Of a stretch of 40,728 bases of DNA, positions 1-40,728 are shown one piece after another (the stretch's first letter is position 1; the number at the start of each line of letters is the position of its first letter). Below the pieces are notes generated by a model. The model was not told the DNA's origin, did no database searches, and worked only from the letters and a program-made list of their open reading frames with translations. The stretch is from Myxococcales bacterium (GTDB taxonomy: Bacteria; Myxococcota_A; Polyangia; Polyangiales; Polyangiaceae), in NCBI GenBank assembly GCA_025351875.1, contig JANXVA010000803.1, positions 1 to 40,728 on the forward strand, written 5' to 3'. A program made the translations under genes and the position numbers.

Positions 1-2
1 CG

Positions 3-503
3 CGCGGCTCCGGAGGCTACGTCTTCGCCGGCTCGCGTACGGACTCCGCGCCATTCGACCCGGCCGGCGCGTTCACCGGCAACGACGGCGTCATGCGCGT
101 GCCTGTTGGCGACGGCATCGCGCCGCGCATGAACGTGAGCGGAGCGAAGGCGTTCACGCTCGCCGGCGGCACCGACGTCTTCGCCGAGCTAACGGCGCTC
201 ACCACGGCGCTGAACGCAAACGACATCATCGGCATACGCAGCGCGATCGGCACTGTCCAGAAGGGCTATGACCAGGTCGTCGCCGTCCAGGTCGACGCGG
301 GCCTCTCCATCGAGCGACTCCACAGCTCCGCCGACGTCATCGACACGGCGAGCCTCACGATCAGTCAGGCGCGCGCGCGCGACGTCGGCGCCGACGACCT
401 CGCCGGTCTCGCCACGGAGCTCTCCGCGGCGGGAAACTCGTACTCGCAGAGCCTTACCGTCACGAAGATGCTGCTCTCGCTGCCCTCGCTCGCGAAGGCG
501 TGA
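3..503 (+). CDS. flgL: Flagellar hook-associated protein 3 (FlgL), C-terminal part
   Basis: C-terminal 166 residues of a flagellin-family protein; the 5' end lies outside the window. FlgL forms the junction between flagellar hook and filament. Seen: a GGYVFAGSRTD...PFD segment, which is the hallmark stretch following the first helical half of FlgL, then a short beta-rich middle, then two long helices (from about ALTTALNAND to the stop) that fit the C-terminal D1/D0 helix. FliC-type flagellins share the C-terminal helix but normally lack the AGSRTD motif, so FlgL is preferred. The next gene is convergent and begins 6 bases after the stop. Family assignment is by motif only. Confidence 0.75.
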   Translation, partial: RGSGGYVFAGSRTDSAPFDPAGAFTGNDGVMRVPVGDGIAPRMNVSGAKAFTLAGGTDVFAELTALTTALNANDIIGIRSAIGTVQKGYDQVVAVQVDAGLSIERLHSSADVIDTASLTISQARARDVGADDLAGLATELSAAGNSYSQSLTVTKMLLSLPSLAKA

Positions 504-509
504 CGCGCC

Positions 510-1532
510 TCAGCTCGCGAGGACCACGACCACGGTACCGATCGCGACCGCGGCCGCCACGGCGCCGACGATCGCCCACGGAGGTCCGTCCTTCGACGTC
601 GGCTTGTGCGCGGCCTCGACGGCGCGGGCTCGAGCGAGCACGAGCGGGACGATCGGTGCCCCGAGCGGCGGCGCCTCGCCGAGCAGCGAGGAGCGGTCCT
701 CCGCCTTGCGGAGCCCTTCCCAGGAACGAAACAGCTCCTCGCGCGTGAGCCCGAGGTGAGCGAACGCGGGCTCGGAGGCGACGACCGGTGCGAGGTCATC
801 GAGCGTCGGGTTCGGCGTCGAATTCAGCACCGGAACGAGCCGATCGGCGACGCGCAGGAGCGCGACAATCGCGCAGACGACGCCCCCGGCTTCGACGGCC
901 CCTTCCCAGTCGTGGTGGAGCGCGACGACCTGCGGAAGCGGCGCCGGGAGGTTCCAGTTCCGGACGACCGCCGCGCCGAGCGACGCGTGGTCGAAGCCCA
1001 TGAGCGCGACCTCGTCCTCGATGCTGGGCTCGGCGCCGACCACGTCCGAGTCCATCAGGCCGTCGTAGAACGGGTCGTCCGACTGGACGAGCAGCAGCAC
1101 GCCGACGTCGTGCAGGAGGGCCGCGGTGAAGACGTCGTCGGGCGGGACGCCGGTGATGTGGGCGAGCATGCGCGCGACCCCCGCGACCGCGAGCGTTCGG
1201 TTGGCGAGGTCCGGAAAGTCCGAGGCGGTGTCCTCGACGAAGGCGAGCGCCGCGGCGCTCTCGACGAGCTGGCACACGCGCCGGAGGCCGAGGAGCGTGG
1301 CGGCGTGCCTTATCGACGCGCACTTCTGCGCGAGCGCCGAGGTCGGAGCGTTTGCGATCCGCAAGAGGTCGGTCGCGACGCCGACGTCGAGCTCGACGAC
1401 GCACGCGATCTCGCCGACGGAGGTGTCGGGATCGGCGGCGAGCTTGCGCACGGCCTCCACGGCACCCGGAAACGGCCTGAGCCTCGTGAGGCTGGCGGCA
1501 AGAGTGGTCACGTCGCGACACTTGGGCATCAT
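510..1532 (-). CDS. HDOD-domain protein with C-terminal membrane anchor
   Basis: About 340 residues. An HDOD domain (a non-catalytic or degenerate HD-type signalling domain) spans roughly residues 8-215, starting at the TTLAASLTRLRPFPGAVEAV helix; an ALLHDVG motif (His141-Asp142) is kept, and an ALHHDW motif follows. The last 24 residues (AIVGAVAAAVAIGTVVVVLAS) form one hydrophobic segment ending at the stop, so the protein is probably tail-anchored, which is unusual for HDOD proteins. Two adjacent ATG codons open the protein just before the domain; a TTG 72 bases upstream is possible but would add a low-complexity stretch. HDOD proteins are known in c-di-GMP, motility and stress signalling; the role here is not inferable. 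Confidence 0.75.
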   Translation of the reverse strand: MMPKCRDVTTLAASLTRLRPFPGAVEAVRKLAADPDTSVGEIACVVELDVGVATDLLRIANAPTSALAQKCASIRHAATLLGLRRVCQLVESAAALAFVEDTASDFPDLANRTLAVAGVARMLAHITGVPPDDVFTAALLHDVGVLLLVQSDDPFYDGLMDSDVVGAEPSIEDEVALMGFDHASLGAAVVRNWNLPAPLPQVVALHHDWEGAVEAGGVVCAIVALLRVADRLVPVLNSTPNPTLDDLAPVVASEPAFAHLGLTREELFRSWEGLRKAEDRSSLLGEAPPLGAPIVPLVLARARAVEAAHKPTSKDGPPWAIVGAVAAAVAIGTVVVVLAS

Positions 1533-1679
1533 CACAACGGAGCGAACGGCAGCACCGACGAGAGCTTGAGAGGATTGATGCCGCGAGGAAGGCGCGACGC
1601 GCAAGGTCGTTCAGCCGCAGCGCCGCTGCCGTCGAACGCGGGCCCTCAAGCTCGACGCCATTCCGCCGTTCGCACGGGG

Positions 1680-2552
1680 ATGCACAAGGCTTCCGTCCTC
1701 CTCTTGCCTGTCTGCGCCGCGCTCGTCTCCTGCGGCGGCTCGCTTGGACGGGCCAACGAGGCTCGCCCGCGTCACCCCGTCGAGCCCCTCCGCGGACCCG
1801 CGCCTGCCGCGCCCGTCCTCGAGAGAACGGCCTCCGTGTCGGCGCCGCTGTCGTTCGTCGGCCGCCCGAGCCCCCAGGCGGCTGCGCTCGCCCTCCCGAC
1901 ATCGGGCGCCGCCGCAGTCCCATCTCCTGTGCCGGCGCATCACCATGCCTCTGCGCCCACGGCGATCCGACCGGTCGCGGCGTCGGAGCTGTGCGTCTCG
2001 AGCGGACATGTCAATCCCGTGGCATCACACCTCCACGTCGACTCGGGGGCCATGCGCGCCGTCATCGCCGGCGACATGAGCGACACCGCCGAGGTCGACT
2101 TCGTGTACGGCGGCCCGAGCCGGGAGACCACCCCGCTCGCGAGCGGCGAGCTGAGGCGACAGATCGGGCTGAAGCTGCGCGCCAAGGACACATGCAACGT
2201 GGTCTACGTGATGTGGCACGTGGAGCCGACGCCCGGCATCGCCGTGCTCGTCAAGAGCAACCCGGGGGCCTCGACGCATCAACAGTGCGCGGATCGCGGG
2301 TACGTCAGCATCCCCCCGACGGCGGCCGCAGCGGTACCGCACATCGTGCCGAACGAGAGGCACGCGCTTCGTGCGGAGATCCACGGCGACGTTCTTCGCG
2401 TGCTCGTCGACCGCACCGTGGCCTGGACCGGCACTCTGCCGCCGGAAGCCCTCACGTTCGGAGGCCCCGCCGGCATCCGCACGGACAACGGCGTCTTCGA
2501 CCTCGACCTCAGCGTCGCTCGCGCGCGCGCGGCCGGAGCGAGCTGTCGCTGA
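1680..2552 (+). CDS. Lipoprotein of unknown function
   Basis: 290 residues. The start is the ATG before HKASVLLLPVCAALVSC, giving a lipoprotein signal with lipobox LVS-Cys18. A Pro/Ala-rich linker follows to about residue 95, then a beta-rich C-terminal domain with three further cysteines (two of them in CNVVYVMWHVEP and QQCADRGYV) and an MRAVIAGDMSDTAEVDFVYGG segment. The pattern resembles a concanavalin-like or jelly-roll fold (inference; no family recognised). The gene diverges from the HDOD gene across 147 bases and converges on the synthase gene, whose stop lies 7 bases beyond its own stop. Placement beside the exopolysaccharide locus makes a surface or polymer-binding role conceivable but unproven. 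Confidence 0.7.
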   Translation: MHKASVLLLPVCAALVSCGGSLGRANEARPRHPVEPLRGPAPAAPVLERTASVSAPLSFVGRPSPQAAALALPTSGAAAVPSPVPAHHHASAPTAIRPVAASELCVSSGHVNPVASHLHVDSGAMRAVIAGDMSDTAEVDFVYGGPSRETTPLASGELRRQIGLKLRAKDTCNVVYVMWHVEPTPGIAVLVKSNPGASTHQQCADRGYVSIPPTAAAAVPHIVPNERHALRAEIHGDVLRVLVDRTVAWTGTLPPEALTFGGPAGIRTDNGVFDLDLSVARARAAGASCR

Positions 2553-2558
2553 GCCGAC

Positions 2559-4430
2559 TCAGGCCGCGCGCCGCCCGGACTCGCCGTCGCGAGCCTCGAT
2601 GACCGCGCGCACCGGAAGCGGCCGCACCACCGCGAGGTGCGGCGCGGGTTCGCTCGCCGCGGCGTGCCCGATGGTCGCGTGCTCGGTGGTCACACCGAAG
2701 CGGAGACGCGCGTAGAGGCTCGGCCTCTTGCCGGTCGTCCATCCCTGATAGCCGCTCGGCGTCCACGGCGTCTCGCCCCATCCGAACCAGAATGTGCCGA
2801 GCGGAACGTCGCCATAGATCGCCGACCGCAGCGCGAGCACAGCGGCGCGGCGCACGCGTGCGAAGAGCGCGATGCGCGACGAGCCGCCCTTGATGAGCGT
2901 CGACTCCGGCGCGAACTTCGTGCAGTTGCCGAGCAGCAGGACGTCCTTCGTCATCCCCACGGCGCCCGCCCAGAAGCCGTAGATCGGCAGGTAGAGCGGC
3001 GCCACCGGGAGGGCGAGCAGGAGCCGCCATCGCGAGACGAGCACGCCGTCGATGAGGAGCGCGAGGACCGTGCTCACCGTGTAGATCGCGCTGTGCACGA
3101 CGAGGCCGACCGCGAGCGGGAGCAGCAGGCCGGTCTTCGCCATGACGAGCGGGGCCTGGACGTACGCGAACAACCCGAAGACCGCGCACTTGATCATCAG
3201 ACCCACCGAGCCGAGGCCGGCCAGCGAGACGTCCCAGTGGTACCGGAACGACTTACGGAAGCGTCCCACCACCTCGATGCGTGACGCGTTCCAGCGCATG
3301 CGCTGGCGCCAGAGCGTGCCGACCGTGGACGGCGATGACGAGTAGACGCGAGCCTCCGACTCGTAGCGTAGGCCACGATCGAAGAGGAGCGTCCTCAGCA
3401 TGTAGAGGAAGGCGTGGACGGGCGTGCGCGGCGCGTCGAGCGTGAGCCGCCCGTTCTCCCAGCGAGCCATGATCGCGAGGAACGCGCTCACCGTGTCGTC
3501 CGTGTCGCCGGCGAGCAGCTCGGGAATGGGAGCCGCCTTGCTCTCCGAGAACCGGGGTGGTGCAGCGCCGAACCACCATTTGACCCAGTCGCGCCGGTCG
3601 AGCGTCTTCATGAAGCCCATGAAGCGCGGGCCCTCGACGAGGATGTCGGTCCACGTGCAGTAGAGCGCGCCAGGGATGCCGCAGATCGGCAGCGGGCGCA
3701 CGTTGTAACGCATCATGCCAGTGACCAGGTATTCGCGCGCCACCTGCAGCGTGAGCTGCCCCTCGAGCGTGAGGAAGTGACGCCACCCCTTCCAGTACTG
3801 CTCCTCGCGCACGTGGAGGTGCCCCGCCACCGCGCGGCCAGGGTTGCCCGTGAAGAAGTTCTTCTTCACGAGTCGGCGCGCGAGCAGCTCGAGCGCGTGC
3901 GGCCCGAGGTCGGCATCGGCGTCGGTGCTGAAGTAGATCTCCGGAAATCGCGCGGACACGCCGCGCTCGACGAGCTTCTCGACGTGGCGAATCGCATGAT
4001 CGATCGCGAGGGGCTTGCCGCGGCGGTCCGGCGTGCCGATCAAGTGGAGTGAGACGTCCTTCGGCAGGTCGCGCTGTCGCGCTTCGAACCAGCGCTCGAG
4101 CTCGGCAAAGAGCCTCGGAGCGTCGAGCGCCCCGTCGATGCTCGTGACGACCATCATCTCCCCGGGGTAGTCGTTCTCGATCACGTTGCTGACGGTCGCC
4201 TTGATCGCCTCGAGCTCCTCGACGCCGCGGAGGAGCGACGGGATGATGAGGAGCCCCGACGGAAGCCGCTCCTTCGACGCCTGCGGCTGGCGCCCGAGCG
4301 CCGAGCGGAGGAGACGCCACGGCAAGAGCAGCGCGAGCTGGTCGCCGAAGAACAGCAGCACCAGGAGCGCGACCGCTCCCACGGGCGTGGCGACGAAGAG
4401 CGTCTGCAAGTCAGCGAGGAGCCAGACCAT
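2559..4430 (-). CDS. Processive family-2 glycosyltransferase (polysaccharide synthase), copy 1
   Basis: 623 residues, inner membrane. One N-terminal membrane segment (about 13-38), a cytoplasmic GT2 domain, then several C-terminal segments (about 402-500). Catalytic signature of processive synthases is present: Asp99 in TSIDG, a TDADAD block (170-174), GDTDDT (309-312) and QRMRW (376-380), as in cellulose, hyaluronan, curdlan and alginate synthases. The conserved tail FWFGWGETPWTPSGYQGW is shared with copy 2. No PilZ domain is seen. It is last in the cassette TolC-like, HlyD-like, synthase; only 6 bases separate it from the upstream stop. It should polymerise a nucleotide sugar and thread the chain across the membrane; the sugar cannot be read from sequence. 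Confidence 0.85.
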   Translation of the reverse strand: MVWLLADLQTLFVATPVGAVALLVLLFFGDQLALLLPWRLLRSALGRQPQASKERLPSGLLIIPSLLRGVEELEAIKATVSNVIENDYPGEMMVVTSIDGALDAPRLFAELERWFEARQRDLPKDVSLHLIGTPDRRGKPLAIDHAIRHVEKLVERGVSARFPEIYFSTDADADLGPHALELLARRLVKKNFFTGNPGRAVAGHLHVREEQYWKGWRHFLTLEGQLTLQVAREYLVTGMMRYNVRPLPICGIPGALYCTWTDILVEGPRFMGFMKTLDRRDWVKWWFGAAPPRFSESKAAPIPELLAGDTDDTVSAFLAIMARWENGRLTLDAPRTPVHAFLYMLRTLLFDRGLRYESEARVYSSSPSTVGTLWRQRMRWNASRIEVVGRFRKSFRYHWDVSLAGLGSVGLMIKCAVFGLFAYVQAPLVMAKTGLLLPLAVGLVVHSAIYTVSTVLALLIDGVLVSRWRLLLALPVAPLYLPIYGFWAGAVGMTKDVLLLGNCTKFAPESTLIKGGSSRIALFARVRRAAVLALRSAIYGDVPLGTFWFGWGETPWTPSGYQGWTTGKRPSLYARLRFGVTTEHATIGHAAASEPAPHLAVVRPLPVRAVIEARDGESGRRAA

Positions 4431-4436
4431 GGGCGC

Positions 4437-5603
4437 CTATTTGCTCGCGACGGTCGAGGATTTCGCGACGCCGGGCCCGCCGGCCCCTTTGCCCGCCGAG
4501 CGGACGCGGAGCGTCTTCGACTGCGCAGCGTGCTGATCGTCGAGGGCGATGACCGCGTAGACGCCGCGCGCTGGAGAGCCCCACGGGTCCGGAACGATGA
4601 CCTCACCCGGCAAGACCTCCGTGACCCGGCCGACCTGCGTGCACGAGAAGACCCCGAGGACGCACTCGTAGACCTTGCCTCCCGCGCTGACGCCCTCGAC
4701 CTGCGTATACGGGATGAACGCCACGTTGGTGCTCGCGTCGATGGCGCGGAAGATCGGCCGCTTGTTGAGCTGCGCGAGGAGCTCGTCGAGCTTGCCGACC
4801 TCCTCCTCGATGTGACGGCGCATCGCGCTCTTGGTCCTGCGCTCCGCCTCGAGCTTGAGCAGATCGCACTTGATGCGCACGAGCTGCTCCTGCTGCATGA
4901 GCATCTCGGGGGTCGCGACCTTCGTCGAAGGACCGTGGCCACCGGTGGTCATCGCGTGCCGGGTCAGGAGCACCTGGTCCATCGCCGTCTGCGCGAGGAG
5001 CCGCGCCCGCTCGTTCTCGATGATGGCGACGCGGATCGGCCCGAGCGCGTTCGTCTCGCGGGTGTACTCGCTCTTCTGGAGGAGCCCGGCCGCGAGATCG
5101 GTCTCGGCCCGGGCGACGACGGCCTCCTGGGCTGCGAGCATCGAGTTGAGCTCCGCCTGATGACGGCGGAGGATGTCGAGCTCGTGAGTGTCGGCCTTCG
5201 CTTGGGTGTTCGTGACGACGCCCGTCCAGTCGAGCGACTTCTCGACCGAGCCCTGGAGCGCCTTCAGCTGCTCGATCGCTTGCTCCGCCGCGTAGAGCTC
5301 GGCCTCGGCCTGCTCCCGCTGCAAGGAGATCTTCATTCGCTCGCTGAGGAGCGCCGCGCGGCTGAGCGTGCTCTGGATGACGAGGTCGCTGTCGGGGGAG
5401 AGCACCACCGGGACGACGAACGAGTCGGTGGCGATGTGGTACGCGTTCTTCGCGAGGTAGCCGACGCCCGCGACGGTGAGGCACAGCGCCGCCACCGACA
5501 CGATCCGCGAGCGGAGGAGCGTCTGCTTCGTCGGCTTCGCCTGGCGCTGCGACGTCGTGGGGGCGGTCTCCACCTCGACTTCCACGTTCGACGTTGCGTT
5601 CAC
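4437..5603 (-). CDS. HlyD-like membrane-fusion protein of the synthase cassette, copy 1
   Basis: 388 residues. A short cytoplasmic N-terminus, one membrane segment (about 33-55), half of a beta-barrel (FVVPVVLSPDSDLVIQ), a long alpha-helical coiled-coil region (about 80-265), then the returning barrel with RPIFRAIDASTNVAFIPYTQ and a PGEVIVPDPWG motif. This order is the membrane-fusion/HlyD layout, in which the protein spans the periplasm between an inner-membrane partner and an outer-membrane channel. The start ATG overlaps the stop of the TolC-like gene (ATGA), indicating translational coupling. Alg44 and the BgsB protein of rhizobial mixed-linkage glucan systems have similar architecture (family knowledge). 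No PilZ domain is seen. Confidence 0.8.
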   Translation of the reverse strand: MNATSNVEVEVETAPTTSQRQAKPTKQTLLRSRIVSVAALCLTVAGVGYLAKNAYHIATDSFVVPVVLSPDSDLVIQSTLSRAALLSERMKISLQREQAEAELYAAEQAIEQLKALQGSVEKSLDWTGVVTNTQAKADTHELDILRRHQAELNSMLAAQEAVVARAETDLAAGLLQKSEYTRETNALGPIRVAIIENERARLLAQTAMDQVLLTRHAMTTGGHGPSTKVATPEMLMQQEQLVRIKCDLLKLEAERRTKSAMRRHIEEEVGKLDELLAQLNKRPIFRAIDASTNVAFIPYTQVEGVSAGGKVYECVLGVFSCTQVGRVTEVLPGEVIVPDPWGSPARGVYAVIALDDQHAAQSKTLRVRSAGKGAGGPGVAKSSTVASK

Positions 5604-6736
5604 TTCTGGCCTCCCACGTGGGCCTGGGCGAACGCGAGCGAGGTCAGGAAGCGCTGCTCCGCCTCGAGGGCGATCATCTGGAGTGTCATCGTCGCGATCA
5701 CCGTGTGTTTGTTGGGTGCGTCGGTCCCATCGAGCGAAGCCCGATCAAGCATCATCCGCGCCAGCTCTTGTTCGATGGCGTGCGCCTGGCTTCGGCTCGC
5801 GTCGGCACTCGCGCGGAGCTCGTGCACGAGCGTCTCGATCTGGTGGCGCATCTCGTAGCGCGCGTTCTTCAGCTCCTTCGCACGCGCGTCGACCGCGCGC
5901 CCTTCGCGGCCGACCGAGAAGAGGCCGCCGAAATTGTAGGAGAGCTCGGCGATCCCGTACGCGTCGACGGTGGGGTTGGCTGCGACGCCGCCGATCACGC
6001 CGAACCGCCACGGCTCGAGGTTGCGGACGTGGGCGACGCGCTCCTCGGTCTCGACGGAGCGCTCTTCGTAGCTCCGGAGGAGCTCGCCGAGAGGCTCCGC
6101 AGGCATCGTGAGCCCGCGCGCCTTGACGCCCGCGATATCGGCCTCGAGCCGGGTGATGTCTCGCGCGAACGACAGCGCGCGGATCCGGAGGTCCTGGACC
6201 TCGGGCAGCGTCGAGGTGTGCGCCGCAAAGCGCTCCTCGGCCGTGCGCACGAGGTCCTGCACGGCCACGGACTGCTCGCGCAAGAACGCGAGCTTGCGCT
6301 CGAGCGCGGGCAGACGCCCGATGTCCTCGCGGAGCGCGATCACGTCTTCGAGCGTCGACGCGCTCGCCTGACGACGACACTCCGCGCGCGCGACGTCGAG
6401 CACCCCGACGCCCTTGTAGATGTCGACGAAGCCGACGCTGAGAGCGGCGCGCGGCTGGAGCCCGTGACCGAGCACGAGCCCGGACGGGTCGGCGGAGCCG
6501 TTGTTCGGGAGCCGGATCAGCTGCACGTGCGCGGTCGGTGCAAAGAGGAGCGCGGCGTCGCTCTCGGCTCGCGCCGTCACCTTCTGGCAGTGGTCGCTCG
6601 GAACCTCTGCCCGTGCCGCGGCCGACCACATCGTCATGACGATCCCCGCGAGCACCGTGAAGGCAGCGCGCTTACGAGGCCGGACGAGAGCCGAGAGGAG
6701 CGCGTCGTTCGTCGTGAGAGGGGCTTCGAGCATCAT
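5600..6736 (-). CDS. TolC-like secreted coiled-coil protein of the synthase cassette, copy 1
   Basis: 378 residues. Basic RPRKR followed by a hydrophobic core and AAARA gives a Sec signal peptide ending near residue 43. The mature part contains long heptad-rich helices (about 130-225 and 285-370) around a short beta segment (WRFGVIGGVAANPTVDAYGIAELSYNFGG) that reads like an outer-membrane strand pair. This is the layout of TolC-type proteins, but it is shorter than a usual 420-480-residue TolC, so it may be a reduced or single-hairpin form. It is first in the minus-strand cassette, with a conserved 37-nt element starting 12 bases upstream. Two adjacent ATGs make the exact start uncertain by one codon. 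Likely outer-membrane exit for the polymer (inference). Confidence 0.7.
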   Translation of the reverse strand: MMLEAPLTTNDALLSALVRPRKRAAFTVLAGIVMTMWSAAARAEVPSDHCQKVTARAESDAALLFAPTAHVQLIRLPNNGSADPSGLVLGHGLQPRAALSVGFVDIYKGVGVLDVARAECRRQASASTLEDVIALREDIGRLPALERKLAFLREQSVAVQDLVRTAEERFAAHTSTLPEVQDLRIRALSFARDITRLEADIAGVKARGLTMPAEPLGELLRSYEERSVETEERVAHVRNLEPWRFGVIGGVAANPTVDAYGIAELSYNFGGLFSVGREGRAVDARAKELKNARYEMRHQIETLVHELRASADASRSQAHAIEQELARMMLDRASLDGTDAPNKHTVIATMTLQMIALEAEQRFLTSLAFAQAHVGGQK

Positions 6737-6748
6737 TGCTTCGGAGGG

Positions 6749-6785
6749 CGTTCTTTCATCATTCGTGCCTGTCAGCAGCTTGACG
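6749..6785 (-). promoter_or_regulatory. Conserved 37-nt element upstream of cassette 1
   Basis: Read on the minus strand it begins CGTCA-N6-TGACAGGCACG, containing the dyad GTCA-N6-TGAC, and continues into a GATGAAAGAACG-like end. The same block precedes cassette 2, with 29 of 37 positions identical and all differences outside the dyad and the GGCACG core. GGCACG-N4-ATGAA resembles a sigma-54 promoter (GGCACG-N4-TTGCA) but lacks the usual GC at -12, so that reading is tentative. It may instead be an operator plus ribosome-binding region. Confidence 0.5.
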
Positions 6786-6914
6786 TCGGGGCCATTTTTG
6801 CGAGGTTTCTTCTCGAGTTTCAGGCGCCACGGGGCTCTCCAGTCAGTCGGGTGACGAGGCCGTCACGGCGATGGCGCAGCACTCCCCGCCCCGTCAATGG
6901 CGACAAAACACGAA

Positions 6915-6944
6915 GGTCCGGGGCTCGACGAGGAGCTCCGGACC
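6915..6944 (-). terminator. Hairpin terminator between the two synthase cassettes
   Basis: A stem of 12 positions with one mismatch (GGTCCGGAGCTC arm) and a short loop lies 30 bases past the stop of synthase copy 2 and, on the minus strand, is followed by TTCGTGTTTTG. This fits an intrinsic terminator that ends the first cassette before the second begins. Confidence 0.55.
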
Positions 6945-6974
6945 GAACGCACTGCGCCTTCGCGCGGAACGATC

Positions 6975-8897
6975 TCAGGCGGCGCGACGATCCGCGGCCT
7001 CGCCCACCTCGCCCCGCGCGTTCGTCGGCGTCGTCTCGGCCTCCAGCGCGCGCGGCCCGCGGACCACGGCCAGGACCGGCGAAGCGCGCCTGGCCGTCGA
7101 GACCTCGGCGGCGACCTTTGCCGGGCCACCGCGAGCGAAGGCCGCGATGCGTGCCCACGGGACGATGGCCCGTGCGTTCTTGCCCGAGGACCACCCCTCG
7201 AAGCCGTTCGGAGTCCACGTCGTCTCGAGCCACCCGAACCAGAAGGCACCGAACGGAACGTCGCCGTAGAGGACGGAACGGACGGTGAGCGCGAGGAAGC
7301 GGCGAAGACGGAAGAGCAGCGCCACGCGCGTCGTCTGGCCGGCGATGAGCGTGGACTCGGGCGCGAACTTGGTCGGGTTGCCGAAGAGCAGAAGGTCCTT
7401 CGTCACGCCGTAAGCGCACGCGAGGTTGCTGCTCACGATGGTGTACAGCGGGGTCAGCGGGAGGCACATCACGCTGCGCCAGGAGCGCCGGTAGTCTCGC
7501 TCGATCGAGAACGCGACCGCGGTGTAGAGGATGTCCTCGATGACGTGGAACGCGTACCCGAAGAAGAACCCGAGGGCCACGTGGCCGCGCCCGAGGCAAA
7601 CGAACGGGATCACGAAGTAATAGACGAGGATCTTGCCCACGTTCTGGAGCACCAGCGACAGGTGCAGGCTCGTGGGAAAGCCGATCTCCCAGTGAAACCA
7701 GAACGCTCGCGAGAAGCGGCCCGCGCACTCGAAGCGCGACGAGTTCCAGCGGACGCGCTGCACCCAGAGCCCCTTCACGGACGAGGGAGTGAAGGTGTAG
7801 ATGCGTGCCTCGGGCTCGTACATGTGCGAGCGCTCGACCCAGAAGCCGAGAAAGAGCCGCCCCAGCGAGTGGAGCGGGGTGCGCGGCGCGTCGAGGGAGA
7901 GCTTGCCGTTCTTCCAGGTCGCCATGCTCGCGAGGAACGCCATGCAGGTGTCGTCCGAGGCGCCCGTCAGGGCCTCGGCGGCGGGGGGCTCCACGCTGTC
8001 CGAGAACCGCGGGGGCGGCGCGCCCATCCACCATTTCAGCCAGTGCGAGGCGCGGACCGTGCGCAGAAAGGCCATGTAGTACGGCGCCATCACGAGGAGG
8101 TCCGACCAGCAGCAGTAGAGCGCACCGGGCACGCCGATCTGCGGGAACAGCTTCCGGTTGAAGCGCATCATGTTCGAGACCACGAACTCGCGCGCGACCT
8201 GCTGGTAAATCTGCCCTTCGATCGTGAAGAAGGCGCGCCAGCCGCGCCAGATGAGGTCCGGCCGGATCGCGAGCTTGCCGGACACGATCCGGCGCTGGTT
8301 CTTCGTGAGCCAGTGGCGCGTGGCGAGCCGAGCGGCGAGGCGCTCGAGCGCGTGTGGCCCGAGGATGCCGTCACCGTCGATGCTGAAATAGACCTCCGGG
8401 AACGCCGCGAGCGTGCCAGCCGCGACCTCGGCGTTCACGAAGAGAACGCCGGCCTCGACGGCCATCATCTTGCCCTGCCGTCTCTCGGTGCCGGTCAGGC
8501 GCACATGCACGTTCACCGGGTAGGAGCGCCCGGCGATCCACCGGGTGAGCTCGGCATAGAGCTTCGGGTGCTCCGTCCTGCCGTCCACGCTGGCGACGAT
8601 CACGAGCTCGCTCGGATAACCGTTGGTGGCGCAGCTCTCGATGGTCGTCGTGATCGCCTTGAGATCGTCGCCGTCGCGGAGCAGCGACGGGATGATGACG
8701 AGGCCGGTCGGCCGCGAGCCGGGGCCCCCAGGCGTGAAGAACGGCAGGCCGAGCGCCTTTCGCCCGAAGAAGGTGGCGAACAGACCGAGCACATCGGGGC
8801 GCTCGATCGTGAACGTGACCATCACGTGGAGGAAGAAGACAGGCACGACGATCAGAAAAACGTCGAGCGTCCGCAAGCCCCAGACGAAGCCGTCCAT
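6975..8897 (-). CDS. Processive family-2 glycosyltransferase (polysaccharide synthase), copy 2
   Basis: 640 residues, inner membrane. Same architecture as copy 1: an N-terminal membrane segment (about 8-30), a GT2 domain with Asp105 in ASVDG, IDGDG (173-177) instead of the TDADAD of copy 1, GASDDT (312-317), and QRVRW (380-384), then C-terminal membrane segments. The tail FWFGWLETTWTPNGFEGW and the TKFAPESTLI motif are shared with copy 1. The ATG chosen (MDGFVWGLRTLDVF) lies 2 bases after the stop of the upstream HlyD-like gene; longer readings run into that gene and are not credible. The two synthases are clearly paralogous but diverged in the donor-binding region, so they may not make the same polymer (inference). 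Confidence 0.85.
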   Translation of the reverse strand: MDGFVWGLRTLDVFLIVVPVFFLHVMVTFTIERPDVLGLFATFFGRKALGLPFFTPGGPGSRPTGLVIIPSLLRDGDDLKAITTTIESCATNGYPSELVIVASVDGRTEHPKLYAELTRWIAGRSYPVNVHVRLTGTERRQGKMMAVEAGVLFVNAEVAAGTLAAFPEVYFSIDGDGILGPHALERLAARLATRHWLTKNQRRIVSGKLAIRPDLIWRGWRAFFTIEGQIYQQVAREFVVSNMMRFNRKLFPQIGVPGALYCCWSDLLVMAPYYMAFLRTVRASHWLKWWMGAPPPRFSDSVEPPAAEALTGASDDTCMAFLASMATWKNGKLSLDAPRTPLHSLGRLFLGFWVERSHMYEPEARIYTFTPSSVKGLWVQRVRWNSSRFECAGRFSRAFWFHWEIGFPTSLHLSLVLQNVGKILVYYFVIPFVCLGRGHVALGFFFGYAFHVIEDILYTAVAFSIERDYRRSWRSVMCLPLTPLYTIVSSNLACAYGVTKDLLLFGNPTKFAPESTLIAGQTTRVALLFRLRRFLALTVRSVLYGDVPFGAFWFGWLETTWTPNGFEGWSSGKNARAIVPWARIAAFARGGPAKVAAEVSTARRASPVLAVVRGPRALEAETTPTNARGEVGEAADRRAA

Positions 8898-8899
8898 GG

Positions 8900-10003
8900 C
8901 TACTTCGCCGCCACTGGCATGGTCGCGGACGTGCCCTGGGGCCCCTTCTCGAGCCGCACCCGGAGGCTCTTCGACTTCGCCGACTCGTGCCGGCTGAGGT
9001 CGAGAACGGCGTACTGACCGCGGGTCTGCGTCCCCCACGGATCCGGCAGGATGACCTCGCCCGGAACGATCTCGGCGATGCTGCCCACCGCCTTGCAGTG
9101 GAAGAGGCCCCACACGCAGTCGTAGACGACCTCACCGGCGTGCATGCCTTCGATCTGGGTGTAGGGAACGAAGGCGACGTCCATGCTCTTCTCGACGGCG
9201 CGGAAGATCGGACGTCCCTTCAGCTGGGCGCTGATCTCGTCGATCTTCGCGAGCTTGTCGCGGAGGAGCGTGCGCTCGGCGGTCTGCGTGCGCTGTTCGG
9301 CCTCGAGCTTGAGGAGCTCGAGCTCGACGCGGACCATCTGGTCCTCGCGGTTGATCATCTCGGGCATCGGAGCGGCACCGCCGCCGGACGCGAGCGACTG
9401 CTGCGCGAGCATCACCTGCTTCATCTGCATCTCGGCCTGGAGGCGCATCCGCTCGTTCTCGAGCAGGCCCAGCTGCACCTGGCCGACCGACTGCACCTCC
9501 TTGGCGTAGTCGGTGCGCGAGATGAGCCCCGCGTCGAGGTCTGCACGCGCGGCGCGCGAGAACGCGTCTTGCTGCGCGAGCGCCGTGGCCAGGAGGCTCT
9601 TCTGCTCGGCGAGGGTGTGGAGATCCGCCGTGCCCGCGAACGCTTGCCCCGCGTTGACCTTCTTCGTCCAGACGAGCGCATTCTCCGTGCGCGTCTGCAG
9701 CTGCTTCAGCCGGCCGATGGCCTTCTCGCAGGCCGCGAGATTGCTCTCGATGCCCTCGAGCTCTGCGGCGGCCTTGGCGCGCTCGACATAGAGCTCGTTC
9801 AGCTTGATCTTGCTCTGCACGATGAGGTCGTTGTCGGGCGAGAGGATGATGGGTGCGATGAAGGAGTCGGTCGCCGCTCGGTATCCCTCACGGCCTACGT
9901 ACCCGACGCCGGAGACGACGGTGAGCAGGGTGACGAGGGCGAAGATTCTCGTCTTCACCCCGCCCGCGGGCGGCTCTTCGGACACATCGATGTTCGCTTC
10001 CAT
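8900..10003 (-). CDS. HlyD-like membrane-fusion protein of the synthase cassette, copy 2
   Basis: 367 residues, paralogue of the copy in cassette 1. One membrane segment (about 18-40), the shared ATDSFIAPIILSPDNDLI barrel strand, a long coiled coil (about 60-245), then GRPIFRAVEKSMDVAFVPYTQIEG and PGEVILPDPWG. It lies 2 bases from the TolC-like gene upstream and 2 bases from the synthase downstream, so the three are surely co-translated. It is expected to connect the synthase to the outer-membrane component across the periplasm. Two conserved cysteines near the end (YDCVWGLFHCK; YECVLGVFSCT in copy 1) could form a disulfide in both copies. Confidence 0.8.
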   Translation of the reverse strand: MEANIDVSEEPPAGGVKTRIFALVTLLTVVSGVGYVGREGYRAATDSFIAPIILSPDNDLIVQSKIKLNELYVERAKAAAELEGIESNLAACEKAIGRLKQLQTRTENALVWTKKVNAGQAFAGTADLHTLAEQKSLLATALAQQDAFSRAARADLDAGLISRTDYAKEVQSVGQVQLGLLENERMRLQAEMQMKQVMLAQQSLASGGGAAPMPEMINREDQMVRVELELLKLEAEQRTQTAERTLLRDKLAKIDEISAQLKGRPIFRAVEKSMDVAFVPYTQIEGMHAGEVVYDCVWGLFHCKAVGSIAEIVPGEVILPDPWGTQTRGQYAVLDLSRHESAKSKSLRVRLEKGPQGTSATMPVAAK

Positions 10004-10005
10004 GT

Positions 10006-11169
10006 TCAGGTCTCCTCCAGAGTACGGAGCTGCGCGACGAGCTCGGTCAGGTAGGCGCGCTCGGCGTCCGCCGCGATGAGCTCGAGCTCCATGAGCGCGA
10101 GCGCGTGGGCTGCTTTCAAGGCTTCGGAGCTCTCGAGCGCGGCGCGCCCTGCGTTCAGCATCGAGATGCGGGATTCCAGCACCTGGAGCTCACGCTGCGC
10201 CTGCGCCGACGACGCGCGAAGGTTCGACCGGAACGTCGAGATCCGCGAAGCGAGCTCGTGGCGCGACGCCTTCAGCTCGTCTTCGCGCGCGTCCAGGTAT
10301 CGGGACTCGGCGGCGTTGCGCCAGACGCTGCCGAGGTTGTGGGTGAGCGCGACCATCCCGTACCAATCCGAATGGTCGGAGCCGAAGAAGGGCGGGATGT
10401 AGCCGGCCGTGAGGTGGACGCTCCAGCTGTCGAGCGAACGCACATGGGAGGCCTTCCGTTCGTAGCGCATCGCCGTGGTCTCGACCGCGCGCGTGAGGTC
10501 CGCGAGCGTTCCCTTGAAGACCCTCGCGCCGCTGCTCTCGAGGCGCTCCTTGTCACCCACGAGCTGCGCGCGCTGCCGATCGAGGGAGATGGCGCGCGTC
10601 CGTACCTCCTCGACCTGCTGGAGCGTCGTCACCGACGATGCGAACCGCTGCTCGCTCTTGGCCACGAGCGCTTCCCAGCCGGGCCGCCGCGCGTCGAGGA
10701 GCTCGATCTGCTTCTGGAGCGCCGGCGCTCGACCGTACTCCTTTCCCTGGGCGATGATCTCCTCGGCGGTGACCGCGCTCACGTGCTGATCGCAGTCGGC
10801 GTCTCCCAGGTCCAGCACCCGGAACCCCTTGTAGATGTCGAGCGGAGAGACCGACACGCCGCCGCGGATCTGGTACTCGGGACCGACCTGCGAAGGGTCG
10901 ATGGGGTTGGCGCCAGCCTGGAACGCCGTCGGAAGCTTGATGCCGTCGAGGCGGAGAGAGGGCGCGATGAGCAGTGACGCGTCGCTCACGGCGCGCGCAC
11001 GCACCTTGCGGCAGTACGGAGTGTCGTCGGCCCTGGCCGGCGCGACAACGGCGGTGAGAGCGATCGCTGCACCGGCAGCGCAGAGCCGCGCGAGAGCCGT
11101 GTCTCGCCTCGCCCTGCGACGCGACTTCGTCACCTCGGGTTCTCCATCGGCGTACGGAACGCCTGTCAT
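10006..11169 (-). CDS. TolC-like secreted coiled-coil protein of the synthase cassette, copy 2
   Basis: 387 residues from the chosen ATG. A basic SRRRARR stretch, hydrophobic core and APARA give a signal peptide of about 47 residues, similar to the 43 in copy 1. The mature part has C-x-K-V-x-A-R-A near its start in both copies, the SVxxxDIYKGxxVLD motif, and long coiled coils on either side of a short beta segment (WSVHLTAGYIPPFF). A GTG 21 bases upstream is an alternative start with a GAAAGAG stretch 8 bases ahead of it; the ATG was preferred because its signal peptide length matches the paralogue. First gene of the upstream cassette. Outer-membrane role is inferred. Confidence 0.7.
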   Translation of the reverse strand: MTGVPYADGEPEVTKSRRRARRDTALARLCAAGAAIALTAVVAPARADDTPYCRKVRARAVSDASLLIAPSLRLDGIKLPTAFQAGANPIDPSQVGPEYQIRGGVSVSPLDIYKGFRVLDLGDADCDQHVSAVTAEEIIAQGKEYGRAPALQKQIELLDARRPGWEALVAKSEQRFASSVTTLQQVEEVRTRAISLDRQRAQLVGDKERLESSGARVFKGTLADLTRAVETTAMRYERKASHVRSLDSWSVHLTAGYIPPFFGSDHSDWYGMVALTHNLGSVWRNAAESRYLDAREDELKASRHELASRISTFRSNLRASSAQAQRELQVLESRISMLNAGRAALESSEALKAAHALALMELELIAADAERAYLTELVAQLRTLEET

Positions 11170-11195
11170 CGAAGGGGCTCGGTTGGTCACGCCGA

Positions 11196-11232
11196 CGCTC
11201 TTTCACCATCCGTGCCTGTCATCGCGGTGACG
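11196..11232 (-). promoter_or_regulatory. Conserved 37-nt element upstream of cassette 2
   Basis: Same block as upstream of cassette 1: CGTCA-N6-TGACAGGCACG followed by a GATGGTGAAAGAGCG-like end, on the minus strand. It lies in the roughly 260-base divergent region between the TolC-like gene and the GH16 gene. Its conservation, while the surrounding intergenic DNA is unrelated, argues for a functional site. A sigma-54-like reading (GGCACG-N4-GTGAA) is imperfect at -12. Confidence 0.5.
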
Positions 11233-11434
11233 CGCGTGGCCGATGGGAGCTGGAAAACTGCCGATCGAAGCGTCCGGCGTCGACCAACGCCGCGTCATGG
11301 CCATGGCTCGACGACGGCGTACTGACAGCGAGACGATCGCCGCGAAACGCCGGCCATCGGCGGGCATCGATAGAGAAGGCCAGCGACTCCATCCACGTCC
11401 GTGCGCGGGCACGCTCGCTGCAACGACGCCCCGC

Positions 11435-12613
11435 ATGCAGCGACGAACGACGAAACGCCGTCACCGCGCCGTCAGCCAGCCGCGATGGGCCATGCTCGCT
11501 TGCGTCTTCGTGGGCTGCTCTTCGCCGAGCGCCCCCACGCCCGTCGACGCGACCTGGACCTCGAGGCCCACGCCGAGCTCCGCCGCCGACGCTGGGGCGA
11601 GCGTCGACGCCGCCAACCCCGACGACGTGCCCGAGCCGGTCTGCGCGCTGACCGGCGCTCCCGCGAGCACACCGGGTGACGTGCTCGTCTTCAGCGACGA
11701 ATTCGACGGTACGAGCGTCGACACGAAGAAGTGGAACGTCGGTTCGGGCAAGCGCGGCCCCTCCAGTGTCATCAACACCACGTCACCCGCGAACGCGACG
11801 CTCGCCGAGGGAGCGCTCCGCATCCGCGTCGACGACACCTCGACGGACCCGAGGTACCCGTACACGTCGGGCTACATCGAGTCGCTCGGCACGTTCGCCC
11901 GGACCTACGGCAAGGTCGAGTTCCGCGCGCGCTTCCCGTACGCGGCCGGTGTGTGGCACGCGATGTGGGGTCGGGCGTGGTTCGAGTCCTTCCCCGAGAT
12001 CGACATCGAGATCCTCAACACGGCCGCCGTCCCGCGGTCCCAGGTCTACTTCGTCAACCACTGGGCCGCGCCGCCGATCCCCGCCGACCAGCGACGCTCC
12101 TACGTCACGTTCTCGGACACCGACGTCAGCACCTTCCACACGTACACGGTCTCGTGGACGCCGAACCACCTCGAGTGGGCGATGGACGGCGTCACGAAGA
12201 TGCAGACCACCGGGCAAGGCGTCCCGACGAAGCCCGTCTACTGGATCATGAACTCCTGGGTCGGCGGCTGGGCAGGCCCTCCACCGGTCACCACGTTGAT
12301 GCCGGTCACGTTCGAGGTCGACTATTTCCGCGTGTATCGCGTGGACGGTCTCATCGCTGATCCCGAGATCCACCTCGTCAATCCGGCGGATCATTACGCG
12401 CGCACCGATGCGATCCGGGTCGCGGCGGCAAACTTCGACGAGGTCTGCGCACACGTCGAGATGTACGACGGCGGCGCGCTCGTCAACACGACCTCGACCG
12501 CGCCGTATCGCTTCTCGCTCGCGCGGCTCGCGTCGGGACCGCACGCGCTCATGTTCGTCGCGACCGATGGCGCTCGCCGCACGTCGACCACCCTCCAGAC
12601 GCGGATCCAATGA
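11435..12613 (+). CDS. GH16-family glycanase lipoprotein
   Basis: 392 residues. A basic N-terminus and short hydrophobic stretch end in VFVG-Cys28, a weak lipobox, then a Ser/Asp/Ala linker. The GH16 jelly roll runs from about FSDEFDGTSVDTKKW to FEVDYFRVYRV (about 85-300). The active site EIDIE (Glu188 nucleophile, Asp190, Glu192 acid/base) is intact and lacks the extra residue of the bulged laminarinase type, so it is the regular-strand form found in lichenase-like and related enzymes. A C-terminal bacterial Ig-like domain (about 308-390: VNPADHYARTDAIRV...APYRFSLARLASGPHALMFVATD) follows. The stop overlaps the next start (ATGA). Upstream ATG/GTG starts are possible but would lengthen the basic region implausibly. 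Likely trims the exported glycan (inference). Confidence 0.85.
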   Translation: MQRRTTKRRHRAVSQPRWAMLACVFVGCSSPSAPTPVDATWTSRPTPSSAADAGASVDAANPDDVPEPVCALTGAPASTPGDVLVFSDEFDGTSVDTKKWNVGSGKRGPSSVINTTSPANATLAEGALRIRVDDTSTDPRYPYTSGYIESLGTFARTYGKVEFRARFPYAAGVWHAMWGRAWFESFPEIDIEILNTAAVPRSQVYFVNHWAAPPIPADQRRSYVTFSDTDVSTFHTYTVSWTPNHLEWAMDGVTKMQTTGQGVPTKPVYWIMNSWVGGWAGPPPVTTLMPVTFEVDYFRVYRVDGLIADPEIHLVNPADHYARTDAIRVAAANFDEVCAHVEMYDGGALVNTTSTAPYRFSLARLASGPHALMFVATDGARRTSTTLQTRIQ

Positions 12614-14505
12614 GCTCGCGCTCCAGCCTGCGTCCGCTCGGCCTCGCGATCGTGCTCGCCATGGGCGCCTCGGCTGCCTGCGACGCGCCGCAGCCGCGCG
12701 TCGCGGCCTGGGTCGCACCCGCCGCCGCCGCGCCGCCGGAGCCCGAGGCGATGTACCTGGAGATGAACCAGGGCGACATGAAGACCGCGGACGCGCTCCT
12801 CCAGGACCTGTGGCCGGCGCGCGGTCATCCCGACGCGAAGCTCTCGTGGCCGCTGACCTGGACCGAGGATCCGTACGAGGACGCCTACTTCCGCTTCATG
12901 TTCTATTCGCTCCGTCACACCGAGCACCTGCTCTGGGCATTCCAGACGACTCACGATCGGCGCTACCTCGACAAGCTCCTCGGCGTGCTCGACTCGTATG
13001 TCGCCTACGACGCGACGCGCGCGCCCGACATCGACTCCTTCGACAACGCCCACGCCGCGTCTTACCGCGCGATGGTGCTCACGAACGTCTCCTTCAAGCT
13101 CCAGCAGATCGGCGAGCTCTCGCCGACGCTCCAGACCGGCATCCGCGACTCGCTCCAGCGACTCGGCGTGTTCCTCATGCGCCCGAAGAGCTTCGAGGGA
13201 CACGCCAACCACGGCTTCACCGAGGCGGCGGCGCTGCTGGTCGTCGCGCACAATTTCCCCGACCTCGACGGCGCCGCGAGCTGGCGGGCGACGGGCATCG
13301 AGCGGCTCGAGCAGATGCGCGTGACGAACATCGACGCAGACGGCGTCGACATCGAGAACTCGCCTTTCTACCACCTGCTCGTCCTGGGGCTCGTCGCGCA
13401 GATCGGGCACTGGTCCGCGCAGTACGAGCCGGAGATCAGCGAACCGTGGAAGCAGACCGAAAAGGCGATGCTTCGCTACGTCGCGTACGTGACGCAACCC
13501 GACGGGGCGCTGCCCATGCTCGGCGCGACGCAGGCGACCACCGTCCCGAGCCGCGACGCGCGGCTGTTCGGGCCGCTCGCCGCTCTCGACCCCGAATACG
13601 CGTGGGTGTGGTCGGGCGGCAAGGGCGGCACCGCGCCCGCCAAGCGCGCCGAGCTCTTCCCGGTCGCCGGCCTCTTCGTCCTCCGCGCGGAGCCCAAGGC
13701 GTCGCGTCAGACGTTCGTGACGTTCGACTCGGGCTCCTACCGCACCGACCACAGCCACCTCGATGCGCAGAGCGTCACGATCTACTCGGACGGGGTCGCC
13801 CTGTTCCCCGACGGTGGCCTCTGCACCTACGACGTCGGCGCCGAATACGACTATTTTCACGGGACGCGGTCGCACAACACGGTGGTCGTCGACGGCAAGG
13901 ACCAGGGGGTGGGAGACGCGTCGCCCGGCGCCTACGGCGTCACTGGAAAGTCGTCGTGGGCCACGGGCATCAGCAACCTCTACGCGGGCGTCACGCACCG
14001 GCGCACCGTCATCGTCGTCGACCAGAGCCTCGTGCTCGTGACCGACGATCTCACCAGCGACACCGCCCACGACTACACGCAGACCTGGCACGTCGCTCCG
14101 TCGGCTCACACCGCGATGGCCGGCTTCGACGCGAAGGTGACAGACGCTGACGGGGCTCCCATCGGCCTGATTCTCCAGGCCGAGCCCGAGGGCCTGACGG
14201 TGGAGAGCACGCGCGGCGCGAGCGCCCGCATGCAGGGCTGGGTCTCCGAGGTCTACGGCAAGAAGCTCGAGGCCGACGCCATCGAGTACAACCGCCGCGC
14301 GAGGAGCGCGCGCTTCGCCACGCTCATCGCTACGGGCGCTCGTGCCGCGCTCGGCAAGGCTCCGACCATGCGTCAGAGCATCGACCCGGGAACGGGCGAA
14401 CGAACCATCGGCGTGTGCGCGTACGGCGCGGACGACACGATCCGCATCGCTCACGAAGGAACCACCGAAGCCACCGTCACCGTCACCGGCGGCGGGGGCT
14501 GCTGA
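12610..14505 (+). CDS. Heparinase II/III-type polysaccharide lyase lipoprotein
   Basis: 631 residues. Signal with lipobox SAA-Cys24. The N-terminal alpha/alpha toroid (about 50-330) holds GHANHGFTEAAAL (Asn200-His201) and DGVDIENSPFYHLL (Glu249, Tyr254, His255), positions matching the catalytic Asn/His/Tyr area of PL12/15/17-type lyases. The C-terminal beta-sandwich carries TDHSHLDAQS (His381, His383, Asp385) and SHNTVVVDGKDQG (421-433), both hallmarks of the heparinase II/III fold. Known members cleave uronic-acid glycans such as alginate or heparin by beta-elimination. Translationally coupled to the GH16 gene and followed by a UDP-sugar 6-dehydrogenase, which suggests the substrate is an acidic polymer made here. 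Confidence 0.8.
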   Translation: MSSRSSLRPLGLAIVLAMGASAACDAPQPRVAAWVAPAAAAPPEPEAMYLEMNQGDMKTADALLQDLWPARGHPDAKLSWPLTWTEDPYEDAYFRFMFYSLRHTEHLLWAFQTTHDRRYLDKLLGVLDSYVAYDATRAPDIDSFDNAHAASYRAMVLTNVSFKLQQIGELSPTLQTGIRDSLQRLGVFLMRPKSFEGHANHGFTEAAALLVVAHNFPDLDGAASWRATGIERLEQMRVTNIDADGVDIENSPFYHLLVLGLVAQIGHWSAQYEPEISEPWKQTEKAMLRYVAYVTQPDGALPMLGATQATTVPSRDARLFGPLAALDPEYAWVWSGGKGGTAPAKRAELFPVAGLFVLRAEPKASRQTFVTFDSGSYRTDHSHLDAQSVTIYSDGVALFPDGGLCTYDVGAEYDYFHGTRSHNTVVVDGKDQGVGDASPGAYGVTGKSSWATGISNLYAGVTHRRTVIVVDQSLVLVTDDLTSDTAHDYTQTWHVAPSAHTAMAGFDAKVTDADGAPIGLILQAEPEGLTVESTRGASARMQGWVSEVYGKKLEADAIEYNRRARSARFATLIATGARAALGKAPTMRQSIDPGTGERTIGVCAYGADDTIRIAHEGTTEATVTVTGGGGC

Positions 14506-14527
14506 ACCGTCAAGGAGTCGTCACGTC

Positions 14528-15808
<1,281 letters not shown>

Positions 15809-15818
15809 GCAGGCGGTT

Positions 15819-16220
15819 CTATTTGAACGCCGTCCACTTGCCCGCGTAGTTGCCGGAGCATTCCTTCTCCGCCCTCGCGGCGTCGTACGGCGTCGTGCCA
15901 CCGGTCGCGTAGTAGTGCCGCACCTCGGTCGTCGCCAGGGTGCAAGACCCCAGCACCGTGGTGTTCGGGCACTCGCCGCCGACGAACGTGCCTGCCAGCT
16001 TGCGGCAGCTCTCGCGGAGGACGCCCTCGTTCATCTGGAGGTTCGAGCCCGTGTACTCCGAGCACACGCCCATCGCCGTGATGCGGTCGCAGTTGCTCGT
16101 GCGCGACGGCGACGGCGCGAGCGCGTCAGCGCCCGTGCTGGATGCGCCGTCGGTGCGAGAGCAGGAGAACGTTGCGTGCATGGCCACAAGCGCGAATGCG
16201 AACGCCGGACGCGAGATCAT
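15819..16220 (-). CDS. Small cysteine-rich lipoprotein
   Basis: 133 residues. A signal peptide ends near ATFS-Cys20, a loose lipobox, followed by a Ser/Ala linker. The mature part has a regular cysteine pattern (CDRITAMGVCSEY, CRKLAGTF.GGECP, GSCTL) and ends in a YYATGG...ECSGNYAGKW motif. No family recognised with certainty; small lipoproteins with such C..G.C...Y....C...GW endings are familiar from myxobacteria (general impression). It converges on the dehydrogenase gene with 10 bases between the stops. Function unknown. Confidence 0.65.
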   Translation of the reverse strand: MISRPAFAFALVAMHATFSCSRTDGASSTGADALAPSPSRTSNCDRITAMGVCSEYTGSNLQMNEGVLRESCRKLAGTFVGGECPNTTVLGSCTLATTEVRHYYATGGTTPYDAARAEKECSGNYAGKWTAFK

Positions 16221-16397
16221 GTTCGCGAGACTCTACTCGCTCTCACCTCGGGCGAGCAAAACCTGACCAGGGTGTTTGGATGCTCGACGATCCTGTGAGG
16301 GGAGATCGACGCAGCGGATCTCGCGATCATCGTCGATGCGAGACTGTAGGCAACCGCACGATCCGCGCAGGCACGCCGCGAGCATTGACGACCCTCG

Positions 16398-16468
16398 ACA
16401 CTGAAGGCGGCGAGGAGGACGCCTCAACGCTCCCCCTCTCCTCGGCGTCGCTTCGCCGCCTTCAGTGT
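16398..16468. repeat. Long inverted repeat (16-bp perfect arms)
   Basis: Left arm ACACTGAAGGCGGCGA and its exact reverse complement are separated by 39 bases that themselves partly pair (a GACGCC/GGCGTC match). The result would be a long stem-loop or cruciform. It precedes a second hairpin by 36 bases. Confidence 0.7.
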
Positions 16469-16504
16469 TGATGTTCTCCGGACGCGTAGGGGCGTCTCGG
16501 TCCA

Positions 16505-16541
16505 GGCCGTGATCGCCGCTTCAGCCGCGGCGGTCACGGCC
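16505..16541 (+). terminator. Long hairpin followed by a T-rich tail
   Basis: Stem of 15 bp with a single G-T type mismatch (GGCCGTGATCGCCGC arm), 7-base loop, followed on the plus strand by ATTTCTTTG. This looks like an intrinsic terminator, yet no plus-strand gene is visible directly upstream, so an untranslated RNA ending here is possible. Confidence 0.45.
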
Positions 16542-16737
16542 ATTTCTTTGTCCGCGACGACGCCACCCGCAGCCCCATGACCGCCGAGTCCCGGTGGATC
16601 GGACGCGATCCGAGGGCCCTCTCGACGGGTTCTCGCGTACGCGATCGGCGCATGTTTTCCCTCCGAATTGACGTGGGCAGCCGGGAGCTCACCTTGTCCT
16701 ACAAGGGCATGGCTCGTGCAACCGGTACGCTACGGAC

Positions 16738-17661
16738 ATGAGGACGTTCGCCGCCATCGTCGCCGGAGTCGCAGCCTGCGCCATCCTCGCCGTCGCGAGC
16801 GACGCGTCCGCGTACTGCCGCTCGACGACGTGCCGCTCGACGAGCACGAAGGAATGCGCGACTGACGAGAACAGCTGCCCGACCGACGGCGCGAGGCTCT
16901 TCTGGCCGACGAGCTGCGTGAGCTACGCGATGAACGAGCTCGGCACGCAGGATCTCGACCCCGTCGACACGCGCAACATCATCCGCAAGACCTTCCAGGC
17001 GTGGACCGAGGTGCCCTGCCCGAAGGGCGGCAACGCGTCGATGACCTTCGAGGAGCGCGACCCCGTCTCCTGCAAGAAGAGCGAGTACAACAAGGACGCT
17101 CACAACCTGAACGTCGTGCTCTTCCAGGACGACGACTGGAAGTACCGCGGCATCGACGGCACGCTCGCGAAGACGAGCGTGACTTACAACGACGAGACCG
17201 GGGAGATCTACGACGCGGACATCGAGGTCAACGCAGCGAACAACACCGTCACGATCACCGACAACCAAGCCAAGATCGAATACGACCTGCAGGCCATCCT
17301 CACGCACGAGGTCGGTCACTTCATCGGCATCGCGCACTCCGCCGAGTCGTCCGCCGTCATGTTCGCTTCGTACTCGCCCGGCTCGACCTCGCAGCGCAAG
17401 CTGACGCCCGACGACATCGACGCGGTCTGCGCGATCTACCCGCCGAACAACGGCGTGGCGTGCAACTCGACGCCGCGCGGGGGCTTCAGCGCTTCGTGCG
17501 ACGCGGCCGACAAAAGCGGCCTCTGCGCCGTGTCCGCGGTCGGCAGCGCCGACGAGCGCAAGGCAGGCGTCGGATCGCTCGCATCGCTGTCGTTCATGGG
17601 TCTCGGCGTGCTTGCGGCGGCGCTCTCACGTCGCGCGAATCGGCTCCGGAGGAGAAAATGA
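16738..17661 (+). CDS. Matrixin-like (M10-type) metalloprotease with C-terminal anchor
   Basis: 307 residues. Signal peptide ending near ASA-Tyr26. Zinc site HEVGHFIGIAH (190-200), a full HExxHxxGxxH, followed by a Met-turn candidate AVMFASY (Met208) and LTPDDIDAVCAIYP, the typical matrixin ending. The N-terminal part of the mature domain has several cysteines (CRSTTC, CATDENSCPTDG) in place of an obvious pro-domain cysteine switch. After the catalytic domain comes a linker, a hydrophobic stretch (SLASLSFMGLGVLAAAL) and a basic tail RRANRLRRRK, an arrangement like sorting/anchor tails of myxobacterial secreted proteins. The stop overlaps the next ATG (ATGA). Expected at the cell surface or secreted. 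Confidence 0.85.
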   Translation: MRTFAAIVAGVAACAILAVASDASAYCRSTTCRSTSTKECATDENSCPTDGARLFWPTSCVSYAMNELGTQDLDPVDTRNIIRKTFQAWTEVPCPKGGNASMTFEERDPVSCKKSEYNKDAHNLNVVLFQDDDWKYRGIDGTLAKTSVTYNDETGEIYDADIEVNAANNTVTITDNQAKIEYDLQAILTHEVGHFIGIAHSAESSAVMFASYSPGSTSQRKLTPDDIDAVCAIYPPNNGVACNSTPRGGFSASCDAADKSGLCAVSAVGSADERKAGVGSLASLSFMGLGVLAAALSRRANRLRRRK

Positions 17662-18905
17662 AGATCTCGCGTTTGCTCGGTGCGGCGCTCGCCGCGACCG
17701 CACTCGTCATCGGCATGCAGGGCTGCTCGTCGACGAACGACGCCACCTCGGGCTCCGGCATCCACTGCACCGCAGGCAACTACGTCTTCTGCCGCTGCGC
17801 CGATCGCGCCGAAGGCACCAAGCTGTGCAAGGACGACGGCGCGAGCTTCGATCCGTGCGCGACAGGAGCTGCCGGCGAGTGCGTCGGCGGCGAGGTCACC
17901 GACCCCGGCACCGGGACTCCGATCCCGCCCGACCAGGTGCCGAAGCCTCCCGATGAGGCTGGTGCGCCCGGATCGCCCGTCGATACGTGCCCCGGTAAGC
18001 CCACCGCCGTGACTCCCGGCGCCGCGATCATCGTCGACGGTGACACCACCGGCGCGGCTGCGGACCTCAAGGGCAAGACGGGCGCGTGCGCCGTCGGCGA
18101 CGGCGGTCCCGATCACGTCTACCACCTGCAGCCGACCGGCACGGGCTCCCTCGAGATCCAGGTGCAAGGCCTCGGCGCGCTGAACCCGCTCTTCTACGTG
18201 CGTGGCACCTGTACGGACGAAGCATCGCAGACGCTCTGCGCACCGCCGCTCGGCGCCGCGAAGCTCGTGAAGAGCCAGATCAACGTCATCGCCGGTCACG
18301 ACTACTTCCTCGTCGTCGACGGCGCCTCCGGCAGCGCGGGCAAGTACCAGCTCACGCTCAAGCTCACGACGGGTTCGTTCTGCGGCGACGGCAAGGTCGA
18401 TCAGGGCGAGGCCTGCGACGACATCAACAAGGTCGACGGCGACGGCTGCTCGCCGAGCTGCACCGCCGTCAACGGCGATCCGGCCGCCGCCGACTGTACG
18501 AACCCGCACAAGGTCGACATGTGGAAGGGCGCCGTCGTCTCCGGCACCGGCAGCACGACGACGTACGGCAACACGTTCGCGAAACCCGGGACCTCCTGCG
18601 ACCCGTCGGTCGGCTCGAACCTGGCTCCTGACCACGTCTACGAGGTCACCGCGCACGCCGCAGGCACGTTGAAGGTCACGATGACCCCGACGGAGGCGAC
18701 CTACAACGTCGTGCTCATCGCCAGGAAGACGTGCACCGACCCGGCGACCCAGGCCGGCGACACGCTCACCAAATGCAACGCGCAGTCGGCGGGTGTCGCC
18801 GAGGTCATCACGGTGCCCGTGGCCTCGGGCGAGAAGATCTACGTCGCCGCAGATGGCGCGCTCACCGCCAAGGGGACGTATACGATCAAGTTCGAGCTCC
18901 CCTGA
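17658..18905 (+). CDS. DUF4215-repeat lipoprotein, paralogue A
   Basis: 415 residues. Lipobox MQG-Cys23. First a small Cys motif CTAGNYVFCRC...EGTKLC.DDG.SF..C (about 36-70), a Pro/Gly linker, then a beta-rich PPC-like domain with GPDHVYHLQPTGTGSLEI, the DUF4215 Cys repeat CGDGKVDQGEACDD...GDGCSPSC, and a second PPC-like domain (APDHVYEVTAHAAGTLKVTM...). DUF4215 repeats are extracellular, disulfide-rich modules common in myxobacteria. The ATG overlaps the protease stop and has GGAGGAG 5 bases ahead, so the pair is coupled. Possible partner or substrate-binding protein of the protease (inference from context only). Confidence 0.8.
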   Translation: MKISRLLGAALAATALVIGMQGCSSTNDATSGSGIHCTAGNYVFCRCADRAEGTKLCKDDGASFDPCATGAAGECVGGEVTDPGTGTPIPPDQVPKPPDEAGAPGSPVDTCPGKPTAVTPGAAIIVDGDTTGAAADLKGKTGACAVGDGGPDHVYHLQPTGTGSLEIQVQGLGALNPLFYVRGTCTDEASQTLCAPPLGAAKLVKSQINVIAGHDYFLVVDGASGSAGKYQLTLKLTTGSFCGDGKVDQGEACDDINKVDGDGCSPSCTAVNGDPAAADCTNPHKVDMWKGAVVSGTGSTTTYGNTFAKPGTSCDPSVGSNLAPDHVYEVTAHAAGTLKVTMTPTEATYNVVLIARKTCTDPATQAGDTLTKCNAQSAGVAEVITVPVASGEKIYVAADGALTAKGTYTIKFELP

Positions 18906-18924
18906 GCCCTCCGTAGAAGCCCCC

Positions 18925-19785
18925 ATGCCGCACCCTCGCTCCTCGCCGCGTCTCCGCCCTCGTCCACGTGTCCTCGCGCTCACCCTTGCAGGCGCGCTCG
19001 GCCTCGTGATCGCCGGCGGCTGCGCCTCGTCGACGAGCGCGACCGACTCGACCGGCGTCAAGTGCACGGCCGGCAACTATGTGTTCTGCCGATGCCAGAA
19101 CCGCGAGGAGGGGACGAAGCTCTGCAACGACGACGGCCACTCGTTCGGCAAGTGCGAGCCTTGCGAGACCGCGACGAACCCGGTGCTCCCGGACGACCCC
19201 AACCATCCGCCCGTCGAGGTGGACGGCGGCAACCCCGACGGGCCTGTGACGTCGGCGACGTGCGGCGACAAGATCGTGCAGGACGGCGAGGACTGCGACG
19301 ACGGCAACACGGTCGAGGACGACGGCTGCGACAGCACCTGTCACCTCTCGGGCACCAATCCGAGCACGACCCGCTCCTGCCCCGGCCTCGACACGCACGT
19401 GTGGACGAAGCCCGTCACGTACGTCGGCACGACCGTCGGCGCGCCGCTCAACGGGAGCGTCAGCCCCAACTGCAAGTCCGACGGCATGAACCCCACGTCG
19501 GGAGCCGCTGGCCCGGACCGCATCTTCAAGGTGACGGCGCACAAGACGGGCAACATGACCGTCACCACGACGGACACCGACTACGACTGCCTCCTCTACG
19601 TGACGCAGACCTGCTCGACGACCGCCGCCGTCACCTACCTGCAGTGCGCACACAACACGATCGGCGTCGGCGGCGAGACGATGACGTTCCCCGTCACCGC
19701 CGGCCAGTCGTACAGCCTCTTCGTCGACGGGGCCGGGATCTCGAAGGTCCAGGGCGTCTTCCGCCTCACGATCGCGATTCAGTAG
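18925..19785 (+). CDS. DUF4215-repeat lipoprotein, paralogue B
   Basis: 286 residues, 19 bases after paralogue A and shorter. Arg-rich signal with IAGG-Cys33. It repeats the N-terminal Cys motif of paralogue A almost exactly (CTAGNYVFCRCQNREEGTKLCNDDG), then one DUF4215 unit CGDKIVQDGEDCDDGNTVEDDGCDSTC and one PPC-like domain (AGPDRIFKVTAHKTGNMTVTT). It lacks the first PPC-like domain that A has before its DUF4215 unit. Probably a tandem duplicate in the same operon. Function unknown; surface location is expected. Confidence 0.8.
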   Translation: MPHPRSSPRLRPRPRVLALTLAGALGLVIAGGCASSTSATDSTGVKCTAGNYVFCRCQNREEGTKLCNDDGHSFGKCEPCETATNPVLPDDPNHPPVEVDGGNPDGPVTSATCGDKIVQDGEDCDDGNTVEDDGCDSTCHLSGTNPSTTRSCPGLDTHVWTKPVTYVGTTVGAPLNGSVSPNCKSDGMNPTSGAAGPDRIFKVTAHKTGNMTVTTTDTDYDCLLYVTQTCSTTAAVTYLQCAHNTIGVGGETMTFPVTAGQSYSLFVDGAGISKVQGVFRLTIAIQ

Positions 19786-19794
19786 AGCTTCTCC

Positions 19795-19836
19795 TCGCCC
19801 TTGCCCTTGCCCTTGCCCTTGCCCGTGCCCGTGCCC
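19795..19836 (+). repeat. Hexanucleotide tandem repeat (TTGCCC/GTGCCC)
   Basis: Seven hexamers: one TCGCCC, four TTGCCC, two GTGCCC, starting 10 bases after the lipoprotein stop and ending 64 bases before the Obg start codon chosen here. A slippage-prone simple repeat; no secondary structure that would make a terminator is evident. Confidence 0.85.
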
Positions 19837-19900
19837 GGTCTCCCTCTCCCTATCGCCCATGGCGCTGGCACCCGGTGGGTGCCTGGTCTATCCCACGTCC

Positions 19901-21304
19901 GTGAAGTTCGTAGACTCGTGCAACGTGGATCTGGTGGCCGGCAGCGGCGGCAACGGCGTCGTGGCGTTCCGGCGCGAGAAATTCGTCCCGTTCGGGGGTC
20001 CTGCCGGAGGTGACGGCGGGCGCGGCGCGGACATCGTCTTCGTCGCCGACGAGGGGCTCTCCACGCTGCTCGACCTCACCTACGGGCGGACGATCCGCGG
20101 CAAGCACGGCGAGCACGGCCAGGGCGCCGACTGCTACGGCCGCGCGGCCGCCGAGGTCCTCGTCCGCGTTCCGCTCGGCACGCAGGTCTACGCACGCGAC
20201 TCGGGTGAGCTCCTCCACGATCTCGACACGCCGAACGCGCGCATCGTCGTCGCGCGCGGCGGCAAGGGCGGGCGCGGCAACATCCACTTCGCGACGCCGT
20301 ACGACCGCGCACCGCGCCGCGCCGAGCCGGGCGAGCCCGGCCAGGAGCTGAAGCTCCGCCTCGAGCTCAAGGTGATGGCCGACGTCGGCCTGCTCGGCTT
20401 CCCGAACGTCGGCAAGTCCACGTTCATTCGCGCCGTGTCGCGTGCGCAGCCGAAGGTCGCGGACTACCCGTTCACGACGCTCACGCCGCACCTCGGCGTG
20501 GTGCGCGTCGGTGACGAGGCGAGCTTCGTGCTCGCGGACATTCCCGGGCTCATCCCGGGTGCGTCCGAGGGCGCGGGCCTCGGGCATCGCTTCCTGAAGC
20601 ACGTCGAACGGTGCCGCGCGCTCCTCCACCTCATCACGCTCGATCCGTCGGAGGACCGCGAGCCGTTCGCGGACTACGTGGCGCTCGTCGACGAGCTCCA
20701 GAAGTTCGATCCCGAGCTGGCGATGAGGCCGCTGCTCGTCGCGATGACGAAGGCGGACCTGCCCGAGGTCCAGGAGGCCTACGCGAAGCTCCGGCCCAAG
20801 TTCGCCAAGAAGAAGATCGACCTGCGGCTCGTTTCCTCCGCGACCGGCGAGGGCGTGCGGCAGCTCGCGATCGACCTCTACAAGCTCGTCACCGGCAAGG
20901 GAAAGGTCGAGGACTGGGACACCCCGCCGGACGTCGAGGCGAGGCCAGCCGTCGACGACGCAGAGCCGCCCGCGGCGAAGAAGCCCGCGGCCAGGAAGCC
21001 TGCGGCCGCGAAGGCGGCGCCCGCCAAGAAGGCCATGAAGCCCATGGCCAAGAAGGCAGCCGCGAAGAAGAAGGCAGCCACGCCCGCCGCGGAGACGCCC
21101 GCGAAGAAGAAGGCAGCCAAGCCCGCCGCGAAGAAGCTCGCCGCGAAGAAGCCCGCCGCGAAGAAGCCCGCCGCGAAGAAGAAGCCCGCCGCGAAGAAGA
21201 AGCCCACCCCCACGAAGGCAGCCAAGCCCGCCGCCCGCAAATCAGCGCCCGCCGCGAAAAAGAAGGCAACCGCGAAGAAGAAGGCGACGAAGGGGCGGCG
21301 CTGA
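19901..21304 (+). CDS. obg: Obg/CgtA GTPase with histone-H1-like tail
   Basis: 467 residues from the GTG chosen, which lines up with the near-invariant Obg start (VKFVD...V..GSGGNGVVAFRREKFVPFGGPAGGDGG). An ATG 42 bases upstream is possible; neither has a clear Shine-Dalgarno. Order: glycine-rich Obg fold (1-155), G domain with GFPNVGKST (P-loop), DYPFTTLTPHLG, DIPGLIPGASEGAGLG (G3), TKAD (G4) and SSATGEG (G5), ending near residue 335. The usual OCT domain is absent; instead about 110 residues of KKPAAKKPAAKK-type Lys/Ala/Pro repeats complete the protein, as in bacterial histone-H1-like proteins. Obg acts in 50S ribosome assembly and stress control; the tail could bind RNA or DNA (inference). 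Confidence 0.9.
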   Translation: MKFVDSCNVDLVAGSGGNGVVAFRREKFVPFGGPAGGDGGRGADIVFVADEGLSTLLDLTYGRTIRGKHGEHGQGADCYGRAAAEVLVRVPLGTQVYARDSGELLHDLDTPNARIVVARGGKGGRGNIHFATPYDRAPRRAEPGEPGQELKLRLELKVMADVGLLGFPNVGKSTFIRAVSRAQPKVADYPFTTLTPHLGVVRVGDEASFVLADIPGLIPGASEGAGLGHRFLKHVERCRALLHLITLDPSEDREPFADYVALVDELQKFDPELAMRPLLVAMTKADLPEVQEAYAKLRPKFAKKKIDLRLVSSATGEGVRQLAIDLYKLVTGKGKVEDWDTPPDVEARPAVDDAEPPAAKKPAARKPAAAKAAPAKKAMKPMAKKAAAKKKAATPAAETPAKKKAAKPAAKKLAAKKPAAKKPAAKKKPAAKKKPTPTKAAKPAARKSAPAAKKKATAKKKATKGRR

Positions 21305-21351
21305 CCGACCTTCGAGCGCTCGTGTCGTCTGATTCACACGACCTGAGCGAC
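21303..21351. repeat. Dispersed palindromic element, copy A
   Basis: Contains GTCGTCTGATTCACACGAC, a 9+1+9 palindrome with one mismatch, flanked by GACCTTCGAGCG and ACCTGAGCGACG. A close relative stands upstream of the E1 alpha gene near 30.8 kb. Here it fills the gap between obg and the FlhB-like gene and ends 8 bases before the latter's ATG. Confidence 0.6.
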
Positions 21352-21359
21352 GGACGAGC

Positions 21360-22397
21360 ATGAGCGACAAGACGGAGGAGGCATCACCAAAGAAGCTCCG
21401 CAAGGCGCAGGAAGAGGGCGATAGCCCCATCTCCTCGTTTGCGAGCCAGTCGGTGGCCTTCCTCTGCGCTGCGTTCGTTGCTCCTGCCGCCATCGCCGCG
21501 CTCGCGTCGAAGACCACGACCGATCTTCGCTCCGCGATCGCGCGCGCCGGCGACCACGCGCCGGTCGTCGTGTTCGATCCGCTTCCCATCGCCACCTCGG
21601 TCGTCGCGCTGACGGTCCCGATCCTCGCGGCGGCGGCGGTCGCCGCGGCGGTCGCCGCGGTGGTGCAGTCTGGCGGCATCGTCGCGACGAAGCGCCTCCA
21701 GCCGAAGCTCGAGCGCTTGAACTTCATCTCCGGCTTCGAGTCGCTCTTCTCGGCCTCGCGCCTCGTCGCCATCGCTCGCGCGGCGCTCTTCGGCGCCGCG
21801 GTCGCGTGGTTCGCGTACGCGGCGCTGCACGATCACGCGGCCGACATCGCGCGGAGCGCGGGGCGCTTGCCGGAGGCCTCCGCGCTCGCGGCCGATCTCG
21901 CGCTCGGCGTCGTGAAGCGAGCCGCCGTCCTCGGCGTGTTCCTGGCCATCCTCGACGTGGTCGTGACGCGCCGTTCGTGGCGCAAGAAGCTCATGATGTC
22001 GAAGGCCGACGTGAAGCGTGAGCACAAGGAGAGCGAGGGCGACCCTCAGCTCAAGGCGGCCCGCGAGCGTGCGCACCACGAGATGCTCGCCGCGGCGACC
22101 GTCGCAAACGTCCAGAAAGCGAGCGTGGTCATCGTGAATCCCGTGCATGTTGCATGTGCCCTCCGCTACGACGAAGAGGACGGCGACGAGGCGCCCGTGG
22201 TCGTGGCCTCGGGTCACGGTGACCTCGCGGCGCGCATCGTCCAGGCCGCGCGGGCTCACAACATCCCCATCCTCCAGGACATCCCGCTCGCGCGCGCGCT
22301 GGTGGAGCTGGAGATCGGCAGCGCCATCCCGGAGGCCCTGTACGAGGCGGTCGCCGAGATCCTCCGTGAGGCGTGGTCGAGCGACGAAGCGCCATGA
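21360..22397 (+). CDS. FlhB/SctU-family export apparatus switch protein
   Basis: 345 residues. The N-terminus SDKTEEASPKKLRKAQEEGDSPIS is the classic FlhB/SctU opening. About four hydrophobic segments follow (about 30-50, 78-103, 135-155, 180-202), then the linker KKLMMSKADVKREHKESEGDP and the cytoplasmic domain. The autocleavage site reads N260-P261-V262-H263 instead of NPTH. The rest (VACALRYDEEDGDEAPVVVASGHGDLAARI...IPILQDIPLARAL...IGSAIPEALYEAVAEIL) matches the family. FlhB/SctU controls substrate switching in flagellar or type III secretion. No other export gene is adjacent, but flgL lies 20 kb away. Whether it is flagellar or T3SS is undecided. Confidence 0.85.
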   Translation: MSDKTEEASPKKLRKAQEEGDSPISSFASQSVAFLCAAFVAPAAIAALASKTTTDLRSAIARAGDHAPVVVFDPLPIATSVVALTVPILAAAAVAAAVAAVVQSGGIVATKRLQPKLERLNFISGFESLFSASRLVAIARAALFGAAVAWFAYAALHDHAADIARSAGRLPEASALAADLALGVVKRAAVLGVFLAILDVVVTRRSWRKKLMMSKADVKREHKESEGDPQLKAARERAHHEMLAAATVANVQKASVVIVNPVHVACALRYDEEDGDEAPVVVASGHGDLAARIVQAARAHNIPILQDIPLARALVELEIGSAIPEALYEAVAEILREAWSSDEAP

Positions 22398-22440
22398 ATC
22401 CCCACCTTCTTCTTGATCTGACGGCGTAAGAGCGCACGAT

Positions 22441-22447
22441 GGGGGGG
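22441..22447 (+). repeat. G7 homopolymer at the start of a lipoprotein gene
   Basis: Seven G residues complete an ATG two bases upstream. One extra G would put that ATG in frame with the lipoprotein; as written, translation must begin at the GTG overlapping the end of the run. Confidence 0.6.
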
Positions 22448-23292
22448 TGGGGCACCGGCATGGTCGAACGGGGAGCGCTGCCGTCGCAGCGCTCCTCTTC
22501 TTGTCGGGATGCAGCGCGGTCCTCGGCATCCAGGATCCCGAGATCGAGGGCTCGATCCTGCCGGGCGTCGATGCAAGCCCCGGCGACGGCCCGATTTCGA
22601 GCGGCGACGGCAGCTCGACGACCGACGGCAGCGATGCCTCGAAGGACGGCACCACGGGCGGTGACGCGGGCGTCGCGTTCGTCGATGACTTCAACCGACC
22701 CGAGGGCGGCCCCGGCAACGGCTGGATCGAGAAGGCGCCGGCTGGCACCTGGCTGACCGTCGGCGGCCGCCTCCTGTGCACGAAGACGACTCCGTCCTCC
22801 CTCGACGAGGGCCTCTACCGTCCGTTCTCCGAGGCTCTGCTCGACGTCGAGGTCTCCGTCGCCTTCAAGCTGAGCGCGCTCCCGCCGGGCTCCGTCCAGG
22901 TTCATGCGCGCGTGCCGCAGAGCGCGATCGCGACTGCCGGCCAGAGCGACGGCTACAGCATCTACGTCCCCAACTCGAGCACCGAGGCCCGCCTCTTCCG
23001 CCTGCGCGGCGCCACCCCGAAGGACCTGAAGAGCCTCACGCTCTCCGAAGCCCTCAACACCACGGACAGCTACCGCTTGCGTCTCCGGGTCACCGGCACG
23101 AACCCTGTCGCCCTCGAGGGCTGGGTCGAGCGGTCCACCAACCCAGGGTTCGTCGTGATCGGCCACGGGACGACCTCCGACTCCGATGCCACGAGGTTCG
23201 ACCAGGCCGGCACCGTGAATCTGGCGCTCGACACGAACGCGAACGCCTCCTACGACGACTTCACGCGCACTCCGGTCAGCCTGCCCCCCTGA
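22447..23292 (+). CDS. Lipoprotein with LamG/jelly-roll-like domain, unknown function
   Basis: 281 residues. From the GTG, a signal HGRTGSAAVAALLFLSGC gives lipobox LSG-Cys22. An Asp/Gly/Ser-rich linker (SSGDGSSTTDGSDASKDG) runs to about residue 75, then a beta-rich domain beginning FVDDFNRPEGGPGNGW and ending NANASYDDFTRTPV, the start and end pattern of concanavalin-like (DUF1080/LamG-type) domains. No catalytic signature is seen. It stands alone, 49 bases after the FlhB-like gene and converging with the ATPase gene. The start is uncertain because of the G7 run. Confidence 0.65.
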   Translation: MGHRHGRTGSAAVAALLFLSGCSAVLGIQDPEIEGSILPGVDASPGDGPISSGDGSSTTDGSDASKDGTTGGDAGVAFVDDFNRPEGGPGNGWIEKAPAGTWLTVGGRLLCTKTTPSSLDEGLYRPFSEALLDVEVSVAFKLSALPPGSVQVHARVPQSAIATAGQSDGYSIYVPNSSTEARLFRLRGATPKDLKSLTLSEALNTTDSYRLRLRVTGTNPVALEGWVERSTNPGFVVIGHGTTSDSDATRFDQAGTVNLALDTNANASYDDFTRTPVSLPP

Positions 23293-23302
23293 GCGCCGTC
23301 CC

Positions 23303-25780
23303 CTAAGGAGGATCGACGCTGCGGCGGATGGGCGCCCTCAGAAGCGCGACCTCCTCGCGGCCCTGCGCGGTGTAGAGCTTCGCGAGGAAGGCGAGGCACG
23401 CGATGGCGCCATGCTCGTCCTCCGCGTGCCTGGCGCGCGCGAGCGCGTCCATGCCCTCGAGCAGGGCCTCCTGCGGACGACCCGCTACCGAGAGCGCGAC
23501 GCCCAGCGCGAGCGACGTCTGGCAACGCTGCTTGTGGTCCGACGGGTCGAGCGAGGAGCGCGTGCGGCGCAGCACGCGCAGCGCATCGCCGATGTCGCCG
23601 CGCCCGAGGCGAGAGAGCGCGCGAAGGCGCTCCGTGAACATGGGACTCTCGCCGGCCGCCGTGAGACCGTCGACCCATCGCTCGAGCGCAGCGTTGTCGG
23701 CGCTGAGCAAGGCCTCCTTGGCGAGCTCACCGAGCCTCACCGCGATGTTCGCGCCGGAGGACGCAACGGGCGGCGCGTCGTCGTCGGCGTCGGCGACGTC
23801 GGGCAGCATCGGGCTCGCGTCCGACTGTGCCTTCGGCGGCAGATCGATCCTCGCGATCGTCGGCGGCTCCGAGTCGTGAGAGGTATCGACCTCGAACGGG
23901 GCGAGCTCCTCGGATTCGCTCGGCGTGGGTGCCGGCAGGAGCGAGCTGAAGTGCGGTGCTCGCGGCACCGGCGGGATCGAGCGCGGAGGCGCGTTGCTCG
24001 GGGCTCGCTCGAGCGCATTGGCGAGGAGCTCGAGCGCAGCCTCCTCGCACGACGGATCGGCGCGACGCGCGAAGGCGATGAGCTGGGTCGTGCTCGCCTC
24101 GAGCCGTGCTGCCGCCGTCGCGCGCGCCGCCGCGATGAGGATGCGCGCAGCCGCCGGCCCGTCGCCCACCTGGGTAGCGTGCCACCCGGCCTCGACGCGC
24201 CCGAACACGCCCTCCTGCTTCTGGATCACGTCGGCGGAGGCCCGATGGATCGGCCTTCGCGTCTCGCCATCGAGCAGAACGGCGAGCGCTTCGCGATGGG
24301 TACGAGAAGGCAGCGCGACCCAGTCCTCCTGGGTATCGACGAGCCAGCGCCCGCGCATGAGCTCCTCGAGGACGGCCTCGACGGCGATGCGCTCACCCGC
24401 GCGCTCGAGGATCTTGGCGAGGCGCGTGACCTTCGCTTCCCCGCCGAGCAGCGCAATGAGGCAGAGGACGAGTTGAGACGCCCGACTCTCGCCGCGTGCG
24501 CGCACGGAGATCCAGTCGGAGGCGGCACGGACCTTTCCGCGCCCCGACGTGCGCGATCGAGGCGAGGCCTTGGCGCCGGACCCCTGCCCCCATCGGAGGT
24601 CACCCGAGACGATGCCGTACGCGACGGACTCCACCACACCGAGCGGCACGTTGGCGGCGAGCCGCGCCCAACGGCGACGCGCAACCGCGTCGAGCGCGTC
24701 GCTCGTGCAACCTGCTGCGATCTGCTGAGCGTCGTCGTGATTGAGTGGGGCGATCTCGATCTCGCTCGTGCGCGTGAGCGCGGCGAGGACCGACGGCAGG
24801 CCGCCCGTCGCGTCGAGACGAGCGACGATGCCGAACGTAGCTTTCACGTCCTCTGCCGCGCGAACACAGGCCTCGAGCGTCGCGGGGTCGATGTGCTTGG
24901 CGTCATCGAGGAGGAGCAGGCCGGGAGTCTGCCCATCGGTCTTCGGCCAGAGGAAAGCCGTGACGAGGCGAGCGGCCATGTCGAGCGACACGCCTTCACC
25001 CGCCAGGAGCGCTTCGAGAGGCCCGGTCAGCTCGAGCAGCAGGGGGCTGAGCTCGCGCGTCGTGGACCGGGCGAGCGCACGACGAAGCGCGCCGAGAGGC
25101 TCGTAGGACGAACCGGCGGGAAGCACGACCAGCGCCCGCGACGCACGTGCCGCGAGCTCGGCGAGATAGCGCGAACCCCCGGTGCCGGGGTCGGCGCGGA
25201 GAATGAGCAGCGAGCCGGCGTCGACGCCCGTTGGCGCAGGCGGAGCACCGACGAGCGGCGCCACGCGCATCTGCGAGAGATGCTCGACGGCCTGGCGCCT
25301 CCACGGAACGACGGTGTCGAGGCGCGCTCCGCGCACGCGCATCGAGCCGTCGCGAGCCACGCGGTGTCCCTCGGTGAGCAGCTCGCCGGAGCGAAGCGCC
25401 TTCACGCAGGGCGCGAGGAGGACCTCACCGGGACGAGCGACGCCCGCCAAGAGCGACGCGGCGACGAGCGGCGGTCCCCACGCGAGATCACCACGCGCCG
25501 CATCGACGAGGCGCGTGAGGTCGCCCTGCGCGACCCCGACACACCAGGCGACCTCTCCGTCGACGGTGTCCTCGCCGCGAACCGTCGCGATGCCGATCGC
25601 TTGTGGCAACTTCGCTTCGTCGAAGGCAAACGAGACGCGGTTACCGTCCCACGCGACCATGACTGCGCCATGGAGGCGGACCCTCGACTCCAGCGCCCGC
25701 GCGCGCTCGAGGAAGCTACGGCCCGTCGTTCCCGGCGCGGCGCCGGGCTCTCGGAAGCTGATGACGATCCGGTCTTCCAC
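23303..25780 (-). CDS. Large STAND-like ATPase / signalling protein with TPR-like tail
   Basis: 825 residues. The N-terminal 170 residues (VRLHGAVMVAWDGNRVSFAFDE...) resemble the class III nucleotide-cyclase-homology domains that precede AAA modules in adenylate-cyclase-type regulators, but metal-binding aspartates are not evident. A P-loop-like RADPGTGGSRYLAEL (about 211-225) lacks the Lys of a normal Walker A; Walker B is LLLLDDAKHIDP. A winged-helix-like stretch, a long acidic linker and TPR-like helices at the C-terminus follow (LRALSRLGRGDIGDALRVLRRTR, SLALGVALSVAGRPQEALLEGMDAL). GTG start, 15 bases after the PspA stop, so the two are probably co-transcribed. Likely a regulatory scaffold; ATPase activity is doubtful. 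Confidence 0.65.
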   Translation of the reverse strand: MEDRIVISFREPGAAPGTTGRSFLERARALESRVRLHGAVMVAWDGNRVSFAFDEAKLPQAIGIATVRGEDTVDGEVAWCVGVAQGDLTRLVDAARGDLAWGPPLVAASLLAGVARPGEVLLAPCVKALRSGELLTEGHRVARDGSMRVRGARLDTVVPWRRQAVEHLSQMRVAPLVGAPPAPTGVDAGSLLILRADPGTGGSRYLAELAARASRALVVLPAGSSYEPLGALRRALARSTTRELSPLLLELTGPLEALLAGEGVSLDMAARLVTAFLWPKTDGQTPGLLLLDDAKHIDPATLEACVRAAEDVKATFGIVARLDATGGLPSVLAALTRTSEIEIAPLNHDDAQQIAAGCTSDALDAVARRRWARLAANVPLGVVESVAYGIVSGDLRWGQGSGAKASPRSRTSGRGKVRAASDWISVRARGESRASQLVLCLIALLGGEAKVTRLAKILERAGERIAVEAVLEELMRGRWLVDTQEDWVALPSRTHREALAVLLDGETRRPIHRASADVIQKQEGVFGRVEAGWHATQVGDGPAAARILIAAARATAAARLEASTTQLIAFARRADPSCEEAALELLANALERAPSNAPPRSIPPVPRAPHFSSLLPAPTPSESEELAPFEVDTSHDSEPPTIARIDLPPKAQSDASPMLPDVADADDDAPPVASSGANIAVRLGELAKEALLSADNAALERWVDGLTAAGESPMFTERLRALSRLGRGDIGDALRVLRRTRSSLDPSDHKQRCQTSLALGVALSVAGRPQEALLEGMDALARARHAEDEHGAIACLAFLAKLYTAQGREEVALLRAPIRRSVDPP

Positions 25781-25795
25781 GCGTAGTTGGTGAGC

Positions 25796-26515
25796 CTAGA
25801 CGCGAATGCGCTTCTTCAGCGCGGCGAGCTCGTCGTCGATCTCGGCGTCCTTCTTGGTCCCGCCGCCCCCTGCGCTGCCGCTCCCACCTCGCTCGAGATC
25901 GCGGAACTTCGCTTCGAGATCCTTCTCGGCCGGCCCCGTTCCGAGCGCATCCTCGACCTCGGCCATCGCGAGGCCTTCCTGCTCACGGCCTTCGATCTTC
26001 TCCTCCATCTTGCGGAAGTTGTCGAACGCGTTCGAGCCGCCGCGAGCGCCGAGCCCCTCGGAGCCGCCGCCGGCGCGTGCCTGCTGGGCGCGCGCCGCGA
26101 TCGTGCCCTTGCGCAGCTTCAGCTCGTCGAGCTTCTGCTCCATGCGCTCGAGCTCCTCCTTCATCTTGAGGGCGACGTCGCGCTGGTCGGCACGCGCCTT
26201 CTCGACGTTCTCGTACTCGCTCTCGGTACGCTTCTTCTGCTTGAGGGCCTCGCGAGCCAGCGGCTCGTCCTCACTCTTCAGGGCGAGCTCGGCGCGCTTC
26301 TCCCACTTGTCGACCTCGGACTTGAGGTCCTCGGCCTTCTTCTTCAGCTGCTTTTCGGCGGCGACCGCAGCGATGACGTCCTGACGGCCGGACTTGAGCT
26401 GCTCGGCCATCTCCTCGAGGTTCAGCTCGAGCAGCTTCTTGTCGTCTTCAGCCTTGTCGAGCATCGAGTTGACGTTGCTCGAGATGACCTTGCCCATGCG
26501 GTCGAAGATGCCCAT
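25796..26515 (-). CDS. pspA: PspA/IM30-family membrane-stress protein
   Basis: 239 residues, almost entirely helical. It begins MGIFDRMGKVISSNVNSMLDKAED, matching the amphipathic first helix and first core helix of PspA/Vipp1, then long coiled coils (about 28-150) and a Gly/Ala/Ser linker before a final helix (DAEIDDELAALKKRIR). PspA-type ESCRT-III-like proteins bind stressed inner membranes. Gly-rich segments (RAGGGSEGLGARGGSN, GGSGSAGGGG) are longer than in E. coli PspA. First gene of the minus-strand pair with the ATPase; no pspF/BC homologues are seen. Divergent from the small zinc-ribbon gene with 93 bases between the starts. Confidence 0.85.
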   Translation of the reverse strand: MGIFDRMGKVISSNVNSMLDKAEDDKKLLELNLEEMAEQLKSGRQDVIAAVAAEKQLKKKAEDLKSEVDKWEKRAELALKSEDEPLAREALKQKKRTESEYENVEKARADQRDVALKMKEELERMEQKLDELKLRKGTIAARAQQARAGGGSEGLGARGGSNAFDNFRKMEEKIEGREQEGLAMAEVEDALGTGPAEKDLEAKFRDLERGGSGSAGGGGTKKDAEIDDELAALKKRIRV

Positions 26516-26608
26516 CGCCCTGTATGATAGGGTCGCCGTCGACGCTTCGCCCGGGAAAAAGACCTCCCGTCTTGCTCCCGAAAACCAGGAATAACCAGGA
26601 GATTTGCC

Positions 26609-26785
26609 ATGCCCACCTGCAAGGAATGCGAGAACGAGGCGGACAAGCTCGTGTCCATCAAGGTCGAGGGCAAGGCGAAGAAGATGTGCGAGGACTGCGC
26701 GGACCGCGTGCGAGAGACCGCCGAGATCGCCGAAGCGAGCGAGTCCGTCATGCAGAACATGATGGGCTTCAAGGGCAGGCGCTAG
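26609..26785 (+). CDS. Small C4 zinc-ribbon protein (58 residues)
   Basis: Begins MPTCKECENEADKLVSI with Cys4/Cys7 and, 19 residues on, CEDC (Cys27/Cys30), a compact four-cysteine metal site; the rest is a helix ending in MQNMMGFKGRR. An AGGAG Shine-Dalgarno 7 bases before the ATG and the codon usage support it as real. Small cytosolic zinc-ribbon proteins of this sort may bind nucleic acid or protein; function unknown. It is divergent from pspA and may share a control region with it. Confidence 0.8.
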   Translation: MPTCKECENEADKLVSIKVEGKAKKMCEDCADRVRETAEIAEASESVMQNMMGFKGRR

Positions 26786-26797
26786 AGCGAGGCGCGC

Positions 26798-26814
26798 GAC
26801 TCCGCAGCGGAGTC
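26798..26814 (+). terminator. Palindromic hairpin after the zinc-ribbon gene
   Basis: GACTCCGCAGCGGAGTC is a perfect 8+1+8 palindrome 12 bases past the stop, followed by TTGCTCCTCGTCT. The T-tail is weak, so termination may be partial. Confidence 0.4.
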
Positions 26815-26858
26815 TTGCTCCTCGTCTAGCTCTTACCCTTCTGGGCTCCGACCCCCGC

Positions 26859-26926
26859 CGCTTCGCGTCGGGCCCCCCTGGTTTCGCCTTCGGCGACCGG
26901 CGTGCTGCGCACGCCGACGCGATGCG
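26859..26926. other. Y-shaped (three-way) fold, candidate structured RNA
   Basis: An outer stem of about 11 positions with one mismatch (CCGCTTCGCGTC with GACGCGATGCG) encloses two hairpins: CGCC-TTCG-GCG, a UUCG tetraloop, and GGCGTGC-TGC-GCACGCC. Strand and expression are unknown. Similar in layout, not sequence, to the fold near 28.06 kb. Confidence 0.4.
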
Positions 26927-27162
26927 ACGGATCGTCGACAGCGAATCGGTTGGCCTCGGCCCGAAGCGGGCCGCGTGTACGGTTCGTTCGCTCCAGACCT
27001 TCCCTCTTCTTCGAGCGATTCTTTTTCACGAAATCGCTGACACTGCGGGTGAATGGACGCGCGTGGCGCAGCGTCTACTCGGGCGCTCGGGCTTGGCCTT
27101 CGATGCCGCCCGGGTGCAACACGCGACCTCGCTTCGAGGCCGCAACTCGGAGGTTTTTGACC

Positions 27163-27918
27163 ATGCGCTTCGCTCTCATCGCTTGCGGGGTTTCGTTTCT
27201 CGGTCTCGGCCTCGCCACCGCGTGCTCGTCTCCGACGATCCACACGATCGACCTCACCGAGGGTGACGGAGGGCCCGCGACATCCACGAACCCGACCGAC
27301 CCGAAGCCGGGCTCGAGCGGCTCGAGCGGGACGAGCGGCTCGAGCGGGACGAGCGGAGCCACGGGCAACACGACGTGCGACAAGATCTGCGCGGCCGCTG
27401 CCAGCGCGAAGTGCTCGAAGCAGTCGACGTGCGTAGCCGACTGCGAGGCCGACGCCGCGAAGATCCCCGCGGGCTGCAAGACCGAGGGCGACGCCATCCA
27501 AGCCTGCGCGGCGAAGGCCACGTCGTTCAAGTGCAGCAGCACGGGCAAGCCCACCGTCGCGAGCGGCTGCGATGCCGAGGGCCAGGCGCTTCTCAAGTGC
27601 CTCACGAGCGGCGGCTCCAGCGGCTCCAGCGGAAGCTCCGGCTCCAGCGGAAGCTCCGGCTCCAGCGGTGGCAACTGCGGCAACCTTCAGTCCGGCATCG
27701 CTGCATGTGACACGTGTCAGGCGTCGAAGTGCTGCGCCGAGGGCGCCGCGTGCACGAACAACGCGGCGTGCGGCGACATCATCACCTGCCTCACCACGAA
27801 CAACTGCACGACGCAGGCTTGCTACACCTCATGCGAGAACGCCCACCCTGCGGGCAAGGCAGCAGAGCAGGCATTCTTCACCTGCCTCTCGACCCAGTGC
27901 AGCGCCGCCTGCCAGTGA
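27163..27918 (+). CDS. Cysteine-rich lipoprotein with Ser-Gly linkers
   Basis: 251 residues. GGAGG 9 bases before the ATG fixes the start. Lipobox ATA-Cys21. Two Cys-rich domains, each after a Gly/Ser linker: GSSGSSGTSGSSGTSG (about 47-65) then CDKICAAAASAKCSKQSTCVADC..., and a longer GSSGSSGSSG linker (about 149-170) then CGNLQSGIAACDTCQASKCCAEGAAC...CYTSCE...CLSTQCSAACQ to the end. The second linker and its DNA are nearly perfect tandem repeats. The domain type with paired CxxC and CC is common in myxobacterial surface proteins; the function is unknown. It stands alone and converges on lpdA. Confidence 0.75.
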   Translation: MRFALIACGVSFLGLGLATACSSPTIHTIDLTEGDGGPATSTNPTDPKPGSSGSSGTSGSSGTSGATGNTTCDKICAAAASAKCSKQSTCVADCEADAAKIPAGCKTEGDAIQACAAKATSFKCSSTGKPTVASGCDAEGQALLKCLTSGGSSGSSGSSGSSGSSGSSGGNCGNLQSGIAACDTCQASKCCAEGAACTNNAACGDIITCLTTNNCTTQACYTSCENAHPAGKAAEQAFFTCLSTQCSAACQ

Positions 27919-28033
27919 CCTGATCCGCTCAGGCACAGGTCACGGCACAGCCGTCGCGGTCGTGGGAGAGGTCGCGGTGGACGATGCCGCGATGAGTCGC
28001 CACGTGGCCAGCCGCCAGTCTCGCCCCAACCCA

Positions 28034-28085
28034 GGGGTGAAATCGGCGCCGCAGCGGCGCCGTTCGCCAAACGGCGAATCACCCC
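28034..28085. terminator. Y-shaped double hairpin between convergent genes
   Basis: Outer 7-bp stem GGGGTGA/TCACCCC encloses a perfect GGCGCCGC-A-GCGGCGCC hairpin and TTCGCC-AAAC-GGCGAA; an alternative CGCCGTT/AACGGCG pairing competes with the latter. It lies between a plus-strand lipoprotein and minus-strand lpdA, so a bidirectional transcription stop is the simplest reading, though no T-tract is present on either side. Confidence 0.4.
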
Positions 28086-28109
28086 GGACAGGTCACGCCC
28101 CGGGGAGGC

Positions 28110-29579
28110 TCACGAAGTGAGGGGCGGAGCCCCACGATTGAGAATGTGGATGGCGTGACCGAGGCCGCTCATCGCGGCCTCCATCATGCCTTCGCCAAGC
28201 GTGGGGTGAGGGTGGATGGTCATCCCGAGATCCTCGAGGAACGCGTGCATCTCGAGCGCGAGCGCACCTTCGCTGATGAGGTCGCTCGCCTCGGGGCCCA
28301 CGATGTGAACGCCGAGCAGCTCGTTGGTCTTCTTGTCGGCGACGACCTTGAAGAAGCCCTCGGTCTCGTTCACCGCCATCGCGCGGCCGAGCGCGGCGAA
28401 CGGGAATTTCCCGACGCGCACCTCGATCCCGCGCTCCTTGGCCTGCGCCTCCGTGAGGCCGGCGGTGGCGATCTCCGGATCGGTGAAGATCGCGGCAGGG
28501 ATCGAGACCCAGTCCTTCGCGGCCTTGTGCCCCGCGATGACCTCGGCGACGACCTCGCCCTCCTTGCTGGCCTTGTGCGCGAGCATCGGCATGCCGCTCA
28601 CGTCCCCGATGGCGTAGATGCCATCGACGTTCGTGCGACCGACGATGTCGGCGGGGACGAAGCCGCGCTCGACCTTCACGCCGATCTCCTCGAGGCCGAG
28701 CCCACCGCCGTTGGGGCGCATGCCGACCGCAACGAGGACGACGTCGGTGACGATCGTGTCGAACTTCCCGCCGCCGGCTTGTCCTGTCCCCACGGAGACG
28801 TGGGGTCCCATCTCGACCTTGACCGCGAGCGAGCCGTCGGCGTTCTTCTCGTAGCCCTTGGCCATCGCGTTCTTGATGACCTTGGCGCCGTTCTTCACGA
28901 GCTTCTTCTCGACGACCGCCGTGCACTCCGGGTCGACGCCGGGGAGGAGCGAGCCCGTGGCCTCGACGACCGTGAGGTCGGAGCCGAGCTTCTGGTAGAC
29001 CATGCCGAGCTCGAGGCCGATGACTCCGCCGCCGATGACGAGCAGGCGCTTCGGAACCTCGCGCAGGCTGACGGCCTCACGCGCGCCGATGACCTGCTTG
29101 CCGTCGAACTTGAACGTCGGGATCTCGATGGTCGACGAGCCGGTGGCGATGACGATGGCCTTGGTGGCCGTGATGGTCTCGACCGCGCCCTCCGCGTTCT
29201 TGACCTCGACGGTGCGCGGGCCAGTGACGCGGGCGTTGCCCATCACGAGCTCGACGCCGTTGCCCTTGAACAGACCGCGGACGCCGCCGGTGAGCTTCTT
29301 GACGATGCCCGCCTTCCAGTCCTGCATCTTGTTCGAGTCGACCTCGAGGCCCTTGGACATGATGCCCATCGTGGCGCCGTGGTCCTTCACCTTCTCGTAG
29401 GTGTGGCTGGCCGCGATGAGGGCCTTCGACGGGACGCAACCCCAGTTGAGGCACACGCCGCCGACCTCTTCCTTCTCGACGCAGATGACCTTCTGCTTGA
29501 GCTGACCGAGTCGGATCGAACAGACGTATCCGCCAGGTCCGCCACCGATCACGACCACATCGCAGGTTCGATTTGCCAT
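28110..29579 (-). CDS. lpdA: Dihydrolipoyl dehydrogenase (E3)
   Basis: 489 residues. FAD motif VVVIGGGPGGYVCSIRLGQL (8-27), redox disulfide GGVCLNWGCVPSK (Cys43, Cys48), NAD motif VIGGGVIGLELGMVY, second FAD motif IYAIGDVSG, and the C-terminal active-site HPHPTLGE. It reoxidises lipoyl groups of 2-oxoacid dehydrogenase or glycine-cleavage complexes, making NADH. It is 68 bases downstream of the E1 alpha gene on the same strand; no E2 or lipoyl-domain gene is nearby. The end is slightly extended (HIPNRGAPP-type tail) relative to common E3 proteins. Confidence 0.93.
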   Translation of the reverse strand: MANRTCDVVVIGGGPGGYVCSIRLGQLKQKVICVEKEEVGGVCLNWGCVPSKALIAASHTYEKVKDHGATMGIMSKGLEVDSNKMQDWKAGIVKKLTGGVRGLFKGNGVELVMGNARVTGPRTVEVKNAEGAVETITATKAIVIATGSSTIEIPTFKFDGKQVIGAREAVSLREVPKRLLVIGGGVIGLELGMVYQKLGSDLTVVEATGSLLPGVDPECTAVVEKKLVKNGAKVIKNAMAKGYEKNADGSLAVKVEMGPHVSVGTGQAGGGKFDTIVTDVVLVAVGMRPNGGGLGLEEIGVKVERGFVPADIVGRTNVDGIYAIGDVSGMPMLAHKASKEGEVVAEVIAGHKAAKDWVSIPAAIFTDPEIATAGLTEAQAKERGIEVRVGKFPFAALGRAMAVNETEGFFKVVADKKTNELLGVHIVGPEASDLISEGALALEMHAFLEDLGMTIHPHPTLGEGMMEAAMSGLGHAIHILNRGAPPLTS

Positions 29580-29647
29580 GGTTCTTCTACGTCCTTGGGG
29601 CCGATTTACCCGAACGTGAAGTCCGAAGCGAGCGCGAACGCCCGCGG

Positions 29648-30775
29648 CTACCCGTGCGACGGGGCCGGAGGCATCCTCATGAGCTCGGCCCGCTCGTCCC
29701 GGAGGTGCTGCGGGAGCTCGGCATAGACGTCATCGAAGAGCGATTCGCGCGCCGGGGCCCCCATGGCCTCGACCTCGTTGACGGCCACGCCGATCTCGGC
29801 GGCGAGCTCCTCGTCGAGCGCCGCCTCGTGCGCATCATCGACGAGCCCGAGCAAGCGGAGGTGCTTCGCGAGGCGGTCGACCGGGTCCTTCTTCTTCCAC
29901 GCCTCGACCTCGGCATCGGCGCGGTAGCGCGTCGGGTCGTCGCTCGTCGAGTGCGCCCCGATGCGGTAGGTGAGCGCCTCGACGAACGTGGGTCCCTCAC
30001 CTCTCCGCGCGCGGTCCGCCGCGTCGGTCAGGACCTTGTACATCGCAAGGAGATCGTTCCCGTCCACGCGGACGCTGCGCATCCCGTACGCGCGGCCCTT
30101 CACGGCGATCGTTCGCGCGGCGGTCTGCCTCGCGGTGGGAACGCTGATCGACCAGTGGTTGTTCTGGCAAACGAGCACCGCGGGAGCGTTGAACGTCGCC
30201 GCAAAGTGCATCGCGGTGTGAAAATCGGGCTGGCTGGTCGCGCCGTCGCCACAGAAGCCGAACGACACGCTCGGGTCCTTGCGCAGCTTCATCGCCATGG
30301 CCGTACCCACGGCCTGGGGGATCTGCGGGCCGATGCACGACGACCAGCTCACCTGGTGAACGCTCTTGCCGGACTGATGGCTCGGCATCTGCCGGCCCTT
30401 GGCGACATCACCCGAGTTGCCGAACACCTGGGCGATGAACTGACGGAGCGGGAAGCCGCGCACCAGCATCACGCTCTGCTCGCGGAGCGCCGGAAAGACC
30501 CAGTCGTCCTTCTTCGTGACGAGCCCGGTCGCGATCGGGACGGCCTCCTGACCGGTGCACGCACCGTAGAACCCGACGCGCCCCTGGCGCTGGAGGAGGA
30601 TCATGCGCGCGTCGAGGATACGAAGGCGACGCATGTGCCGGTAGGCCGAGAGGAGGATCTCGGCCGGCACCCCCGGATCGGTCTCGGGGTCGGCCGAGCC
30701 GTCCTCGCGGAGCACGGTGAAGAGTCCGACGTCGGGATCGGAGTCGCGCAGCGTGGCGTGAGGCTCGGTGATCAT
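29648..30775 (-). CDS. pdhA: Pyruvate/branched-chain 2-oxoacid dehydrogenase E1 alpha subunit
   Basis: 375 residues. Thiamine-diphosphate motif GDGATSQPDFHTAMHFAATFNAPAVLVCQNN (GDG 176-178, NN 205-206), substrate/phosphorylation-loop-like IGAHSTSDDPTRYR (about 273-286), and the AKGRQMPSH.S segment. SDDPTRYR and the following EAWKKKDPVDRL are closest to Gram-positive-type PdhA and BCKDH E1 alpha, not to AceE-type E1. The beta subunit and E2 are missing from this window, so the enzyme must be completed by genes elsewhere. ATG start; upstream is a palindromic repeat. Whether pyruvate or branched-chain 2-oxoacids are the substrate cannot be decided. Confidence 0.85.
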   Translation of the reverse strand: MITEPHATLRDSDPDVGLFTVLREDGSADPETDPGVPAEILLSAYRHMRRLRILDARMILLQRQGRVGFYGACTGQEAVPIATGLVTKKDDWVFPALREQSVMLVRGFPLRQFIAQVFGNSGDVAKGRQMPSHQSGKSVHQVSWSSCIGPQIPQAVGTAMAMKLRKDPSVSFGFCGDGATSQPDFHTAMHFAATFNAPAVLVCQNNHWSISVPTARQTAARTIAVKGRAYGMRSVRVDGNDLLAMYKVLTDAADRARRGEGPTFVEALTYRIGAHSTSDDPTRYRADAEVEAWKKKDPVDRLAKHLRLLGLVDDAHEAALDEELAAEIGVAVNEVEAMGAPARESLFDDVYAELPQHLRDERAELMRMPPAPSHG

Positions 30776-30786
30776 CCGCCGCGCAT

Positions 30787-30857
30787 CCTACGCGACCTTC
30801 GGGAGCGTGTGTCGTGTGACTCACACGACCTACGCGACCTTCGGGAGCGTGTGTCGT
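30787..30857. repeat. Dispersed palindromic element, copy B (one and a half tandem units)
   Basis: A 29-base unit beginning CCTACGCGACC occurs twice with a 42-base period; between the copies is the perfect palindrome GTCGTGTGACTCACACGAC. The same arrangement, in shorter form, precedes the FlhB-like gene at 21.3 kb. Here it lies between a lipoprotein stop and the E1 alpha start. Confidence 0.7.
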
Positions 30858-30870
30858 TCGGCGCGCGCAA

Positions 30871-31833
30871 TCACCCTCCGTCGAGCGAGCAGAGCGCGAA
30901 CCACGACGGCAGATCCTTGAAATTGGAGATGTCGCATTTCTCGCCGGCGGGACATCCGCCCTTGCCCGGCCCGCCCTCCTCGACGGATGCGTCGAACGGA
31001 CTCGTGGACCCCGGCAGCAGGCAGACGGTGTGGCACGTCCCGCCGCCGTCCGCGCCGCCGCCGAAGCAGATGAAGCCGTCGGCGCAGTCGTTTCCGAAGG
31101 TGCACGGCTGTCGGTTCGTCTTTCCGAAGGAGTCGACGCAGCTCGCGCTACCGACCTTGTCCTCGACGAGACACACCTGAGTGGCCGTGCAAGGCTCGAC
31201 CTTGAAGGGCTTGCACCGCTGGCGATAGGTGCAGACGTCGTGGAGCGCCGTGTTGGTGTCCGCGGCATACAGCGTGATGTCGCACGCTCCGGAGATCCCT
31301 TCCGGGTCGCTCTTCCCGCACGCCTGATCGTCGCCCTTGCAGCACGCGGGCGAGCATCGTCCCGTCGCCGTGGGCCCGCCGTCGACGCACGGTGTCCCGA
31401 CGCACGTGAGCCCGGGGAGGCAGGGATTGCCCCCCGGGTTGTTCGGGCAGCACCCGCGGCCGATCGGCAGCTGCTGGCTGCTCTCGACCTTGCGGCACTC
31501 GGTGCCGTTCGAAGCGCTGACCACGCACTCCTGCTGCGCGGGACAGTCCTGGAGGACGATGTCGCACGGGCCCTTCGCCGGCGAGCAGTTGCCGACCTTT
31601 CCCGCGTCGAGCGCGCTGTCCTGCGGGATGACGGGTGCGTCCTTCGCGGCGTCCGGGGCCCTGGTCTCCGTCGTCGCGTCGGCTCCTTCGGCATCCGGCG
31701 AGCTCGTGCTGCACGCGGCCATGCCGATCGCCGCGTTGGCGGCGAGGAACGCCGCGACGAGCACGATGCCCCGCCGCCGGAGTGAACGACGGAGAGAAGA
31801 GAAGCGACCTCGAGAGGTCTCGCGGCTGGCCAT
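30871..31833 (-). CDS. Cysteine-rich lipoprotein, EGF-like spacing
   Basis: 320 residues. A basic start (RRSLRRRG) and hydrophobic core end at GMAA-Cys41, then an Asp/Ala/Thr linker to about residue 80. The rest has about 25 cysteines in blocks such as CDIVLQDCPAQQECV, GCCPNNPGGNPCLPGLTCVGTPC, CTATQVCLVED and CTFGNDCADGFICFGGG, a spacing reminiscent of the Cys-rich tails in myxobacterial surface lipoproteins. No enzymatic motif is seen. It lies 39 bases downstream of a lipoprotein gene on the same strand and may be cotranscribed with it. Confidence 0.7.
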   Translation of the reverse strand: MASRETSRGRFSSLRRSLRRRGIVLVAAFLAANAAIGMAACSTSSPDAEGADATTETRAPDAAKDAPVIPQDSALDAGKVGNCSPAKGPCDIVLQDCPAQQECVVSASNGTECRKVESSQQLPIGRGCCPNNPGGNPCLPGLTCVGTPCVDGGPTATGRCSPACCKGDDQACGKSDPEGISGACDITLYAADTNTALHDVCTYRQRCKPFKVEPCTATQVCLVEDKVGSASCVDSFGKTNRQPCTFGNDCADGFICFGGGADGGGTCHTVCLLPGSTSPFDASVEEGGPGKGGCPAGEKCDISNFKDLPSWFALCSLDGG

Positions 31834-31872
31834 GAGGCCACTCTAGCAAGCCCTCGGCCGTCGCCCGAGCCC

Positions 31873-32613
31873 TCAGTCGGTGCCGGCGTCGAGGACGGGG
31901 CTCACGGTCGTCACGCACTGAATCCGAATCGAGTCGAATGGCTGCCCGCAGAGCTCATCGGCTGCGGCCGCCGCACCGCACTCGGTACGTGCCTTCTCCT
32001 CGAACGTGGCGCAAACGCCCGCGCGAGCCTTCGTCCGGCACACGGAGAGGGCATCGGCCGAGGAGCAGAGAAGGCAGGCCTCGAAGCCGCAGTCCCAGGC
32101 GGCCTGGAAGGCCCGCCCGCACTTCTGGTTGCCGGTCGTGATCGCGTAGCAAGCGCCGACATTGAACGTCAGAACCTTGTTGGCCCGGACGGGCGCGGGC
32201 GGCCAGGTCTGGCCATCGGCGTCGCCGAAGACGCAGTCGTGGCAGACCGTGTCCCGGTTCTTCACGAAGTTCTCGAAGTCCTCGTTCGACGCGGCCGGAT
32301 TCGTCGCGAGGTAGCTCTTCATCGCCGCGATGTCGTCGTCCTGGCACTGCGCCGCCTTCGGCGTGTTGGGCGGCTTCCACTCGAAGCTCGTGGCGTCGAC
32401 AGGCGCGTCACTCGGGCACCGCGGGGCGATTCCCGTGTCGCCGGAGCCGGCCTCGGTCGCGCCAGCCTCGGGATCAGGGAACACGCGCGTGTCGCGGTCG
32501 CTCGTGCAGGCCTGGCTCGACGCCGAGAGCGCCGCGGCGCTCGCGAAGAACGTGCCGATCCAGAACCCGACCCACTTGCTCTGCCGACCGCGACCCACGC
32601 TCCCGTCCATCAT
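31873..32613 (-). CDS. Cys-rich lipoprotein family, paralogue 1
   Basis: 246 residues. A GGAG sequence precedes two adjacent ATGs; the signal runs through GFWIGTFFASAAALSASSQA-Cys, a weak lipobox. The mature domain begins CPSDAPVDATSFEWKPP and has CHDCVFG, GACYAITTGNQKCG, DCGFEACLLC, GVCATFEEKARTECG and a final QCVTT. This pattern is shared with two other genes at 32.95-33.71 and 34.44-35.18 kb, giving a cysteine framework of at least a dozen conserved positions. I recognise no named family. It lacks the small lipoprotein partner the other two have. Confidence 0.7.
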   Translation of the reverse strand: MMDGSVGRGRQSKWVGFWIGTFFASAAALSASSQACTSDRDTRVFPDPEAGATEAGSGDTGIAPRCPSDAPVDATSFEWKPPNTPKAAQCQDDDIAAMKSYLATNPAASNEDFENFVKNRDTVCHDCVFGDADGQTWPPAPVRANKVLTFNVGACYAITTGNQKCGRAFQAAWDCGFEACLLCSSADALSVCRTKARAGVCATFEEKARTECGAAAAADELCGQPFDSIRIQCVTTVSPVLDAGTD

Positions 32614-32654
32614 TGTCTCCAGCATCGCAGACGAACGAGGCCTCCAGCTACAAA

Positions 32655-32697
32655 GGAGAACAGGGCGCCCCCCCGGAAGGGAACGCCCTGCATCTCC
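32655..32697 (-). terminator. Hairpin terminator after paralogue-2 operon
   Basis: Minus strand: GGAGA, 2 bases, CAGGGCG arm, loop, CGCCCTG arm and TCTCC, followed by TTTGTAG. It lies 32 bases past the small lipoprotein stop and before the next gene. Confidence 0.5.
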
Positions 32698-32728
32698 GCC
32701 TACCTGGTGAGGAGGTCGGGTGACTCCC

Positions 32729-32956
32729 TCAGTCGGACGAGGCGTCCACCGCCTCGGCATCCTGGTTACCGAACTGCGAGAGTCGCTTGTCGGCCGCCCG
32801 GAGGTCGATGGGCTTTCGCCCGCTCGATCCTGCAGGGTTCGACTGCGGAGCGGGGTCGTCGGCGACGCACCCACCGCAGCCCGCGAGTTGCGCGAGAACG
32901 ATCCCCGCGACCGCGAAGGCGGCCAACGAGGGGCGTTTCCCGCGCGTCCCGATCAC
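32729..32956 (-). CDS. Small lipoprotein coupled to paralogue 2
   Basis: 75 residues. The GTG start overlaps the upstream stop (GTGA). Signal IGTRGKRPSLAAFAVAGIVLAQLAG-Cys, then GGCVADDPAPQSNPAGSSGRKPIDLRAADKRLSQFGNQDAEAV. A second small lipoprotein beside paralogue 3 has a matching AGC..CVDD and a similar acidic tail. Function unknown; the coupling suggests it works with the larger protein. Confidence 0.6.
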   Translation of the reverse strand: MIGTRGKRPSLAAFAVAGIVLAQLAGCGGCVADDPAPQSNPAGSSGRKPIDLRAADKRLSQFGNQDAEAVDASSD

Positions 32957-33708
32957 TCGCCGCCTTCCTTGAGGCCGATGCACTGAGCCTTGATCGGGCC
33001 TTCGAAGACGTACTTGTCGCCGCTGCAGGCCGTCTCGGCGTCGCCGATGACGGTGTCGCCGCAGACGGTACCGACGGCGGTGAACGCCGGCTTGCAGGCG
33101 CCCTTGCTGGCGGCCGCGAGGCACTTCTGGAGGGCCGCGGTGTCGCCATTCGGGCAATCCGTGCACGCCTGGAAGCGGCAGTCGAACCAGTTCTGGTAGG
33201 ACTGGCCGCACTTGTCGTTCTTGCTCGCGACCGCGATGCAGCCGCCGACGTTGAGGCCGACGAGCTGGCCGGACGCGTCCTCGAGGAGGGGCTTCCAGGT
33301 CGCGTCGGTCTCCTTGCCGAAGACGCACGTGTTGCAGGCAGCGGGAGTGACGGTCTTCTTCCAGTCGGCGTACTTGGCGCCGCTGTTGGACTCGATGTAC
33401 GTGACGAGGTCCGTGAGGCTCTTCTCGGTGCAGGAGCCGATCATCGAGACGTTCGGGGACTTCCAGGGGAGGGCCGTCGCGTCGATCGCGTCGAGGGTCG
33501 GGCAGGTGCCCGAGGCGGGCGCGCCGGTATCCTCATCGGTCGTCGTGGCGTCCTTCTTGGGGGTGACCTTGCCGCTGTCGACGGGGGCCGTCGCCGCGTC
33601 GCCGTCGGTGGCCTGCACCGTCGTGGACGAGCAACCCGCGACACCGGACGTCGCAATCAGACCCGTGAGGGCCGTAACACTCGCAAGCGCGAACAACTTC
33701 TTGACCAT
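32953..33708 (-). CDS. Cys-rich lipoprotein family, paralogue 2
   Basis: 251 residues. AGGAGG lies about 10 bases before the ATG. Signal VKKLFALASVTALTGLIATSGVAG-Cys, an Asp/Thr-rich linker, then the conserved domain: CPTLDAIDATALPWKSPNVS...GSC, CNTCVFG, GGCIAVASKNDKCG, DCRFQACTDC, GACKPAFTAVGTVCG, ending in QCIG. Closest to paralogue 3 (signal peptides nearly identical). First gene of a two-gene unit with the small lipoprotein. Extracellular, disulfide-rich; no enzyme motif is seen. Confidence 0.75.
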   Translation of the reverse strand: MVKKLFALASVTALTGLIATSGVAGCSSTTVQATDGDAATAPVDSGKVTPKKDATTTDEDTGAPASGTCPTLDAIDATALPWKSPNVSMIGSCTEKSLTDLVTYIESNSGAKYADWKKTVTPAACNTCVFGKETDATWKPLLEDASGQLVGLNVGGCIAVASKNDKCGQSYQNWFDCRFQACTDCPNGDTAALQKCLAAASKGACKPAFTAVGTVCGDTVIGDAETACSGDKYVFEGPIKAQCIGLKEGGE

Positions 33709-33918
33709 GAGCCTCGCCTCCTACTGCTTTCACGGCCGAAACGTTGATTTCGCCGCAAGCTAAAACTGTTTTTCCGAACGTCGATTGGGTCCTGCGGAGG
33801 AAAGAAAGGCCTCCGCTGCCCGTATGAACTTTTGCTTTGGGCGCAAACGCGGCCCGCGCCTTCGCGGGATTCTCCTCTGAGAGCGCACTCGATCGAGTAC
33901 CCCGGCAAAGGCGCGCGC

Positions 33919-33947
33919 AAGCTACCTGTCGAACCCTGACCCGTCAA
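33919..33947 (-). promoter_or_regulatory. Candidate sigma-70-type promoter for paralogue 2
   Basis: TTGACG, 17 bases, TAGCTT on the minus strand. The -35 is strong and the -10 weak. It would give a leader of about 200 bases containing two hairpins. A GTTAGTG direct repeat sits just upstream of the -35, where an activator could bind. Confidence 0.3.
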
Positions 33948-34191
33948 GCGTTAGTGGGTCGGTTAGTGTTGGGTATGACAGCCGATTCCGAGCGATAACT
34001 TCCTAACGGCGCGAACGGTTTGGCGCGCCGCGGATCCCCCGCCGATGTGGGGCCTGCTCGACGCGCGAACGCCTGATTTCTCCTTGGTTGGGCGTTGCCG
34101 AGGAGGCTGAAGCAACCGGCGTGCCCACACCGGCGCACGGGAGGCCACGAACCGATCGGTCCGGCGTACCTGGAAAACTACAAAACGAAGA

Positions 34192-34221
34192 AGCACGGCG
34201 CCCGCTGCCGGGGGCCGTGCT
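34192..34221 (-). terminator. Hairpin terminator after paralogue-3 operon
   Basis: Stem AGCACGGC/GCCGTGCT with inner GC pairs and a 7-base loop, followed on the minus strand by TCTTCGTTTTGTAG. It is a textbook intrinsic terminator 26 bases past the small lipoprotein stop. Confidence 0.7.
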
Positions 34222-34246
34222 CTTTCGTCGATGGCGTTCGTCGCCG

Positions 34247-34492
34247 CTAGGGCGAGCCGTCCGCCCCGGCGTCCTCCCACGCGGGGAGCGCGAGAGGCCG
34301 CTTGTCGGTGATCTTCGCTCCCTGCCGGGGGGCCAGCTGCGTCCCGCTGGGTGCGGGTTCCTCCTTCTTGGCGTCATCGACGCACGAGGAGCAACCCGCA
34401 GCCTGCGCGAGCAGGAGGACCGCGGCGAGAGCGCCGATCAGCCCCCGTCCCCGCCGTCGCCGCCGTCGCCGCCGTCGCCCGTTCCAACGCAT
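34247..34492 (-). CDS. Small lipoprotein coupled to paralogue 3, out-of-frame overlap
   Basis: 81 residues. MRWNG, nine arginines, GRGLIGALAAVLLLAQAAG-Cys, then SSCVDDAKKEEPAPSGTQ...ITDKRPLALPAWEDAGADGSP, matching the small lipoprotein beside paralogue 2. The ATG lies inside the upstream gene, 55 bases before its stop, so the arginine tract is the GDG-repeat DNA read in another frame. The position homologous to the partner's GTG start is CTG here. Either the ATG or that CTG is used; the arginine tract provides a basic signal n-region. Confidence 0.55.
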   Translation of the reverse strand: MRWNGRRRRRRRRRGRGLIGALAAVLLLAQAAGCSSCVDDAKKEEPAPSGTQLAPRQGAKITDKRPLALPAWEDAGADGSP

Positions 34493-35184
34493 AGAGCCCT
34501 CGCGGCCGCCTCGAACGTGTACGTCTTCGCCAGATCATCGCAGGCGGTGAGCGCCGTGTTGTCCGGGCACTCCTTCACCAAGGACGCCGCTGCACCCTTG
34601 CACGCGCCCTTGGCAGCCGCCGTGCGGCACTTCGAGGTCGCGGCGTCGTCCGCGCAGTCCTGGCAGGCAAAGCTCACGCAGTCGTCGTACTGCGAATACG
34701 CCTTGCCGCAGGCTTCCTTGCCGCTCGTGACGGCAACGCAGCCGCCGAAGTTGTTGCGGAGGAAGGTGCCGTCCGCCTTCTCGACGAGCGGGCCCCACTT
34801 GTCGCCGTCCTTCACGAACAGGCAGGCCTTGCACGTCGCGTCCGTGACCGCCTTCTTGATGTCCGCGTACGCGGCCATCTTGTTCGCGTCGACGAAGGCC
34901 ACGAGATCCGTGATCATCTTCTCGCTGCAGGACCCCTGAGAGACTGCGGGCGGCTTCCACGGGGCCACCGTGGCGTCGATGGGATCGGTCGTCGGGCAGG
35001 TGGTGGGACCGGCCTCTTCCTCGGGGCCAGCTTCGATGGGCTTCTTGGCGTCGCCGGCTTCGCTGACGGTGGTACCGCCCTCCTCGGCGACGCTGGGGGT
35101 GGAAGAGCAGCCTGAGGCCGCCACGGAGGCCACGAGGCCCGTAAGTGCGGTGACGCTCGCAAGCGCGAACATTTTCTTGATCAT
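34438..35184 (-). CDS. Cys-rich lipoprotein family, paralogue 3
   Basis: 248 residues. The signal IKKMFALASVTALTGLVASVAASG-Cys is nearly the same as in paralogue 2. Acidic linker (EEGGTTVSEAGDAKK...EEEAG), then CPTTDPIDATVAPWKPPAVSQGSC, CKACLFVKDGDKWGP, GGCVAVTSGKEACG, DCVSFACQDC, GACKGAAASLVKEC and a final LCVG. The protein ends in GDGGDGGDGGDGG, encoded by a GCCGCCGTC-type DNA repeat. It overlaps the small lipoprotein gene by 55 bases. Unknown function; expected at the outer membrane. Confidence 0.75.
   Translation of the reverse strand: MIKKMFALASVTALTGLVASVAASGCSSTPSVAEEGGTTVSEAGDAKKPIEAGPEEEAGPTTCPTTDPIDATVAPWKPPAVSQGSCSEKMITDLVAFVDANKMAAYADIKKAVTDATCKACLFVKDGDKWGPLVEKADGTFLRNNFGGCVAVTSGKEACGKAYSQYDDCVSFACQDCADDAATSKCRTAAAKGACKGAAASLVKECPDNTALTACDDLAKTYTFEAAARALCVGTGDGGDGGDGGDGG
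34441..34479 (-). repeat. GCCGCCGTC-type repeat encoding a GDG/GGD tail
   Basis: About four imperfect 9-base units just before the paralogue-3 stop. Read in one frame it is (GDG)n, in another it is the arginine tract of the small lipoprotein. The same repeat ends an unrelated lipoprotein near 39.83 kb. Confidence 0.7.
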
Positions 35185-35437
35185 GAGACTCGCCTTTTCC
35201 TGTTCGCAGCGCAGGTGCCGCGAGCAAAACCGAGCGTGCGACGGTCCACGTGGACCTGGTCCGCCGACGCGCGGGCATGACAGCCGCTTCAACGCGGCAA
35301 TTAGTTGACGGCTTTCGATGCCCTTTTAGTCTTCACTCGCCCACGAATGCTGAGAGATCTGATGCGAGACCGGCCTCGCGCAAGCGCATTGTAACCGAAA
35401 CACTGCAATCGGCCCGCACTAAGAGCAATGGCCGTGC

Positions 35438-35986
35438 CTAGGCGCCGCGGTTCTCGGGAGTGGCGGGGCTGCCCAGCTCGAGCCGCGGCCTCGAGGCCTT
35501 GGCGACCGAGAGACTGAATCCGACGAGGAGCAGGACGATCTCGCCCTTCGCGAGGAGCTCCGCGAGACGGTGGAGGCGCTCGAGCGCCTGGCCTGCCTCG
35601 CCGACGTGCCGGACCGCGCCGCCGCGATGGAGCTCGGCGATCCCCGGTGAGAGCCAGGCCCCGATGGCGATCGCGAGCATCGCGGCGCCCACGAGGCAGC
35701 CCCCGCGCGCGAGATCGGCGCGGGCCACGCGGCCCCCGCGCAGGGCGAACGCGGCTTCGGCGACGAGCGCGACCGCGGCGCACGCGATCGCCACGCCGTC
35801 GAAGCGCCCGAAGACGAGGGTCATCGCGTCTGCGCTTGTCGGAGCGGGAACGATCCGAAAGACGATCGGCGCGACGATCGCGCCCAGCGCGAGGAGCCCG
35901 CCCGCCCAGATCGCGATCGCCAGAAGCTGCACGATCGCGATCGTCGTGACGACGAGGCGGCTGGCCGATCCACGATTTGATTGCAT
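35438..35986 (-). CDS. DUF4149-type membrane protein
   Basis: 182 residues with four hydrophobic segments (about 13-44, 62-82, 95-115, 145-165). The first holds WAGGLLALGAIVAPIVF, then FGRFD, SPGIAELH..GA and ALERLHRLAE, the motif set of the DUF4149/TMEM205-like family. The ATG comes 1 base after the lipocalin-like gene's stop, so it is the last gene of that minus-strand unit. Function is unknown for the family. Confidence 0.7.
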   Translation of the reverse strand: MQSNRGSASRLVVTTIAIVQLLAIAIWAGGLLALGAIVAPIVFRIVPAPTSADAMTLVFGRFDGVAIACAAVALVAEAAFALRGGRVARADLARGGCLVGAAMLAIAIGAWLSPGIAELHRGGAVRHVGEAGQALERLHRLAELLAKGEIVLLLVGFSLSVAKASRPRLELGSPATPENRGA

Positions 35987-35987
35987 C

Positions 35988-37010
35988 TTACAGGTACATC
36001 CTCACGCCGTGCTCGCGCTCCCAGGTGCCGATCTCGAGCGCGCCCGCGCGGGAAGTCGCGATGAACGGCGGCCTCCCTGGCAGGTGGAGCTCGAGGCGCG
36101 TGCGCGCGAGCTTCGTGTCCAGGCAGTACGTCGGATCCTCGGAGGGGTTCGGGTAGTGGAGGCCCACGAAGTCGTCGGTCTCTGCGGCGACCTCCGCGCG
36201 CACCTCGATCCCCTGCCCCGCCGCCACGACCTCCCAGCGCCTCATGGAGATGGCGCCGCGGTTCTTGCCGAAGAGCTCGCGGGCATTGAGGTCCCACTGG
36301 CGCCCCTTCCAGCGGACGAACACGGCCGTGCCCATCGGCGAGAGCACCGGCCCTACACGAACGCGCGCGCTGACCGCCTCGAAGGCGAGCTCCTCGGCGT
36401 CGTCCCACGAGTTGCAGTGGACCCACGCGTAGAGCCGGGCACGCGAGCGACCCCAGTTGTGACCGATCATCGCCGGCCACTCGGAGACGTCCCAGGTCTC
36501 GGGAGCGCCGCCGTCGCCGCGGTCGACGCGCACCCACCCGGAGACGCGACCGTCCGCGAGTGGCGTGACGAGCTTCGACGACGGAAGCGGCGCCTCGTAG
36601 AGCGCGTGCTTCCGAAGATGGAGGATCGGCGCGCACAGTGCCGGCCCCACTTCGAGGTCCCAGCCGAGCCGGCGCAGGCCAGTCGCGATGTCGCCGCGCG
36701 CGCGGCCGAGAGAGAGCTCGCAGCCGTCGACCTCGACGTCGAGCGTCCCGCGCGCGAAGCGTGCGGAATCGAGCAGGACGGTGGTCTTGGTGGCCACGTG
36801 ACCTCGCTCGCGATCGAAGGCAACGGCCCACGCCTCCGCCATCGGAGGGATTGGTGGCTCGCGATTGCCCTTGCTTGCCGGCCGAGCGAACACGGTGTTC
36901 CGGAGGAGGATCGCACGACGCCCGCCGGGCTCGTTGGCCTTGAGGAACCAGCTCTCGACGTGTCCACCGCCGCGATAGCGGAGGCCGAGGAGGTCCTGGG
37001 CGACGTTCAA
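35988..37010 (-). CDS. Lipocalin-like protein (tocopherol cyclase/CrtC-AttH-type)
   Basis: 340 residues from a TTG that overlaps the stop of the HEAT gene (TTGA), translationally coupled. The start GGGHVESWFLKANEPGGRRAILLRNTVF and the later GHNWGRSRARLYAWVHCNSWDD and AVFVRWKGRQWDLNARELF are the pattern of the double-lipocalin proteins related to tocopherol cyclase and hydroxyneurosporene hydratase (CrtC), which handle hydrophobic isoprenoids or lipids. No signal peptide, so cytoplasmic. Longer upstream frames read through the HEAT gene and are rejected. The true ligand is unknown. Confidence 0.65.
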   Translation of the reverse strand: MNVAQDLLGLRYRGGGHVESWFLKANEPGGRRAILLRNTVFARPASKGNREPPIPPMAEAWAVAFDRERGHVATKTTVLLDSARFARGTLDVEVDGCELSLGRARGDIATGLRRLGWDLEVGPALCAPILHLRKHALYEAPLPSSKLVTPLADGRVSGWVRVDRGDGGAPETWDVSEWPAMIGHNWGRSRARLYAWVHCNSWDDAEELAFEAVSARVRVGPVLSPMGTAVFVRWKGRQWDLNARELFGKNRGAISMRRWEVVAAGQGIEVRAEVAAETDDFVGLHYPNPSEDPTYCLDTKLARTRLELHLPGRPPFIATSRAGALEIGTWEREHGVRMYL

Positions 37011-38047
37011 GGCTCTTCCCTCTCCTCCCGCGCGATGCGAGCGAGCGCCTCGGTCACGAGCTCGGGGTCGACGGCGCCCGCCGGCAAGCTCTCGAGGCGC
37101 GCCTTCGCCTTGACCAGGCGCGCGCGTCCGGCCGAGACGACAGCGCCTCCGAGCACATCGGGACGCGTGGACTCGAGGTCGGCGAGGATCTCGCCGGTCG
37201 CGCGCGAATGGCCCAAGCGAGCGAGCGCTATCTTGGCGTGGAAGGCGCAGGTGTCGCGGAACAGATGCATGATCCCCCACGCGCGCTTCACGAGGTGCAT
37301 CTCCGCTTCGGCGAGCCCGAGCTCGCCGACGAGCTCGACGGCGGCGCGCTCGTCCTCCTTGTCCGGCACTGCGCCCTTGATCTTGTCGCCTCGCACGACG
37401 CGGAGGAGAAGCGCGTTGCCCGCGTCGTCACCCGCCTTGCCGAGGACGATCGCCGCGATGAGACAGAGGTGCGGCGACGACGCATCGAGCAGCGCCTTTG
37501 CACGTGTCACCAGACGCGCGTCGACGGGCTTGTCGGCGTCGAGTCGCTCCTCGGCGATCCGGAGCGCGATGTGCACGACTGCGTCGTCGTCGTCGTTGGT
37601 CGCGGCGAGGAGCGCGCGATGAATTTCCTCCGGATCGTCGGCGACGCGCGCGAACGCGATGATCGCCTGGTAGCGCATTTCCGGACGCGGCTCGGTGAGC
37701 GCTCGACGGAGCCTCGGCAGCGCGCGCGCATCGCCCAGCTCGCCGAGCGCATTGAGCACCATCTGCCGCACGTACGCGTCGTCATCGTCGACCGCACGAA
37801 GAAGCGCAGGGATGGCGTCCTTGGCGGAGAGATCGGCGAGGCCGACCGCAGCCGCGCCGCGGACCTTCGACTGCTCGTCGTCGAGGCGCTTCTGGAGGAG
37901 GGGGATGGCGCGCTCGCGGATCGCCTCGTCAGCCGTCGCGTGACGGAGCAGATCGACGATGGCCGATGCCCGGATCTCCGGCTTCGCGCTGTCGAGATCG
38001 CGGATGCTCGCTTCGAGCGTCCGGGGGAGCGGCGGCGGGGCGAGCAT
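37007..38047 (-). CDS. HEAT-repeat protein
   Basis: 346 residues. From residue 15 on, consecutive helix pairs of about 30-35 residues: SAKPEIRASAIVDLLRH, EQSKVRGAAAVGLADLS, DDAYVRQMVLNALGELGDARALPRLRRAL, RPEMRYQAIIAFARVAD, DDDAVVHIALRIAEERL. These are HEAT/PBS-lyase-type repeats, usually protein scaffolds. The ATG lies 13 bases after the permease stop, with AAGGA just upstream; a TTG further up overlaps the permease and is less likely. Its stop overlaps the TTG of the lipocalin-like gene. Role unknown. Confidence 0.75.
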   Translation of the reverse strand: MLAPPPLPRTLEASIRDLDSAKPEIRASAIVDLLRHATADEAIRERAIPLLQKRLDDEQSKVRGAAAVGLADLSAKDAIPALLRAVDDDDAYVRQMVLNALGELGDARALPRLRRALTEPRPEMRYQAIIAFARVADDPEEIHRALLAATNDDDDAVVHIALRIAEERLDADKPVDARLVTRAKALLDASSPHLCLIAAIVLGKAGDDAGNALLLRVVRGDKIKGAVPDKEDERAAVELVGELGLAEAEMHLVKRAWGIMHLFRDTCAFHAKIALARLGHSRATGEILADLESTRPDVLGGAVVSAGRARLVKAKARLESLPAGAVDPELVTEALARIAREEREEP

Positions 38048-38060
38048 CGGCGTCTTGTCC

Positions 38061-38879
38061 TTAGTGTCCGCGGCGACCGGGGGCAATCGAGGGGTCGAAC
38101 GCTCGGCCCGCGATCATCAACGCGACGCTGGTGAGGAATACTCCGGCGGCGCCGACGAAGAGTACGTGCGGGGCGCGCAGCATGGCCGAGACGCCCTGAT
38201 CCAGAACGGAGCCGAGCGAGATTCCGTCGCGCGTGCCGAAGCCGACGAACGCGAGCGCGGCCTCGCTCACGACGATCGCCGCCGCCGTCGACCCGAGCTG
38301 AACCGCAACCACGCCGAGGAGGTTGGGCAGGAGATGCCGGAGGACGACGCGGGCACGACCGCCGCCGAGCGCACGCGCCGCCTCGATGAATGCGGCGTCG
38401 CGGAGGACGCGGGTCTGTGCGAGCGCGAGGCGCGTGAAGGGGGCCCACGCAGTGAGGAGGAAGACGGCCGCGAGGTGCGAACGAGTCGGCGTGCGGACCG
38501 CGGACAGGACGACGAGCGCGAGCAAGAAGGTCGGAAACGCTTGCACGAGGTCGCACGCGCGCGACACCGCGCGCTCGAGGCCGCCGCGCGCGAGACCGGC
38601 AACGGCACCGAGCGGGCAGCCGACGACGAAGCCGACGAGCGCCACCGACGCCGCGAGCACGACGCCGCGCTGCGTCGCGTGCGCCACCAGCGCAAGCAGG
38701 TCGACCCCCGCCTCGCCACATCCGAGCGGCCATGCCGACGAAGGTGGGGCCCACGAGAGATCGGGGTCGAGGTGCGTCGGCGAGCGCGACCCTGACGCCA
38801 CGGCCGTCGTGACGGCCAGCATCGCGACCAGTGGCGCGACGCGCGCCGCGACGAGAACGACGTGTGAAGGTTGCGCCAC
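38061..38879 (-). CDS. Dpp/Opp-type ABC transporter permease (DppC-like)
   Basis: 272 residues with about five membrane segments. The EAA loop EAARALGGGRARVVLRHLLPNLLG (about 167-190) is the contact point for the ATPase, and the spacing fits DppC/OppC-type permeases. GTG start immediately next to the stop of the DppB-like gene (no gap), hence one operon. No ATPase or solute-binding protein gene is visible in the window. It probably imports peptides or a similar solute (family knowledge). Confidence 0.8.
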   Translation of the reverse strand: MAQPSHVVLVAARVAPLVAMLAVTTAVASGSRSPTHLDPDLSWAPPSSAWPLGCGEAGVDLLALVAHATQRGVVLAASVALVGFVVGCPLGAVAGLARGGLERAVSRACDLVQAFPTFLLALVVLSAVRTPTRSHLAAVFLLTAWAPFTRLALAQTRVLRDAAFIEAARALGGGRARVVLRHLLPNLLGVVAVQLGSTAAAIVVSEAALAFVGFGTRDGISLGSVLDQGVSAMLRAPHVLFVGAAGVFLTSVALMIAGRAFDPSIAPGRRGH

Positions 38880-39812
38880 CTAGGACCTCACGCGCGGGTC
38901 GACCGCCGCATGAGCTGCTGCCGCGAGCTGCTGTGCGCCGACGAAGAGCGCCCCCGAGAAGACCACCGCGGCCTCGAGCACGGGGAGATCGCGCGAGGCA
39001 TAAGCCTCGAGGATCAACGTGCCGAGCCCGCGGCGCTCGAACAGCCGCTCGAGGACGACCGCGCCTCCGAGCAGCGCGCCGAGCTGCGTACCGAGCACCG
39101 TGACGATCGGGCCGATCGCCGCGGGGAGCGCGTGCATCCAGAGGACGCGCGCGTAGCTCGCTCCCTTTGCCCGTGCAACGCCGAGAAATTGGGCGCGTCC
39201 GAGGTCATCGAGCGCAGCACGCGAGACGCGCGCGACGTGCGCCGCCAGCGGAAGGGAGAGGAGGCCGCTCGCGAAGAGGAGGCCCGCAGCGCCGGCCTCG
39301 GGGTCCCCCGGCAGAGGCACCACGCGAAGGCGCGCCGCGAGCGCGAACGTGAGCACCGGCGCGAACGCGAGGAGCGGCGTCGCGGCGAGAGCGGTCGCGG
39401 CACGATCGATCCAGCCGCGGCGCGAGCCGAGCCATGGTCCGGCACCGAGCACGGACGCGCCGACGCCGAGGATGGCCCCGAGCACGACGGCGACCGCCGC
39501 CAGTGAGGCCGTCGGGCCGATGGCGTCGAGGACGCGCGCCACGGCGGAGACGCCCGGACGGCGCACGGACTCGCCCAGGTCGAGCGTCGCCAGGCCGCCA
39601 ACAAAGCGTGCATATTGCATCCACATCGGCTCGTCGAGGTGGAGCTTCGCGTTGATCACCGCGCGTTCGGCCTCGCTCGCCTGATCGCCGAGGACGAGCG
39701 CGGCGGGATCGCCCGGGAGGATGCGCAGCGCGAGGAACACGAGCGTCGCGAGCGCGAGGACGACGAGCGCGGCCTCCCCTATTCGTCCAGCGACGCGCGC
39801 GAAGCGGCGCAT
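38880..39812 (-). CDS. Dpp/Opp-type ABC transporter permease (DppB-like)
   Basis: 310 residues. Opens with a membrane segment followed by the family signature FLALRILPGDPAALVLG and LHLDEPMWMQYARFVGGLATLDLG, typical of DppB/OppB; the EAA-like loop is GVARAKGASYARVLWMHALPAAIGPI. Six predicted segments. First of the operon DppB-DppC-HEAT-lipocalin-DUF4149. Its ATPase and binding-protein partners must be encoded elsewhere. Confidence 0.8.
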   Translation of the reverse strand: MRRFARVAGRIGEAALVVLALATLVFLALRILPGDPAALVLGDQASEAERAVINAKLHLDEPMWMQYARFVGGLATLDLGESVRRPGVSAVARVLDAIGPTASLAAVAVVLGAILGVGASVLGAGPWLGSRRGWIDRAATALAATPLLAFAPVLTFALAARLRVVPLPGDPEAGAAGLLFASGLLSLPLAAHVARVSRAALDDLGRAQFLGVARAKGASYARVLWMHALPAAIGPIVTVLGTQLGALLGGAVVLERLFERRGLGTLILEAYASRDLPVLEAAVVFSGALFVGAQQLAAAAHAAVDPRVRS

Positions 39813-39821
39813 CCCCCGGTC

Positions 39822-40457
39822 CTAGCCGCCGTCGCCGCCGTCGCCGCCGTCACCGGGAGCCCCCGCGTCGACACCGGCCTCGAGCGAGAGCGGCGGCGGA
39901 GCGCCAGCCTCGACGACGCGCGGCGCGCTCGCGTCGATCGCGCCCACGTCGGGCCCCACCGTGCCGCAGACGGGCGGCGGAGCGCCGGGTGACATGATGG
40001 CGCCCGCGTCACCTGCGTCGGCGTCCGAGCCGAACGGGACGACGAGACACGTGAGTCGGCTCTGGTCGTCATCGAGGACGAGCCCGTTCCACGGCGAGAG
40101 GTGCGGGTCGGCGCAGGTGTAGCCGCCACGACAGTCGCTGTTCGACGAGCACCGGGCGACGCAGAACGAGCGCGCGGTGCGCGAGCCATAACCGCCCGAG
40201 CGATCGTCGTACCCGCAGCCGGGGAGGTTCGCGTTGAAGAGGACGCACGCGGCGTCGTTGGGGCAGCCGTTCTTCGGGCAGTTGAACTGCGTGCAGTATC
40301 CGTCCGGCTGGGACGTATCGCAGAGCCGATCGCCGCGCGTGGAGCAGTCGGTCGAGAGCACGCACTTATCGCCGATGGACGGCGTACACCCCGCGAGTGC
40401 CGAGCTCACGAGAAGCGCGCCCGTCAGCAGCCACCTCGGGTCGCGCGAAATACGCAC
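39822..40457 (-). CDS. Cysteine-rich lipoprotein with GGD tail
   Basis: 211 residues from a GTG chosen because it gives a compact signal (RISRDPRWLLTGALLVSSALAG-Cys) with GAGAGCG just upstream; a TTG 69 bases further up is possible. Mature protein: CVLSTDCSTRGDRLCDTSQPDGYCTQFNCPKNGCP, ...ARCSSNSDCRGGYTCADP, a disulfide-rich region, then an Ala/Pro/Gly-rich tail ending in GDGGDGGDGG. Unrelated to the paralogue family but with the same terminal repeat as paralogue 3. Divergent from the ferredoxin gene. Surface protein of unknown role. Confidence 0.7.
   Translation of the reverse strand: MRISRDPRWLLTGALLVSSALAGCTPSIGDKCVLSTDCSTRGDRLCDTSQPDGYCTQFNCPKNGCPNDAACVLFNANLPGCGYDDRSGGYGSRTARSFCVARCSSNSDCRGGYTCADPHLSPWNGLVLDDDQSRLTCLVVPFGSDADAGDAGAIMSPGAPPPVCGTVGPDVGAIDASAPRVVEAGAPPPLSLEAGVDAGAPGDGGDGGDGG
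39825..39851 (-). repeat. GCCGCCGTC tandem repeat encoding GGD tail
   Basis: Three 9-base units directly before the stop codon, matching the repeat at the end of Cys-rich paralogue 3. Confidence 0.7.
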
Positions 40458-40578
40458 GACGCTCTCGAACCAACGCAAACGAGAACGTCCAGAGGCGCGA
40501 TGGCTAAGGTGACGGAGGGTAGACAAAGGGGGTGGTCCGGAAAGCGATTAGGTGCGCGCATCTAGTCCCATAACCCGT

Positions 40579-40728
<150 letters not shown>

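Follow-up and report, generated by a model that had tools for sequence, protein, structure and literature searches.

A stretch of 40,728 nucleotides from a Myxococcales bacterium (the window) contains two three-gene cassettes, each encoding a TolC-like outer-membrane protein (OM), a periplasmic adaptor (MFP), and a GT2-type synthase (GT). Taken as a whole, each cassette is best explained as a three-part envelope machine for a polysaccharide made by its synthase, and this reading is probably correct.

The cassettes occupy 2559–11190 of the minus strand as a head-to-tail pair, each in the order OM-MFP-GT. Copy B consists of OM_B (10006–11190, 394 aa; possibly starting only at 11133), MFP_B (8900–10003), and GT_B (6975–8897), with a 2-base gap at each junction. 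Copy A, 238 bases away, consists of OM_A (5600–6736, 378 aa), MFP_A (4437–5603, 388 aa, matched by the MFP profile), and GT_A (2559–4430, 623 aa). OM_A and MFP_A overlap by 4 bases, and MFP_A and GT_A are separated by 6 bases. The identity between copies is 35% over 338 aa for OM (E 8e-57), 44% over 339 aa for MFP (E 2e-101), and 44% over 575 aa for GT (E 5e-167). The earlier note's description of two complete, diverged copies is confirmed by these values. Its tight coupling with gaps of 2–6 bases also stands, but the overlap described as ATGA reads GTGA. No Rfam family or tRNA is seen in the window.

Divergent from the cassettes, the plus strand carries an operon of three genes. They encode a GH16 glycan hydrolase with a lipoprotein-like N-terminus (11492–12613, the ORF possibly starting at 11243; PF00722, E 1.1e-15), a lipoprotein-like heparinase II/III-like lyase (12610–14505; PF07940, E 3.2e-29, and PF16889, E 2.2e-13), and a UDP-sugar 6-dehydrogenase (14528–15808). 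The nearest NCBIfam model of the GH16 protein is endo-1,3-1,4-beta-glycanase, far below the cut-off (75.8 of 700 bits). The nearest equivalog of the dehydrogenase is TviB, with 453 bits against 592 needed.

A motif is shared upstream of both cassettes on the minus strand: TGACAGGCACGAATGATGAAAGAACG (6749–6774) for copy A and TGACAGGCACGGATGGTGAAAGAGCG (11196–11221) for copy B. The 8.9-Mb genome matches its 16-base core exactly at these two sites alone. A third match, with one mismatch, lies within an ORF of C634 and was set aside, as that ORF resembles glycerol kinase by eye. Reading the motif as a sigma-54 promoter, based on the known consensus, was rejected: although GGCACG and a GG-N10 spacing agree with it, the −12 position has GA in place of GC. 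By a crude sigma-54 score, two of 21 upstream regions (L093 and L086) exceed the 99% shuffle level, and neither is this motif. Because of the −12 mismatch and the absence of the motif from the regions passing that level, it is called here only a shared upstream element. This element, the divergent operon, and the protein LAM described below were overlooked in the earlier note.

The OM protein is predicted to have the TolC fold. OM_A is the modelled copy, and OM_B is linked to it by their 35% identity. The AF2 model of OM_A has a mean pLDDT of 84.3 and a pTM of 0.70, based on a shallow alignment of 16 rows. After the signal peptide, its elements follow the order H-bb-HHHH-bb-HH, corresponding to a TolC fold with two beta-beta-helix repeats. 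A Foldseek search of this model against PDB gave 39 matches at E ≤ 1e-3, all of TolC type and with probability 1.00, but with low TM-scores of 0.34–0.47. The TolC-like assignment of the first gene is thus borne out at the level of predicted structure. The proposal of a reduced channel finds no clear support, as the model retains a 67-residue helix (270–336), though the strands are short (9–11 residues). By sequence, the resemblance is faint. The Pfam family OEP (PF02321) is below the cut-off in OM_A (14.8 of 22 bits) and has no match in OM_B. Comparison of the OM profile with canonical relatives from the same genome is weak (probability 21.3, E 0.001), and its search of PDB gave just generic coiled coils and unrelated proteins. 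A cysteine pair, C50 and C120 in OM_A numbering, is conserved.

LAM (1680–2552, plus strand) is a lipoprotein-like protein whose gene converges with GT_A, 6 bases apart. Six proteins encoded next to related cassettes share 33–46% identity with it; in two of them (L034 and L037) this domain is fused to the OM protein. LAM may be lectin-like. LAM matches no Pfam family, and the LAM profile has no PDB match.

The adaptor is HlyD-like in layout. The AF2 model of MFP_B (mean pLDDT 85.4, pTM 0.58, from a shallow alignment of 17 rows) shows one TM helix, a long helical hairpin of about 100 residues, and a C-terminal beta domain at 275–350. The beta domain contains a conserved cysteine pair, C296 and C303 in MFP_B numbering. 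The lipoyl domain, which reportedly stabilises adaptor assembly (PMC8277102), is absent from the model: a single strand (47–52) precedes the hairpin, and only about a dozen residues lie between the hairpin (262) and the beta domain (275). The sole Foldseek match in PDB at E ≤ 1e-3 is EmrA (4tko, 2.0e-6), with a low TM-score of 0.27, and further matches are mostly unrelated coiled coils. The window adaptors have no Pfam HlyD-family match; the 18 HlyD_D23 matches in the genome are all outside the window. The canonical RLS tip (RxxxLxxxxxxS/T, as defined in PMC3391258) was rejected, as it is present at the hairpin tip in none of 17 adaptors, with the pattern elsewhere in seven. The MFP profile retrieved just generic coiled coils and unrelated proteins from PDB by sequence, and hhalign against HlyD-type proteins of the same genome gave nothing usable (probabilities 23.3 and 0.9). 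The HlyD-like claim for the middle gene therefore holds for the membrane anchor, hairpin, and a predicted beta domain, but not for the Pfam match, lipoyl domain, or RLS tip.

The hairpin is associated with the OM gene. In MFP_B, the turn of the hairpin reads AGLISR, at about residues 158–163. An OM gene lies within four genes of 42 of the 47 adaptors with the conserved hairpin turn and of none of the eight without it (regrouped table). Split by hairpin length, the same table gives 42/48 and 0/7 (Fisher 8.5e-6). Its rows are related, and three positives (the two window rows and the Paraburkholderia row) were entered by hand. Matches with E > 1e-5 in the first MFP search (G091, G208, G218, and G310, of 16) and three weak matches (2.5e-4 to 7.7e-4) of 54 in the later profile search were left out, and L049–L051 are without cassette genes.

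Like Alg44-type or co-polymerase proteins, the adaptor and OM protein could be a scaffold or a regulator of chain length or assembly, with the polymer leaving via another porin. The missing lipoyl domain is in line with this, and in L042, L044, and L048 short adaptors lacking the hairpin turn adjoin synthases of this type but no OM gene, suggesting a role of the adaptor independent of the tube. Against it stand the predicted TolC fold and the tracking of the hairpin turn by the OM gene; besides, neither a tetratricopeptide protein nor a beta-barrel porin of the alginate, cellulose, or PNAG type is found among the 21 window genes scanned (of 34). This alternative is unlikely, though it is the strongest competitor of the export machine.

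The synthases carry the D, D, D, QxxRW pattern noticed earlier. In GT_B, the residues are D105, D174xD176, D315D316, and Q380xxR383W384, and D, DxD, DD, and QxxRW are kept in all 16 aligned synthases (six weak matches, 3.3e-5 to 6.5e-4, of 20 were left out). By hhalign, the GT_B family is related to HAS/NodC-like synthases (probability 96.9, E 1.9e-10). PilZ has no match in GT_A, GT_B, or the L033 synthase. By a crude hydropathy scan, GT_A has six TM segments and GT_B only two. As these counts differ and the profile of the window-type (tier-1) synthases has no PDB relative by sequence, we only infer their substrate, topology, and processivity. Judged by sequence, they are a distinct subfamily, longer than the hyaluronan synthase, NodC, and PgaC enzymes, with which they share the catalytic motif.

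The adaptor-OM module is not restricted to this subfamily. In other genomes of the same class it adjoins hyaluronan-synthase/NodC-like (tier-2) synthases, whose profile has hyaluronan synthase as its best PDB relative (E 8.9e-36). The Paraburkholderia plasmid NZ_AP023182.1 encodes consecutively MFP, OM, a UDP-sugar dehydrogenase, GH16, and GT2. Dehydrogenases adjoin the cassettes of L037, L150, and L151 too. Small molecules or proteins are the usual cargo of TolC-type pores, and the synthases might yield lipid-linked or short chitooligosaccharide-like compounds that leave through such a pore as small molecules. The best NCBIfam model of the two myxobacterial tier-2 synthases scanned (L036 and L147) is indeed NodC, but at 171 and 165 of 550 bits, far below the cut-off; the Paraburkholderia synthase is best matched by PgaC/IcaA, also below (127 of 422 bits). 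The PDB relationship to hyaluronan synthase and the GH16 and heparinase-like enzymes adjoining the cassettes argue further against short products, which are slightly less probable than a scaffold.

The export machine is also consistent with the gene order. OM-MFP-GT on one strand is seen in 13 of 15 cassettes (14 loci from one contig scan, with L097 assessed by tblastn). L094 departs from it with MFP-OM-GT, and so does the second cassette of L088, which is MFP-GT. Since this B synthase and its adaptor come without their own OM gene, a dedicated exit for every synthase is not the general rule. The head-to-tail layout and the common upstream motif might suggest a plain recent tandem duplication with two redundant copies of one system. 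However, GT A and GT B fall into separate clades (support 100/99 and 100/100), each with orthologues in other genomes; these are also found apart, for instance in L090 and L092 from a single bin. The grouping of GT clade A is rejected by the OM data (AU p 0.00015). The two synthases are thus an old paralogous pair, and lineages have exchanged OM genes; the tandem duplication of the earlier note is too simple a description, and a recent duplication is very improbable. An accidental neighbourhood, for which nothing was found to speak, is still more so, given the recurrent order, the cross-phylum operon of Paraburkholderia, and the LAM-OM fusions.

A similar route has been proposed. Cyanobacterial XcsAB-TolC is a proposed tripartite system for cellulose export (Maeda 2018, as cited in PMC12430437), so the set is not an undescribed secretion type in principle. 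According to PMC12430437, this synthase-HlyD-TolC model is without experimental validation, the three parts are not in one operon, and the question is raised whether operon-organised clusters export that way. Both systems combine a synthase, an HlyD-like adaptor, a TolC-like tube, and a glycanase. As described there, variants of XcsA contain a PilZ or PCR domain, and some cyanobacteria have the synthase, HlyD-like, and endoglucanase genes in an operon with TolC elsewhere; the window synthases are of another subfamily without a PilZ match, the adaptor has no lipoyl domain, and the tube is in the operon. The window cassette is an operon-encoded variant of the XcsAB-TolC principle, and the variant itself is new. 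Titles and abstract openings of the best literature matches, subscription journals aside, contain no myxobacterial synthase-adaptor-TolC system. Compared with TolC, OprM, and CusC (PF02321), the OM protein shares the predicted fold and two-repeat order but has no OEP match over the cut-off and has a cysteine pair. The adaptor likewise shares the anchor, hairpin, and a predicted beta domain with EmrA, MacA, and HlyD, and differs in its cysteine pair and in lacking the lipoyl domain and RLS tip. In the S. meliloti mixed-linkage glucan synthase BgsBA, the partner gene bgsB encodes a membrane fusion protein. The BgsBA synthase is likewise a GT2 enzyme that carries the D, D, D, QxxRW pattern and lacks PilZ, and the word TolC is absent from the main text of its description (PMC7997180).

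The machine could operate as follows. Judging by its catalytic motif and TM segments, the synthase would polymerise UDP-sugars and push the chain through the inner membrane. The membrane-anchored adaptor would place its beta domain near the synthase and extend its predicted hairpin of about 100 residues across the periplasm, and the TolC-fold protein would be the exit tube. LAM would sit next to the tube, or form part of it in those relatives with a fusion, and probably acts on the chain as it emerges. The dehydrogenase may supply a precursor of UDP-hexuronic-acid type, and the two lipoprotein-like glycan-cleaving enzymes may trim or clear the polymer. Based on this dehydrogenase and these enzymes, the exported polymer probably contains uronic acid. 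A and B, old paralogues that have stayed adjacent and share an upstream element, thus probably serve either two related polymers or a single one in two modes.

It can be speculated, with somewhat less than even confidence, that these systems are a separate class of synthase-dependent polysaccharide secretion. Such a class would occur in two phyla, combining an adaptor family that lacks the lipoyl domain with a TolC-fold exit to which a lipoprotein domain is attached, as a plug-in for at least two GT2 subfamilies including the hyaluronan-synthase-like one. Synthase-HlyD-TolC export has so far been only a proposal; here the synthase, adaptor, and tube are in one operon, which makes testing by gene removal possible, and a precursor enzyme and a GH16 glycanase adjoin the cassette in both the window and one Paraburkholderia operon. 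If the reading is true, TolC-type tubes can pass long polysaccharides, and the plug-in module would answer how hyaluronan-synthase-like enzymes deliver long chains across the outer membrane, giving these enzymes a route in Gram-negative cells.

The window carries six minus-strand ORFs in two three-gene sets. Cassette B consists of OM_B (10006–11190), a TolC-like outer-membrane protein, MFP_B (8900–10003), a periplasmic adaptor, and GT_B (6975–8897), a GT2-type synthase. Cassette A consists of OM_A (5600–6736), MFP_A (4437–5603) and GT_A (2559–4430). The two sets are 44% (GT), 44% (MFP) and 35% (OM) identical. In cassette B both junctions are 2-base gaps; in cassette A, OM and MFP share a 4-base GTGA overlap, and MFP and GT are separated by 6 bases. 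The tandem TolC-like/HlyD-like/synthase cassette described in an earlier note is correct in substance, and OM-MFP-GT cassettes are real and conserved. A fourth part was overlooked: LAM, a lipoprotein-like protein on the plus strand (1680–2552), convergent with GT_A with 6 bases between them.

Neither Pfam nor NCBIfam assigns OM or MFP, and both give only sub-threshold GT2 matches for GT. All 34 OEP and 18 HlyD_D23 matches of the genome lie outside the window. The AlphaFold2 model of OM_A (16 alignment rows; mean pLDDT 84.3, pTM 0.70) shows a helix, two strands, four helices, two strands and two helices. Foldseek against PDB finds 39 chains at E ≤ 1e-3 (best 1.7e-10; TM-scores to query 0.34–0.47). 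The entry titles of 33 name TolC-type factors or their pumps. The other six are titled merely "membrane protein from Pseudomonas aeruginosa", and we take them to be outer-membrane factors. Aligned by hhalign with seven canonical OEP proteins encoded in this genome, OM scores weakly (probability 21.3, E 0.001), but the second repeat is in register. The MFP_B model (17 rows; mean pLDDT 85.4, pTM 0.58) has a TM helix (16–45), one strand (47–52), a 99-residue helix (59–157), return helices (163–205 and 214–262) and a beta domain (275–350), leaving no room for a lipoyl domain. In the Foldseek search with MFP_B, EmrA alone passes E ≤ 1e-3 (2.0e-6), and MacA (1.1e-3) follows amid many unrelated coiled coils. 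D105, D174/D176, D315/D316 and Q380/R383/W384 are kept in all 16 GT sequences. In 11 of 17 rows, which cover GT_A, GT_B and related synthases, a long and variable tail closes with a conserved [RHN]AA or AA; one of the remaining rows is truncated. Such a C-terminal AA is reminiscent of ClpXP degrons, and could serve regulated turnover.

The cassette is a family, not a one-off. MFP_B matches 16 of 377 genomes of the phylum (4 weakly), and GT_B matches 20 of 183 genomes of the order, 12 at E < 1e-100, the window's own genome being counted in both searches. A contig scan gave 14 loci, all in Myxococcota MAG records (Polyangiaceae, Labilithrix, Kofleriaceae, Sandaracinaceae and other Myxococcales), and the order OM-MFP-GT is intact in 13 of their 15 cassettes. 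At the level of the class, 54 of 317 genomes have a match to the MFP profile A1, 3 of them weakly. Among 34 fetched loci not of the window type (L034, L036–L048, L132–L151), 28 contain a shorter, HAS/NodC-like GT2 synthase (tier 2, the window type being tier 1). The usual tier-2 set is GT2, MFP, OM and LAM, with GT2 often divergent. The best PDB relatives of the tier-2 synthase profile are hyaluronan synthases (8.9e-36; 51 matches at E ≤ 1e-3), and the synthases of the two tiers are related (hhalign probability 96.9, E 1.9e-10).

PMC3391258 defines the RLS motif, and PMC8277102 describes what lipoyl domains do. The canonical RLS tip is seen at the hairpin tip in none of 17 adaptors. An AGLIxR/K-type motif lies at the predicted hairpin turn in tier 1, tier 2 and a Paraburkholderia protein. 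The turn is present in 47 of 55 aligned adaptors, 42 of which have an OM gene within 4 genes (for the Paraburkholderia row and both rows from the window, presence of the gene was set by hand); two of the five others (L139, L143) are at contig ends. None of the eight adaptors without the turn has an OM gene nearby. Splitting by hairpin length gives 42/48 versus 0/7, with a Fisher p-value (8.5e-6) that overstates the case because the rows are related. Seven loci (L041–L046, L048) have short adaptors of the same family (248–267 aa) without the turn or a nearby OM gene; three of these adjoin a HAS-like synthase.

LAM is 33–46% identical to six proteins adjoining tier-2 cassettes, and in L034 and L037 the OM protein itself carries this domain as its C-terminal part. 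By manual count, 23 of 28 tier-2 MFPs with the turn have LAM, as a gene or a domain, within 4 genes (L035 excluded as tier 1). In tier 1, LAM adjoins GT_A and five related loci, 6 of 6 rows of synthase clade A; other rows have it nearby only when sharing a locus with an A cassette. Contigs L089, L098 and L099 end soon past the synthase, so that absence of LAM cannot be claimed there. The domain has no match in Pfam or PDB, and we infer from its sequence that LAM would be a lectin-like beta-sandwich on a lipoprotein. A second LAM gene of the genome (L158 8978–9760, G000:C756) has no adjoining adaptor or synthase. L087 (G443:C130) has two LAM genes, a dehydrogenase and, as nearby synthase, a 52-residue match only; it looks like a decayed locus.

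In the GT trees, clade A contains window A, L088A and L091–L094 (100/99), and clade B contains window B, L088B, L089 and L090 (100/100). In the OM tree, OM_A groups with L088A and the Labilithrix loci L095, L096 and L098 (96/97), and OM_B with L091–L093 (98/94), which have type-A synthases. With groups chosen after the trees were seen, AU tests of GT clade A reject it for OM (p 0.00015), not for MFP (p 0.14). This indicates that the adaptor stayed with the synthase while the OM gene moved between cassettes. A and B are divergent at a single locus in L088, and lie on separate contigs in one bin (A in L092, B in L090).

Each OM gene of the window has upstream of it a 26-base motif of the form TGACAGGCACGRATGRTGAAAGARCG, which matches twice, against no match in 100 shuffles. 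Across the 8.9-Mb genome, exact copies of the 16-base core of this motif number two, both in the window; allowing one mismatch adds a single match, within a coding region. Scored with these 26 bases, 3 of 16 upstream regions of other cassettes exceed the 99% shuffle level (L088A, L095, L096); L089, L091 and L100 reach only 95%. The looser GGCAYGRANNNTGAA, written after the scored list was seen, lies within 350 bases upstream in 8 of 18 tier-1 cassettes (both cassettes of the window, L088A, L089, L091, L092, L095, L096). These are all its occurrences on both strands of 598,278 bases (L088–L101 and the window), and none of 66 tier-2 upstream regions has it. Of the two halves of a sigma-54 promoter, the motif resembles the -24 one and not the -12 one.

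Divergently from the cassettes, an operon (11243–15808) encodes a GH16 protein, a heparinase II/III-like lyase and a TviB-like UDP-sugar dehydrogenase. L075 and L088 are one contig under two ids, as are L079 and L091. Near cassettes, GH16 relatives occur at L075/L088, L079/L091 and L086, dehydrogenase relatives at L075/L088, L079/L091 and L087, and a lyase relative at L075/L088; the remaining tier-1 loci fetched have none of the three. Other dehydrogenases adjoin tier-2 cassettes (L037, L150, L151). The predicted product is a uronic-acid-containing polymer. Elsewhere in the window are an FlhB/YscU-family export gene (21360–22397; PF01312, E 4.5e-87), the only export gene recognised in the window, a cut ORF (3–503) that is flagellar-hook-protein-like by eye with no Pfam match, and an unexpected Tocopherol-cyclase-like domain (35988–37010; PF14249, E 5.9e-9). 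Two adjacent lipoprotein-like paralogue pairs (17658–18905 and 18925–19785; 32953–33708 and 34438–35184), also seen by eye, have near-identical N-termini or motifs.

Plasmid NZ_AP023182.1 of Paraburkholderia sp. PGU19 matches a tier-2 synthase (35.7%, E 1e-61) and, barely, MFP_B (E 0.05). On one strand, this locus (L159) has genes for an EAL-domain protein, MFP (profile E 1.1e-54), OM (E 8.7e-23; hhalign E 2.8e-15), a UDP-sugar dehydrogenase 48% identical to that of the window, GH16 (PF00722, 22.4 bits against a cut-off of 22) and GT2. The record is unannotated, and GT2 and GH16 were taken from the ORF list as automatic gene calling missed both. L159 has the window's parts minus LAM and the lyase, in a compact operon of another phylum. 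The EAL-domain gene preceding it (14422–15738) is of the c-di-GMP phosphodiesterase type. One further plasmid, from Caballeronia sp. SBC2, matches a third of the Paraburkholderia MFP.

PMC7997180 describes BgsA/BgsB, and PMC12430437 describes XcsAB-TolC, a proposed route for cyanobacterial cellulose, so the export principle is not new. In the literature searched, we found no description of the OM, MFP and GT families, an operon that includes the tube, an adaptor lacking the lipoyl domain, a LAM domain linked to OM or the partnership with HAS-like synthases. Compared with XcsAB-TolC, the tube here is encoded inside the operon, the synthase belongs to another subfamily and the adaptor has no lipoyl domain. 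It is fairly probable that the cassettes export a uronic-acid-type polysaccharide in a synthase-dependent way, by means of the adaptor and a TolC-fold tube.
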